Assembly: GCA_016930085.1 (NCBI GenBank)
Contig: JAFGHO010000129.1
Coordinates: forward strand, 1-51,759
Length of the DNA stretch: 51,759 bases
Direction: 5' to 3'
Source: Spirochaetales bacterium
Lineage (GTDB): Bacteria; Spirochaetota; Spirochaetia; SZUA-6; JAFGRV01
The notes beneath the pieces were generated by a model. The model had not been told where the DNA came from. It was given only the letters and a program-made list of their open reading frames with translations, and ran no database searches. Positions 1 to 51,759 of this stretch are shown piece by piece. A program made the translations under genes and the position numbers. Position 1 is the stretch's first letter. Each line of letters opens with the position of its first letter.

Positions 1-1
1 A

Positions 2-1780
2 CCGGCCGCCAACTACAACGGCTCCGACTCATTCTCCTACACCGTCTCCGACGGCAACGGAGGCTCCGATTCGGCCACCGTAACGGTTTCGATTTCTTCC
101 GGAAACGACAATCCGAATGCAGCCGATGATGAAGCGACAACGGGTGAAGATTATGAAGTAACGATTGATGTTCTCGCAAACGATTCGGATCCCGATGGCG
201 ATACGCTGACGATAGCGAGTGTCGGAACTCCGGCACACGGGTCCGCTGAGATAAGTGAAGGAACCATTCTCTATATACCGGCGGCCGATTATTACGGATC
301 GGATACCTTTACCTATACAATCAGTGACGGAAACGGCGGTACCGATTCTGCAACGGTCACAGTGACAATCGAATCGATCAACGACCCGCCCATTGCGGTG
401 ACGGATGAAGTGGAAACGTATGAAGACACGCCAATAACGATCGATGTACTTGCGAACGACTCCGATCCGGACGGCGGCACGCTCAGCATCGCAGGATTCT
501 CAGCACCTGAAAACGGAAGCGCCGTTATGAACGAGAACATGATCGAATACACGCCGAATCAGGATTTCTATGGAACGGACATCATATACTACGGCCTCGA
601 CGACGGACAGGGAAGAACCGAGACGGGAGAGATTCATATTACCGTTGTCTCCGTCAACGACCGGCCTGTAGCAGGCGACGATAATGTCAGAATGTACGAA
701 AACACGATGATACTGATCGATGTTCTTGCGAACGATTACGATATCGACGGCGGTACATTGAGCCTCGAAGGAGTGACGACCCCGTCGCACGGTACGGCCG
801 CATTACGCAACGGTCAAATCAATTACGTGCCTGAAGCGAATTATTCCGGAACGGATTCCTTCTATTACGCCGTCAATGACGGACAGGGAATAACGTCAAC
901 CGGGCTGGTAAACGTGACGATCTTTATGTACGGCGCCGGCCAGGTATGGACGATACCGGAAGATCAGACGGTGAGTATCGATTCCGAGTTCACCATTCAG
1001 CTCCACGTAAACTCGGGCGCGCAGAAACTCGCGTCGTACGGCATTTACGTCGGATACAACACCGATGTCCTTGCCCTGAACACCGAAGTCGGAACAAGCG
1101 GCGTATCAGCCGGACCTGACGGGTTTGTCGCCGCTGTGAATGCAAACCTGGCGGGACTGGTCAGGATCTCGGGATTCGACACATCCGGCAAAGGTCCGGG
1201 AACGGATCTCTACGTGCTGGACACGCACTGGAACGCGATCGGTCTCGGATCGTCGGTTATGGAAATAACCGTCAACGCGATGACAGACGAACTGACGGAT
1301 GAAGTCGGTATTCTCGAGGGAATCAACGGAAGCGTGACTGTTGTGGAACAGCAGATCACACCGGCCGGACAAATACGGATCGAACCGGCATCCCAGTCGG
1401 TAATGTGGACATATGAACCTTTTACTACCGATATCTATGTCGGCACTGGAACACAGATACTCACCAATTATCAAATGAATATCATCTTCGACTCGGAGAT
1501 CATTATCCCCCATGCGGAAGTCGGCAACAACGGTGTTTCAGCCGGCGTTGACGGATTTGTGACAAGCGTCGAATCGGTCGATCCGAACATTATGACAATA
1601 AGCGGATTCGATGCATCCGGCAAAGGCCCCGGCGACCTCCATCTCCTTACAATCACCTGGATGCCGAATTTCCTCGGTACATCGCCCATTATTGTCGAGA
1701 CAGTCCAATTGAGTGATGAATCCGGCTCCGATATCGGTCCATTACCCAGCATGGTCGAAGCAATTGTCGAAGTATACTGA
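2..1780 (+). CDS. Secreted tandem-repeat adhesin-like protein with two C-terminal cohesin-like domains (5' end outside window)
   Basis: The reading frame is open from base 2, so the gene begins upstream and only its last 592 codons are here. The first part holds about three and a half Ig/cadherin-like repeats of roughly 93 residues. Each carries the signatures IDVLANDSDPDG, a short HGSA turn, a YGTD-type strand and a DGxG loop (about bases 2-112, 113-390, 391-670, 671-935), as in tandem-95 or VCBS/cadherin-like bacterial surface proteins. The rest is two copies of a beta-sandwich domain (about 940-1340 and 1365-1780). Both share a GVSAG-DGFV segment and an ISGFD-SGKGPG segment, and resemble cohesin-fold modules. 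No anchor, sorting motif or dockerin follows; the stop comes right after the second copy. Role inferred: extracellular scaffold or adhesin. The cohesin assignment is by pattern only. Confidence 0.8.
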   Translation, partial: PAANYNGSDSFSYTVSDGNGGSDSATVTVSISSGNDNPNAADDEATTGEDYEVTIDVLANDSDPDGDTLTIASVGTPAHGSAEISEGTILYIPAADYYGSDTFTYTISDGNGGTDSATVTVTIESINDPPIAVTDEVETYEDTPITIDVLANDSDPDGGTLSIAGFSAPENGSAVMNENMIEYTPNQDFYGTDIIYYGLDDGQGRTETGEIHITVVSVNDRPVAGDDNVRMYENTMILIDVLANDYDIDGGTLSLEGVTTPSHGTAALRNGQINYVPEANYSGTDSFYYAVNDGQGITSTGLVNVTIFMYGAGQVWTIPEDQTVSIDSEFTIQLHVNSGAQKLASYGIYVGYNTDVLALNTEVGTSGVSAGPDGFVAAVNANLAGLVRISGFDTSGKGPGTDLYVLDTHWNAIGLGSSVMEITVNAMTDELTDEVGILEGINGSVTVVEQQITPAGQIRIEPASQSVMWTYEPFTTDIYVGTGTQILTNYQMNIIFDSEIIIPHAEVGNNGVSAGVDGFVTSVESVDPNIMTISGFDASGKGPGDLHLLTITWMPNFLGTSPIIVETVQLSDESGSDIGPLPSMVEAIVEVY

Positions 1781-1801
1781 TACGATATATCGGTAATCCT
1801 C

Positions 1802-1833
1802 AAGAGCGGCACTGTGACGGTGCCGCTCTTTTT
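1802..1833 (+). terminator. Rho-independent terminator after the repeat protein
   Basis: A perfect 11-bp stem (1802-1812 with 1820-1830) closes a 7-base loop and runs into a T-tract. It lies between two convergent genes. The stop codon of the minus-strand methyltransferase at 1832-1834 sits at its edge, so it may also slow transcription from that side, although the minus strand lacks a good U-tract. Confidence 0.85.
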
Positions 1834-3034
1834 ATTTATCCGATTTCTTTTCCGCGAGTGGGACGAACCTGTTCCGCTCGTTCATTTCGAACAAAGCAAG
1901 CGTACACTTGATCGTCCCGTTATAGATGGTATTTATCTTTGACGCACGAAGCCCGATGCTTTTAGCCAGATGCTGATGTCCGGTCAATACCGACGCTTTC
2001 CATCCGGGAAAAGATTTCGAAAACAGCCTGCCGAGATTTTCATAAAGAGAAAGGAGATCGCCGTGTTTATCCAGACGGTGGCCATAGGGCGGATTGACGG
2101 CAATAAGCCCCGGTGTAAAATCGCTGAAATCGATATCGAAAAGTCCGGAAAGATTTCTTTTTTCTATGACGATAATATCGCTGAATCCTGCTTTTGCACA
2201 ATGCTCGCGGGCCGCGTCAACGGCACGCTGATCACAATCGTAACCCCTGATAAGGGGAATCTTCGGTTTTCCCGTTTCATACCGTTTCTTCGCTTCTTCC
2301 ATGGATTGATTCCACATTTCCGCGTCATGGGATTGCAGACCGATACATCCGTAATAATCACGGAACAAACCCGGCGCCGTCCCGCCGGCCATCATTGCCG
2401 CTTCAATCAGAATCGTTCCCGAACCGCACATCGGATCGATGAAACTTCCTCCCTTTCCCGCGATTTCCGGCCATCCGGCCCTTAGCAGCATGGCCGCGGC
2501 CACATTCTCCTTGAGCGGGGCTTTTAATCCTATGTTTCTGTACCGACGTTTGTGCAGGCTTTCACCCGCAAAATCAAGGCTGATTGTCGCCGAGTTTCCC
2601 GAAATATGCAGGTTAATCGCAATGTCCGGCTTCTCACATTGAACCGCAGGCCTTCTACCGCTTTGTTTTCTAAAGTAATCACATATCGCATCTTTGAGAA
2701 CAAGTGCAGCGAAGTTATTGTTCAGCGTCCTGATACCGCTTGTAGAGGAATCGATACGAAAACTGTTTCGTTCGTTCATATGATCGCTCCACCTGATGCG
2801 AAGCGCTTCCCTGTAGAGGTCATCCCTGTTTTCGACATTGAAGGTCGCAAGAGAAAGATACACCCTGCTTGCGGTTCTCGACCACAGACATACACGATAC
2901 GCCTGCCCGAGCGAAGCCCGGAAAGACACGCCGGCCTGCGTGATTCTCGTGGACCGGATGCCCAGACTGTGAAGTTCATCCTGAAGTAGATCTTCCATAC
3001 AAAGCGGGCATGGCGCGAAAAATTGATAATTCAT
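1832..3034 (-). CDS. THUMP-domain class I rRNA guanine-N2 methyltransferase (RlmL-like)
   Basis: This 400-residue protein has the RlmL/YpsC layout: an N-terminal ferredoxin-like plus THUMP RNA-binding region (residues 1 to about 150), then a SAM-dependent methyltransferase domain. The SAM-binding loop DPMCGSGT is at 200-207 and the amino-methylase motif NPPYG at 314-318. The family methylates guanine N2 in 23S rRNA (G2445 in E. coli) in the cytoplasm. The E. coli protein carries a fused RlmK half, which is absent here. I chose the ATG ending at 3034 because family members begin a few residues before the FFAPCP-type segment. Longer starts ending at 3070 and 3094 fall inside the promoter boxes; ATG ending at 3049 remains possible. 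Its promoter faces that of the aminopeptidase gene. Confidence 0.85.
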   Translation of the reverse strand: MNYQFFAPCPLCMEDLLQDELHSLGIRSTRITQAGVSFRASLGQAYRVCLWSRTASRVYLSLATFNVENRDDLYREALRIRWSDHMNERNSFRIDSSTSGIRTLNNNFAALVLKDAICDYFRKQSGRRPAVQCEKPDIAINLHISGNSATISLDFAGESLHKRRYRNIGLKAPLKENVAAAMLLRAGWPEIAGKGGSFIDPMCGSGTILIEAAMMAGGTAPGLFRDYYGCIGLQSHDAEMWNQSMEEAKKRYETGKPKIPLIRGYDCDQRAVDAAREHCAKAGFSDIIVIEKRNLSGLFDIDFSDFTPGLIAVNPPYGHRLDKHGDLLSLYENLGRLFSKSFPGWKASVLTGHQHLAKSIGLRASKINTIYNGTIKCTLALFEMNERNRFVPLAEKKSDK

Positions 3035-3065
3035 ACCTGTTTTTTCCATGTTAAACGATGATGCA

Positions 3066-3094
3066 ACCATAATCACGGAAAGCTTCCATGTCAA
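3066..3094 (-). promoter_or_regulatory. Sigma-70-type promoter for the methyltransferase gene
   Basis: On the minus strand TTGACA (3094-3089) and TATGGT (3071-3066) are separated by 17 bases. Transcription would begin near 3059, leaving a short leader before the ATG at 3049 or 3034. The -35 box lies in the left arm of an inverted repeat shared with the opposite promoter. Confidence 0.7.
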
Positions 3095-3134
3095 GCGAGT
3101 ATTGAGGGGTGAAAGCTTGACATTAAAGGAAGCT
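3081..3134. repeat. Inverted repeat joining two divergent promoters
   Basis: The left arm (3081-3096) and right arm (3115-3134) are reverse complements, apart from four extra bases in the right arm. Each arm contains a consensus TTGACA -35 box pointing outward. The centre is about 18 bases. It could be an operator for one regulator acting on both genes, or just a by-product of two similar promoters. Confidence 0.6.
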
Positions 3135-3146
3135 TTTTCTTATACT
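3117..3146 (+). promoter_or_regulatory. Near-consensus promoter for the aminopeptidase gene
   Basis: TTGACA (3117-3122), an 18-base spacer and TATACT (3141-3146). The start codon at 3176 follows an AGGAG-type ribosome binding site at 3166-3170. Confidence 0.8.
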
Positions 3147-3175
3147 GATGGTAACAATCGTCAACAGGAGTCATT

Positions 3176-5680
3176 ATGAACCAACCGTTCCCCATCCATT
3201 ATCATATTTCAATAACACCGGATTTCGGGGAGTTTCGTTTTACCGGTACTGTCGATATTGTCATGAAACCTGAATCCATTCTCGAAACAATAACACTCGA
3301 TGTTCTTGCGCTTTCCATCGATCGATGCACGGTGAGACTTGGAGACAAACAGACGGAATGTCGATTTACAGTAAATGAAGAGGAGGAAGCACTGATTGTC
3401 ACCATTCCCGACGGCCTCGAGTCGTATCTTTCCCCGGAATCCGGGTTAACCCTTTCAATCGATTACCGGGGGATCATAAACGACAATATGGCGGGTTTTT
3501 ATAAAAGCGGATACCTTTGGGAAGGTGCAACACACTATATCGGGGTGACGCAATTCGAAGAGAGTGATGCCCGCCGCGCATTCCCCTGTTTCGATCATCC
3601 GCGGTATAAGGCGACCTTCGACCTGGAGCTTACAGTCGGCAGACATTATGAAGCGATTGCAAATACACCGGTCAGTCAGATAAAAAACCTTCCGGATAAC
3701 AAAAAAAGGGTCGTCTTTGAAACGACCCCGAAAATGTCGACCTACCTCCTCTTTTTTGGTGTAGGGGATTTCAAATATACTCAAAACAAGCAATATAAAA
3801 GAATCCGGATCGTTACCGTGCCGGGGAGGGAAACCTATACCTCATACGGACTCAGGTTTGGATTCATGGCTCTCAAATTCTGCGAAGACTACTTTCGGGT
3901 CCCCTACCCGCTTGCAAAAATCGACCTGATCGCCGTCCCGGATTTCGCATTCGGTGCCATGGAAAATTGGGGGGCCATCACGTTCCGGGAGAATCTCCTG
4001 CTCTACTATCCGGATATCACATCCAGGGCGGGTGAAAAGCGAATCTGTGAAGTCATCGCACATGAGATTGTACATCAATGGTTCGGAAATCTTGTCACAC
4101 CGCAAGACTGGAAATACCTCTGGTTAAATGAAAGTTTTGCGACCCTTTTTGGTTTTACCATTCTCGACCATTATTATCCGGAATGGGAGATATGGCAGCA
4201 GTTTATCCATGAAGAGACATCTGTGGCAATTCACCGCGACGCGTTTCATGAGACATTTCCCATAGAAATACCGGGCGGAGAACATATCGTGATTAACGCG
4301 AGTACCGCCCCGATCATTTACAGTAAAGGGGGGAGTATCCTGAGACAGATCAAGGAATATCTGGGTGAAAGGGAGTTCAGCGACGGTCTTACAACCTACC
4401 TTCAAACGCATGCGTACGGATCAACAGACAGCTGTCATCTCTGGGAGGCGATGGAAAAAAACTCACAGGAACCGGTCATCGATCTCATGAAAAGCTGGAT
4501 AGAACAACCCGGATTCCCGATGATCACCGTTCGACGTGAAGAAAACAGACTGCTTCTAACGCAAAAGCGATTTACCTACCTAAAAAAATCAAGCGAACAA
4601 ACATGGATCATTCCGTTGACCGTTACCATATTCGACGGATCGCAGAAAAGCGATCAGATAAAAATAATCATGCAGGACCCGGAAATGGAGATCGCGCTTC
4701 CCGACGGAACAACCTCCTATAAAATCAACAGCGAACAAACCGGATATTACCGGGTTTATTACAGTGATCGGGATCATTATGACAAACTCGGATCGCTTAT
4801 CACCCTGAAGGAGCTGATTCCGGAAGACCGATGGGGATGTGAGGATGATCTTTTCGCCATGGTCCTTTCATGCGAAAAATCATTTACGGAGTACCTTGAA
4901 TTTCTCCGGTTTTATCGTGAAGAATCCGCTTATCTTCCGCTTATGAGTATTTCATCGAACCTTATGGTCTCGTATTTGATCCTGACCGAATCATCCAGGG
5001 AAAGAATCCGTGAAACGGGGAGATCGCTTTTTGAATCCGTTTTGGGTCATATCGGTTTTCAGCCTGAGGATAACGAACGCTTTACCACATCGATACTCAG
5101 GGATACCCTTCTCTATGATGCCGCTTTTTACGGTTCTGAGGCGGCATCGGATTTCTGTCTCAAGAAATTTCAGCAACTGACAGGCGGAATTCCGCTTCAT
5201 GCCGATATCTTCAGGTCGGTGATCAAAGCGGCGGTCCTTTTGACTCCGGAAAAATCGATACCATGGATGAAAGAACGCTTCATGTCGTCCGAAAGCGAAC
5301 ACGAACGGCTGCAGATCCTTTCCGCAATAAGCTGCGTTTCGGATGAAGGTATTGCGAGGGACATCCTCGGCTTTATTCTCGACAACGTTCCTTCACGTAA
5401 CAAATACATCCCGATAAACGGCATGATAATGAATCCCGTTACGGCATCGTTTATGTGGGACTGGTTCATCGAACATAATAAAACCCTTCAATCCTTTCAC
5501 CCGATCCATTATGAACGTATTCTTGCCGCACTCATCCCCATCAGCGGACTCTCTTCCGAAAAGGAAATAACCGCCTACTTTGAAACACATATGGAAGAAA
5601 ACGAAGCCGCACGGGATACGATCAAACTCTCACTCGAAAAACTGAAGATATACAAGCAGGTTCGAATGCACAATAAATGA
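3176..5680 (+). CDS. M1-family zinc aminopeptidase
   Basis: This 834-residue metallopeptidase removes N-terminal residues from peptides. The family's substrate motif GAMENWG is at residues 260-266 and the zinc site HEIVH at 296-300, followed 18 residues later by the third ligand, Glu319, in the NESF segment. The N-terminal 200 residues form the usual beta-sandwich, and the region after about 450 is the C-terminal helical ERAP1-like domain. The length is typical of bacterial and archaeal puromycin-sensitive-aminopeptidase-like enzymes. There is no signal peptide, so it is probably cytoplasmic and acts in peptide turnover. The ATG at 3176 has an AGGAG site five bases upstream. It has its own promoter and is not in an operon with the kinase downstream, which also has a promoter. 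Confidence 0.95.
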   Translation: MNQPFPIHYHISITPDFGEFRFTGTVDIVMKPESILETITLDVLALSIDRCTVRLGDKQTECRFTVNEEEEALIVTIPDGLESYLSPESGLTLSIDYRGIINDNMAGFYKSGYLWEGATHYIGVTQFEESDARRAFPCFDHPRYKATFDLELTVGRHYEAIANTPVSQIKNLPDNKKRVVFETTPKMSTYLLFFGVGDFKYTQNKQYKRIRIVTVPGRETYTSYGLRFGFMALKFCEDYFRVPYPLAKIDLIAVPDFAFGAMENWGAITFRENLLLYYPDITSRAGEKRICEVIAHEIVHQWFGNLVTPQDWKYLWLNESFATLFGFTILDHYYPEWEIWQQFIHEETSVAIHRDAFHETFPIEIPGGEHIVINASTAPIIYSKGGSILRQIKEYLGEREFSDGLTTYLQTHAYGSTDSCHLWEAMEKNSQEPVIDLMKSWIEQPGFPMITVRREENRLLLTQKRFTYLKKSSEQTWIIPLTVTIFDGSQKSDQIKIIMQDPEMEIALPDGTTSYKINSEQTGYYRVYYSDRDHYDKLGSLITLKELIPEDRWGCEDDLFAMVLSCEKSFTEYLEFLRFYREESAYLPLMSISSNLMVSYLILTESSRERIRETGRSLFESVLGHIGFQPEDNERFTTSILRDTLLYDAAFYGSEAASDFCLKKFQQLTGGIPLHADIFRSVIKAAVLLTPEKSIPWMKERFMSSESEHERLQILSAISCVSDEGIARDILGFILDNVPSRNKYIPINGMIMNPVTASFMWDWFIEHNKTLQSFHPIHYERILAALIPISGLSSEKEITAYFETHMEENEAARDTIKLSLEKLKIYKQVRMHNK

Positions 5681-5716
5681 CAAAAAATTTACGAATTCAC
5701 TTTTTTGACGCACCAC

Positions 5717-5745
5717 TTGACTTTCCATACATGAATCGGAATACT
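5717..5745 (+). promoter_or_regulatory. Probable promoter for the LacI-receptor kinase
   Basis: TTGACT (5717-5722), a 17-base spacer and AATACT (5740-5745), 15 bases before the start codon at 5760. A GAGGG ribosome binding site precedes the ATG. Confidence 0.55.
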
Positions 5746-5759
5746 TAAAAGAGGGATCG

Positions 5760-8498
5760 ATGAGTACAACAAATTCAAGACGCCTTACTGCCGGTTTCGC
5801 GATTGACTGGACCGTCAGTGCCTATCATATGACCTTGATCAAAGGGACAACGGACGCCGCCCGCGACTACGATGTGAATGAAATCATCTACATCGGGGGG
5901 AATCTCACCGCAGCAACCCAGTTGGAAATGAACAAAAACATCATTTATAACTATATCACCAGCGACCTGATCAACGGTCTTCTTATCTCGGCCGCCACGA
6001 TCAAACGTTTTTCATCCCGTGATGAAATGAGCAAATTCTGTTACCAGTTTTCGCCGTTTCCCATTGTGACCATTGCGGAGGAAATCAAGGGCATTCCCTG
6101 TGTTGAAACGGATAATACTACCGGCATCCGGGACATGTTATTTCATCTCATCCACGACCACAAATACAGGCGGTTCGCCTTTATCAAGGGAACGAAAGGC
6201 AATACCGATGCGGAACAGCGTTTTCAGGTGTTTGAGAAAATACTTGCCGATGAAGGGCTGGAACTGGATGAAGAGTTGGTATTTGAGGGGAGTTTCATTT
6301 TCGAATCGGGCGTCGAGGCAATGAACAAACTGCTTGACGGAAAAAAACTCGACTGCGACGTCATTTTCGCCGCAAACGATCAGATGGCGCGCGGCGCCAT
6401 TTCATGCCTTCAGCAGCACCATTATAAAGTACCAGGGGACATTGCCGTTGTCGGATTCGATAACGAAGAAATATGCGAGTTTCTCTCCATTCCCCTCACA
6501 ACCGTCGAACAGCCCATCTATCAACAGGGCTATAAGGCCATGGAATTACTCGTCTCGCTCATGAAGGGCGAAAAAGCTCCCGACCGCATCAGCCTTCCGA
6601 CACGCTTCATCCGCAGGGCTTCATGCGGTTGTACCGATACCCGGGAAACCAGATATTTCAGTAAACCCGTCCCGAAAAAAAAGACTTCCAAAAACGCTGC
6701 CGGTATCATGATGACCGACATTGTCACCCGCATCAACAAAACATTCAAAATCACCGATCCGGAAGAAAAAAAAGAAATCAAGAAGATGATACAGGCGCTC
6801 GCAACGTCGATTGAAAAAGAAGAAGAAGATGACTTTCTTGATGAAGTCGACAGGCTGCTTTCCTATCCGCTCTCTTTTATACGGAAAGGATATTCAATCA
6901 AACAGATGTTCTCGATCATAAGGGAAAGAGTAATCGATGAAGCGGGCGATGACGAACGAAGGCGTTCCTTTTTGCATCACATCCTCGAACAGGCGAGTCT
7001 TTCATTTGCCGAACAATTCGAGCGGGATATCCGTTATTTTCAGATTGTGGAAGAACGGGAGATCAATTTTCTGCGGGAAAATATCGAGGAACTCGTCGCA
7101 TTTCTGGACAGGGACAATCTCACCAACGCACTCACACAGTATCTTCCGACCATCGGTATTCAATCGTGTTTTCTTTCGATATATGAGGAAGAAGCGGTCG
7201 GCGAGTATCCGGTTCTGTCTCGTCTCATTCTCGCCTTTAATGAAAAAGGACGGATCAGAATAGAAAAGGACGGGAGGTTGTTTCCCACCAAGAAACTGAC
7301 TCCCGAAGGCCTTCTTCCTTCCGCCCGCCGTTTTACGATTACAGTCGAGGACCTCTTTTTCGGACAGACACAACTCGGACTCTGTCTTTTCGAGTTTACC
7401 CAGCAGGATACCTCTTTATGGGAACTTGCCAGAAGGGAATTCGTTCTCGTCGCACTCAAGGCGGCCATGTACGTCCAGGTGGTTCAAAGGAACTATCTCA
7501 CCTATGAAAAAAAGGTCAACGCACGAACTGAAGCCCTCTCAAAGGCAAATGAACTTTTGGCACGACTTTACGAGGAAAGGAAAAAAGCGGAGGCGGAAGT
7601 AAGGCTGCTTAATGAAGAACTTGAAAAGCGAGTGCAGGAAAGAACGTCAGAACTTGAAAAGGCGAATTTTCAGTTACAGGATACACTCAAGAGACTCAAA
7701 ACAGCCCAATCAAAGCTCGTCCAGTCAGAGAAAATGGCCGCCCTGGGGGGGCTTGTCGCAGGAATTGCCCATGAAATCAATACACCGATTGGTATCGGGG
7801 TTACGGCCGCTTCGCATCTGGATAAAATAACAAAGGAGCTTTCGACGCTCTATCAAAATCAGAAACTCAAGAGGTCCGATCTCGAACACTATTTCACCAC
7901 ATCGACGGAAGCATCCTCCCTCATCCTTTCAAATATGAAACGTGCCTACGATCTTATTCGCAGCTTCAAAAAAATCGCCGTGGATCAATCGAGTGAAGAA
8001 AAAAGACGATTCAATGTAAGGGAATATTGTGAAGAGGTCATTTTGAGCCTCAAACCTAAATTGAAAAAAACAGAACACACCATAAGTCTACAAATCGACA
8101 AAAACCTAGAAATATACAGTTATCCAGGGGCATTTTCTCAGATACTCACCAATTTTATCCTTAACTCACTCATCCATGGTTTTTTCGGTAAAGATAAAGG
8201 AAAAATTATCGTCAAGGCATCCCTTTTCAAGGAGATGTTTTTTTTCAGGTATTTCGATAATGGAAAGGGAATCCCCCGATCGGTTCAAAAGAAAATATTC
8301 GACCCTTTTTTCACCACAAGCAGGGCCCAGGGGGGAACCGGACTCGGTCTTCATCTTGTTTACAATATCGTGACACAGACGCTTCGCGGCACGATACGAT
8401 GTAAAAGTTATCCCTCTTACGGCGCCCTTTTTATTATTTCAATTCCCTACAAAGAAGTCGATCCACGGTTGTACGGGAATATGGACAACAACACCTGA
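5760..8498 (+). CDS. Soluble histidine kinase with a LacI-type ligand-binding domain
   Basis: The 912-residue protein starts directly with a LacI/GalR-type periplasmic-binding fold (residues about 8-290, with FAANDQMARGA and VVGFDNEE signatures) but has no helix-turn-helix in front of it. A middle region of about 300 residues follows, perhaps GAF-like around 450-600. Then come a long coiled coil (about 600-665) and a histidine kinase core: the phosphoacceptor His671 in AHEINTP, the N-box near 795, DNGKGIP at about 834 and the ATP-lid GTGLGL near 860. No membrane segment is visible, so it probably senses an intracellular sugar or related ligand and phosphorylates a response regulator. None is adjacent; the nearest receiver is at 42530. 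Similar LacI-receptor kinases occur in spirochaetes. The ligand is unknown. Confidence 0.88.
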   Translation: MSTTNSRRLTAGFAIDWTVSAYHMTLIKGTTDAARDYDVNEIIYIGGNLTAATQLEMNKNIIYNYITSDLINGLLISAATIKRFSSRDEMSKFCYQFSPFPIVTIAEEIKGIPCVETDNTTGIRDMLFHLIHDHKYRRFAFIKGTKGNTDAEQRFQVFEKILADEGLELDEELVFEGSFIFESGVEAMNKLLDGKKLDCDVIFAANDQMARGAISCLQQHHYKVPGDIAVVGFDNEEICEFLSIPLTTVEQPIYQQGYKAMELLVSLMKGEKAPDRISLPTRFIRRASCGCTDTRETRYFSKPVPKKKTSKNAAGIMMTDIVTRINKTFKITDPEEKKEIKKMIQALATSIEKEEEDDFLDEVDRLLSYPLSFIRKGYSIKQMFSIIRERVIDEAGDDERRRSFLHHILEQASLSFAEQFERDIRYFQIVEEREINFLRENIEELVAFLDRDNLTNALTQYLPTIGIQSCFLSIYEEEAVGEYPVLSRLILAFNEKGRIRIEKDGRLFPTKKLTPEGLLPSARRFTITVEDLFFGQTQLGLCLFEFTQQDTSLWELARREFVLVALKAAMYVQVVQRNYLTYEKKVNARTEALSKANELLARLYEERKKAEAEVRLLNEELEKRVQERTSELEKANFQLQDTLKRLKTAQSKLVQSEKMAALGGLVAGIAHEINTPIGIGVTAASHLDKITKELSTLYQNQKLKRSDLEHYFTTSTEASSLILSNMKRAYDLIRSFKKIAVDQSSEEKRRFNVREYCEEVILSLKPKLKKTEHTISLQIDKNLEIYSYPGAFSQILTNFILNSLIHGFFGKDKGKIIVKASLFKEMFFFRYFDNGKGIPRSVQKKIFDPFFTTSRAQGGTGLGLHLVYNIVTQTLRGTIRCKSYPSYGALFIISIPYKEVDPRLYGNMDNNT

Positions 8499-8529
8499 TA
8501 CCGCTTTCTTTTTTCACAAAAAGATATAG

Positions 8530-8552
8530 TAGGGTTTGAGAAAAACCCCCTA
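8530..8552 (+). terminator. Weak hairpin after the kinase gene
   Basis: TAGGGTTT and the downstream AAACCCCCTA can pair around a short GAGAA loop. No T-tract follows, so this may be a weak terminator or an mRNA 3'-end structure. Confidence 0.35.
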
Positions 8553-8572
8553 GCATAATTAACGATAAAGAC

Positions 8573-8601
8573 TTGATTTTCTTTTTACAAATTAATACAT
8601 T
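8573..8601 (+). promoter_or_regulatory. Probable promoter for the PH-like repeat protein
   Basis: TTGATT (8573-8578), 17 bases, then TACATT (8596-8601). The start at 8638 has an AGGAG ribosome binding site six bases upstream. Confidence 0.5.
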
Positions 8602-8637
8602 GATGCAATATCCGATGAAAACGGGACAGGAGTTGAT

Positions 8638-9711
8638 ATGGCGGCATTGACGATTAAAACGAATATCATAAAAAAACTGACACCCCATTTGCGTGAAGAT
8701 GAGGACCTTGCTGCCTCGCTTTTAACGGGTACGATCATACGATACGTTTTGGGATTGACGGATAAACAAAGGGTACTCATCACCAGTTTCCCGCTTATCG
8801 GAGAATCCGAAATAATTGCCGCATATCCGGTCGATGAAATCGAGGAAATAGATTATTTCCCCTGCATGCATGATATATCCCTTCTCGTAAAAAGAAAAGG
8901 CAATACATCGGTGTATAAGCTTCCGGTAAGCGGCAGTAAATTTTTGTTTTCCGACGAGCTTAAGGCATTTTTTATGCAGATACTCGAATGGAATAAAAAT
9001 TCTCGGCCCGGTTATCTGAAAAAGGATGAAACAATTATCGAGTCGATATGGACAAAGAATGGTGTGATAAAACTGACCAACGAGAATATATTGTTGTTTT
9101 CCCATCCTGAACACCAAAAGGGGGAATGGAAAATCAATGAGCAGATACATTTAAGCTCGATTCAGGAATTCGACTACTATCCCGAACTCCCGAACGAACT
9201 TGTTATCTATGTGGAAACCGAACAGGGAGAAAGCAGGGTGTACCGGATCGGGCACAGGGCGCTCTTCCACGGTCTTTCCGCAAACCCCGCGGATACGGAT
9301 TCCTTGATGAAGCTTATCTATGATTTCTTTTCCGAAAACAGGTACAAACCAGCACCATCGTATCTTTATGACGACGAGGTCGTCCTCACCACAATACGGG
9401 CTTCCGAAAACAGCGGCAAGCGATGGAAAGAAGACATAATTGTCCGCCTTTCATCACGAAGATTTCTTTTTCTCACCGCAGATAAACGGGGAAAACTCGA
9501 TATAAAATCAGAGATCGGTTTTGACGATATTGCCGGGGCATCGATGACATTGAATGAATCACCCGGCCACGCGGAAGTGTTCGCATGTCTCCGACTCAAG
9601 ACACAGGACGGAAAGATATACGAACACTGGATGAAAGAGGATTACCGGTACGGGATAGAGAAGATCGGTAAAAAAATCGAAGAATTCGGAGCACTGCCTG
9701 CAGGGGAATAG
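8638..9711 (+). CDS. Protein of three PH/GRAM-like repeats, function unknown
   Basis: The 357 residues fall into three similar blocks of about 105 residues (roughly 18-115, 128-232 and 243-350). Each begins with an acidic DE-E segment and has strands of the type IVRLSSRRFLFL, then a strand ending near an EIEEIDYF/IQEFDYYP/DDIAGAS element and a basic hairpin. This pattern resembles bacterial pleckstrin-homology-like (bPH/YokE) or GRAM domains, which bind proteins or lipids, but the match is by eye only. There is no signal peptide or membrane helix, so it is probably cytoplasmic. It has a good AGGAG site and its own promoter. A hairpin (9718-9738) separates it from the convergent gene. No enzyme motif is visible. 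Confidence 0.7.
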   Translation: MAALTIKTNIIKKLTPHLREDEDLAASLLTGTIIRYVLGLTDKQRVLITSFPLIGESEIIAAYPVDEIEEIDYFPCMHDISLLVKRKGNTSVYKLPVSGSKFLFSDELKAFFMQILEWNKNSRPGYLKKDETIIESIWTKNGVIKLTNENILLFSHPEHQKGEWKINEQIHLSSIQEFDYYPELPNELVIYVETEQGESRVYRIGHRALFHGLSANPADTDSLMKLIYDFFSENRYKPAPSYLYDDEVVLTTIRASENSGKRWKEDIIVRLSSRRFLFLTADKRGKLDIKSEIGFDDIAGASMTLNESPGHAEVFACLRLKTQDGKIYEHWMKEDYRYGIEKIGKKIEEFGALPAGE

Positions 9712-9717
9712 CAGTAC

Positions 9718-9738
9718 CGGCAACGGGCATTGTTGCCG
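9718..9738. terminator. Hairpin between convergent genes
   Basis: A perfect 7-bp stem (CGGCAAC at 9718-9724 with GTTGCCG at 9732-9738) around a 7-base loop. It sits between the stop at 9711 and the opposing stop at 9739. There is no clear U-tract on either strand. Confidence 0.45.
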
Positions 9739-10533
9739 CTATCCGTTATCCCACTCATTAATCCGTTTGACAACCTCTTTCAGCCTTTGTGAAAGAAGTG
9801 TGATTCTTTTTTCTATCTGCATCTTTTCTTTTTTTAGATTGATCAAGGGGTCGTCGTGTTCTTCCCTGCTTTTCCACTGCACCTTCACCATATCCGGACT
9901 CTGACCGTCGAGAAATGCCCTTTCCGCCTTGGCGCGTATTTCTTCACTCGCTATCCCCGCCACTGTTTTCATGTTTTCAAAACCGATACGGGGATCGATA
10001 TTGTATGCATGTACTTTGATACATGAACGTGCATTTGTTCTTGGAAGACTCAGAATCCGGTCGATATAGTCGGTAAAGCTCGCATGATATTTATCACACA
10101 GTTCCCTTGCACGCGCAAGAAGCCCCCCGAACTCCTTCATGAGAAGTCCGTTCTTATAGAGAAACTCTTCCTTGATCGTCTTCGTGAGTGCGACAAACTC
10201 GGGGTTCGCGGTAAAAATGTTCCTGTATATCCCGCTCTCCTCGGCCTTGAAAAGAAGGGTATGAAGGATATTCCAAAAACGTACCGTGTGCGCTTTTGTC
10301 GAGACCGGAACGGATGATGTGGTAAAATGGATATGGTGGGCGAACTCATGAATCGCCGTATACATGAGTTCACCGTCCGTTTCATGGTTTTTATTGTGAA
10401 TGATGATTTCCCGGGTATCGGGGAGATAAAGCCCGTCCACCTTTCTGCTTTTTTTGCCGGAAAAAATAACCCTGAAATCCTCCGTGGCTTCATCGAGGAG
10501 GAGGAGTTTTTCTTTGACCTGGTCCTGGTTCAT
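9739..10533 (-). CDS. Putative zincin-like protein with HEFAHH motif
   Basis: The protein is 264 residues from the ATG ending at 10533. It carries a zinc-metallopeptidase-like HEFAHH at about residues 62-67, preceded by a hydrophobic LMYTAI strand, as in minimal HExxH gluzincin folds. The N-terminal part has IIIHNKNH-type strands like those before the active helix in SprT/ImmA-like proteases. The C-terminal 50 residues are a charged coiled coil. There is no signal peptide, so it is expected in the cytoplasm. I cannot assign a named family or substrate. The start is uncertain: this ATG has a GGGAG only one base away, while the ATG ending at 10563 has no ribosome binding site. It converges on the PH-repeat gene. 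Confidence 0.65.
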   Translation of the reverse strand: MNQDQVKEKLLLLDEATEDFRVIFSGKKSRKVDGLYLPDTREIIIHNKNHETDGELMYTAIHEFAHHIHFTTSSVPVSTKAHTVRFWNILHTLLFKAEESGIYRNIFTANPEFVALTKTIKEEFLYKNGLLMKEFGGLLARARELCDKYHASFTDYIDRILSLPRTNARSCIKVHAYNIDPRIGFENMKTVAGIASEEIRAKAERAFLDGQSPDMVKVQWKSREEHDDPLINLKKEKMQIEKRITLLSQRLKEVVKRINEWDNG

Positions 10534-10666
10534 CGCATTCTCCCGTCGAGGTTTTACAATCATTCAGGATGAAAATAAAGACTACACTGATTTCAGAAGT
10601 TATGCAACGGCCCGGAATACAGATTCCTCATTTTATCAGCAACCGCCGGCGGACAGCATGCCGCGC

Positions 10667-10704
10667 AAAAAAAAGCCCGGGGGAGAGTCATTTCCTCCGG
10701 GCTT
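10667..10704 (-). terminator. Strong terminator of the hflK-hflC operon
   Basis: Read on the minus strand, AAGCCCGG (10704-10697) pairs with CCGGGCTT (10680-10673) and the stem extends to about 11 bp with G-U closure. A run of eight T residues follows (10674-10667). Confidence 0.85.
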
Positions 10705-10725
10705 ATGATGTCATATATGCGTGAA

Positions 10726-12036
10726 TTAACGTCCACGGGATTTGTAGAGATAATTGAAATAGTCCGCGTCCGTAGAAAATGTCTTTTTGAAATTGGGAAG
10801 GATCGATTTGTAGGATTCGAGTGTTCGCCACAACTTGAAGAACTCCGGGTTCTTTGTGTATGAATCTGCATAGACCTTTGTTACGTACGCGTCCGCCTCA
10901 CCCTTGATCCGCTCCGCTTCCATTTTCCCTTCGGAATTGAGCCGTTTCACTTCACGGTCGAGTTCTCCGAGTATCTTTTCCTTTTCCGCCTGTCCTTCCG
11001 CCCTTGTCTTTTCGGCAATCTGGTTTCTCTCCTGAATCATCCTGTTGTAGACGCTTTCCCGAAGCTGTTCCGAATAATGAATCTGCCTGATCACGATATC
11101 CTTCAGTTCGATACCAAACTGGTCCAATGGCTTGCCGTTTTCATCGATAAGGATCTTTCCCGTTGTCTTATCCCGTTCAAACATCTTGTCGCGCGCCGAA
11201 GTGAGCATTTCCGCGGAAAGAACGCTTCTCCCCTTCTTGACCGGGCTTATCGCAATTTCGTGGGAAAACGCCGCTTCCAGCAGCAGCCTGTTCAGCGTCA
11301 TCTGCTCATCCGTGGTAAGTGTTTCCTTGTTGAAAAGCGACCTGGTGTGTTCTATTATCTGCACATCGGCAAAAGATTCCTTGTCATAGAGATCGGATCT
11401 TTTGAGGAGTATATTGAACGCGGAAACAAGTGCCTGAATAAATGGCTGTGATACCGTCTCTTCGGCTCCCTTGTAGCCTGTGATCATCTGTGCTACATCG
11501 GCCGGAAGCAGGGAAGCGATGTGCGCCGAAGCAGGGTCGCTTTTCGTCTTTAGCTTTATAATAAGCGAATGAAGGTTGAGAAAGTCCGACGGGGAGAAGG
11601 TGAGTGGTGTTTGCGTGTTCCGGATCGCTTCCGTCAGGAGATTCCCGTTGATAACGGTACGGACGGACGAGTCGATAATGTCGTCGAGTTTCTTCATGGC
11701 TTCATTGATCGTGCCCAGGGATTCGTAAAACTTCCTGGGGTCTCTGATATACCACCGCGCTGTGGTATTGACCACGATAAACTGCGCTTCCGTCTGCTCC
11801 GTGGTGATTTCCTGCGGAGCGCCGTCCCATGAGAGAAGCTTTTTTGGATATATCCTGATATCGTCGACAAAAGGAATTTTATATTTGAGTCCGGCATTTG
11901 TCTGGATATCAACGATTTTGCCGAAACGAAGAAGAACGGCTTGCTCGCCCTCTTCGACAATATATAAAGTAAACGCCGCCCCGATAAGACATATAATGAT
12001 GATGACTCCCAAAAAGATCAATATATTTTTCATCAT
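10726..12036 (-). CDS. hflC: HflC, SPFH-domain membrane protease modulator
   Basis: HflC partners HflK in a large ring that surrounds and regulates the membrane protease FtsH. The protein (436 residues) has one N-terminal membrane helix (about 4-25), then the SPFH/band-7 domain (IVEEGEQAVLLRFGK onward) and a charged coiled coil (about 330-400) ending in an FxLWRTLESY-type segment near the C-terminus, as in E. coli HflC. It is about 100 residues longer than the E. coli protein, and the extra material lies around residues 140-270. Its start codon overlaps the hflK stop in an ATGA, so the two are translationally coupled. A strong terminator follows. Confidence 0.92.
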   Translation of the reverse strand: MMKNILIFLGVIIIICLIGAAFTLYIVEEGEQAVLLRFGKIVDIQTNAGLKYKIPFVDDIRIYPKKLLSWDGAPQEITTEQTEAQFIVVNTTARWYIRDPRKFYESLGTINEAMKKLDDIIDSSVRTVINGNLLTEAIRNTQTPLTFSPSDFLNLHSLIIKLKTKSDPASAHIASLLPADVAQMITGYKGAEETVSQPFIQALVSAFNILLKRSDLYDKESFADVQIIEHTRSLFNKETLTTDEQMTLNRLLLEAAFSHEIAISPVKKGRSVLSAEMLTSARDKMFERDKTTGKILIDENGKPLDQFGIELKDIVIRQIHYSEQLRESVYNRMIQERNQIAEKTRAEGQAEKEKILGELDREVKRLNSEGKMEAERIKGEADAYVTKVYADSYTKNPEFFKLWRTLESYKSILPNFKKTFSTDADYFNYLYKSRGR

Positions 12037-13094
12037 TCACCTCCCTGTTTAGCGTTTTCGATCGATTTAAAGGGAATAAAGTTTTTCAGGTTCCGGTCGA
12101 TGAGATCGGTATCGGATTCACCCCCGAACACGCTTTCAAACATCTCGATGTAAAGCCGTTCGCGTGTAATATCCGGGGCTTTTCTGTATTCCTCGAGTAC
12201 CGCATTGAACCTGGAAATGTCACCGTTTGCGATATTCTTTCGCTGGATCGAATAACCGGTCGCCTCTTCGATCATCCTGTTTTTCGTTCCTTTCGCTTCC
12301 TCGACCGCCTTGTTGTACGCCTCATACCCTTCATTGATGTATCTTTCTTTATCCTGATCCGCTTTGTTCACATTCTCGAATGCATCTCTCACCTTTCCTT
12401 TTGGCGGGAGCGTGTTACGCAATGCAACCTCCGTTACCTTTACCCCCATCTCGTAATCGACGAATACGGTATTCAGCATATCGCGGGTTTCTATCTGTAT
12501 CTTGTTTCTTTCTGTTTCACTCCCGATGATCTGGCGTATGTTTCTGTCACCGATCTGCATATTGATGACTGATTGAGAAAGATCGCGGATTGTTTTTTCA
12601 TACCAGAGATCCCGTTCATTGCGGAGATTTTTCTCCACCCTGACCCCCCCCTCGGCATAGTCGTCCTTGACAAGGTGCTGGACATTGATGATCCAAGCAA
12701 CGGGATCGTCGATCTGGTAATGTATGATGAACTGGATATCGACGATATTCTTGTCACTCGAAAGCATTTCTGATTCATCCGGATAATTCTCGGCGTATTG
12801 AGTTTCTAATCCCACCTTTTTTGTTCTGAAACCGAACTCCTGGGTAATTATCCTCTTTGTGAGCACATTGTAATTCTGCTCGATGCCAAACGGAAGTTTG
12901 AAATGAAGGCCCGGGCCGACCGTGCCGTCCTTCTTTTTCCCGAGGAAGAGGATCACCGCTGTTTCTTCCGCGCCCACCTGATAGATTCCCGTGGATGCGG
13001 CGATAAGCGCCAGGATAACGATAACGGCAATCACGACGATGACCGGGGTTACCTTGAACGGAAGCTTGACTGGCGTCACATTTCGTATAGCCAT
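12033..13094 (-). CDS. hflK: HflK, SPFH-domain membrane protease modulator
   Basis: First gene of the hflK-hflC pair. The 353-residue protein has a single N-terminal membrane helix (about 14-38), then a band-7/SPFH domain beginning with YQVGAEETAVILFLGKK, and a coiled coil with repeated charged residues (about 240-300). The glycine-rich N-terminal extension of E. coli HflK is absent, as is common outside proteobacteria. The complex sits in the inner membrane and controls FtsH access. The ATG is preceded by GGAGG and a good promoter on the minus strand. Confidence 0.92.
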   Translation of the reverse strand: MAIRNVTPVKLPFKVTPVIVVIAVIVILALIAASTGIYQVGAEETAVILFLGKKKDGTVGPGLHFKLPFGIEQNYNVLTKRIITQEFGFRTKKVGLETQYAENYPDESEMLSSDKNIVDIQFIIHYQIDDPVAWIINVQHLVKDDYAEGGVRVEKNLRNERDLWYEKTIRDLSQSVINMQIGDRNIRQIIGSETERNKIQIETRDMLNTVFVDYEMGVKVTEVALRNTLPPKGKVRDAFENVNKADQDKERYINEGYEAYNKAVEEAKGTKNRMIEEATGYSIQRKNIANGDISRFNAVLEEYRKAPDITRERLYIEMFESVFGGESDTDLIDRNLKNFIPFKSIENAKQGGE

Positions 13095-13123
13095 TTTTCC
13101 TCCTTGCTTCTATTGTTTTTACC

Positions 13124-13152
13124 ATAGTAAGAAATACCCGTAACTAAGTCAA
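13124..13152 (-). promoter_or_regulatory. Promoter of hflK-hflC
   Basis: On the minus strand TTGACT (13152-13147), 17 bases, then TACTAT (13129-13124). The hflK start lies about 30 bases downstream with GGAGG in front. Confidence 0.75.
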
Positions 13153-13307
13153 GTATGCCGCGCGTCTATCGACGATGCAAGCGGACTCATTCGAAACTTA
13201 TGAAGACGCAGAAAAAAATGCCGGTAAAAATCATACATCGATCCGGCTTCGGATTGTGTGCATAAACATACGGAAAAATGAAAAGGTGCCTGGTAATGAA
13301 CAAACGA
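13153..13307. other. Non-coding stretch upstream of hflK and the coiled-coil gene
   Basis: Part of the 388-base gap between hflK and the next clear gene. Apart from the hflK promoter at its left end and a promoter-like pair at 13308-13336, I see no convincing gene, tRNA or structured RNA in it. A minus-strand open frame across it overlaps the coiled-coil gene and lacks a ribosome binding site. Confidence 0.5.
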
Positions 13308-13336
13308 TTGTATGAAACCGTGAAGTATAGTATTAT
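13308..13336 (+). promoter_or_regulatory. Possible promoter for the small coiled-coil gene
   Basis: TTGTAT (13308-13313), 17 bases, then TATTAT (13331-13336). The -10 box is good and the -35 box is poor. Transcription would start near 13343. Confidence 0.45.
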
Positions 13337-13354
13337 AGAATGAAAGAGACGGAC

Positions 13355-13483
13355 ATGATTCTGATTCAATACCGATTCGGGGAGTACAGCCATATAAAAG
13401 ACAGGATTGTATTCCGGGACATACGGCTTTTCGGCACAAAGCGGATAATCCCCCGGACAAGAAAAACGGCAGGGCGGGAATAA
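13355..13483 (+). CDS. Possible 42-residue basic peptide coupled to the next gene
   Basis: An open frame of 42 codons (47 if counted from the ATG at 13340, which would lie before the predicted transcription start). It ends in a TAATG overlap with the start of the coiled-coil gene. That arrangement is typical of translational coupling. The peptide is rich in Arg, Lys and Ile and has no recognisable domain. The ribosome binding site is weak, so this may be just a leader. Confidence 0.25.
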   Translation: MILIQYRFGEYSHIKDRIVFRDIRLFGTKRIIPRTRKTAGRE

Positions 13484-13749
13484 TGGAAAAACAGGAAGAC
13501 ACGGAAAAACAAAACGACCGGATAACGAAATTCGAAAAACTCTTCAAACGGAGAAAGCGAAACAAAAACCAGCTTTGCTGGATAACCTACAACCCCCTGT
13601 CGGAATATAATTTCGATATCGAAAACGCCGAAGAGGACGTCGAGTGGATGATTTATGAGATAAAGCGATTGAAAGAAGAGAATGAGCGATTAAAAGAGTT
13701 CATCGATGCGATACGGGTACAGATGGAAAACGAACTCGGACTGAAATGA
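13483..13749 (+). CDS. Small coiled-coil protein, unknown function
   Basis: The 88-residue protein has a basic N-terminal half with an RRKRNKNQ cluster. Next comes a short NPLSEYNFDIENAEEDVE segment, then a clear leucine/isoleucine heptad region (about 55-80). A GGGCGGG-like site lies before the ATG. No homologous family is recognised. A DNA- or RNA-interacting or dimerisation role is possible but not shown. The start overlaps the stop of a short upstream frame. Confidence 0.6.
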   Translation: MEKQEDTEKQNDRITKFEKLFKRRKRNKNQLCWITYNPLSEYNFDIENAEEDVEWMIYEIKRLKEENERLKEFIDAIRVQMENELGLK

Positions 13750-13854
13750 ATCATTCGACCTCACATGACCATTCCGGCACCGCCCGCACAGGAAACACCT
13801 CACCGTTATCCGATTCCTTTTCCGACGGCTTAAATTTCGAAAAACGGATATCCC

Positions 13855-13884
13855 TTGACTAATTCATCGCTTTACAGGTACAAC
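13855..13884 (+). promoter_or_regulatory. Probable promoter of the tRNA-binding protein gene
   Basis: TTGACT (13855-13860), 18 bases, TACAAC (13879-13884). A small hairpin lies just downstream in the leader. Confidence 0.45.
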
Positions 13885-13890
13885 CAAAAT

Positions 13891-13920
13891 GGGCAGAAGG
13901 AGATCATTTCAAGGCTGCCC
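13891..13920 (+). other. Leader hairpin before the tRNA-binding protein gene
   Basis: GGGCAG (13891-13896) pairs with CTGCCC (13915-13920) around an 18-base loop, followed by a TTTA stretch. It lies between the predicted promoter and the ribosome binding site, so it could be an attenuator-like element or a simple 5' stem. Confidence 0.35.
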
Positions 13921-13956
13921 TTTATCATTATTTCCGGAAATTAAGGAGGGTTGATT

Positions 13957-14454
13957 ATGGCAGCGTCGACGTGTACCGAGTTTATATCCAGGGTTTTACT
14001 GCGTGTGGCAAAAATAATCGAAGTAAACCGTCATCCCGATGCAGATAAACTGTATATCGAGACAATCAGTCTGGGAGATTCACAACGGGTGATCGTATCC
14101 GGCCTTGTCCCGTATTACAGTGCGGAAGAACTCGCGGGCAGAAACATCGTTCTTGCTGCGAACCTTAAGCCGGCGAGGCTTCGCGGGGTCGAGAGTAACG
14201 GCATGCTTCTGGCCGCCGAATCGGGGGGTGTCGTTGAAGTGATATTCGTCGATGAAGCGTCACCCGGCGACCGGATTACACTCGAAGGGTTTCCTGAAGA
14301 TACTGCTGAGAATCCGGAGGAAATCACGATCGAACAGTTTTTTGATATACCGATCAAGGTAAAAAACCATTATCTCTATGTCGACGACGCCCGTCTGAGA
14401 AGTCCGGCGGGTCCCCTGAAAACAATGAAGGTAGAGAACGGATCGGTCACATGA
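13957..14454 (+). CDS. tRNA-binding-domain protein (MetRS C-terminal/Trbp111-like)
   Basis: The protein is 165 residues from the ATG at 13957, which has an AGGAGG site seven bases upstream; a TTG six bases earlier is less likely. Residues about 10-110 form the OB-fold tRNA-binding domain found at the C-terminus of methionyl-tRNA synthetase and in free Trbp111/CsaA proteins. Signatures include VNRHPDADKLY, the VSGLVPYYS turn, the NLKPARLRGVESNGMLLAA core and the late DEASPGDRI segment. It probably binds the tRNA elbow and assists an aminoacyl-tRNA synthetase. The C-terminal 50 residues are extra and not recognised. It appears to be transcribed alone. Confidence 0.88.
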   Translation: MAASTCTEFISRVLLRVAKIIEVNRHPDADKLYIETISLGDSQRVIVSGLVPYYSAEELAGRNIVLAANLKPARLRGVESNGMLLAAESGGVVEVIFVDEASPGDRITLEGFPEDTAENPEEITIEQFFDIPIKVKNHYLYVDDARLRSPAGPLKTMKVENGSVT

Positions 14455-14577
14455 CGGGCTTTTACTCCGGATACCGGGGCGTCGGGAATACCAACCACAA
14501 CATCGTCCGGATAAGGGGCGCGATTAACCATGGTATGCCGCCCTGCATACGGAAGACGTAATTTTCCGGGTACGGCA

Positions 14578-15630
14578 ATGAATATACGAGTTGAACAGAC
14601 AGCTATACGATCACTTGACGGGCAGGATGAATTATTTCAGACCGGATTCTGGGCGGTATTCAAGCAACAATTCGGCTGGAAGCCGTATCCTTTCCGACTC
14701 TCCTTTAACGGCATAAACTCATCCCTTCTTGTACTCACGAGAAACCTCGGATTGGGGTTTCACCTCGGCTATATACCAATGGGCCCCCTTCTTCCGGAAC
14801 CTGAATCGGGGAAGGAAGATATGCTTATCGCGCTTTCCGGGGCCGTTAGCCCCTTGCTTCCGGCCAATACCTGTTTCCTCCGCTACGATCTACCCTGGTC
14901 GAAGGAGGGAAAGGGAAATCTTCCGGTGCCGCTTTTCATTAAAAACCGTCTGGTAAAGGCATCCGCCGATATCCAGCCGCCTTATACGATCATCGTGGAT
15001 CTACGGCAGACGGAGGAGGCGTTGCTGGCCGGGATGAAGCACAAGACTCGTTACAATATACGGCTTGCCGAAAAAAAGGGTGTTAACATCGTCGAGACGG
15101 GAATCGAACGGCTTCCCGAATGGTATTCCCTTTACCGCGAAACGGGAATACGCGACCGGATCGCCCTCCACTCGGAACACTATTATGAATCTCTTTTCCG
15201 TCTGGCCGACGACTACGGGAAGGGGGCGCCCGCTATAAAACTTCTTCTTGCCGAAATCGAAGGAGAAGCGGTTGCAGGAATAGTCATTGTAATCAAGGGA
15301 ACGACCGCGCTGTATATGTATGGCGCATCATCGAACAGATACAGAAACTATATGCCGAATCATCTGCTTCAGTGGCGGGGGATGCAGATCTCAAAACAAG
15401 CGGGCTGTACATCCTACGACTTTTTCGGTATACCGCCGGCGGACGAGCCGGATCACCCGCTTCACGGCTTGTATCGATTTAAAACGGGATTCGGGGGGAA
15501 GTTTGTAAACAGATACGGCGCCCATGATCTCATCATAAGGTCCTTCTTATATAGAATTTATCGAATCGCAGAAAAAACGAGAACCTTTTATTATAAAAAG
15601 CTGAAAAAATGGACGGGAAATACGGGTTAA
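14578..15630 (+). CDS. FemAB/FemX-family peptidoglycan bridge aminoacyltransferase
   Basis: The protein (350 residues from ATG 14578; an ATG at 14530 would add 16) has the FemAB double-GNAT layout. The N-terminal half has FWAVFKQQFGWKPYPF, GLGFHLGYIPMGP and LRYDLPW. The central motif MKHKTRYNIRLAEKKGV and the late block GASSNRYRNYMPNHLLQW, then YDFFGIPP, are typical. These enzymes use aminoacyl-tRNA to add amino acids to the side chain of lipid II on the cytoplasmic face. Spirochaete peptidoglycan with glycine on ornithine would suit such an activity, but the residue it transfers cannot be read from sequence. The gene follows the tRNA-binding protein by 123 bases, which may or may not be meaningful. 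Confidence 0.88.
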   Translation: MNIRVEQTAIRSLDGQDELFQTGFWAVFKQQFGWKPYPFRLSFNGINSSLLVLTRNLGLGFHLGYIPMGPLLPEPESGKEDMLIALSGAVSPLLPANTCFLRYDLPWSKEGKGNLPVPLFIKNRLVKASADIQPPYTIIVDLRQTEEALLAGMKHKTRYNIRLAEKKGVNIVETGIERLPEWYSLYRETGIRDRIALHSEHYYESLFRLADDYGKGAPAIKLLLAEIEGEAVAGIVIVIKGTTALYMYGASSNRYRNYMPNHLLQWRGMQISKQAGCTSYDFFGIPPADEPDHPLHGLYRFKTGFGGKFVNRYGAHDLIIRSFLYRIYRIAEKTRTFYYKKLKKWTGNTG

Positions 15631-15810
15631 GTGTCTGTTTATAATCCGTCAGCATATTAAGAAAAAATCTACCGGCAGATATAAATGTTACCACTTCAAT
15701 AATTAAACGCGCTATTATTTTCAGGGATATACGGCATCGTCATTCCATATGATCACCATTAAAAGGCCGAGTAGTTCCGTGGGTATATGATACTGGTGTT
15801 GTGGATCGAT
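15631..15810. other. AT-rich intergenic stretch
   Basis: No gene or terminator-like hairpin seen. Base composition is clearly lower in GC than the flanking FemAB gene, matching the orphan gene to its right and the gap at 16354-16588. Confidence 0.4.
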
Positions 15811-16353
15811 TTACAAACGGAGTATCCAAAAAGGAGAATTATCGTGTGTATAAATCGAAACCAGGCGATTTTTACCCGGTATATGCCGGATGATTCTAAA
15901 CAATTGTCGTAGATTCATCCTCGGGTCGTGTCGTAAATCTTTATCTTCTCTTTTAAAGCGATTGAATACCTTCTTGAATTTCTGAAAAACATCAACCCCA
16001 TATCTTTCCACAAACCACAAAAACAACCGCAGTATCCCCCGTAAAAACTGAGCCATACTGTAACAATTCAGATCCGAATGCAGCAGTTTTATTTTTCGAT
16101 ATATCTCTTCGGGAAAATAGACATGGATATGTTCCCTTTTTTCATCAGGCAGGCTTGATACGGGCTTATACCTGCTCATCCGCTGTCTGCCCCACTGATG
16201 CTCCTTCGTTATCAAAGGATCGATAAACGAGACAATCCTGGCGACAACACCAGACATTGACCCTGTCGAACCATAGAAACTCAGGTTTTTAAGATTATTT
16301 TTCATTGATACGGGAATGATAAAATGAAACTCATGCGTATCCGCTTTAATCAT
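15811..16353 (-). CDS. Orphan protein with a ribbon-helix-helix-like segment
   Basis: The protein is 180 residues from the ATG ending at 16353, chosen because AAGGAGT lies seven bases upstream; the ATG ten codons earlier lacks a site. Residues about 80-125 have the order of a ribbon-helix-helix fold: a short strand HIHVYFPEEIY, a helix KIKLLHSDL and a second helix starting at YSMAQFLRG. The N-terminal part has VSMKNNLKNLSF and EHQWGRQRMSRYKP; the C-terminus is very basic. The family is not known to me. The gene and its flanks are AT-rich compared with the neighbours, which suggests separate acquisition. A DNA-binding role is inferred only. Confidence 0.65.
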   Translation of the reverse strand: MIKADTHEFHFIIPVSMKNNLKNLSFYGSTGSMSGVVARIVSFIDPLITKEHQWGRQRMSRYKPVSSLPDEKREHIHVYFPEEIYRKIKLLHSDLNCYSMAQFLRGILRLFLWFVERYGVDVFQKFKKVFNRFKREDKDLRHDPRMNLRQLFRIIRHIPGKNRLVSIYTHDNSPFWILRL

Positions 16354-16588
16354 ACGATACTCCTTACCAGAAATATAATTCATACATTAATTAACGTATA
16401 AAAAAAGCTCACCGCATTGTTTTTTTAATATAAATATGCAACTATATCTTTATTCCACACAAGATAACAGGTGAGAAAATTATTTGAACTATACAAGATA
16501 ATTATAAAATACATGGAAAATCCGACATGTCCTTCGAACGATTCACCACCCGTATCGCATATGTTTTTACGGATGTTTGTTAAATGGA

Positions 16589-17824
16589 TTAATCTTTATC
16601 GGGATAACGCATACGGATCATCTTTATGATCGGAAGACATTCGAAAAAAACATCTACGCAATCAGGATCGAATTTAGTTCCGGAAAGATCCTTTATCTCT
16701 TTTAGCACATCTTTTTCACTCCACGGTTCCTTGTAAACCCGTTTGCATGAAAGCGCATCATAGACGTCCGCCAGAGCCACAACACGTCCGAAAATGGGAA
16801 TTTCCTCACCCTTTCTCGGCCGCGCCTTACCCCCCTCGACGGTTTCGAGCGGCGTTCCCGTTTCGATATCGACGAACCCGGGGTACCCGGTGCCGTCCCA
16901 GTTTTCATGGTGGGTCAATGCAACCTGGGTGGCGACATCGTCGAATTCCGATTGTGCGTGCGTAAAAAGCCGCGCGCCGCAATAGGTATGCTGTTTGATG
17001 ATCTCGTATTCCGCTTCGGTGAAACGGGCGGCTTTTTTCAGAATCGTATCCGATATCGCGACCTTTCCCACATCATGGAGCATAGCGGCCATACGCAGAC
17101 TGTCCCTGTTTTTGTCGATGACTTCACGCGGTATTTTTTTATAAGTAGCCCATCGTTCATAGATTTCCACCGCGTAGGAGCCGACACGGTTGACATGGGG
17201 GCCCGTTTCCTTGGGATCCCGGAGTTCAGCCATACTGATCATACGGAGGAGAAGAATACGCGTCATTTGCGCACGCTGGAGTACCATACTCGCAAGGGAG
17301 GAAAAGTGTATCATAAATGGTTCGTCTTCGGGCAAAAAGGCGATAATCGTTCCGTTTTTATCCCGCGCGTTGATTATCTGAAGCACGCCGATGATTTCAT
17401 TTCTGTTTGTTTTAAGCGGGACCGTTAGGGTGGAAATGGTTTTATAATCATTCTTTCTGTCGTAGCTGGGATCAAAATGATAGGGTGAGTTTTCGGGTAT
17501 AGCATACATATCGGGAATATTGAGAATTTCACCCGAATCAGCGACATATCCCGATACCGATTTTCTGTCGATTTTCACTTTATATGATTCAAAATGAAGC
17601 TTGTCGCCTTGCGGAAGCCTGTTCTGAAGTGTATCGCACTGAGCATATTTAAAATCGAGATAATCACCGTCACGCGTATAAATTGTTCCGGCATCCGCAT
17701 TTACTATTCTTCGTGCATCACGGAGGATCCGTTCGAGGAGAATATCAAGGTCCTGAAAATCATTAAGCTGGGCGCCGAGTCTGATAATCTCCCGAAGCCG
17801 CCTCTGTTCGTGTCTTACCGCCAT
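16589..17824 (-). CDS. GAF-HD-GYP cyclic-di-GMP phosphodiesterase
   Basis: The 411-residue cytoplasmic protein has a GAF sensor domain (about 20-190) and an HD-GYP domain (about 195-400). The catalytic metal motif HD is at 250-251 (MLHDVGKVAISD), with HHENWDGTGYPG at 305-316; the GYP triad is intact, so c-di-GMP hydrolysis is expected. The late DVYDAL-KRVYKEPW and GTKFDP blocks are also present. It likely lowers c-di-GMP in response to a small ligand or redox cue bound by GAF. A PilZ effector is encoded at 36065. The ATG has GAGGAG four bases upstream. A consensus promoter overlaps the end of the preceding small membrane gene. Confidence 0.95.
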   Translation of the reverse strand: MAVRHEQRRLREIIRLGAQLNDFQDLDILLERILRDARRIVNADAGTIYTRDGDYLDFKYAQCDTLQNRLPQGDKLHFESYKVKIDRKSVSGYVADSGEILNIPDMYAIPENSPYHFDPSYDRKNDYKTISTLTVPLKTNRNEIIGVLQIINARDKNGTIIAFLPEDEPFMIHFSSLASMVLQRAQMTRILLLRMISMAELRDPKETGPHVNRVGSYAVEIYERWATYKKIPREVIDKNRDSLRMAAMLHDVGKVAISDTILKKAARFTEAEYEIIKQHTYCGARLFTHAQSEFDDVATQVALTHHENWDGTGYPGFVDIETGTPLETVEGGKARPRKGEEIPIFGRVVALADVYDALSCKRVYKEPWSEKDVLKEIKDLSGTKFDPDCVDVFFECLPIIKMIRMRYPDKD

Positions 17825-17889
17825 GACGCTCCTCTCTCTTGCAATAATATAAACGCTCTGTTCCGTCTTTTATCACGGATGCCGCATTA

Positions 17890-17919
17890 ATTATACAATA
17901 AGATTATAATAGATGACAA
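17890..17919 (-). promoter_or_regulatory. Strong promoter for the HD-GYP gene, overlapping the upstream gene end
   Basis: On the minus strand TTGTCA (17919-17914), 18 bases, then a perfect TATAAT (17895-17890). The boxes fall over the last codons and the stop of the small membrane protein gene. Confidence 0.7.
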
Positions 17920-18082
17920 TACCCCCGTGTACGACCGCCAGAACAAGTGTCGTGATAGCGAATCCGATATGTATTTTTACACGCAGGCCGGCCTTGACAA
18001 GCTGTGTCCGAAGCCCGAGAAGAAAGGTGATTATCAGGCAGATAATCGTAGCGATCCCGAGCGGTATCACAAGTTGATACAT
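17891..18082 (-). CDS. Two-helix membrane protein with paired histidines
   Basis: The 63-residue protein has a TAAGGAGG ribosome binding site. Two hydrophobic helices (about 4-24 and 39-60) are joined by a short basic loop with Arg25, Lys30, Arg34 and Lys36. The second helix carries His38 and His52, 14 residues apart, within KIHIGF and VVHGG. In b-type cytochromes and ferric-reductase-like proteins such histidines ligate haem, but those need a partner helix with two more. The first helix here has none, so haem binding would need a dimer. Otherwise it is simply an uncharacterised small membrane protein. It reads into the HD-GYP gene, but that gene also has its own promoter. Confidence 0.7.
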   Translation of the reverse strand: MYQLVIPLGIATIICLIITFLLGLRTQLVKAGLRVKIHIGFAITTLVLAVVHGGIVIYYNLIV

Positions 18083-18194
18083 GGTATTCCTCCTTAGTCA
18101 AACAACAATATCACTCACAATTCGATTTTACAAGTGATCCACGGCGCTTTTTTATTAATAATGTGTGAGATCATGCCTGTATTCGTTTTTGTAC

Positions 18195-18222
18195 TTGAAA
18201 AATGACGGTAAAAGAGTATCAT
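18195..18222 (+). promoter_or_regulatory. Promoter of the radical SAM gene
   Basis: TTGAAA (18195-18200), 16 bases, TATCAT (18217-18222), with an AAGGAGGTGA ribosome binding site directly before the ATG at 18248. Confidence 0.6.
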
Positions 18223-18247
18223 GGTATCCACGCCAAGGAGGTGACTC

Positions 18248-19240
18248 ATGGAAGCCCGATTTTTCGAGAAAAAAGACGGAAAGAAGATTAAATGTCTACT
18301 CTGCCCGCATCGCTGTTTGATTGCCGACGGGAAAAGGGGTATATGCGGCGTGAGGTTAAACAGGAACGGAGACATGAATCTACCCTATTACGGGAAGCTT
18401 TCCGGTATTGCGACCGACCCGGTTGAAAAAAAGCCGCTTTATCATTTCTACCCCGGCAGGAGCATCCTCTCTGTCGGATTCTGGGGGTGTTCATTCAGGT
18501 GTCCTTTCTGTCAGAATTACAGCATCAGCCAAAAACTGAGTGAAAGCGGTGAATATATATCTCCCCGAAAACTGGTCGATATTGCGTCATCGCGCGGTTC
18601 GTTCGGAATCGCCTATACGTATTCGGAGCCCCTTGTGCATAGTGAATATGTCTTGGATACCTCTGCAATCGCGCACAGATATGGCCTGAAAAATGTTCTT
18701 ATTTCCAACGGGTATGTGAATCCGGGACCCGCAGAAGAACTCCTTGAGGTCATCGACGCCGCAAATATCGATTTGAAATCCTTCCAGTCCGATTTTTACA
18801 AAAAGGAAATCGGAGGCGGACTTTCCGAAGTAAAGGAGTTCATTTCTCTGGCCGCAGGGAGAGCACATATCGAAGTGACAACCCTGGTGATTCCGACCAA
18901 AAACGACAGTGAAGAAGAAATAGGCGCGATTGCCTCTTTTCTCGCGTCCATCGACAAAAATATTCCCTTCCACCTCTCATGCTATTATCCGACATACGAA
19001 TACTCGATTCCGCCCACAAGCAGAGCAACGATCGAACACCTTGCCGATACGGCCCGGAACCATCTCAATTATGTCTATCTGGGTAATGTGGGAGCAAACG
19101 AAACTAATACCTATTGTACCGAATGTCACGCGCTTCTTATCCGGCGGGCGGGGTACCGGATCTCGATCGTCGGAATCGAAGAGGGAAAGTGTTCGGAATG
19201 TCACGCATCCGTTCCAATTCAGGGATTATCGGCCAGTTGA
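18248..19240 (+). CDS. amrS: AmmeMemoRadiSam-system radical SAM enzyme
   Basis: The 330-residue protein has the radical SAM [4Fe-4S] motif as Cys81, Cys85 and Cys88 (GCSFRCPFCQN). It starts with a cysteine set (CLLCPHRC at 16-23 and GICG near 33) and the YYGKLSGIATDPVEKKPLYH block diagnostic of the AmmeMemoRadiSam radical SAM family (also annotated as pyruvate-formate-lyase-activating-like). Near the C-terminus a second CxxC pair set (CTECH and CSECH) looks like a zinc ribbon. The usual partners, AMMECR1 and Memo-like proteins, are not in this window. The system has been linked to tRNA or protein modification, but the reaction here cannot be read. It has an optimal ribosome binding site. Confidence 0.92.
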   Translation: MEARFFEKKDGKKIKCLLCPHRCLIADGKRGICGVRLNRNGDMNLPYYGKLSGIATDPVEKKPLYHFYPGRSILSVGFWGCSFRCPFCQNYSISQKLSESGEYISPRKLVDIASSRGSFGIAYTYSEPLVHSEYVLDTSAIAHRYGLKNVLISNGYVNPGPAEELLEVIDAANIDLKSFQSDFYKKEIGGGLSEVKEFISLAAGRAHIEVTTLVIPTKNDSEEEIGAIASFLASIDKNIPFHLSCYYPTYEYSIPPTSRATIEHLADTARNHLNYVYLGNVGANETNTYCTECHALLIRRAGYRISIVGIEEGKCSECHASVPIQGLSAS

Positions 19241-19385
19241 AATCCGGTATAGTCCCCGGAAGATCATCCCGGCACGCGTCTTTTCATCATTATAAGGGAG
19301 TCATATACCCCCCGTCTCTTTGCCTCTTGTCAATTCCTTCGATGCCTGTTATGGTACCAACATTCTGTGAAAAAGAAGGGGTATT

Positions 19386-19841
19386 GTGGGCAGACTATCG
19401 CTAAAAGAAATATATACATCCGTCGTTTTCAAGCAGTTTATCACCTATATTCCTCTGGCCGGCCTTGCAACACTTGTCGACTGGGGGAGTTTTTATCTGT
19501 TCACAAGAATACTGCGATTCGATCCGTACATTTCGGTAATCGTTTCCTATACCCTCGGTGGATTGACCAACTATACGTTAAACAAGATTTTCAATTTCAG
19601 GGACAAGGTAAAGACGATCGGCTATCAGATGGCCGTGTATGCCGTTATTATGGCGATTTCTTATGGCCTTACGCTTCTTTTCATGTTCCTGCTGATTAAA
19701 GTGCTTTTTATAAACGAATTAGTTGCGAGGATGATGACAACGGCGGTTGTTCTCATTTATAATTTCATCATGCACAGGTCCTTTACATTCAATGAAAAGA
19801 TACAGGCGGTCATCGCGGAAAAGCTAAACAACCGTAAATGA
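19386..19841 (+). CDS. GtrA-family membrane protein (polyprenyl-phosphate sugar flippase-like)
   Basis: The 151-residue protein has four predicted membrane helices and the GtrA signatures: KQFITYIPLAGLATLVDWG in helix 1, GGLTNYTLNKIFNFRD after helix 2 and YNFIMHRSFTFNE at the end. GtrA proteins move a polyprenyl-phosphate-linked sugar across the membrane or assist the partner transferase. A GT2 of the GtrB/DPM-synthase type follows directly, which fits that pair. I used the GTG start at 19386, since AAGGGG lies about five bases upstream; no good ATG is available. Confidence 0.92.
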   Translation: MGRLSLKEIYTSVVFKQFITYIPLAGLATLVDWGSFYLFTRILRFDPYISVIVSYTLGGLTNYTLNKIFNFRDKVKTIGYQMAVYAVIMAISYGLTLLFMFLLIKVLFINELVARMMTTAVVLIYNFIMHRSFTFNEKIQAVIAEKLNNRK

Positions 19842-19979
19842 CAAAAGAATCGGTAAACGCACCCAAGACTCATTCCCTTGACATCAAAAGCACTCTTGTT
19901 TACAATAAGCCTCACAAACTCAATAGCGGTCCTGGCACTATCACCCTATTGGATATCCGGTTCCAAAAAGGAGAAACGT

Positions 19980-20966
19980 ATGCAGCAGTATAGCGAACCT
20001 GTTTCAATCATCATTCCCGCCTACAATGAAGAAACCTCGATTGGAGAAGAAATTCAACGTATCAAGGACGTTATGAACAAGGCGGGAATTATCTTCGAGA
20101 TCATCGTCGTCGACGATGCTTCAAAGGACAATACCGCCAATATAGCACAAGAAGCAGGTTCCCGTGTTTTCCATCACCTGACAAACAGGGGGTATGGTGC
20201 TTCGTTAAAAACCGGGATTTATGAGGCACGCTATGAAACGATTGTCATAACGGATGCGGACGGAACCTATCCCTGCAAGAAAATACCCGACTTGCTTGCC
20301 CATATCGATAATGCGGACATGGTCGTGGGAGAGAGGACGGGAAAGGATGTCAAAATTCCGCTGTTACGAAAGCCCGCAAAATGGTTTCTCCGAAAACTCG
20401 CACAGTTTGTCACGGGGGAGAAAATCAGGGACCTGAATTCCGGCCTAAGAGTTTTCAGGAAACGGTTCGTAAACCAGTATTTGACCATTCTCTCCGACCG
20501 GTTTTCATTCACCACAACGCTCACCGTCGCAGCGATAAGTGATGACTTTAAAATCGAGTACCTCCCCATCGATTACTATAAACGCCGGGGAAAATCAAAA
20601 ATCGTTCCCTGGGATTTTTTCAATTTTATCGTCCTGGTTCTTCGGCTTTCGATGTTTTTCAATCCATTGAAAGTATTTATTCCCATTTTTATCCTCTGTT
20701 TTACGACCGGGTTGATCAAGTTCGGCCTGGATATATATTTTGGCATTGTCAAAGCACAGCAAGCGGGCGTTCTCTTCTTCTCCCAACCGGTTATTTCGGG
20801 GACAACCCTGATCATGCTGCTCGGCGGTCTTATCATTCTCCTTATCGGAATGATGTCGGATGCACTCTCACGCCGGATTGCACAGGGGAGAATTCAGAAT
20901 TATAAAACCCACTGGAAGGGGTATATCCAGAAGAATCCGGGGATACCCGGCGATTCAAAAAAATAG
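19980..20966 (+). CDS. GT2 polyprenyl-phosphate glycosyltransferase with two membrane helices
   Basis: The protein is 328 residues from the ATG at 19980, which has AAGGAG six bases upstream; longer frames lack a site. The catalytic domain (about 5-225) starts with VSIIIPAYNEE and carries VVDDASKDNT and the metal-binding DADGTYP. The region RDLNSGLRVFRK is typical of dolichyl-phosphate-mannose/GtrB-like enzymes. Two helices (about 235-260 and 280-302) anchor it. The expected reaction is transfer of a sugar from a nucleotide donor to undecaprenyl phosphate at the cytoplasmic face. The GtrA-like protein upstream would then flip the product for use by the GT-C enzyme encoded next. Confidence 0.93.
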   Translation: MQQYSEPVSIIIPAYNEETSIGEEIQRIKDVMNKAGIIFEIIVVDDASKDNTANIAQEAGSRVFHHLTNRGYGASLKTGIYEARYETIVITDADGTYPCKKIPDLLAHIDNADMVVGERTGKDVKIPLLRKPAKWFLRKLAQFVTGEKIRDLNSGLRVFRKRFVNQYLTILSDRFSFTTTLTVAAISDDFKIEYLPIDYYKRRGKSKIVPWDFFNFIVLVLRLSMFFNPLKVFIPIFILCFTTGLIKFGLDIYFGIVKAQQAGVLFFSQPVISGTTLIMLLGGLIILLIGMMSDALSRRIAQGRIQNYKTHWKGYIQKNPGIPGDSKK

Positions 20967-21218
20967 AAGCCCTAGCTTCCGGCACGGCACTGTTCAGGTA
21001 GTCCACTGAGGAGGAATCGCGCGCTTGACGGACAGGACGTTCATATAACATAACCAATGCCGGAACCCGGTGGTAATTGACGGATATCTATTGTATCGTT
21101 AAGTCGCCGGGAAACGGGGTTATTAATGATAATCCACAAACGGTACTGGATACGACACCGTATAATACCTGAAAGATTATACTGTTATTCAGTTATCATT
21201 TTATAGAAGGCGGATACA
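20967..21218. other. Intergenic stretch before the GT-C gene
   Basis: 252 bases. There are isolated TATAAT (21161-21166) and TATACT (21178-21183) boxes close to the next gene, but no matching -35 box at the right distance for either. No gene or clear terminator is visible. Confidence 0.4.
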
Positions 21219-23411
21219 ATGGATACACGAGTCTTTGCCGTTATCATGGTCATTTTCCTTTTTTCTTCAATACCGGTATTTTCGGATGAAAATCTGCTTT
21301 TGAACCCCTCCTTCGAAGAAGAAAACAATGGGTGGGCGTCCTGGTGGTATATCCGGTCATACCACGAAGATCTTGCTACAACGGATTATATCTATGAAAC
21401 CGGTGACGCACATTCGGGCAACCATTATATCACCGTCAGAAACAAACGGGATAACGACGCGCGGATCTATCAGATCATCGAAGTGGAACCCCATACCGTC
21501 TATAAGCTTTCCGCCTGGATAAAAGCCGAAAACATCAGAAACGGTGTGGGCGGCAATATTTCGGTTGGCGACTCTTTCGCGTTCTCCAGGGACTTGCGAA
21601 ACACGAACGGGCTTTGGGAAAAGGTCGAGTTGTACGGTATCACCGGGCAATACCAGACACGGATGCCGGTCGCCCTGCGGGTGGGCGGTTGGTCGGGTTT
21701 TTCCACCGGGACGGTATCGTTTGATGATATACGGGCGGAGCGGGTGACCTCGCGGCCCCACGGGGTGAAGATTGAAAGTTTCAGTTTTGCCGACAATTAC
21801 GACGAAAATATCGTCAATGACTATTTCATCAGGGTCAATAATGATCGATATGCGTCGCACCGCCTCTACCTCTCTTTCTTTTTCGCCGCGCTTCTGTTTT
21901 TTACCGCACTTTTCTTCAGCCTGTATACAAAACTCCTGAAAGACAAAATCAAGGGACTTGAAGGGGCCGTCACGTTTGCCTTTCGAAAGCTATACTATGT
22001 TTTTATCGCGGTATTGTTTATCGTTTTTTTTATCGTTTTCATACCAAAGGCAAATAATATCACCCTTTATGATACACAATTCTCGTTTCTCATCGTCTTG
22101 ATTATTGCGATCGGCGCAGCTTCATATCTTTATAAAACGCATCAATTGACGCCGAAAAACGTCGCGGTCATCCTCATCGTCTTGGGTATCGCACTCCGCC
22201 TTACCTATTTCATCTATACCGATAGCAATTTGAGGCAGCACGATCTATGGGGCGCGTGGAGCCATCTCGAGTACATAAAATACGCGGCACAAACCTTTTC
22301 CCTGCCCGATGTGGGAACATATGAGGCATACCACCCGCCCGTTCATTATTTTCTTTCCGCCATCCCCTACAACGCGGCCAGGCTGTTCAATCTGGGCGAG
22401 GCCGGCGCGTTCAGGGCGGTCGAACTGCTTATGGTATTTTTCAGTTCCCTCACCCTTATTTTTGTCTACAAGATACTGGATAAAATAAAAGTAGACCGGC
22501 AGGTACTGCTTATTGGGGTCGCACTGGCAAGTTTTCATCCCTCGTTTATGTATATGTCCGTTTACTTAAACAATGATTCAACTGTGGCAATGTTTTATAT
22601 TATCAGCTTCTACTATCTCATCACATGGGTGCAGGAAAAAAAGCTTAAAAATGTCATCCTCCTCGCTGTTTTTATTTCTCTCTCGATGCTTACCAAGAAA
22701 TCGGCATTAATCCTTTTCCCGGTCAGCGGAATCGTATTTCTTGTTGAATTGTTCAAAGATAAAAAAAACACACGAAAATATATCAAACATGGTGTTATTT
22801 TTCTGATAATAGCCCTCCCCCTCGCCTTCAGTTATCAGATCCGCAATTATATCCTCTTCCGGCAGGATCTCTCCTACGCGGTGGCGCCGCTCGGACACAT
22901 CATGCCGAACAATCCGTATAACCTCTTCCATGTCTCGGTGGAAAATCTTTTAAAGCGGCCTTTTGTATCGGCGGCTCCGCATGAAAACACCTTCTTTCTC
23001 CGGATGTTAATTCGTACATCCCTGTTCAGTGTTTTCGAGTTCAACCGCCTCACCGATGTCGCCGTCGTCATGATGGCACTCTACCTTGTTTTTATCCTCG
23101 TCATTACACTCAATTTCATCCTTTTGAGAAAAAAGGATATGTCGCCTTACGGTTATGTGTTCCTGCTCAATTTCGCCGTCACCCTCATCGTGTATTTCAG
23201 AATGAGACTCTACTCGCCCTACGATTGTACCCAGGCCTTCAGATATATCGCGCCTTTTTTCATGATATCGCTCAGTTATTTTGCCGGGACCTCATTCGTC
23301 CGCTTTAGCGGGACAAAATACCCCGTATTGAACGGTATTGTCAAAGGAAGCTTCTGGCTGTTTTGTAGCGTTTCCGCCTTTTTTATTCTGATGATCGGTC
23401 CACCGTATTAA
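21219..23411 (+). CDS. GT-C glycosyltransferase with an N-terminal extracytoplasmic carbohydrate-binding-like domain
   Basis: The 730-residue protein begins with a signal peptide or anchor (1-22). A beta-sandwich follows (about 24-185) that looks like a CBM4/9-type carbohydrate-binding module: it starts NLLLNPSFEE and ends VSFDDIRAE. After that come a single helix near 212-232 and a polytopic GT-C core of about 11-12 helices. Core motifs of the ArnT/PMT-type fold are Asp342 (RQHD-LW) in the first loop and a HPPVHYF segment at 372, typical of lipid-linked sugar transferases. Donor sugars are normally polyprenyl-linked, as made by the upstream GT2. The fused domain may hold the acceptor glycan. 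A close relative of this domain is encoded at 24184-24978. Confidence 0.85.
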   Translation: MDTRVFAVIMVIFLFSSIPVFSDENLLLNPSFEEENNGWASWWYIRSYHEDLATTDYIYETGDAHSGNHYITVRNKRDNDARIYQIIEVEPHTVYKLSAWIKAENIRNGVGGNISVGDSFAFSRDLRNTNGLWEKVELYGITGQYQTRMPVALRVGGWSGFSTGTVSFDDIRAERVTSRPHGVKIESFSFADNYDENIVNDYFIRVNNDRYASHRLYLSFFFAALLFFTALFFSLYTKLLKDKIKGLEGAVTFAFRKLYYVFIAVLFIVFFIVFIPKANNITLYDTQFSFLIVLIIAIGAASYLYKTHQLTPKNVAVILIVLGIALRLTYFIYTDSNLRQHDLWGAWSHLEYIKYAAQTFSLPDVGTYEAYHPPVHYFLSAIPYNAARLFNLGEAGAFRAVELLMVFFSSLTLIFVYKILDKIKVDRQVLLIGVALASFHPSFMYMSVYLNNDSTVAMFYIISFYYLITWVQEKKLKNVILLAVFISLSMLTKKSALILFPVSGIVFLVELFKDKKNTRKYIKHGVIFLIIALPLAFSYQIRNYILFRQDLSYAVAPLGHIMPNNPYNLFHVSVENLLKRPFVSAAPHENTFFLRMLIRTSLFSVFEFNRLTDVAVVMMALYLVFILVITLNFILLRKKDMSPYGYVFLLNFAVTLIVYFRMRLYSPYDCTQAFRYIAPFFMISLSYFAGTSFVRFSGTKYPVLNGIVKGSFWLFCSVSAFFILMIGPPY

Positions 23412-23564
23412 CGGCGAGCGGCGACCGCCCGATCCGGCTTTGTTATCCGTTTTTGTTACTTGAAATATTTTTATCGCCGGTATATAGTTAAATCCACGCG
23501 TTGTTGTCGCCTTTTCGTATTGAGATTAAAATATATTGAAAATACTGAGAAAGGAACAGGGTAT

Positions 23565-24143
23565 ATGATTGGTAAAATCCAGACACCCGGCTGGCACCTT
23601 GAAGGCAGACTGGAAGAAGGCGGCAGGTGGACCGTCCCTATTGACCAATATACATTCATTATCGGCCGGGACGAACAATGCCACCTGAAATTACTCCCTG
23701 ATTATATATCGAGGAAGCATGCGGAAATCCGGACCCGCGGGACTGAGCTTTACATAAAGGATCTGAAAAGCAAAAACGGGACATTTGTAAACGAAAGAAG
23801 AATATGTGAGGAAGTAAAACTCGAGGACAAGGATGATATCAGATTCGGAGACCTCAAGTTCCGTGTCCTGATGAACGATCGGAAATCGGTTCGACGGCTG
23901 TCTGAAACATCGCTTTTGAAAATTCCTTTGAAGGTGAAAAGTTTCATGAATCACTACGATATTTCAAGACGTGAAGAACAGGTCCTCTCTTACATTCTCC
24001 AGGGAAAATCGACAAAAAAGATAGCGGATATTCTCTGCATTTCCGAAGGCACGGCGAAAAACCACATCCTCAGCATCTATAAAAAGACGGATACCCACTC
24101 GCGATTCGAACTCTTTACATTATTCAACAATTTTTCAGTGTAA
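23565..24143 (+). CDS. FHA-domain protein with a LuxR-type helix-turn-helix
   Basis: The protein is 192 residues from the ATG at 23565 (AAGGA nine bases upstream). Residues about 25-100 form a forkhead-associated domain with the phosphothreonine-binding set GR (FIIGRDEQ), SRKHAEI and KSKNGTFVN. Residues about 125-190 are a LuxR/GerE DNA-binding domain (SRREEQVLSYILQGKSTKKI, then SEGTAKNHI-SIYKK). This pairing suggests a transcription factor whose activity depends on binding a phosphothreonine on a partner or on itself, so a Ser/Thr kinase is expected elsewhere. It lies between the two genes with the shared carbohydrate-binding-like domain, which makes them plausible targets. Confidence 0.9.
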   Translation: MIGKIQTPGWHLEGRLEEGGRWTVPIDQYTFIIGRDEQCHLKLLPDYISRKHAEIRTRGTELYIKDLKSKNGTFVNERRICEEVKLEDKDDIRFGDLKFRVLMNDRKSVRRLSETSLLKIPLKVKSFMNHYDISRREEQVLSYILQGKSTKKIADILCISEGTAKNHILSIYKKTDTHSRFELFTLFNNFSV

Positions 24144-24183
24144 CGGATTTCACCTTCACCGCTTTCCCGAATCTCAAACCATC

Positions 24184-24978
24184 TCAATCCGCCGCTTTGC
24201 CGCTTCCCGCTTCACTTTTCCCGCTCTTTTCTTTTTCCGGTTTATAGACCAGGAGAAAAACGGTAAAAACAGCGATCCCCGCGAGGATGATAACGGCAAC
24301 GGCAATAAACTGTAATGTTTCGGGCATGATCTTCCACCCCCCTCCTCCGCGTTGATCTCCTGTGTTCACCCCGCCGGTATTTACCTGTTGCCGGTCCTGC
24401 GCCTCTTTCTTTTCAATAACATAGTGTATCGATCCCGGCGGAATCGTCGCGACCTTTTCCATCGCGGCGTCGTCAAACGAGGCTTTTCCGGTCGTTATCG
24501 CCCCATAGCCCCCGAGCCGCAGGGCGACCTCGACCGCTGCGATATCGTCTTCGACGGTAAAGTAAAACTCGACATATTTCCAGTCTGCGGTTGTTCCCTT
24601 TACGTCCTGCGAAATGAACCAGTAATCGTTCAGCGAAAGATTCGCACCGATATTACTCTCGGCGACACCTTCCGTTTTTATCCACCCGGATATCCGGTAG
24701 GAAGCGTGTTGTTCGACGGCAATACGCTGAATAAGCCGCGCATCATTGTCGCCCCTGTTGACGATGGTAAGGTAATGTTCACCACCCTTCGCATTGCCTT
24801 TTTCGATAAAAAAATCACTCGCTTCCGGAGTGAACGTATATATCTGCCAGGGCGAAATAATCGAATCGCCTTCTTCCATCCCGGGATTGACGAGCAGATT
24901 CCCAGCCGACACAGGCAGAAGCGGGAGGATCAGCATGAAGGCCATCATGACAACATGCCGTTTACTGTAAGGTCCCAT
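24184..24978 (-). CDS. Membrane-anchored protein with a carbohydrate-binding-like domain
   Basis: The 264-residue protein has a signal peptide (about 1-25), a CBM-like beta-sandwich (about 26-185), a Gly/Gln-rich linker and a C-terminal membrane helix (about 222-245) followed by a Lys/Glu-rich cytoplasmic tail. The domain clearly matches the one on the GT-C enzyme: NLLVNPGMEE against NLLLNPSFEE, a shared RGDNDAR/KRDNDAR turn, and ASFDDA near the end. It would sit outside the membrane, tethered. A role as an accessory or receptor for the same glycan is inferred. AAGGAAG precedes the ATG. It converges on the FHA-LuxR gene. Confidence 0.8.
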   Translation of the reverse strand: MGPYSKRHVVMMAFMLILPLLPVSAGNLLVNPGMEEGDSIISPWQIYTFTPEASDFFIEKGNAKGGEHYLTIVNRGDNDARLIQRIAVEQHASYRISGWIKTEGVAESNIGANLSLNDYWFISQDVKGTTADWKYVEFYFTVEDDIAAVEVALRLGGYGAITTGKASFDDAAMEKVATIPPGSIHYVIEKKEAQDRQQVNTGGVNTGDQRGGGGWKIMPETLQFIAVAVIILAGIAVFTVFLLVYKPEKEKSGKSEAGSGKAAD

Positions 24979-25144
24979 AGTCTTCCTTTACTTTTACAAC
25001 GTCAATAATACGGCCGCCCGCCGGGCGATCCATCGGCATAGTGTATATGATTTCGGAAAGCCGGTCAAGGAAGAAGTGTTCATTCCGGCACCGGAAGAAG
25101 ACGGACGACGTGCGTGAATCCGGCGTATTAACGACCCGTACGGC

Positions 25145-25173
25145 TTGCATTTTTAGCCTCTTTTGTTTACATT
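25145..25173 (+). promoter_or_regulatory. Possible promoter of the AsnB-like gene
   Basis: TTGCAT (25145-25150), 17 bases, TACATT (25168-25173), about 30 bases before the start at 25204. Both boxes deviate from consensus. Confidence 0.4.
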
Positions 25174-25203
25174 TCTGTCAGGGAAGCGTTCGAAAGGAAG
25201 AAT

Positions 25204-27171
25204 ATGTGCGGTTTTGTCGGTTTTTTTAATCCCGGCGGCGGAAGGAAAGATCCGAAACTTGAAAAAATGTGCGCCGATATGGGGGTCTTTCTTCGTCATC
25301 GCGGACCGGATGCTTCCGGTCTCTATTATGACGGGAGATGCTGCCTTAACCATCAACGGCTTTCAATTATCGATCTTACCGATTCAGGCAGGCAACCGAT
25401 GTCAAACGAAGACAAAAGTATATGGATTGCATATAACGGTGAGACCTATAATTTTCGTGACCTGAAGCGTCGTTTCCGCCTGGAGGCGAACGGCCACAGG
25501 TTCGCTTCCAGAACGGATACCGAGGTTCTCATCCACCTTTACGAAGAGCTGGGAAGCGGGTTCACCGAAGAACTGAACGGCATGTACGCCTTTGCCATCT
25601 GGGATTCACGCACCGGAAGCCTTTTCCTTGCGCGCGATCCCTACGGCATCAAACCGCTTTTCTATATGTATTCGGGCGGGATATTTTGGTTCGCTTCGGA
25701 ACTCAAAGCCCTCGTCGCATGTCCGTATTACGAACCCTCACCATCCCTTGAAGGACTTTACCACTTTCTTGGTTTCGATTATATACCCGGCGAACTGACG
25801 GCATTCGAGGGCATCCGCGAACTCAGGCCGGGGCATATCTGTGAGGTCGGTATAAAAAACCCGGAACCGCGAATCAGACGGTTTTTCGATATCCATTACC
25901 GGGTCGATGCGGCGATGAAGGAATCCGACGCCGTGGCGCTGACACTCGAGTACCTCGAAGGGGCTGTCGAACGGCAGCTTGTCTCCGACGTTCCGGTGGG
26001 CGTGATGCTATCGGGCGGCATGGATTCGAGCGCACTCACCGCACTCATGGCCCGTATACGGGGTAATGCCGATTTTCACACCTTTTCTTTAGCCTTTCAA
26101 GACGAAAGCTTTGACGAATCCCCCTTTGCCCGGATCGTTGCCGATGATATCGGTACGGTTCATCATGAGGTCCTCGTCACGCCGGAAAAGGTACTCGGAC
26201 TTCTGCCGAAATACCTTGTCTCCATCGATGAACCGTATGCGGACGGTTCGGCGATCCCGACATACCTCCTTTCCGAATGCGCAAAGGATTATGTGACCGT
26301 TCTTTTATCCGGCGAGGGGGGAGACGAGATTTTCGCCGGATACGACACCTATGCCGCATACAAGATGCGGTCCCTCTACAGGCGCCTCGTTCCCGGTGCC
26401 CTCAGAAGGGGCGTCATACGCCCGCTCGTATACATGCTTCCGGTATCGCATAAAAAACTGAGTTTCGATTTCAAGGCAAAACGCTTTACCGCGGGCGCCG
26501 AATACGATGTCCCCCACTCACATTTTTTCTGGCGCGCGGTCCTCTCGGAAGAAATGAAAAAGGAAATACTTAAGGGGCCCGGACGTTTTTCCGCATTCGG
26601 AGAATCGCAATGCTTTTTCCGCGAAGCATATGATGCGTGCGACGCGGAAGACGACCTGAACAGACTCATGTATATCGAGTATTCCTATCACCTGCCCGAC
26701 GATCTGATGATAAAAAACGACAGGATGACAATGGCGCACTCCCTCGAAGCGAGGGTTCCCTTTACCGACAACGAGCTTGTCGGTTTCATGGCGACAGTGC
26801 CGGTGAAATACAAAATGAAAGGAATGCGCAAGAAACATCTTCTCCGCGAAGCCTTAGCCGGAATTCTTCCGGATGGCATTCTCAACAAGAAAAAAGTCGG
26901 ACTCGAAATGCCGTATTCACGCTGGTTCCGCCGGGAGTTGCGGGAAATCGCGGAGCAATCCATGTCAAAGGAAAAACTCGAAAAAACGGGGCTTTTCAAT
27001 GCCGGGGGCATCAGGCGTCTCTGGGATGAACATATCGGTCTTAAAAAGGATCACGGCCGGTTTTTCTGGGGATTACTCAATTATATGCTCTGGTACGATG
27101 TCTATATTGACAGAAAGGTATTTCCACACTATCTTTCGGATGTACGATTACCGAGAACATTGGTACAATAA
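25204..27171 (+). CDS. asnB: AsnB-type glutamine-dependent amidotransferase
   Basis: The 655-residue protein has the class II glutaminase domain starting at the nucleophile Cys2 (MCGFVGFF, after removal of Met), with RHRGPDAS and NGETYNFRDL. The synthetase domain has the ATP pyrophosphatase loop SGGMDSS at 270-276. It adds ammonia from glutamine to a carboxylate activated as an AMP ester, normally aspartate. Such proteins inside polysaccharide loci (for example WbpS) instead amidate uronic acids, and the glycan context makes that a real alternative. AAGGAAG precedes the ATG. The next gene begins right at its stop (TAA then GTG), so the two are one operon. Confidence 0.92.
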   Translation: MCGFVGFFNPGGGRKDPKLEKMCADMGVFLRHRGPDASGLYYDGRCCLNHQRLSIIDLTDSGRQPMSNEDKSIWIAYNGETYNFRDLKRRFRLEANGHRFASRTDTEVLIHLYEELGSGFTEELNGMYAFAIWDSRTGSLFLARDPYGIKPLFYMYSGGIFWFASELKALVACPYYEPSPSLEGLYHFLGFDYIPGELTAFEGIRELRPGHICEVGIKNPEPRIRRFFDIHYRVDAAMKESDAVALTLEYLEGAVERQLVSDVPVGVMLSGGMDSSALTALMARIRGNADFHTFSLAFQDESFDESPFARIVADDIGTVHHEVLVTPEKVLGLLPKYLVSIDEPYADGSAIPTYLLSECAKDYVTVLLSGEGGDEIFAGYDTYAAYKMRSLYRRLVPGALRRGVIRPLVYMLPVSHKKLSFDFKAKRFTAGAEYDVPHSHFFWRAVLSEEMKKEILKGPGRFSAFGESQCFFREAYDACDAEDDLNRLMYIEYSYHLPDDLMIKNDRMTMAHSLEARVPFTDNELVGFMATVPVKYKMKGMRKKHLLREALAGILPDGILNKKKVGLEMPYSRWFRRELREIAEQSMSKEKLEKTGLFNAGGIRRLWDEHIGLKKDHGRFFWGLLNYMLWYDVYIDRKVFPHYLSDVRLPRTLVQ

Positions 27172-27186
27172 GTGACGGAACAAACC

Positions 27187-28602
27187 ATGAATGAACAAAA
27201 AAAGAGAATCGTTATCGCCGGTGCGGGTCCTGCGGGCCTTGCCTGCGGTTACTCCCTGCTGCGTCGCTTCGGTGAATCGATCGAATTGACGATCATCGAA
27301 AAGGAGGCGGCGGCAGGCGGACTCGCTTCAGGCTTCGAGTACAGGGGACTGATCTTCGATTACGGAAGTCACCGTCTTCATCCCACGACCCGTAAGGATA
27401 TTCTGGACGATATCCGGGGTCTTCTCGGCGACGACCTCCTCGACAGGCCAAGGAACGGGCGTATCCTTCTCCTCGACCGGTTCGTAAAATTTCCGCTGAA
27501 GATGACCGATTTCATCTTCCGGCTTCCGCCCGCCTTTTTTATCGGTATACTTTCCGATATGCTCGCTAAACCGTTCAGAAAGCGTGTTTCAAACCCGGAC
27601 ACCTTCGCCGAAGTTCTCTCGGCCGGCCTGGGAAAGACGATCTGCACCGATTTCTATTTTCCCTACGCGGAAAAACTCTGGGGGCTCCCCCCCGAGAAGC
27701 TTTCCTATATCCAGGCGCAACGGCGTGTATCGGCCGACAGTATCGGAAAGATCATACGAAAAGTACTCTCGATTATTCCCGTTTTCAGAAAAAAAGGTGC
27801 GGGGCGGTTCTATTATCCCAGAAAGGGATTCCTGCAGCTCGTTTCCGCGTTTGCCGATGCAATAAACGACATGGGGGGAACGATTCTTCTTTCCGAGAAA
27901 CTCGCCGAAATCGTGATCGAGAAACAGGCGGTTACGACATCGGGGGGCAAAAAAATCGGCTATGACCTTCTCCTCTCGACAATTCCGGTTACCGATCTCC
28001 TCAACGCAATGAGTCCCGCCCCCGGTACGGACGTCCGCGAAGCGGCCGCGGCCATCGGGTACCGCGGGATGCTTTTTTGTTACCTTATTCTCGATACACG
28101 GCAGTTTACCCCCTTTGACGCACATTATTTCCCCGATAAAGCCCTTGTATTTTCCAGGCTTTCGGAACCTAAAAATTACAGCGCTTCCGTCCTTCCCGAA
28201 GGCCTAACAGGACTTTGCGCGGAAATACCGTGCGAGGTCGGCGGGAAATTATGGAACGCCTGCGAAAAGGAGATTACCGGGCTGGTTCTCAGGGATCTCG
28301 CCGGCGTGGGCCTCGGGGTGGATCACCTTGTAAAGGAAAGCTTTGTCAGACGGACCGCCCATGCCTATCCGTCGTACGACCTTGTCTTCGAAAGGAAAAT
28401 CAATACCGTCGAGGCATACCTCGACGGTCTCCCCCGTATTGTCTCGTTCGGGCGCCAGGGACTTTTTGTCCACGACAATACGCACCACACGATCGAGATG
28501 GGGTATGCCGCCTCGGCATGCGTCACACCGACCGTTTCCTGGGACAGGGAAAAGTGGAGCTCCTCAAAAGGGGAGTTTGCCACCCACGTTGTCGAAGACT
28601 GA
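27187..28602 (+). CDS. FAD-dependent oxidoreductase, UDP-galactopyranose mutase/protoporphyrinogen oxidase-like
   Basis: The protein is 471 residues from the ATG at 27187. A GTG at 27172 touching the upstream stop is equally possible and would give tighter coupling. The FAD-binding Rossmann motif GAGPAGLACG is at 12-21, followed by the acidic strand end IIEKEAAAGGLAS and the GSHRLHP segment typical of amine-oxidase-like flavoproteins in glycan loci. Later blocks are LWGLPPEKLSY and a C-terminal GRQGLFVHDNTHHTIEMG. The family includes UDP-galactopyranose mutase relatives and protoporphyrinogen oxidase. In an operon with the AsnB-like enzyme, a sugar-modifying role is more likely than haem synthesis. 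The substrate is not readable. Confidence 0.85.
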   Translation: MNEQKKRIVIAGAGPAGLACGYSLLRRFGESIELTIIEKEAAAGGLASGFEYRGLIFDYGSHRLHPTTRKDILDDIRGLLGDDLLDRPRNGRILLLDRFVKFPLKMTDFIFRLPPAFFIGILSDMLAKPFRKRVSNPDTFAEVLSAGLGKTICTDFYFPYAEKLWGLPPEKLSYIQAQRRVSADSIGKIIRKVLSIIPVFRKKGAGRFYYPRKGFLQLVSAFADAINDMGGTILLSEKLAEIVIEKQAVTTSGGKKIGYDLLLSTIPVTDLLNAMSPAPGTDVREAAAAIGYRGMLFCYLILDTRQFTPFDAHYFPDKALVFSRLSEPKNYSASVLPEGLTGLCAEIPCEVGGKLWNACEKEITGLVLRDLAGVGLGVDHLVKESFVRRTAHAYPSYDLVFERKINTVEAYLDGLPRIVSFGRQGLFVHDNTHHTIEMGYAASACVTPTVSWDREKWSSSKGEFATHVVED

Positions 28603-28645
28603 CCGTGTAAATGTTCTCCGTCCCCCGGCAGGGAAACGGCATCAT

Positions 28646-29956
28646 TTACTTTCTGCCGAGACCGAGATAAGTAAATCCGGCTTGTTTCACGTTCTCGATA
28701 TCCAGTACATTCCTCGTGTCGAGGATGATGGTCTCGCGCATCTTGTTTCGCAGCCGCTTCAGGTCGAGGTTTCTGTATTCGTTCCATTCGGTGAGGATGA
28801 TAATCGCATCGGCGTTATTCGCCGCCTCGAACTCATCGGTAAAATATGAGATCGAAGGCCCCTTGAACAACTGCCTGAAGTTGTCGATCGCCTTTGGATC
28901 GTGGGCCCTTATGACTGCCCCCTCCTCGAGCAGTTTTCTCACGATCGAGACAGCGGGGGAGTCGCGGATATCGTCGGTTTCCGCCTTGAAAGCGAGACCG
29001 AATATCGCAATCGTCTTCTTTCTGACCGTACCCGTCAGTTTTTTCAGCTTTTCGACCATTAAAAGTTTTTGCCGCTCGTTTGCCGCTATCGCCTCCTTGA
29101 CGAGACTCATATCAACGCCGTACTTGTCGCCGATATGGGAGAGGGCCTTCGTGTCTTTCGGAAAACAGCTTCCCCCGTAGCCTGGGCCGGGGTGAAGGAA
29201 TTTCGGACTGATTCGTCCGTCCATCCCCATGGACCGGGCGATCATATGTATATCGGCGCCGATGACTTCGGCAAGGTTCGCCATCTGGTTGATAAAGGTG
29301 ATTTTAATCGCGAGAAAGGTATTGCTAGCGTATTTGACAAGCTCCGCCGTTTCGAGATTGCACCAGACAAAGGGCGTCTGTATCAGGTACAGGGGGCGGT
29401 AGATATCTTCCATGTAATCGCGCGCCCTCTCTGACTCGTATCCGACCACTATCCTGTCGGGATGAAAAAAATCGTGGACCGCCTTGCCTTCACGTAGAAA
29501 CTCCGGGTTCGAGACGACATCGAAATCCTCCGAACCCGTCTTTTCGGCTATTTCCGTCTTTATCCACCTGTTGGTACCGATCGGGACCGTCGATTTCGTG
29601 ACGATGACCTTGTATGAATTAAGATGCTCACCGATCGTCGAGACGACCGCCTCTATCTGGGACATATCCACCTCGCCGCCGCTTTTCGACGGGGTACCGA
29701 CCGCGATAAAAATAACGTCGGCTTTTTCTATCGAGCCGCCGAGGTCGGTACTGAAAGTAAGCCGTCCAGCCTTGATATTGCGTTTGAGATATTCCTCAAT
29801 CCCCGTTTCATAAATGGTCGGAATACCCTTGTTGAGTTTATCGATTTTCTCACTGTCGATATCCACCCCCGTAATGCTGTTGCCGAAGTCCGCAAGGCCG
29901 ACAGCGGCGACAAGCCCGACATATCCCGTTCCGATGACAGTAATTTTCTTTGACAT
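28646..29956 (-). CDS. ugd: UDP-glucose 6-dehydrogenase
   Basis: The 436-residue enzyme oxidises UDP-glucose to UDP-glucuronate with two NAD+. The NAD-binding GTGYVGL is at 9-15, the VGTPS loop near 86, the conserved AELVKYASN lysine at 208 and the catalytic Cys264 in PGPGYGGSCFPKDT. The start at 29956 has AAGGAG eight bases upstream; a longer frame would run through the promoter. It is convergent with the FAD oxidoreductase and gives the region a source of uronic acid, which could feed the glycan enzymes upstream. Confidence 0.96.
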   Translation of the reverse strand: MSKKITVIGTGYVGLVAAVGLADFGNSITGVDIDSEKIDKLNKGIPTIYETGIEEYLKRNIKAGRLTFSTDLGGSIEKADVIFIAVGTPSKSGGEVDMSQIEAVVSTIGEHLNSYKVIVTKSTVPIGTNRWIKTEIAEKTGSEDFDVVSNPEFLREGKAVHDFFHPDRIVVGYESERARDYMEDIYRPLYLIQTPFVWCNLETAELVKYASNTFLAIKITFINQMANLAEVIGADIHMIARSMGMDGRISPKFLHPGPGYGGSCFPKDTKALSHIGDKYGVDMSLVKEAIAANERQKLLMVEKLKKLTGTVRKKTIAIFGLAFKAETDDIRDSPAVSIVRKLLEEGAVIRAHDPKAIDNFRQLFKGPSISYFTDEFEAANNADAIIILTEWNEYRNLDLKRLRNKMRETIILDTRNVLDIENVKQAGFTYLGLGRK

Positions 29957-30008
29957 GCCGTTATCTCCTTTTCTTACCTCTTGTGATGCATATAAATACC
30001 TGCCTGTC

Positions 30009-30037
30009 ACTATATGATACACTCCCGATAAAAACAA
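30009..30037 (-). promoter_or_regulatory. Promoter of ugd
   Basis: On the minus strand TTGTTT (30037-30032), 17 bases, then TATAGT (30014-30009), about 50 bases before the start. Confidence 0.6.
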
Positions 30038-30077
30038 GTCCCCTGCGCCTGTTTCGGCAAGGCGGAAGGCGTTTTCA

Positions 30078-30977
30078 TCAGGCGGGATAGACCAGACCGA
30101 ACAGCAGCGCGTACAAAATGATAACGGTAACATAGATGAACAGGAAAATGGGCCTTATCGTCGAGGCGAGTGCCATAAGCGGGGTGATCCTCGTCGCGGG
30201 TCCGACAAAGAGAAAGGCCAAAGCCGATGCCTTACTCATTCCCTGATCTATAAGCGCCCGGATGAGGGGAATCGTTCCGCCCCCGCAGGCATAGAGGGGG
30301 ACACTGAGAATCGAAGCGACGAATATCCCGTAGAATTCCCCAGGCTTGAAAAGGGAAAATATCAAAGAAGCGGGAACCGTGTATTTTATCACCGACCCAG
30401 CCATAATGCCGATAAGGACGTAAAATCCGACAAACTGAAGGTTTTTCCAGACCGATGTTAAGAAATCCCGTACACGGAAAGGCTTTTTTTGACCGGCGGC
30501 CCCCCTTCCGGGAAAAGAACGGCCGCCCGAAACGGTCGGATTGAGAATGAACCCTGCGGGGACAAGCCGTACAATCAGGCCAAAGAGGATGCCGAAAACA
30601 AGAACGGAAAGCAGCCGGACCAGGGCGATCTCCGCGCCCAGCCCGCCCCAGGTAATGATAAAAAGCTGCGGATTCATAAGTGAGGAAACGGAGAGAAAAG
30701 TGACAAGCGGGGCCGGGGGAACACCCGATGAAAGAAGCTGAACGACGATGGGAACGGTTCCATACGTACAAAGCGGAGACAGAATACCGATAATTGTCGC
30801 AACAATGATTGAGAGAACGGGTGAGGAGGTGAAGATCAGACGAATCGCCTTTTCCCAGTCGGTGAGTTTGATCAGTTCGCCGATGATAACCCCCCCGATC
30901 AGGTACGGGCCGAGTGAAACGAGCATCTTCCCCGCATCAAGGAAGATAAGGTAGAGTTTGTTGATTACGATTTCCAT
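30078..30977 (-). CDS. ArsP-type permease (PF03773-like)
   Basis: The 299-residue membrane protein has about eight helices arranged as two related halves, with matching core segments SPLCTYGTVPI (about residue 66) and PLYACGGGTIPLI (about 225). This is the mark of the ArsP_1/DUF318 permease family, which exports organoarsenicals or metal-related compounds, although most members are uncharacterised. A hydrophilic loop (about 148-172) joins the halves. It lies 18 bases after the DUF362 gene on the same strand and is almost certainly in the same operon. Both key cysteines are present. Its ribosome binding site is weak, suggesting coupling to the upstream gene. Confidence 0.88.
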   Translation of the reverse strand: MEIVINKLYLIFLDAGKMLVSLGPYLIGGVIIGELIKLTDWEKAIRLIFTSSPVLSIIVATIIGILSPLCTYGTVPIVVQLLSSGVPPAPLVTFLSVSSLMNPQLFIITWGGLGAEIALVRLLSVLVFGILFGLIVRLVPAGFILNPTVSGGRSFPGRGAAGQKKPFRVRDFLTSVWKNLQFVGFYVLIGIMAGSVIKYTVPASLIFSLFKPGEFYGIFVASILSVPLYACGGGTIPLIRALIDQGMSKASALAFLFVGPATRITPLMALASTIRPIFLFIYVTVIILYALLFGLVYPA

Positions 30978-30995
30978 CTGTTCGCTTTAATCCGG

Positions 30996-33080
30996 TCATT
31001 CGGTAAGAATAAGCGTGCCGAACACATCCGCGTCGATCCACCCGCGGTTCTTATCCTCACCCTCGATATATACCGATCCGATAAAACTTTCTCTCCTGCC
31101 GCTGGCGTCGCTGTCGCAATAAGCAAGCGCGAAGCCCATCTCTTTCCCCGCCACAAGGACGACCTGCTGATTGTCTTCTCCGTAACGGTAGTTTTCGTCA
31201 TATACGGTCACCGCCATTTCCCATATGGAGAGGTTGCCGGTCGAGTTTCGTTTCACTTCGATATGATCGTGATAGACTCGCGGTTTCGAATCCGTATGAA
31301 GATCGACCACGTCATAGGCAATGGAAATATGGTAGGCGAACGCATTATAGGAAGCGGTATGGATTCCCCCCGATTTGTCTTCATCGATAAACAATTCAAG
31401 GCAATCGTCGTTATAGTATTCATCGAGTGGATCGGTCCGAATATCGCTTAAAACGTCGTCTTCAATTTCAACAAGAAGAAACAGGCGGCGATCATTCCAG
31501 CTTATCTTGAACCTGCCGGAAAAATCAGATTCGCCGTCGAGCGACCCCAGCCAGAGACGGTCGATCGGGTACCAGCGCGCCTTTTCCCAAAAGCGTTCAT
31601 CCGCCTTTCCATCGATAACAGGCGGTGAATCGGTTCTGACCGCTTCATGTATTCCTTCTCCGGGAAGCGGCAGGAACACGGTTTTTACCGTTTTATTGAG
31701 AAACCTGTCGTATGCGAAAACCGTAAGCCGTTCCGCTTCCGTCAGGTCCGTTGGTATCGATAGGGAAGTAAACCCTTCACGTATCTGTCCGCCGACCGGC
31801 GAACCGTCGAGAAACAGCCGTACGGCGTGGAGATCCTGATCGTGGCGGATATTCAGGGAAAGGCCTTTGTCCGTGACTACCGCCCTGGCTATCGAGATCA
31901 GGGGACCGGCGGTATCCGTTATCCTCGAACCTTTGCACGCGGGATTGGCCGACCTTCCCTCAAAAGGCTTTCTAACCTCATCGACCTCTTTGCCTTTGAC
32001 GTTGATCCTCGCGGTATCGATATTTCCCACGCCATCGGCATTGAGGAGACAGAGGTACGGGACCGAGTAGGGATCCCATCCCATAATGAGAGATTCGATC
32101 GTATCGACGGCGACCGCGTCGCCGGCCGCGAGGATAAGCCGCATATTCATCTGATCCCGGCTGATATCCGTTGTCCCGCTTATTTCCCTCGACGGTGTGG
32201 GACCGTTTTGTATTCCCTGCAACCCGTCCATGACGATAAAATCGACCGGACGTACCATATAATAATCGTGGATCCAGTAATGAAGGTCCATACTCTCATG
32301 ATCGACCATACTGTTTCTTCCGGGGTGTTCGCGGGAATTGCCGTAAATATTACCGGGGGTCGCGCCGATTCCCATGTTCTTGATCGCGCCGGTAATTACC
32401 GCATGCCAATGATTTTTGAGACAGGGGATCGTGATAACGACATCGGCTTCCGCAAGGCGCCTGTTGACATAATACTCTTTGTGCAAGCGTCCGCTTTCAT
32501 GTGCCACTTTGATGAGGTTATCGGAATCCTTCTCCCGGTACCCCCCCGAATCTTCTTCGATGGCGATAAACTCATCGACACCGGGAATCGTTGAGTGCGT
32601 GTATTTATGGTGGAGAAAGGCCTGCTTTGTGAATATCGATGAACCTTCCATGACAAAAACCTTCCCCGAGGGATTCAGGTCCCTCACCAGTTGTACGACC
32701 GCCTTTGTCACACGGTAATCGGTTGTCGTACCGTTGACTTCGGGGGAAAGCGGCCTCCCCCCCCATCCGGGGAGGGTGTAATCATTCACCGTCACCAGAT
32801 TCGGTTTTATAACGACCACATCCCCGTCCCTCACGAGGTCGCTGAATCCGCCCGCCATACCGACCGCTTCACGGACCATCGACGCAATTTCGGATTCGGT
32901 AATATCTTCCGCTTTCGCTTCCCGTGATTGTACGATTGCCACCGTGGACGGCGGCAATCCGCGCGGTGAGAAATCCTCAACCCGTACGCTCAGACATTGC
33001 GACATATTGAGAAGACCCGCGAGGCCCATACCGCAGATCAAAAACGATGAAATAATCGTTTTATATCGTTTTACATTCAT
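30996..33080 (-). CDS. Exported DUF362 protein with C-terminal CBM9-like domain
   Basis: The 694-residue protein has an N-terminal signal peptide (about 5-28, with Cys29 or a nearby position as a poor lipobox). A DUF362 domain follows (about 45-370, with VVIKPNLV, KNHWHAVITGAIKNMGIG and DAVAVDTIES). A small Ig-like segment (about 395-470) is next, then a CBM9-like sandwich (about 478-694, starting PPVIDGKADERFWEKA and containing DDCLELFIDEDKSGG). Many DUF362 proteins carry a ferredoxin-type iron-sulphur domain; none is seen here. The role is unknown. An extracytoplasmic binding or redox-related function is inferred from its export and domains. It leads an operon with an ArsP-type permease. 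Confidence 0.85.
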   Translation of the reverse strand: MNVKRYKTIISSFLICGMGLAGLLNMSQCLSVRVEDFSPRGLPPSTVAIVQSREAKAEDITESEIASMVREAVGMAGGFSDLVRDGDVVVIKPNLVTVNDYTLPGWGGRPLSPEVNGTTTDYRVTKAVVQLVRDLNPSGKVFVMEGSSIFTKQAFLHHKYTHSTIPGVDEFIAIEEDSGGYREKDSDNLIKVAHESGRLHKEYYVNRRLAEADVVITIPCLKNHWHAVITGAIKNMGIGATPGNIYGNSREHPGRNSMVDHESMDLHYWIHDYYMVRPVDFIVMDGLQGIQNGPTPSREISGTTDISRDQMNMRLILAAGDAVAVDTIESLIMGWDPYSVPYLCLLNADGVGNIDTARINVKGKEVDEVRKPFEGRSANPACKGSRITDTAGPLISIARAVVTDKGLSLNIRHDQDLHAVRLFLDGSPVGGQIREGFTSLSIPTDLTEAERLTVFAYDRFLNKTVKTVFLPLPGEGIHEAVRTDSPPVIDGKADERFWEKARWYPIDRLWLGSLDGESDFSGRFKISWNDRRLFLLVEIEDDVLSDIRTDPLDEYYNDDCLELFIDEDKSGGIHTASYNAFAYHISIAYDVVDLHTDSKPRVYHDHIEVKRNSTGNLSIWEMAVTVYDENYRYGEDNQQVVLVAGKEMGFALAYCDSDASGRRESFIGSVYIEGEDKNRGWIDADVFGTLILTE

Positions 33081-33098
33081 TCCTGTTTCCCCCTGTTA

Positions 33099-33127
33099 AG
33101 CATACTCAATTTTCATGCTCTGGACAA
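33099..33127 (-). promoter_or_regulatory. Promoter of the DUF362-permease operon
   Basis: On the minus strand TTGTCC (33127-33122), 17 bases, TATGCT (33104-33099), close to the start at 33080, which is preceded by an AGGGGG stretch. Confidence 0.6.
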
Positions 33128-33152
33128 GCATTGGAAGAGAGATAAAACGGGA

Positions 33153-33178
33153 GGGCAGACGGATATATCCGCCTGCCC
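33153..33178. repeat. GC-rich inverted repeat between divergent promoters
   Basis: GGGCAG-A-CGGAT pairs with ATCCG-C-CTGCCC, giving an almost perfect 26-base palindrome with one mismatch. It lies between the two divergent promoters. It might be an operator or a cruciform; no T-tract follows on either strand. Confidence 0.45.
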
Positions 33179-33226
33179 GCGGTCATCGTTTGGCAATCGC
33201 GACACGCGGGCCGTCCCCTTCCATCC

Positions 33227-33254
33227 TTGACATTGAGTGCGTTTCATGATTAAT
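33227..33254 (+). promoter_or_regulatory. Promoter of deoC
   Basis: Consensus TTGACA (33227-33232), 16 bases, ATTAAT (33249-33254). Transcription would begin near 33262, so the ATG at 33237 cannot be the start of the protein. Confidence 0.6.
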
Positions 33255-33335
33255 ACCATAGAAGGGGTGTTTTTCTCCTGCGCGAATCATCGTACGGTGA
33301 CGGTCACGGTGTTCGTGAACAAGAAAGGGGGGCTT

Positions 33336-34040
33336 GTGGATGTTTCCTGTGACATGATCGCCCGTATGATCGATCACTCACTGCTCGCTCCGTATTTGAC
33401 GGAAAAAGAATTAATCGAAGGGATTGAGTACGCACGCGGTGAAAGGGTCGCCAGTGTCTGCGTCATGCCGTTTTTCCTCCGGTCTTGTGCCGGCCTTCTC
33501 GAAGGAAGCCCGGTAAAACCGACGGCAACGATCGGTTTTCCTCACGGGGCCCACCATACAATCGTCAAGATGAGGGAAACAGAACAGGCGCTTCGTGACG
33601 GCGCCGTGGAACTCGATATGGTGGTCAATATCAGTAAGGTTCGAAGCGGTGACTGGGAGTATGTGACGAATGAAATCGCTTCCGTCGCCTCGCTCGTCCA
33701 CGAAAGCGGGAAAAAAATAAAGGTTATTTTTGAAAATTGTTACCTCGGGAAAGGCGAAAAAATCAGGCTTTGCACCGTCTGCGGCGAACTCAACGTCGAT
33801 TGGGTAAAGACATCGACGGGGTATGGGTCAGGCGGCGCGACAATAGAGGATGTCGAACTGATGCGGAAGTATTCCCCCCCTCATGTGACGGTCAAAGCGG
33901 CGGGCGGCATACGGGATCTCGATACATTGCTTGCCATGCGAAAAAGCGGTGCCACGCGTATCGGAGCAACCAGGACTCGAGAAATTCTCGAAGAATGCAG
34001 AACGAGACTTCAACATAAAACAGTGACGGGGGATGCATAG
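33336..34040 (+). CDS. deoC: Deoxyribose-phosphate aldolase
   Basis: The 234-residue enzyme splits 2-deoxyribose 5-phosphate into glyceraldehyde 3-phosphate and acetaldehyde in nucleoside salvage. Key residues are visible: Asp94 in ELDMVVN, the Schiff-base Lys158 in VKTSTGYGSGG and Lys187 in VTVKAAGGIR. I chose the GTG at 33336, which follows AAAGGGGGG and gives the usual length. The upstream ATG at 33237 lies inside the promoter. It is the first gene of an apparent operon with a threonylcarbamoyl-AMP synthase and a NUDIX hydrolase. Confidence 0.93.
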   Translation: MDVSCDMIARMIDHSLLAPYLTEKELIEGIEYARGERVASVCVMPFFLRSCAGLLEGSPVKPTATIGFPHGAHHTIVKMRETEQALRDGAVELDMVVNISKVRSGDWEYVTNEIASVASLVHESGKKIKVIFENCYLGKGEKIRLCTVCGELNVDWVKTSTGYGSGGATIEDVELMRKYSPPHVTVKAAGGIRDLDTLLAMRKSGATRIGATRTREILEECRTRLQHKTVTGDA

Positions 34041-34046
34041 TCAGGT

Positions 34047-34682
34047 ATGATCGAATATATATATACGACGAGCATCGATGAAAAAATCATTAAAAAAGCC
34101 GCCTTTATTCTCTCGGACGGGGGACTTGTCGCCTACCCGACCGATACGAGTTGGGGAATCGGCTGCTCGATCAACTCTAACCGCGGTATCGAGAGTCTGA
34201 GACGGCTTAAAGGAAACCGGAAAAAGGAGTTGTTCACCCTTATCTGTTCCAGTATTTCCCAGATATCCCAGGTCGCGTACCTCGGCAACTTCCACTTTAA
34301 ACTGATCAAGAAACATACGCCGGGGCCGTTCGTCTTCATTCTTCCGGCCCGGCAAAAAATCGAGAAAATCGTCAATACAAAACGTATTGAAATAGGCGTC
34401 CGTATTCCTTCCCATCCTGTTCCTTTGAAAATCGTCGAGACAATCGGCCATCCGATCTTTACCACCACCGCATCGAAATGGCTTACCCGTCAAAAACCTC
34501 AGGATCCGGCGACGACGGAGGAAGCGCTGTTCGAAAGCGGCTGGGAACTTGAATATATCGACGGCATTGACCTGATCCTGGACACGGGGGAGACCCTTCC
34601 GAAAGTACTTTCGACCGTGGTCGACATGACCCGGGAGTCGATCGAGGTCGTCAGGGAGGGAATCGGGGAATTCTCCCTGTAG
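34047..34682 (+). CDS. L-threonylcarbamoyladenylate synthase (Sua5/YciO/YrdC family)
   Basis: The 211-residue protein starts six bases after deoC. It has the YrdC fold with the LVAYPTDTSWGIGCS strand and loop, the RLKGNRKKELFTLI segment (KR-x-nucleotide site), GPFVFILPA and the IGVRIPSHPV motif. The enzyme makes threonylcarbamoyl-AMP from threonine, bicarbonate and ATP for t6A37 tRNA modification. The YciO-like subfamily cannot be ruled out, since it looks very similar. No Sua5 C-terminal domain is present. Confidence 0.87.
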   Translation: MIEYIYTTSIDEKIIKKAAFILSDGGLVAYPTDTSWGIGCSINSNRGIESLRRLKGNRKKELFTLICSSISQISQVAYLGNFHFKLIKKHTPGPFVFILPARQKIEKIVNTKRIEIGVRIPSHPVPLKIVETIGHPIFTTTASKWLTRQKPQDPATTEEALFESGWELEYIDGIDLILDTGETLPKVLSTVVDMTRESIEVVREGIGEFSL

Positions 34683-34692
34683 GACGAGACGG

Positions 34693-35211
34693 ATGCAGAT
34701 CAACGACCTCCGGTGGGAAACCATACAATTCACGGAACGCGCGGCACTCTGTTTTATCGTCGACAATGGCCGCGTCCTTCTTATCAGGAAAAAAAAAGGG
34801 TTGGGGGCGGGAAAAATCGATGCGCCGGGCGGGAGACTCGAGGCAGGAGAAACGGCGATTGAAGCTGCCCGGAGAGAGACCGAAGAGGAAATCGGACTGG
34901 TACCGGAGGACGTGCGGGAAAAGGCCGAACTCCGTTTTTATTTTCTCTCCGGTTATTCACTTTTCTGTACGGTATTTTTTGCCTATCGATGGACGGGTAC
35001 CATGAAAGAGACCGACGAAGCGACTCCCTTCTGGATGTTGAAGGAGGATATCCCCTATGACAATATGTGGGAGGACGCCCGGCTCTGGCTTCCCCCGTTA
35101 CTCGGCGGGGAAACACTCGACGGCTACTTCATTTACAGCAAGAATGAAAAACTGCTGGATAACATGGTGGTTATCCGTCCGGGTACGGAAACAGATACAC
35201 ACCGGCTATAG
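34693..35211 (+). CDS. NUDIX hydrolase of the MTH1/MutT type
   Basis: The 172-residue protein has a complete Nudix box: GGRLEAGE at the start, then the REXXEEXG core in RRETEEEIGL. The late segment NMWEDARLWLPPLLGGETLDGYF matches the MTH1 subfamily segment with W and D residues that clamp the purine. It probably hydrolyses oxidised purine nucleoside triphosphates such as 8-oxo-dGTP and so cleans the nucleotide pool. It starts 10 bases after the TsaC-like gene, in the same operon as deoC. Confidence 0.9.
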   Translation: MQINDLRWETIQFTERAALCFIVDNGRVLLIRKKKGLGAGKIDAPGGRLEAGETAIEAARRETEEEIGLVPEDVREKAELRFYFLSGYSLFCTVFFAYRWTGTMKETDEATPFWMLKEDIPYDNMWEDARLWLPPLLGGETLDGYFIYSKNEKLLDNMVVIRPGTETDTHRL

Positions 35212-35215
35212 ATAT

Positions 35216-35884
35216 TTAGGCGAAAACATCCACTCGATGCCGAGCGTTTTCTACCGGCTTGTACTTCGAAAGGCTGATCGTGCGGGTTCTCCCTCCCGCC
35301 AGATAAGCCTGGCCCGTCTGAGGATCGAATCTGAGTTTATATGAAACTAAAACCATCACCCGTTCCCCTTTCATTGTCGCCTCCCCGATCCGCCTTCGCA
35401 CGTGTTCGTATTCGTGAGCGGGAACCGCGAGAAAGGATTGCGAGCCGGAAAGCTGCGCGGGATAGGAAAACGACACACCCGCATCCGAGGAGGAATCCTT
35501 GTAGGTATGAACCGTTTGTTCGGGCTTTTTAATCTCCGGAGTTTGCCCGGGCCGTTCGAGGACGGGTTTCGGCCGTTCGAGGACAGGGTTCGGGCGGTCA
35601 TTCTCCGCAGGAAAGGCCTCCCCCGTGCGATCGAACAATGCGATCGCTTTCCTGGCAAAGTCTTCCGCCGCTATAGAATTCCCGTTTTTCAGGGCGGTTT
35701 CCGCAAGCCTGATCAGGTTGACCGCCCTCGTGTTTCCCCCGCTATGCCCCTGCCGGTAAAGGAGAGTTTTCGCTTTCGAGAGTGTCGAAGTTCCGGTCAC
35801 AGCGCGGGAGATCGATGGCTCACGCCGAAAAGCGACTTCCGGAAGCAAACGGGCCTGTATTGTCGTATCTGAAACAACCGGCAT
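35216..35884 (-). CDS. Small HExxH protein of the SprA-related type, function unknown
   Basis: The protein is 222 residues from the ATG ending at 35884 (AAGGTG six bases upstream). After a disordered, Pro-rich middle (about 95-135, with two near-identical NPVLERP/KPVLERP units) comes a compact domain with HEYEH at 157-161 (VPAHEYEHVRRRIGEA). It ends in YLAGGRTRTI, a layout seen in putative SprA-like minimal metalloproteases. No signal peptide is present. The zincin function is inferred from the motif only. It is tail-to-tail with the NUDIX gene with four bases between stops and has no clear terminator. Confidence 0.6.
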   Translation of the reverse strand: MPVVSDTTIQARLLPEVAFRREPSISRAVTGTSTLSKAKTLLYRQGHSGGNTRAVNLIRLAETALKNGNSIAAEDFARKAIALFDRTGEAFPAENDRPNPVLERPKPVLERPGQTPEIKKPEQTVHTYKDSSSDAGVSFSYPAQLSGSQSFLAVPAHEYEHVRRRIGEATMKGERVMVLVSYKLRFDPQTGQAYLAGGRTRTISLSKYKPVENARHRVDVFA

Positions 35885-36017
35885 ATCCATCACCTTATCG
35901 TTTAAGTATACATCAATACAAATAAAATATCCAGCAGGAGAAAAGCAGTCCTGACATAAGTTTATTTTCCTATGCTTTTTTCATAAAAAATCCTATACAC
36001 AAATAAACCGATTCAAG

Positions 36018-36023
36018 TATAAT
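36018..36023 (+). promoter_or_regulatory. -10 box of the PilZ gene
   Basis: A perfect TATAAT. A TATACA (35994-35999) 18 bases upstream is a passable -35 box. The region around it is AT-rich. Confidence 0.5.
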
Positions 36024-36064
36024 ACAAAGGGAAAAAAATGAGAAAAACAATGTAAGGGACAATG

Positions 36065-36439
36065 ATGGCGGGATTTAATGAAAAAAGAATACACAAACGT
36101 TCCGAATTTACTTCTCCTGTTTATTATTCCGATTTACTGCACGCAGAATCACGAAATATCAGCGGAGGGGGGGTTTGTCTCGAGACGGACAGGAAACTGC
36201 CGAAGGATTCACTGCAATACATGGTTATTTCGCTTTTTCCGTATATGCTCATGAAGGAAACGGGTACCGTTGTTTGGAACCGGAAAACAGAGCGGGGAAC
36301 CTATATCATCGGTCTTCGATTCACGCATATCAATGCATATAACAGTTCGGTCGTCAATCGGTTTATAAAAACAAACAAGCGGATCAAGGTAAAGGATTGC
36401 ATTGAAATCCGTCTGGCGGATGAAGAATCCCCGCGATGA
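36065..36439 (+). CDS. PilZ-domain cyclic-di-GMP effector
   Basis: The 124-residue protein is a bare PilZ domain. It has the RxxxR c-di-GMP clamp (KRIHKR, about residues 7-12) and the second motif NISGGG (N-x-S-x-x-G, about 32-37), followed by beta strands with GTVVWNRK and YIIGLRFTHI. It should bind c-di-GMP and act on a partner protein, for example in motility or surface functions. I prefer the second ATG at 36065 (AAGGG seven bases upstream) to the ATG at 36062. The next gene encodes a MinD/ParA ATPase, a possible partner. Confidence 0.92.
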   Translation: MAGFNEKRIHKRSEFTSPVYYSDLLHAESRNISGGGVCLETDRKLPKDSLQYMVISLFPYMLMKETGTVVWNRKTERGTYIIGLRFTHINAYNSSVVNRFIKTNKRIKVKDCIEIRLADEESPR

Positions 36440-36610
36440 TTCGTTCGCAAGGACTGCCCCTGATGACCACTTCCTGCAATAAAGAAAAACAAGCCGCAAA
36501 GTGGGAAAAAGCGGGGTGTTTCAGAAACGGTACTTTTTCAAAAAAATAAAAATCAGCTGACAGAATCCTGAATATGGTATAAACTAATATAATTATCCGG
36601 GAAGGTGGTA
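36440..36610. other. Intergenic stretch before the MinD/ParA-like gene
   Basis: 171 bases. CTGACA (36557-36562) and TATAAA (36578-36583) are only 15 bases apart, and TATAAT at 36588 lies too far downstream for it, so a promoter is likely but the exact boxes are unsure. Confidence 0.35.
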
Positions 36611-38314
36611 ATGGAAGACAATCTCAATCGATTAAAACAAAAATCAATCGCCGTGAGTTCCGGAAAAGGTGGTGTCGGAAAAACCACGACCGCGGTGAAT
36701 CTCGCTATTTACTATGCACAAAAGAATTACCGGGTCGGCTTGATCGATCTCGACCCGCTTTCGGATATCGCGGTGGCTCTTGATTTACGTGAATCGGAAT
36801 ATGTCGTCGACAGTCCGGATTTTGACAACACGAAACCCAGCCTCGCGGATTACACACAGCATGTTTTCAGTAATCTCGACCTTCTTTTTCCCTCCGTCAA
36901 GCTGGGGAAGGCGGACAGCCGGCTGTTACGGGAAAAACTCTATATCGAGTTCATCGAATCCCTAATCAATACCTATGATCTGCTTATTTTTGACATGCCC
37001 GCCGGGATAAGAAGTGAAGATAATCTCGCATTCCTTCCCTATATGGGCACTCTCGTGATCGTCACCAATGCAGAGCCGTCGTCGCATGTATCCGCCGGCG
37101 GATATCTCAAGGTTGTTCTCGCGCAGGAAAACGATATTTCCATTTTCTTCTGGCATAACCGGTTTGTCCAGAATCCGGGAGCGAATTTTAATCCGGAAGA
37201 CGTTATCGGCAATTACAACCGGAACACCCCCAAAAACGAGCACATCTCGCCCGAGTCGGCTGTGAATATCGAACATTGCGCGTTCATCCCGGAAGACCGT
37301 TCGATGGACCTGTTAAAAACGAACCCTTCCGTTACATTGAATATTCAGCGCAGTCTGCTCGACATTGTCGAACTTATAAAGGAGGAACGGCTGAAACATT
37401 TCGCCGCTTCATGTAAAATTCCGGAAAAAACCTATCACATCATCAAATATTTCCTTTTTCACCGGCAAAAAAACGATTCGCTTTCCGGATTTATCAATGA
37501 ACTCGGCGATTACATCGGTAATGTCATCAAATACAGAATAGCCAACGATAAACTCTTCGCTCGTAAAAACAGGAAAATACCCTCGGGTAAAAAAATCTTC
37601 ACGGCGGAACAACGTGCGACCCTGGAGTCGTTATTCAAGGCCACAACTTCCGATGCCCTGCGCAACAGGACCCTGAAGATTATCGACCTTCTGGAAACAT
37701 CGATAAAGCGGCATGAGAATGAAAAGCGCCTCTTTTTTATCGGAAATACGACGCACCGAAACAGACAGATCGATATAGAGATCGGCAAACTCCTTTTGAC
37801 CCTCAATAACCAGAGTTCCCAGTTAAGCACCCCGATCAACAATGCCGCCGGTCTTCTTCTGTTTTATTTTTCCCTGTACAAACTGTTTCACTCGAAAACA
37901 TTGCTAGGACTGCTCAATAATTTTATTCCCGTTCGCAAAACGGCGAAAGGAAGTCTCGTCAGGGACAAACATACCCAGATAAAAAATCTTATCGAAGAAA
38001 GCGTCTCCTACAGGGAGCGATATTTCAAGCTTATCAGGATACTCTTTCCGGTTATTTCCAAACAGGTGACAACGATTGTCGAGACATTCGGACTGAACAG
38101 TCTTTACTACCGAACTTCCGACGGTAAGATAAACAAACAGGCCTATGTCAAACTTTTCTCCCATTTTCTGCATGACACGGTCAACAGCGGTCTCGGGATT
38201 ATCGTCGGTTTCAGGTTCAGACCCGCTTCCATCGCATTCAGAAAGGGAGCGGAAAAACTTATCCGAAAACTTCCGTCCCCTCCCGTTTCCTCGCTTAAAA
38301 AAGCGGCTTCCTGA
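36611..38314 (+). CDS. MinD/ParA-type ATPase with a long unknown C-terminal region
   Basis: The protein is 567 residues from the ATG at 36611 (GGAAGG five bases upstream). The first 270 residues are a MinD/ParA-class ATPase with a deviant Walker A (SSGKGGVGKTT at about 16-26), the switch segment LIDLDPLSDIAVAL and a Walker-B-like DLLIFDMPAG. The remaining 300 residues are helical and basic, and match no family I know. They contain two hydrophobic stretches (about 415-430 and 525-535) that might touch a membrane. Such ATPases place cell structures or regulate flagellar number. No flagellar or parS/ParB gene is near. The upstream PilZ gene is the only hint of a pathway. Confidence 0.82.
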   Translation: MEDNLNRLKQKSIAVSSGKGGVGKTTTAVNLAIYYAQKNYRVGLIDLDPLSDIAVALDLRESEYVVDSPDFDNTKPSLADYTQHVFSNLDLLFPSVKLGKADSRLLREKLYIEFIESLINTYDLLIFDMPAGIRSEDNLAFLPYMGTLVIVTNAEPSSHVSAGGYLKVVLAQENDISIFFWHNRFVQNPGANFNPEDVIGNYNRNTPKNEHISPESAVNIEHCAFIPEDRSMDLLKTNPSVTLNIQRSLLDIVELIKEERLKHFAASCKIPEKTYHIIKYFLFHRQKNDSLSGFINELGDYIGNVIKYRIANDKLFARKNRKIPSGKKIFTAEQRATLESLFKATTSDALRNRTLKIIDLLETSIKRHENEKRLFFIGNTTHRNRQIDIEIGKLLLTLNNQSSQLSTPINNAAGLLLFYFSLYKLFHSKTLLGLLNNFIPVRKTAKGSLVRDKHTQIKNLIEESVSYRERYFKLIRILFPVISKQVTTIVETFGLNSLYYRTSDGKINKQAYVKLFSHFLHDTVNSGLGIIVGFRFRPASIAFRKGAEKLIRKLPSPPVSSLKKAAS

Positions 38315-38374
38315 AGCCCCGGGCATCCGTCGCGAAAAACTCACCACACAGCGCCCCTCAGACTCGACGGAGCG

Positions 38375-40414
38375 CTATTCTCCGCAGAATCCGTCGACGA
38401 GCCCCACGTAATACTGCGCGATGAGGAGCGCGTCCACGATATTGACGGTACCGTCACAATTGGTATCGGCGACCGATATATCGAAGCCGGCGGGCTCGAG
38501 TCCCACATAATACTGCGCTGCCAGAAGTGCGTCCACAATATTGACCGTGCCGTCACCATTGACGTCCCCCATCAAAAAACCGGGCGTCGGTACGGCAGTT
38601 CCACCCGGGGGTGCCGTCGGGTCCGGCGTTGAAGTGGGCGGTGAGGTCGGCGGAGTAGTGACGACGGGCACCGGTGTCGTATCGCCCGTGGAATGCCCCA
38701 CATTCGTGTTTTTCCCGCTCGTTCCCAGGATCACTTCATGGTCGAGCCCGATGAACGCGCCCGAACCCGTCCGCCAGAGACTCTGTCTGACGATGTTGTA
38801 TTTCGACTCGTCGATCGTATTCCAGTCCTCCCCCACGATACCGCCGGTATCGTGGGAATCCGGATTGAAACACCAGAAGGTATGATTGAGACCGTTCTGA
38901 TCGATGAACGATGCGAGGGCGGAAAGCCATCGCTGGTTGTCCCCGCCCAGTTTGCCGCCCCACTCGCCGATGAGAATAGGGGCGGTATTCGATTCGACGA
39001 TAAAATACCAGTTCGGCCGCCAACATTCCTCAGCGAGTGAATTGATATCAAAGGAATGATCGAACCACGGCTGCACATAAATATCAGGACCGTAGTCATG
39101 GGGCGAATAGACAAGCTTGTTCCGATGGCTTCCGAGGTCGACCGGATAATCGGCAACGCCCCGCAGATTTCCGCCCCACCAGTTGCAGAGGTAATCGTAT
39201 TTGTCTGTCGATCCGTAGGCTGCCCCCTCGACCGGATAACATTCGATACCCTCCACCATGATGAGGATGTTCGGATTCACGGAAAGTATCGATGATGCGA
39301 TCTCCCCGGCCGCCTTTCTCCAGTTGTTCGAATCGTTCGACCCGTCCCATTTTGCGGTTCCCGTCACATCGACCCATGATTGGCCGTGCGGTTCGTTGAA
39401 AATATCCGCGGCGATGACGGTATCGTCATCGCCGTAACGCTCGGCAAGCCATTGCCAACCGGATTTCAGCGCGGCAAGCGAATACGTACCGTTATACCAG
39501 AGCGCTTCCCGTACATTATTGTTCAGGCAATGCATGTCGAGCATCACTTTCAAACCAACGGTTTTACAATATTCCATGATGGTATCGAGCAGTGTCAGAC
39601 TGGAAATACCGTCGATTCTTGGGTTGATCGTGCCGTCGACAAACTGTACCTTCGTGTCCCGGCCGGCTTTCCAGTCCGATACGATCTCGAGACTCAGGGG
39701 AAGCCTGAGAATATTGAATCCACGTTCGCTGATGAGGTTGAATCCGTGCATCCAGTTGACTGACTGGAGGCCGCCGAGACCGAGCGGATTGGTCTCGAAA
39801 CCGAACCAGTTGATGCCGGTAAGCCGTACCGCATTGCCGTTTCTGTCCCGGATCGTGTTTCCCGAGACCGAAAGCCAATCGTCACCCGAAGGAGGCGGCG
39901 GCGGCGGTGAGGTCGGTGCCGGCGGTTCGTTTCCCCACACGAGGGAGGCGTTTCTGTAACAGGTTACTTTGGTGTGGGGGGAAAAATCGGTAAAGGAGGG
40001 ATCGAATGAATAATCATCTGTCTGAATGTAATAACCGTGACTCGTTTTTTCGATACGAAGCTGTATTTCACCGCTGTCGCCCCCGGGGGGAATCGAACCG
40101 GCACCGCTTCCGAAAGCTATCCGGAGATATTCGCCGGTAAAACTTCCGGAAACATTTGAAGAGCCCACGGCGGCGTAATCGATACTCAGTTCGGATTCCA
40201 CATATCCTTCCGCAGTAAACCAGTACCGTACCGTCAGGTCCGAAAGTGCCAGAGACGAATCGGATTTATTGAGAATTTTAAACTGCGGCTTGATTTTATT
40301 GATTTCCTCTTCGGGTTGCGCGCACCGGTAGAGGACTTCAATTTCCTGTGAAAAAAGAGTGCTTGCGGCGATCAACGTCATGATAAAAACGACGATGGCG
40401 ATATACTTTTTCAT
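38375..40414 (-). CDS. Endoglucanase: CBM3, GH5 catalytic domain, dockerin
   Basis: The 679-residue secreted protein has a signal peptide (1 to about 22) and a CBM3 cellulose-binding module (about 25-162, with LSDLTVRYWFT, GSSNVSGSF and SGAGSIPPGG). A Pro-rich linker leads to a GH5 catalytic domain (about 178-550, acid/base Glu341 in FNEPHG, nucleophile Glu484 in LIGEWGG). A second linker leads to a type I dockerin at the C-terminus, with two calcium loops (GDVNGDGTVNIVDALL and DTNCDGTVNIVDALL). It hydrolyses internal beta-1,4-glucan bonds outside the cell. The start at 40414 has AAGGGG nine bases upstream. The dockerin implies docking to a cohesin protein. Confidence 0.95.
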   Translation of the reverse strand: MKKYIAIVVFIMTLIAASTLFSQEIEVLYRCAQPEEEINKIKPQFKILNKSDSSLALSDLTVRYWFTAEGYVESELSIDYAAVGSSNVSGSFTGEYLRIAFGSGAGSIPPGGDSGEIQLRIEKTSHGYYIQTDDYSFDPSFTDFSPHTKVTCYRNASLVWGNEPPAPTSPPPPPPSGDDWLSVSGNTIRDRNGNAVRLTGINWFGFETNPLGLGGLQSVNWMHGFNLISERGFNILRLPLSLEIVSDWKAGRDTKVQFVDGTINPRIDGISSLTLLDTIMEYCKTVGLKVMLDMHCLNNNVREALWYNGTYSLAALKSGWQWLAERYGDDDTVIAADIFNEPHGQSWVDVTGTAKWDGSNDSNNWRKAAGEIASSILSVNPNILIMVEGIECYPVEGAAYGSTDKYDYLCNWWGGNLRGVADYPVDLGSHRNKLVYSPHDYGPDIYVQPWFDHSFDINSLAEECWRPNWYFIVESNTAPILIGEWGGKLGGDNQRWLSALASFIDQNGLNHTFWCFNPDSHDTGGIVGEDWNTIDESKYNIVRQSLWRTGSGAFIGLDHEVILGTSGKNTNVGHSTGDTTPVPVVTTPPTSPPTSTPDPTAPPGGTAVPTPGFLMGDVNGDGTVNIVDALLAAQYYVGLEPAGFDISVADTNCDGTVNIVDALLIAQYYVGLVDGFCGE

Positions 40415-40480
40415 AATTTCAACCCCTTTTTTTGACACCTCGTTATTGTTTTACCCTGGAAGGTTTTTCCTTCTATGTCT

Positions 40481-40509
40481 ACTATATGCATTTTCGTGGG
40501 TACACACAA
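40481..40509 (-). promoter_or_regulatory. Promoter of the endoglucanase gene
   Basis: On the minus strand TTGTGT (40509-40504), 17 bases, TATAGT (40486-40481). A small hairpin (40459-40473) lies in the leader. Confidence 0.5.
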
Positions 40510-40622
40510 TCAGGAAATCATCCTATCAATGCATGAGGTGTTTATATAAAAAGCATATCGGGGTCTTTATTTTTTTTCTATCTGAAGGGGCTGCCGAAAG
40601 GCGATGTGAAACGAAACGCGTT

Positions 40623-40662
40623 CCCGGCAAGTGCGGTTTATTCATAAATCGCACTTGCCGGG
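40623..40662 (-). terminator. Long perfect hairpin after the LeuB-type gene
   Basis: A 13-bp perfect stem (40623-40635 with 40650-40662) extends by four more pairs toward a 6-base loop. It lies just after the LeuB-type stop. There is no T-tract, so it may be a terminator or an RNA-stabilising element. Confidence 0.6.
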
Positions 40663-40672
40663 CCGGAAGCGG

Positions 40673-41719
40673 TTAAACCCCTTCAGCGACCTTGTCGCCG
40701 ATTTCCGTTGTCGTAAAACCCATTTTTCCGGCAGCCATACTCTTCATCGTGGCGATGACCTTTACGGCCGAGTTTTCGATAGCGGAAGCGGCTTTTTCTT
40801 CACCCAGCACTTCGAGCATCATCTGCGCGGCGAATATTGCGGCAAGGGGATTGATCATGTTCTTTCCCGTATATTTGGGTGCCGAACCGCCGATGGGTTC
40901 GAACATCGATACCCCTTCCGGATTGATGTTTCCTCCCGCGGCGATACCCATCCCGCCCTGAATCATGGCGCCAAGATCGGTAATGATGTCACCGAACATA
41001 TTGGTAGTCACGATCACATCAAACCATTCGGGATTTTTCACCATCCACATCGTTGTCGCATCGACATGGGCATAGTCCGGTGTTATATCGGGATATTCCT
41101 TTGCCACTTCATTGAATGCTCTCCACCACAGATCATGGGCATAGGTAAGGACATTCGTTTTCGCGCACAGCGTCAATTTCCTTTCCCTGTTTCTTTTTTT
41201 TGTCAATTCAAAAGCGTACCGTATACACCGTTCGACCCCCTTGCGGGTGTTGATCATCTCCTGTGTCGCAACTTCATCCGGGGTGCCCTTTTTCAGGAAC
41301 CCGCCCACACCGCAATACAGCCCTTCGGTGTTCTCCCTGACGACGATGAAATCGATGTCTTCCGGCCGTTTATTGGCAAGCGGCGTCTCGACATTCGGAT
41401 ACAATTTGATAGGTCTGAGGTTGATATATTGATCGAGGGCGAATCTCAGTTTTAACAGAATCCCTGTTTCCAGTATTCCCGGTTTCACATCGGGATGACC
41501 GATAGCGCCCAGATAAATCGCATGAAATGATTTGAGTGTTTCGATCGCCGAATCCGGGAGGGTTTCACCGGTTCGCAGATACCGTTCTCCGCCGAAATCG
41601 AACTCCTCGAAATCGAAAGAAATCGAGAACTTTTCACCCACGCGCTTCAGTACCTTGACACCTTCTCTCGCTACCTCGGGACCTGTTCCGTCTCCTCCGA
41701 TGACTGCTATTTTATACAT
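40673..41719 (-). CDS. leuB: 3-isopropylmalate dehydrogenase-type beta-decarboxylating enzyme
   Basis: The 348-residue NAD-dependent enzyme belongs to the isopropylmalate/isocitrate dehydrogenase family, with GDGTGPEV at the N-terminus and the family signature [17 protein letters not shown] near 235-251. The substrate-recognition segment is [13 protein letters not shown], not the RELTGGIYF of E. coli LeuB. That leaves room for homoisocitrate-, isocitrate- or tartrate-type specificity. With no leu genes beside it, the assignment to leucine synthesis is probable, not certain. AAGGAGG precedes the ATG. It has its own promoter with a leader of about 120 bases. Confidence 0.85.
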
Positions 41720-41953
41720 TGTTCCTCCTTATCTAACGGGTTCATTATTGTTATGATTATGCCTTTCCATGCGGTTTTTCCTGCTGCGCTTTTAGCCTGT
41801 TCGCATGCCGGAGAATACCGATTTTCATGAATACAGATGCCGTACCCTACACTATTCCGGTAAATCTGTCAACAGATACGACGCAGGATATTGGCGTTCA
41901 CGGAAACCGTCATTATTGAACGGCGGGAGAACAGCCGGTTTTTTTCGGTTACA
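41720..41953. other. Divergent intergenic region
   Basis: The gap between two divergent genes holds the leader and promoter of the LeuB-type gene. It also holds a short CGGC/GCCG hairpin with T-run (about 41922-41946) that has no gene upstream of it on the plus strand. No leader peptide with leucine codons was seen. Confidence 0.4.
41844..41872 (-). promoter_or_regulatory. Promoter of the LeuB-type gene
   Basis: On the minus strand TTGACA (41872-41867), 17 bases, TAGGGT (41849-41844). The -35 is consensus; the -10 is poor but preceded by TG. Confidence 0.5.
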
Positions 41954-41981
41954 TTGACAAAACGGGAAATATCGCTATACT
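41954..41981 (+). promoter_or_regulatory. Near-consensus promoter of the zinc-ribbon gene
   Basis: TTGACA (41954-41959), 16 bases, TATACT (41976-41981); the start at 42021 follows GAGAGG. Confidence 0.75.
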
Positions 41982-42020
41982 TTTGAAGAGCACTATTCAG
42001 AGAGGAAGAGAGGTAATACA

Positions 42021-42431
42021 ATGGAATGTCAAGTCTGCGGCGGAAAGATTACACCGATCGATACGGAGCACATCCGGATTATGCAATGCGCGGGCTGCAA
42101 AGGTTTCTGGATCAAAAAAGGAGACCTCAATAACCTTATCAAGCATAAGGCCGGAGATCTGGAGTTTTCTTCTATCGATCATCATATGCATCAAGATACC
42201 CACGGTATCATGAAGTGCATCTATTGTCCCGATAGTGCCATGATAAAGATCAATTTCATCGAATACTCCGATATCATCATGGATTACTGCCCCGAATGCG
42301 GCGCCTTCTGGATTGACAGGGGTGAAATGGAAAAAATGCAGGAATATGTCGATACCATAGAGAAATCGGATAAAAAGAAAACAATAATTGAGACAATCAT
42401 GAACACGATTTTCTCACTGCCCAAATTTTAG
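42021..42431 (+). CDS. Protein with two TFIIB-type zinc ribbons
   Basis: The 136-residue protein has two similar half-units. Each has a CxxC pair, a second CxxC pair and the FWIxxGxx loop (CQVCGG, CAGCKGFWIKKGDL and CIYCPD, CPECGAFWIDRGEM). This is the zf-TFIIB-like family (PF13453) of small cytoplasmic zinc proteins of unknown role. The first unit spans about residues 3-40, the second about 64-105, followed by a charged tail. Transcription is from a strong promoter. The receiver gene downstream has a separate promoter. Confidence 0.85.
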   Translation: MECQVCGGKITPIDTEHIRIMQCAGCKGFWIKKGDLNNLIKHKAGDLEFSSIDHHMHQDTHGIMKCIYCPDSAMIKINFIEYSDIIMDYCPECGAFWIDRGEMEKMQEYVDTIEKSDKKKTIIETIMNTIFSLPKF

Positions 42432-42477
42432 CCATGGTGATAACATCCACTCGTCATATATTACATGCTTTTTTTTA

Positions 42478-42506
42478 TTAGCATTTTTGTTTACATGGTC
42501 TATAAT
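42478..42506 (+). promoter_or_regulatory. Promoter of the receiver gene
   Basis: TTAGCA (42478-42483), 17 bases, perfect TATAAT (42501-42506). Confidence 0.65.
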
Positions 42507-42529
42507 TAATGGGAGTGGAGGAGGATGCC

Positions 42530-42895
42530 ATGAAAAAAATTTTGGTTGTGGATGATATCCCGAAAATGAGAAAAGTAGTCAAAACAACCCTGGCGAAAAA
42601 AGGGTACGAAGTGATCGAGGCCTCCGACGGCATAGAAGCAGTCGATATTATCGATCGGGACAACATCGATCTCGTGATCATGGATGTTGTCATGCCTCAA
42701 TTCGGCGGAATTTCATCCCTGGCCGGATTTAAAGAGATTTTCAAACAGACAAAAGTCATCTTCATGACGGGAAAATACAGGGAGGATTCGGAGGAATTCC
42801 GGACACTCGCCCGGGATCTCGGGGCGTTGCATGTGCTTTTCAAACCATTTAAAAAAACTGAGTTGCTGTCAATTGTCGGAGAGATACTGGCGTAG
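42530..42895 (+). CDS. Stand-alone CheY-like receiver
   Basis: The protein is 121 residues from the ATG at 42530 (GGAGGAGG six bases upstream). It is a single receiver domain with the acidic pair DD near 8-9, the phosphoacceptor Asp in IMDVVMP (about 54), the Thr of FMTGK and the Lys of FKPFKK. No output domain follows, so it works by binding a partner, like CheY. The gene for a GHKL-type ATPase lies 110 bases downstream in the same direction. Its kinase partner is unknown; the LacI-receptor kinase at 5760 has no receiver of its own. Confidence 0.92.
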   Translation: MKKILVVDDIPKMRKVVKTTLAKKGYEVIEASDGIEAVDIIDRDNIDLVIMDVVMPQFGGISSLAGFKEIFKQTKVIFMTGKYREDSEEFRTLARDLGALHVLFKPFKKTELLSIVGEILA

Positions 42896-43005
42896 CGGAA
42901 ACGCTTTTTATAACCGGGATGTCGGGACGAGCGGCGGTTTTACTTTTTTATATGTCGAAAAGGCCGGGATGTGAAATCCCCGACCCGGACACGATATAAG
43001 GAAGA

Positions 43006-43845
43006 ATGGATGTGTCGAAGAAGAAATTGAATTACGAAATCAGTATCCAGGAAGAGCCGGGCGCGGGAAATGTGCAATTGGTCGTGCAGATCAACAAGAA
43101 TATCGAAGAAAAAGAATTTTTTATTTTATTCAGTCTTATCGAAGAATACAACATGATTCTTTCCATAAAAGACATAATTGAAGCGAAATACGATATACTA
43201 AAAAAGATGTCGATGAAAGAAATTTATTACCCGCGTGAGGGAATGATCGCGTGCGTAACGGTGATAAAGGATTTTGATAAAACCTATATCAACTACCTGA
43301 AATACTATTTCAAAAACAAACTCATCTATTTTATCGGCAAACAGGATAAAGAATTACAAAAAAAAGCGGAAATTCACCTGGAATCGATAGGCTTTATCAT
43401 ATCCGAACTCGTTGACAACGCCTTTACCTATCCTTTCGAAAAATACCTGATGCAGCATCCGGACTTACACAACAAGCTTCAAAACGTTCCCCTTGATGAG
43501 AAATACAGAAATGTAAAAAAAACAGATAAGCGATACCATTTCAATGCAACCATATTTTTCGAGGCAAAACTGAAAAACAACAATAAAGAACTCGTTATCG
43601 GCATTTCGAATGAAGCCGACATTTCCGAAAGTACCCTCGAAATGATAAATAAAAAAATCAATGACCAGCTTGTGATTCCTGAGGTCTTTGACGAATCCAA
43701 ATACAGGAATCCATACAAGGAAACGAGTGGATTCGGCCTGACAATGGTGCGGTCGATTATCGAAAGTATTAACGGCAGCATCGTCAGTTTTTATGATCAG
43801 GATCTCGGCAGATTCGTTGTCGAGTTCGCGATCGGTCTCGATTAA
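43006..43845 (+). CDS. Degenerate GHKL-type ATPase protein
   Basis: The 279-residue cytoplasmic protein has an N-terminal region of unknown fold (1-110, with a conserved-looking KEIYYPREGMIACVTV strand). A histidine-kinase-like ATPase follows: an N-box ELVDNAFTYP near 137-146 and a G-box SGFGLTMVRSIIESINGS near 245-262. The usual DxGxG box is replaced by ISNEADIS, and no phosphoacceptor histidine domain is seen. It may bind ATP as a switch (like anti-sigma kinases) or be an inactive kinase paired with the receiver upstream. AAGGAAG lies just before the ATG. Confidence 0.75.
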   Translation: MDVSKKKLNYEISIQEEPGAGNVQLVVQINKNIEEKEFFILFSLIEEYNMILSIKDIIEAKYDILKKMSMKEIYYPREGMIACVTVIKDFDKTYINYLKYYFKNKLIYFIGKQDKELQKKAEIHLESIGFIISELVDNAFTYPFEKYLMQHPDLHNKLQNVPLDEKYRNVKKTDKRYHFNATIFFEAKLKNNNKELVIGISNEADISESTLEMINKKINDQLVIPEVFDESKYRNPYKETSGFGLTMVRSIIESINGSIVSFYDQDLGRFVVEFAIGLD

Positions 43846-43861
43846 CCAAAAACAAGCGGGG

Positions 43862-45787
43862 CTATACCTCCCCCTTCCTCACTCGCTGCGCGACAAGAAT
43901 GAGGTTTCGCAGATCTTCCGTGCTGCGGGTCTTCATCCAGTGATGTTCGAAATCCTTGTTCTGCATAATCTGTGCGATCGCCATAAGTGCCTGGAGATGA
44001 AAATTCCGTTCATCCCTTGTCCCCGCAAGCGCGAAAACCACATTCACGAGGGGAATCGAAGACCCGAAACGGATGCCCGGCTTTGAGCGGACAACGACCA
44101 TATCGAATTTATGTTCGCCGTCGATGATGATATGGGGAATGGCCAGCCCCGGAAGAACGGCTGTTGTCGAATCCTTTTCCCGTTTCCTGAAAAGGGTATT
44201 GATTTTTCGCGCGGAAATCCCGAATTTCTCGTAAAATATTTCAGAAAGCATCGAAAAAAGATCGTCTTTGTCAGTTTCTTCGGTGATATCGGCGAAGACA
44301 GCGTTTTTTATGATCCTGTCGAATCTGTCTTCGATTATCCGGTCGCGTTCGATAAGGATCTCACGGAGTTCTTCCGTCAGCCGTGTCGTCCGGATTTCCT
44401 TTGACGTGACCCTTTCGACAACGCAGATGAGTGCGGAATCACGCTTACTGCGAGACTTGGAATATAAAAGATACCAGAGGAGTGAAAGAAGGAAAAAACC
44501 GGCGGTGATACCGAACGTGACCATCCCACCAAGGGGCCCTCTTTCAACGATCATTTCCACCCCGATTACCGCGATAAGAAAAAAATAGAGAACGATCCCC
44601 GCGATATTGATATACGGATACAAAGGCGTTTTAAACGTCGGTTTGTACGAAACGATTTTACTTTCCCTCATGAGAATAACCGCCACATTGACAAAAGAAA
44701 AATTGATCAGCATCATCGTTGATGCGACCTTGACGAGACTCTCGATATCGAGAAAAGCGATAACCCCCGTCATCAGCGCGGCTGTCAGGATAAGGGAGAC
44801 GACCGGCGTTTTGAACCGGAGGCTGACCTTCGCGAGCATCGAAGGAAGCAGAGCGTCGTTTGCCATCGCGAAAGGGTTCCGGGATGCGGCAAGAATTCCG
44901 GCGTTTCCGGTCGTTATAAACGCGAGCATGGCGGCCGTGGTAAGGGCGATAAAACCGATGTTTCCGGCAAATACCCCCGCTCCCCTGGACAGCGGGATCA
45001 GTGTCTGCCCGAAACTTTCGGCGTCGAGAAGACCGACGGTAACGAAGACACTCAGCACATAAAACAGTATGACGACAAAAAAAGCGGTAAACATCCCTTC
45101 GGGAATCGTGTGGCGGGGATTCTTGATTTCACCTGCAACGGATACAATTTTCGTCAATCCGCCGAATGAAATGAAGATCATACCGGTCACCGTAACAAGC
45201 GATATCCAGCCGTTCGGCAGGAAGGGCGTATAACGCAAAACATCGATATGGCCCATTCCCAGGAAAATATAGACGATAAGGATGGAAAGAAGACCGAACA
45301 CGAGGATCACCTGGAACTTGCCGCTTCCCTTCACACTAAGGATATTAAGCAGCGTGAATAAAAGAGTGAAACCGATCGCGACCGCCTTGATTGTCGTATC
45401 CGAAAACCCCTGAAAAAGCGGGCCTAAAAAAATGCCGATACCGACCAGCGCGAATGCGCTTTTAAGACTGAGAGAAAACCAGTCGGCAAACCCGGAGAAC
45501 GTACCGAAAAGCGGACCGAAACTTCTGTGTATGAAAAAATAATCCCCGCCCGAACGGGGCATGGCGGTTGCCAGTTCAGCTTTGGCAAGCATGGCGGGAA
45601 TCATTAAAATACCCGCGATAATATAGCCCAAAATAATGGCGGGACCGGCGATACCGTAGATAACCGCGGGAAGGACAAAAAGACCGGAACTTATCATGGC
45701 CCCGCTTGCCAGACTGAAAACATGAACATGACCGAGTTGTTTTGTCATTGCCGGCCGTCCGCCGGCATCTGACGGTTTACTCGCCAT
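43862..45787 (-). CDS. Amino-acid permease fused to a PTS EIIA-type domain
   Basis: The 641-residue protein has an APC-superfamily transporter (about 15-445, 12 helices, with SGLFVLP after the first helix and the FISFGGLTKI core). A charged linker (about 446-484) leads to a type 2 PTS EIIA domain (about 485-641). That domain has the phosphorylation site His552 in LPGLAIPH and a VVFALAGTRDERNFHLQAL segment. EIIA-Ntr-like domains on non-PTS permeases are known and are thought to couple transport to phosphotransferase or nitrogen status. A solute of amino-acid type is expected. The phosphate donor is not in the window. The ATG has a GGAAGG site. Confidence 0.92.
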   Translation of the reverse strand: MASKPSDAGGRPAMTKQLGHVHVFSLASGAMISSGLFVLPAVIYGIAGPAIILGYIIAGILMIPAMLAKAELATAMPRSGGDYFFIHRSFGPLFGTFSGFADWFSLSLKSAFALVGIGIFLGPLFQGFSDTTIKAVAIGFTLLFTLLNILSVKGSGKFQVILVFGLLSILIVYIFLGMGHIDVLRYTPFLPNGWISLVTVTGMIFISFGGLTKIVSVAGEIKNPRHTIPEGMFTAFFVVILFYVLSVFVTVGLLDAESFGQTLIPLSRGAGVFAGNIGFIALTTAAMLAFITTGNAGILAASRNPFAMANDALLPSMLAKVSLRFKTPVVSLILTAALMTGVIAFLDIESLVKVASTMMLINFSFVNVAVILMRESKIVSYKPTFKTPLYPYINIAGIVLYFFLIAVIGVEMIVERGPLGGMVTFGITAGFFLLSLLWYLLYSKSRSKRDSALICVVERVTSKEIRTTRLTEELREILIERDRIIEDRFDRIIKNAVFADITEETDKDDLFSMLSEIFYEKFGISARKINTLFRKREKDSTTAVLPGLAIPHIIIDGEHKFDMVVVRSKPGIRFGSSIPLVNVVFALAGTRDERNFHLQALMAIAQIMQNKDFEHHWMKTRSTEDLRNLILVAQRVRKGEV

Positions 45788-45936
45788 GAAACAGATCCTT
45801 CCCTTCCTGTTTGGTTTTTAAATGGAAACGGAAGACTCTCCAAAGCTCGCGGCCGCCGACACCGGCCGCCGCTTTACGTCCCCTACTATCATCATAACCG
45901 CTCATATATGAACCGGAGACCGATTCCGGATGCGGA

Positions 45937-46278
45937 TTACACTTTCCAGAGTTCCTTTAGTTTATCGAAAAATTTTTTTTCAGCCGGTGCCGGTAATCCG
46001 TCCCGTAATGAAATTTCGTCAAGATGTTTGAGAATGATTTCCCTAGAGGCTGAGGAAGTTATCTTTTGTGCATATTCCCGGAAATCTTCATTACTCGACA
46101 ACGTTTCTTCAAACTCGTTAAGGCAGGAGTCGAAATCATCAAACCCTTCACGGCCCGAAAGCTGATCGATATCGGTAAGTTCGGAAGGCGATATGTTTCC
46201 GTCCGCCAGGACCATCGTTTTAATACAGCCTGCAAGAAATACCTTTTCATCATGATTGAGCTTTTCAATATCTGACAT
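45937..46278 (-). CDS. TerB-like helical protein
   Basis: The protein is 113 residues from the ATG ending at 46278 (AAAGGAGAG upstream; a longer start fourteen codons earlier lacks a site). The helical sequence with an ADGNISPSEL acidic turn is typical of TerB-like domains, which bind metal or link stress proteins. No tellurite-resistance genes are near. Cytoplasmic. The function remains open. Confidence 0.7.
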   Translation of the reverse strand: MSDIEKLNHDEKVFLAGCIKTMVLADGNISPSELTDIDQLSGREGFDDFDSCLNEFEETLSSNEDFREYAQKITSSASREIILKHLDEISLRDGLPAPAEKKFFDKLKELWKV

Positions 46279-46419
46279 GCTACTCTCCTTTGCAGCAAAA
46301 CTATACATAATATACCGCATTTATGCAAGTCCGGGCCGCCCCGTTACGACGCGCCGTTCGCCGTGATAAAATAAAACCGGTTCATCCGTCCGTCTTCCGG
46401 TTCACACTATCCCCGGCCG

Positions 46420-47127
46420 TCAAAGATACTTGTGTTTTTTACAGAAATCGACGATATAGGAGACCGTTTCATCCGGGGTATCGGTCAAAACAAAGCGCCC
46501 GATATCTTCAGGGGATATGCAGCCGTGTCCGAGCAATGTTTCCTTTATCCATTCTAAAAGCCCTTTCCAGTACTCTTTCCCGTGGAGGGCGACGGGAAAA
46601 GGTTTTATCTTTTCCGTCTGGATAAGGGTAAGCGATTCGAAAAGTTCGTCAAGTGTTCCGAACCCGCCGGGGAAAATCACATAGCCCACGGAATATTTCA
46701 CGAACATGAGTTTACGGACAAAAAAATACCGAAAACTTATATCGATATCCTGATACCTGTTCGGCTCCTGTTCGAACGGAAGTTCGATATTGCACCCCAC
46801 CGAGGTTGAGGCTCCCTTGAATCCCCCGAAATTTCCCGCTTCCATGATGCCCGGTCCCCCGCCGGTAATGACCGACAGCCCCGCGTCCGAAAGCATCTCC
46901 GCCGTTTTTGCCGCCTCCTGCCAGTAGCGGTCTTCTTTTTTAAGCCGCGCGGAACCGAAAATGGAAATCGCGGGCCCAAGACCGGACAACGCGTCGAATC
47001 CCTCGACAAACTCACCGAGTATCCGTAAAACCCGCCACGGATCGGTCTGGGTAAAATCCGTTTCATCCCGTTTCTTGAATTTGAGAAGTTCGTGGTCTTC
47101 ATGCACCTTCCCGTTTTTCTTCTTCAT
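46420..47127 (-). CDS. LOG-family protein (TIGR00730-like Rossmann fold)
   Basis: The 235-residue protein has the nucleotide-binding motif GGGPGIMEAGNFGG and the catalytic PGGFGTLDELFE of the LOG/lysine-decarboxylase-like family. Members hydrolyse nucleoside 5'-monophosphates to release the base (cytokinin riboside-monophosphate phosphoribohydrolase in plants). The bacterial role is usually unclear. The N-terminus is lysine-rich. The motifs are intact, so activity is likely. Its stop lies about 140 bases from the TerB-like gene. Confidence 0.9.
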   Translation of the reverse strand: MKKKNGKVHEDHELLKFKKRDETDFTQTDPWRVLRILGEFVEGFDALSGLGPAISIFGSARLKKEDRYWQEAAKTAEMLSDAGLSVITGGGPGIMEAGNFGGFKGASTSVGCNIELPFEQEPNRYQDIDISFRYFFVRKLMFVKYSVGYVIFPGGFGTLDELFESLTLIQTEKIKPFPVALHGKEYWKGLLEWIKETLLGHGCISPEDIGRFVLTDTPDETVSYIVDFCKKHKYL

Positions 47128-47180
47128 GACGATACATACTCCTTTTCATTATGGCCGGTACACGCCCGGCCGCACTGTTG

Positions 47181-47921
47181 TCAGAGACTTCCGAATACCT
47201 TTTTCAGGAGTTCCGTGACCCGTGCCGCGGGATCTTTTCTTATCTTCTTCTCCTCTTTGGAAAGCATCAGGAAAAGACCATCAAGCGCCCTGTTCGTTAT
47301 ATATGCGTCGAGGTCGTATTTAACCTTTTTTACGCCCGGAATCCCGTTATAGGTGTCGATGAGAAATTTGTACAATTTCGTCACCCCCAGTTTGTCCATC
47401 GCCTTTTTGACAACGGGAAAGAACACATCATAGAGTTTCTTCCTCGTTTTGTCTTCAAAATACCTCGTCGCCTCATCATCGGCGCCTTCCAGTATTTTTC
47501 TCGCGTCTTTCATCGTCATCTTTTTTATCGCGTCGACGAATATATCGACCGCCCCTTCCGCCGCCTTTTCCGCGGCATGGTTCATATCCTCGATAAACTT
47601 GTCCACATCCTTTTTAAAACCGATGGAACGCAGCTTTTTCGCCACATCGTTCAGATCCTTCGGGAGCGGAATGAATATTTCCTTGTTTTTAAAATAGCCG
47701 TTTTTTTTGGAAACGATCTCGACCGCTTTTTTTGTCCCGATTTCAAGGGCTTCCTTGAGACCCGCGATGATCGTTTTTTCATCCAGCTTTTTCTCCTTCG
47801 ATGCTCCCCCCGGTATAAGGTCGCCGACCTTATCCGGAATACCCACACACGAGGCTGCCAAAAACGAGAAAACGCTGACGCAAACAATAAAAACAAAAAA
47901 TCTCCCGACCGAATTGTTCAT
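47181..47921 (-). CDS. DUF4197 lipoprotein
   Basis: The 246-residue protein starts with a lipoprotein signal (SFLAASC, Cys25 as the lipid site) and a short linker. The helical DUF4197 domain follows (about 50-246), with GTKKAVEIVSKKNGYFKN, IPLPKDLNDVAKKLR and ALDGLFLMLSKEEKKIRKDPAARVTELL as marks. Such proteins sit at a membrane in the periplasm; their role is unknown. The ATG has a GGAGGTGAT site. Confidence 0.88.
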   Translation of the reverse strand: MNNSVGRFFVFIVCVSVFSFLAASCVGIPDKVGDLIPGGASKEKKLDEKTIIAGLKEALEIGTKKAVEIVSKKNGYFKNKEIFIPLPKDLNDVAKKLRSIGFKKDVDKFIEDMNHAAEKAAEGAVDIFVDAIKKMTMKDARKILEGADDEATRYFEDKTRKKLYDVFFPVVKKAMDKLGVTKLYKFLIDTYNGIPGVKKVKYDLDAYITNRALDGLFLMLSKEEKKIRKDPAARVTELLKKVFGSL

Positions 47922-48090
47922 ACATCACCTCCATATTTATTGTATTCCGATACCTCGGTATATAAGCCCGCGCCCCTCTTCTGCCTATCATATACCTTAC
48001 GATTATGTCAATTATCGCCCCCTTTGAGTCAATCGGTGACCGCCGCTTTCCCGGTACCGCTTTTTCACTACACCAGGATATTTCCGTTTC

Positions 48091-49314
48091 TCAACGGTCA
48101 TCCGCTGCGCCGATGACCGCTTCTTCTTTTTCGGCTTCAACCGGCGTGCATTCCCCGATCGAATAAACGGTCAACCGGATATTCCTCCCCAGACCCTCCT
48201 GAATCGATTTTTCAACCAGAACGGGATCGACGGGGGGCATCCCCTGTCTGTGAAGAAGGATGATTTCCACCTGCATCGGATCCTCCTTTTTCACATTCAA
48301 TGAATATATCCTGTCATCCGGCATCAATTCATGGACGGAAGAATAAACAACCTCCCGGTCCAGCCCCGATTGTATGGCATCGACGGCGAAATAAACAAGG
48401 GGGACCGAAATCAGACAGATGATAATGAGGGATACGATTACCTGTCCTATCGCCCGTACCCTCGCTTTCAAAAACTCTCCTTCGTCCTCCGCCTTCGGAT
48501 GAAGCCGGACAAGGTAAAAGACGACGAGGGCGGCGAGCGAGATCCCGGTAAGGTTGATCCCGTATAGAAGGGACGCCCCTTTTGCCATATCCCAGTTTCT
48601 GAGACCGATGCCGATCCCCACCGTACACAGCGGAGGCATCAGGGCGACCGAAATCGCCACACCCGGAATGGCCGACGAGACCCGTTTGTTAACAAAGGCG
48701 TACGCGCCGATCAACCCGCAGCAAAGCGCCACCATAACGTCGAAAAACGAAGGTTTGATTCGCGAAAGCATCTCCCCGGTGACGGAGATACCGGGAATGA
48801 AAAAGGACATTGCCGCGGTCACCCCGACGACGAGGACCGTCCCCTTGAAAAGGGTGGTTACGGCTTCGCGCAGCACTTTCCCCGATCCCCAGAGCATCCC
48901 CGCGGAAAATCCGAACAGCGGCCCCATAAGCGGGGCGACGATCATCGCGCCGATAATGACGGCCGGCGAATCGAGATAGAGTCCCGCCGTTGCGATAAGG
49001 CACGAGAGGATGAGAAGCACATAAAACTCGACCGTATCCGTGGCGCCGGAGACGACGGTTTCGTATGCCTCATACTTCTGGATCACCTGTCCCTTCCTGC
49101 TTTTATACAGTCGGTATTCGTCGATAAGCCCTCCCGGACCCTTTTTGAGGAAACCGCCGTTTTCCTCCTTCACCCGGGCAGCCAGGTGCGAGAAAAAACC
49201 TTTCTTCTTCTCCTTTTCCTTTTCTCCGGAAATAGCGGTGACCAGCTCGTTTTTTTCATCCTGTTCCTTCTGTTTTTCTTCTTTTTCCTTTTCCTTGTTT
49301 TTTTCCGTTTTCAT
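48091..49314 (-). CDS. DUF389 membrane protein (TIGR00341-like)
   Basis: The 407-residue protein has a Lys/Glu-rich N-terminus (about 1-70, likely cytoplasmic). A DUF389 membrane domain of five or six helices follows (about 95-310, with PAVIIGAMIVAPLMGPLFGFSAG and VSSAIPGVAISVALMPPLCTVGIG as marks), then a short soluble C-terminal ferredoxin-like domain. The function is unknown; these proteins have been suggested to act in transport. A GGGAG lies upstream of the ATG. The stop is close to the end of the DUF4197 gene's upstream region, so the two are probably separate units. Confidence 0.88.
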   Translation of the reverse strand: MKTEKNKEKEKEEKQKEQDEKNELVTAISGEKEKEKKKGFFSHLAARVKEENGGFLKKGPGGLIDEYRLYKSRKGQVIQKYEAYETVVSGATDTVEFYVLLILSCLIATAGLYLDSPAVIIGAMIVAPLMGPLFGFSAGMLWGSGKVLREAVTTLFKGTVLVVGVTAAMSFFIPGISVTGEMLSRIKPSFFDVMVALCCGLIGAYAFVNKRVSSAIPGVAISVALMPPLCTVGIGIGLRNWDMAKGASLLYGINLTGISLAALVVFYLVRLHPKAEDEGEFLKARVRAIGQVIVSLIIICLISVPLVYFAVDAIQSGLDREVVYSSVHELMPDDRIYSLNVKKEDPMQVEIILLHRQGMPPVDPVLVEKSIQEGLGRNIRLTVYSIGECTPVEAEKEEAVIGAADDR

Positions 49315-49646
49315 CGACGTTCTCTCCCTCTCTCACATACCTTACCCTCTACTCTAATTCATTACAATCGGTTTTTCACCTGTTTTTGATGAATAAATAC
49401 ACTTTTGCGGCAGAAAGCACCTGATTTGAATGTTGACTATTTTTTTTACACGAAGGGCTTCGGGAAGCCCGGGGCGAGAAGGACAGAAAACGAGGCTTCC
49501 CGGCAAAATAATTATTTACTCAACAAGTAATTATCTCATTTACCTTGTTTTAGGGGTATAAAAACCCTTGAAAAAGGTATGTTATTCGTAATCTCCCGGG
49601 GGTAAGCTTTTAAATAATTCTTATTTATTTTGAAAGGAGCGGAAAG
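49315..49646. other. Long leader region before the peptidase-like lipoprotein gene
   Basis: 332 bases without a gene. It is AT-rich on the right, with a set of alternative hairpins at 49455-49501, an AT-rich inverted repeat near 49508-49535 and a short stem near 49552-49568. TTGAAA (49568-49573) and TAATCT (49589-49594) are a weak promoter pair, 15 bases apart. Some of this could be a regulated 5' leader. Confidence 0.4.
49455..49501 (+). promoter_or_regulatory. Mutually exclusive hairpins in the leader
   Basis: GGGCTT (49455-49460) can pair with AAGCCC in the segment 49462-49470. That segment can instead pair as GGGAAGCC with GGCTTCCC (49494-49501). The two folds exclude each other, as in an attenuator or riboswitch-like device. 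It fits no known riboswitch class that I recognise. Confidence 0.3.
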
Positions 49647-51759
49647 ATGAAGAAACCTGTATTTAAAAGTTTTGTATTTTCTATTCTTATTTTATTGATT
49701 ATGCCGATGTTTTTTAACTGCAATCCTTATATAAAGGAGGAAGAAAACGTTATACCGGCACCGGGAGCCCCTCCCGACAAGATCGCCGTTCTTGTTGATT
49801 CCGGTTTGTACGGCAGTATTTTGGAAAAATTCAACCGCTATATCAATGATGTCGAGCGGAATTTTCCGGTCGATCTTTTTGTCCACTGTACGAGAAACTG
49901 GGAATCATTGACTTGCGAATACATCAGGGAATTTCTCATCAGCGAGTATCATTCCAATGGATTAAACGGCGCGCTTTTAGTCGGGCAAATACCGTATGCC
50001 CTGTGGGAACAAAGCTGGCCCGCGGGCACCGACAACTACGGGATATCGAGTATTTTCTACGAGGATCTGGACGGAAGCTTTTTCGACACCGACGCAGACG
50101 GCCGCTATGACCGGCATTCTTTCGGATTGCATGAAGGACCTGAAATCTGGGTATGCTGGATGAGGCCGCCGGCGTTGAATCAGGCAGGACATCTCAATGC
50201 GTTCCTTGACAAGACACACGATTACTACACAGGCCTGACCACCGTTCCCCAAAGGGCGTTTGCGGCTTTTCATGAAGACTATGATAACAACTGGGATACT
50301 GGAGTACTTGCCGTCAAACCCCCGCTTGAACGCATCTACGGGAGACCGAATGTCGAGACGGACGGAGTCGGGGGGGACCTGACCAGCGATACGGATATAG
50401 AGGCAAGACTTGACGGTACGGCATATGAGATTGCCGACACCTGGCAGCACGCTTTTTCATGGGGGCATACCTGGGACAATGGGGGAACATTTTCCAATGA
50501 GGCGATGGCATTAAAAAAGGGCCCCCTTATGATCTTCATTTATGGATGTCACAGCGGTGATTTTCACGACGCAAACGGCGGGGCGGGGAGCAACATCAAT
50601 ATCACCGTTGCCTATCCTTTTGGAAGTTCCATTTGTCAGGCAGGTTCGGGCACATCGTGGAGTTACGGAACCGAGTATAAATATATGATCTATGATGCGC
50701 TGAGTAACGGCGATTATCTTGGTAAAGCCTGGTTCACAATGGAATCCCACGTGGAGACAAAATCATTTGTCCGGAACCGTTATCCGGAAAGAATCCCCGA
50801 AGAGGAATGCGCGGGGAACAACCTGATAGGAAATCCGTTCCTGGTCACCGGGTTTACTCCATCCTCACAACCATGTCCAAAAGCGGAATGCGATCCCCTT
50901 TACCTGTCCGGGAATATGGGGGGTATCGTACCGGGCCTTGTGATAACCCATTGCATCGAAGGCGGTATGCAGCGGAAATGGGTCGTCGATGCGACCGGAA
51001 CAAAAGCATGTTTCGCCGGATTCGTAGCCCAGGAAGGGTATTGCGGTCCCGATTATATTACCATTCCCCACCTGTGGCTGCATACGGATGAGAGTAACCG
51101 GGCTGCACCGGGGACATGGATCACCTGGAAAACGGGGTATGCTCCCGGAGAAGAATATGTATGGCTGACCGACAGTTCGGGATTCGTCGCGCGATTTAAA
51201 AATCCAGGTGAGGATTCATGCAATACGGTGTCGCCCGCGGGAGAAAATGTCGCCTACAATACCGTTCACTGGCAGACGAGCAGCGTATACGGTTCCGCCT
51301 ATGGCGGCGATAAAGCCTATGATGGCGTTGTTTCGCTCGAAAGCAAATGGGCGAGTAATGGAGGTTCAGCCGAATCCTGGCTGGCTTTGGATCTTGGAAA
51401 GCAATGCGAGATCACCGGCTTTGTTGTCAGACATGAAGGTGCGACAGGGGCGGACTCATTCTGGAATACCGCGTTGTTCAGGATAGAAACCGGGCCTTCC
51501 CTGTCGGGGCCGTGGACCACCGCGGCCGCTATCGACAATTCCGGCCAACTCCCCTGCTCGACGACCATATTACCGCACACGGTAACCTCGCGGTATGTAC
51601 GATTATACATTATCGACGCGGGTCCCGACAATGTCGCCCGTATCGCGGAGTTTGAAGTCTATAGTATTGGTTCAGGCTGCCACTACGACAATCTTCTGGC
51701 CCGCGTCCAGATCGACGTCAACCACGACTGGATGCAGGAGCTGACCATCAACCCGGGAG
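49647..51759 (+). CDS. Clan-CD (C25/gingipain-like) peptidase lipoprotein with F5/8C domain, 3' end outside window
   Basis: A frame open from the ATG at 49647 (AAGGAG seven bases upstream) to the window edge, 704 codons with no stop. It starts with a signal peptide and probable lipid Cys25 (MFFNC, a loose lipobox). The peptidase region (about 40-410) has His274 in a SWGHTWDNG segment and Cys301 in IFIYGCHSGDF: a hydrophobic strand, then Cys, in the order His-Cys used by caspase-fold clan CD cysteine peptidases (gingipain, clostripain). The end of this region has ENNLIGNPF-like features (GNNLIGNPFLV). An F5/8 type C (discoidin) sandwich follows (about 526-673), then a start of further sequence. 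It is likely a surface protease that binds a glycan. Confidence 0.75.
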   Translation, partial: MKKPVFKSFVFSILILLIMPMFFNCNPYIKEEENVIPAPGAPPDKIAVLVDSGLYGSILEKFNRYINDVERNFPVDLFVHCTRNWESLTCEYIREFLISEYHSNGLNGALLVGQIPYALWEQSWPAGTDNYGISSIFYEDLDGSFFDTDADGRYDRHSFGLHEGPEIWVCWMRPPALNQAGHLNAFLDKTHDYYTGLTTVPQRAFAAFHEDYDNNWDTGVLAVKPPLERIYGRPNVETDGVGGDLTSDTDIEARLDGTAYEIADTWQHAFSWGHTWDNGGTFSNEAMALKKGPLMIFIYGCHSGDFHDANGGAGSNINITVAYPFGSSICQAGSGTSWSYGTEYKYMIYDALSNGDYLGKAWFTMESHVETKSFVRNRYPERIPEEECAGNNLIGNPFLVTGFTPSSQPCPKAECDPLYLSGNMGGIVPGLVITHCIEGGMQRKWVVDATGTKACFAGFVAQEGYCGPDYITIPHLWLHTDESNRAAPGTWITWKTGYAPGEEYVWLTDSSGFVARFKNPGEDSCNTVSPAGENVAYNTVHWQTSSVYGSAYGGDKAYDGVVSLESKWASNGGSAESWLALDLGKQCEITGFVVRHEGATGADSFWNTALFRIETGPSLSGPWTTAAAIDNSGQLPCSTTILPHTVTSRYVRLYIIDAGPDNVARIAEFEVYSIGSGCHYDNLLARVQIDVNHDWMQELTINPG

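Follow-up and report, generated by a model that had tools for sequence, protein, structure and literature searches.

A membrane-tethered CBM4/9-type domain fused to, and encoded beside, GT-C glycosyltransferases in a spirochaete

Except in mycobacteria and yeast, little is understood, to our knowledge, of how GT-C glycosyltransferases choose and hold their acceptors. The stretch of DNA analysed here (51,759 nucleotides of Spirochaetales bacterium contig JAFGHO010000129.1; hereafter, the window) encodes a putative GT-C enzyme (P0001) and, nearby on the opposite strand, a small anchored protein (P0002), both of which carry what looks like a carbohydrate-binding module (CBM). The locus raises the question of what such a domain does when it is attached to, or tethered next to, an enzyme of this class.

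The shared domain and its fold

A preliminary description of the locus had aligned by eye residues of about 24 to 185 of the transferase with residues 26 to 185 of the anchored protein. BLASTP bears this out, matching the two with 117 bits (E=7e-34), 35% identity and 53% positives over 206 residues (GT-C residues 8 to 210, anchored protein residues 9 to 210), and the HMM envelopes of the shared domain, which is about 160 residues long, agree with the estimate (Table 1). All of the motifs named at that time are present in both sequences, namely, the openings (ENLLLNPSFEEE and GNLLVNPGMEEG), the turns (RDNDAR and GDNDAR), and the ends (SFDDI and SFDDA). In a tree of 55 sequences, the anchored-protein domain falls among the orthologous stand-alone copies (support 99/96), the GT-C-protein domain among its GT-C orthologues (support 100/98), indicating that the two domains of the window are not each other's closest relatives. 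Because they fall in different well-supported clades, we rule out a tandem or other recent local duplication as the origin of the pair.

When compared with the Pfam family CBM_4_9 (PF02018), the anchored protein scored above the 25.9-bit cut-off (34.9 bits, 2.4e-8), whereas the GT-C protein (25.2 bits) fell 0.7 bit short of it, so that the latter is assigned to PF02018 through its homology with the stand-alone copy. Among the 55 domain copies, 47 matched CBM_4_9 at E<=0.01. Searching the PDB with the single stand-alone protein sequence gave no match, and solved CBMs were reached only with profiles; a sequence-only profile of the 55 copies found a pneumococcal hyaluronan-binding CBM (7.4e-8) and CBM16 (5e-4). 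The structure models draw on eight sequences each; their mean pLDDT is 73 and 63, with values mostly of 75 to 94 in the domain and poor ones in the GT-C part. In Foldseek searches of the PDB, the stand-alone protein model matched CBM70 (1.2e-8), CBM4-2 (6.3e-7), CBM61 (7.4e-7), and CBM16 (1.2e-6), and the GT-C protein model likewise matched CBM70 (8e-7), CBM16, and CBM4, its C-terminal part matching OST and PglB. Two of the checks first proposed for this locus, a profile search and structure prediction for both proteins, point to the same CBM-type fold classes and not to different folds. From these profiles and models, we assign the domain to the CBM4/9-type jelly-roll superfamily, with a predicted beta-sandwich fold.

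Jelly-roll domains of the CBM4/9 class can also be protein-protein or structural modules. It is conceivable, albeit unlikely, that the domain described here docks or dimerises GT-C enzymes, or joins them to a protein substrate (e.g., secreted glycoproteins), and binds no sugar at all. Most of the strongly conserved columns (W44, Q84, Y94, W133, G156, G164, and F168-D169 in P0002) resemble general core residues of PF02018 more than a proven sugar site, which would fit such a docking module. Counting against a docking role are the best fold and sequence matches, which are to sugar-binding CBMs, and the presence of two family-specific aromatic positions, candidate ligand-stacking residues (P0002 F49, equivalent to P0001 Y48, and P0002 Y158, equivalent to P0001 W158) in 91% and 93% of copies, respectively, despite an overall identity among copies of 25 to 50%. 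F49 also aligns, in the profile alignment, with a CBM16 Trp that presumably has a ligand role in CBM16.

The glycosyltransferase and its gene cassette

Table 1. Features at and around the domain-bearing pair (positions in the window)
Feature	Position	Strand	Evidence
Radical SAM protein, head of the conserved cassette	18248..19240	+	PF04055 3.8e-16
GtrA/DPMS-type membrane protein, probable donor flippase	19386..19841	+	PF04138 1e-19
GT2 polyprenyl-phosphate-sugar synthase that probably makes the donor; start codon uncertain	19878..20966	+	Glycos_transf_2 4.1e-28
Predicted domain-fused GT-C glycosyltransferase P0001, 730 aa	21219..23411	+	PMT_2 1.9e-12, PMT 1.7e-9; fold matches OST/PglB/ALG9
CBM4/9-like domain of P0001, residues 24-187	21288..21779	+	HMM envelope; CBM_4_9 25.2 bits; fold CBM70/CBM16/CBM4
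First TM helix following the domain, residues 217-240; tether between domain and GT-C part	21867..21938	+	Hydropathy; model helix
First extracytoplasmic loop of the GT-C core, R339-Q-H-D342 and E369-x-Y-H-P-P	22242..22346	+	Invariant in six orthologues/paralogues
FHA-LuxR regulator between the pair	23460..24143	+	FHA 2e-20, GerE 7.9e-15
Stand-alone tethered domain protein P0002, 264 aa	24184..24978	-	CBM_4_9 2.4e-8; AlphaFold model
C-terminal membrane anchor of P0002, residues 221-244, then charged cytoplasmic tail	24247..24318	-	Model helix; hydropathy; more K/R after helix
CBM4/9-like domain of P0002, residues 26-187	24418..24903	-	HMM envelope; CBM70 1.2e-8, CBM4, CBM16, CBM61

That the transferase is a GT-C enzyme had been proposed from the outset, and its PMT_2 score (48.1 bits, compared to a cut-off of 26.1), together with fold matches to OST, PglB, and ALG9, supports the proposal. 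We classify it as a predicted GT-C glycosyltransferase of the PMT_2 (GT39-GT83-like) type, its model being of low confidence in the GT-C part. The loop containing D342 and E369 falls between model helices 312-333 and 374-389, and the two are putative acidic catalytic residues, placed in the first extracytoplasmic loop as expected of a GT-C enzyme. The TM-helix models and hydropathy also agree with the suggestion that the module lies outside the membrane.

Upstream of the pair, flippase, polyprenyl-phosphate-sugar synthase, and GT-C genes follow one another at 19386-23411 as a three-component Gtr-like cassette. The full order (radical SAM, GtrA, GT2, GT-C, stand-alone protein) is kept in a second genome (G002), where the radical SAM gene has a 66% identical counterpart and GtrA a homologue at the same positions; in two further genomes, the gene next to the GT-C orthologue encodes a protein 78 to 81% identical to the GT2 product. 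The pair closes a conserved cassette made up of a radical SAM protein, a GtrA flippase, a polyprenyl-phosphate-sugar synthase, a GT-C enzyme, and a tethered module. The FHA-LuxR gene is probably not a member; we excluded it because the orthologous pairs in G002 and G004 have no such gene between them, their two genes lying 18 to 19 bp apart.

A domain family on GT-C enzymes, PilZ proteins, and short tails

The preliminary description spoke of one domain used twice. Both copies are where it placed them, but two proved to be too few, as the domain belongs to a genome-wide family that includes PilZ fusions. It occurs in about 12 (at least 11) proteins of this genome, where 6 of the 10 PMT_2 GT-Cs bear it, as well as in each of the five genomes sampled from the host family (Spirochaetia; two are Zodletone MAGs). 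Among relatives, it is also carried by a tandem GT-C of 1233-1234 aa. Its layout is nearly universal: a signal peptide or lipobox (lipobox-like motifs are found in about ten copies), the domain, a short linker, and a TM helix. What follows the helix differs, being a short tail, a PilZ domain, or a GT-C enzyme, of which at least four kinds occur. We did not count a 791-aa protein (L025), which has a weak CBM_4_9-like match and no TM helix in its hydropathy profile, since it is more distantly related. No relative was found at E<=1e-3 in the plasmid records searched, and a scan of genome contigs with the GT-C alignment found only four loci, all in Spirochaetales MAGs. Only a few spirochaete lineages combine the domain with a GT-C; the combination is thus not generally needed, which weighs against the acceptor-binding role proposed below.

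Stand-alone copies track GT-C genes: 14 of 15 lie within three genes of one (12 directly adjacent), compared to only 1 of 10 PilZ copies (Fisher p=5e-5). Several of the neighbouring GT-Cs that lack the domain are homologues of fused GT-Cs (a Rosetta-stone pattern), including a 508-aa neighbour of L021, homologous to the fused GT-C of L015 (4e-17), and a 444-aa neighbour of L073, homologous to the first half of L098 (1e-38). This repeated pairing, like the conserved cassette order, strengthens the earlier claim that the domain is tied to GT-C glycosylation. The adjacency of enzyme-free copies to GT-Cs would also fit a docking subunit, and several relatives are protein O-mannosyltransferases, which act on proteins. 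A 526-aa GT-C paralogue without the domain is 60% identical to the fused L095 enzyme, and such enzymes, which work without it in the same genomes, might suggest that the domain serves only as a spacer or an aid to folding, passively spread by gene duplication and with no present role in the reaction. We consider this very improbable; a passenger would not be expected to persist among the genera sampled in this family, both on four or more kinds of GT-C and as separate genes beside GT-Cs.

The PilZ fusions form a clade of their own with the layout domain-TM-PilZ (support 97/99). Most members (L017, L020, L069, L070, L072, L090, L100, and L105) score above the PF07238 cut-off and contain the RxxxR and [DN]xSxxG motifs, while L099 has no Pfam PilZ match. 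Their PilZ domain, coming after the helix, is cytoplasmic, and by these motifs they are predicted c-di-GMP receptors. The existence of an entire clade of this kind brings up the idea that tethered copies report envelope or extracellular polysaccharide to the cytoplasm, with the PilZ fusions as the clearest case and the stand-alone copies being decoys or receptors and not parts of a transferase. This seems improbable to us, given that the stand-alone protein of the window ends in a short charged tail with no signalling domain and that GT-C genes are tracked by the stand-alone copies, not by the PilZ copies.

A proposed role and its parallels in known systems

We think it probable that this CBM4/9-type module, which a single TM helix keeps close to the outer face of the inner membrane, is an accessory to polyprenyl-phosphate-sugar-dependent, Gtr-like glycosylation, where it would bind the acceptor or growing glycan in cis or in trans. 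As first suggested for this locus, it could thereby hold the acceptor; a part in steering chain length is hypothetical. GtrA and the GT2 enzyme would supply and flip the lipid-linked sugar and the GT-C enzyme would transfer it outside the membrane, its N-terminal domain binding the growing or acceptor glycan beside the active site; the tethered stand-alone copy may help that domain in trans. Reuse of the domain with several membrane glycosyltransferases suggests a common component whose task is to present the sugar chain for extension. One bolder, and distinctly tentative, possibility is that a single interchangeable, glycan-reading module forms a common interface of extracytoplasmic glycosylation in some Spirochaetia, serving at least four kinds of GT-C in cis and being supplied in trans as stand-alone proteins, with the PilZ fusion letting c-di-GMP signalling read the same outer glycan. 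The natural series of related GT-Cs in which the module is fused, separate, or absent offers a direct test of what an acceptor-binding module contributes, and the trans arrangement (a tethered module with a GT-C that lacks the domain) and the PilZ fusion would both be additions to the known repertoire.

The likeness of the domain to Pfam CBM_4_9, CBM70, CBM16, CBM4, and CBM61 is one of fold and remote sequence similarity; known members of these families are found mostly on secreted hydrolases and lyases, whereas the domain here is on or near membrane GT-Cs. The preliminary description remarked that CBMs usually sit on secreted hydrolases; a CBM on a GT-C enzyme is uncommon but, contrary to what that remark implies, has been seen before, since experiments on other GT-Cs support a role in holding the acceptor (PMC3044687, PMC11127046, PMC7341804). 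By analogy, the domain is most likely an acceptor-glycan-binding module like the CBMs of EmbB/EmbC, AftD, and GT136.

The mycobacterial arabinosyltransferases EmbA, EmbB, and EmbC are likewise GT-C enzymes whose beta-sandwich CBMs lie outside the membrane; in EmbB, an N-terminal CBM is held by extra TM helices ahead of the GT-C core, and the CBM of EmbC binds acceptor analogues and is required for normal LAM extension (PMC7341804, PMC3044687). However, the Emb enzymes belong to different GT-C families, whereas in the spirochaete a single CBM4/9-like domain recurs on several kinds of GT-C and also in separate tethered proteins. PDB profile searches with the domain returned no Emb or AftD chains, and the GT-C part matches PMT_2 and TIGR03663 and not the arabinosyltransferase models; no sequence homology to Emb/AftD-type (GT53) enzymes was found in these searches.

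The GT136 system of Citrobacter (ORF12) also combines a polyprenyl-phosphate-sugar synthase, a flippase, and a CBM-bearing GT-C, and its CBM binds the unmodified acceptor polysaccharide (PMC11127046). There, the CBM is C-terminal and the flippase MATE-type, while the spirochaete system has an N-terminal domain and a GtrA-like flippase; moreover, the GT136 enzyme is still active after CBM removal (PMC11127046), which counts against the acceptor-module reading. Eukaryotic PMT/MIR protein O-mannosyltransferases also join a GT-C core to a sugar-binding domain on the exoplasmic side, which is believed to help guide the acceptor or product, although MIR is a beta-trefoil inserted between late helices and not an N-terminal jelly roll (PMC12705809). 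Finally, BcsB of bacterial cellulose synthase partners a GT2 synthase and not a GT-C, but it is membrane anchored, contains carbohydrate-binding domains, and acts in trans beside a membrane glycosyltransferase, as we propose for the tethered copies described here (PMC11470070).

A shared module and its fold

The preliminary description had proposed, from an alignment made by eye, that one CBM-like domain is used twice at this locus, once fused to a GT-C transferase (730 residues) and once in a tethered stand-alone protein (264 residues). Both copies are real. The two proteins match by BLASTP with 35% identity (E = 7e-34), the by-eye limits were borne out (residues 24 to 187 and 26 to 187, respectively), and the two domains are homologous, a point on which we have practically no doubt. 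The comparison with CBM family profiles gave a divided answer, in that the anchored protein exceeds the Pfam cut-off for CBM_4_9 and the GT-C protein falls just below it; the rest of the latter is PMT_2.

AlphaFold, from shallow alignments, modeled both copies as jelly rolls, with local confidence mostly 80 to 94 in the stand-alone domain and ca. 70 to 90 for most of the GT-C copy. Foldseek matched both to the same CBMs; the best PDB matches of the stand-alone protein were a hyaluronan-binding CBM (CBM70), CBM4, CBM61, and CBM16, and the membrane part of the GT-C protein matched oligosaccharyltransferases, PglB, and ALG9. By sequence alone, a 55-sequence profile recovered CBM70 (7.4e-8), CBM61, and CBM16 (about 5e-4). 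Two positions are aromatic in more than 90% of copies. A CBM-type fold seems very nearly assured.

Distribution, architecture, and membrane side

The count of two did not stand: the domain is a family, found by genome search in 12 proteins of the host genome (one a broken gene), which comprises 5.36 Mb in 135 contigs, the window being one complete contig. In a set of 60 relatives, every one of the five genomes from the host's family (host included) has it, with 6 to 14 matches each, and it is sparse elsewhere; 13 of 395 genomes of the class carry it, and further matches in the wider phylum are weak. The genomes are metagenome assemblies. Two single-contig genomes (2,472,645 and 2,560,222 bases) also carry the domain. 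Four loci, all in Spirochaetales MAGs, were recovered when 84,980 species genomes were scanned for the window-type GT-C; we take the isolate prefix of these MAGs, Zod, to mean Zodletone spring.

The order of elements is nearly constant in 57 copies: signal peptide or lipobox, domain, linker (usually 13 to 44 residues), and transmembrane helix. Departures from it are confined to a pair of soluble arylsulfotransferase-like proteins (Pfam ASST in L081), in which the domain is C-terminal with no membrane helix after it, and the broken gene, where a dockerin with a truncated domain and then GT-C fragments lie in separate ORFs; this is either a pseudogene or an assembly error. What follows the helix varies: a GT-C of the window type, the Leptospira LA_3751 type, the PMT/GT87 type, or one further type, a PilZ domain in some copies, or, in the window's anchored protein, a short charged tail. 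Other families carry two GT-C enzymes per chain (1233 to 1322 residues), with a discoidin-like domain recognized between them in L098. GT2 adjoins the tandem gene at all four of these loci, and GtrA is present as well in L103 and L104.

The domain lies after an export signal and before the first membrane helix, some 10 copies (GT-C fusions included) have a lipobox-like motif at the N terminus, and the cytoplasmic PilZ domain sits across the same helix. An extracytoplasmic tether is accordingly hard to doubt. In the GT-C model, helices 217-240, 259-274, and 283-306 precede the helix leading into the catalytic loop (invariant D342 and E369); from this parity, domain and active site would lie on the same side of the membrane.

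The PilZ-type copies (L017, L020, L069, L070, L072, L090, L100, and L105) form one clade, joining an outer CBM-like domain to a predicted cytoplasmic c-di-GMP-type receptor. Adjoining four of them (L020, L069, L100, and L105) is a conserved cluster, possibly a surface fiber system, of two secreted ca. 180-residue proteins, a protein of 275 to 292 residues whose Fn3/WxLIP-like matches are weak, and one of 685 to 1114 residues that matches CarboxypepD_reg wherever it was scanned.

The window cassette and its neighbors

In its gene order, the window cassette has the arrangement of an extracytoplasmic glycosylation system of three components to which a tethered module has been added. Genome G002 keeps the full order (GT2 81% and radical SAM 66% identical), so that a radical SAM protein heads the cassette in two genomes; in G004, the stand-alone gene is grouped with those for GT2 and GT-C. 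Beside the pair lie genes that may hint at a uronic-acid-containing polysaccharide, among them an amidotransferase matching eps_aminotran_1 (3.7e-151, below cut-off). Farther along, a DUF362 protein bears a CBM9-like domain, an unusual combination.

The window's GH5 cellulase is one of the dockerin enzymes of the host genome, which has 148 dockerin matches and a scaffoldin-like 1680-residue ORF that combines CBM3 and a dockerin with three or more cohesin matches. Three of the other four family members sampled have cohesins as well, some of them carried by very long ORFs; none of 16 genomes from the rest of the order has any. A cellulosome-like system in Spirochaetota is possible.

Locations of the window genes and of related loci (L, loci; G000, host genome; C, its contigs)
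Feature	Location	Strand
Radical SAM gene, cassette head	18248-19240	
GtrA	19386-19841	
GT2 donor synthase	19878-20966	
GT-C	21219-23411	+
Stand-alone protein	24184-24978	-
Asparagine-synthase-type amidotransferase, FAD amine-oxidase-like protein, UDP-glucose dehydrogenase	25204-30133	
DUF362 protein, C-terminal CBM9-like domain	30996-33080	-
GH5 cellulase with CBM3 and dockerin	38375-40438	-
Scaffoldin-related entry	G000 contig C104:60685-64512 (L116:10677-15719)	-
Arylsulfotransferase-like proteins	L081:1140-2867; L096:6721-8433	
Broken gene	L024:7969-10289 (G000 C34)	
Domain, then GT87-like and PMT enzymes, one chain	L098:7076-11044; L103:6949-10653; L104:6888-10589; L105:9419-13171	
Cluster adjoining PilZ-type copies	L020:10187-15902; L069:8925-12999; L100:1506-6577; L105:2135-7210	

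Association with GT-C enzymes and likely role

Six of the 10 PMT_2 enzymes of the host genome are fused to the domain. Across genomes, 14 of 15 stand-alone copies have a GT-C no more than three genes away, and the one that does not is close to a contig end; 12 are directly adjacent to their GT-C, most of these pairs overlapping or lying within ca. 60 bp. PilZ-linked copies, an internal control, are near a GT-C in 1 of 10 cases (Fisher P = 5e-5), although these counts are not fully independent because orthologues are included; in the tree, the stand-alone copies represent about five independent lineages. Domain-less GT-Cs beside stand-alone copies are homologous to fused ones. Fusion at some loci and adjacency at others is classical evidence for working together, and a functional link between domain and GT-Cs is highly probable.

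New here are the repeated use of a single domain on four or more kinds of GT-C, its split into fused and tethered versions, and the PilZ variant, on none of which did a literature search of incomplete coverage find a paper. The preliminary description had suggested acceptor holding or length steering. EmbC needs its CBM both to bind the acceptor and to extend LAM (PMC3044687); the CBM of EmbB is N-terminal and anchored by extra helices (PMC7341804); the ligand of the GT136 CBM is the acceptor in its unmodified form (PMC11127046); and the MIR domain of PMTs is functionally analogous to GT-C CBMs (PMC12705809). BcsB, a membrane-anchored protein with carbohydrate-binding domains, acts in trans beside a synthase (PMC11470070). 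Given these precedents, it is reasonable to suppose that the domain would hold the acceptor, and we consider binding of the acceptor glycan moderately probable. A CBM on a GT-C enzyme is already known from EmbC, EmbB, and GT136.
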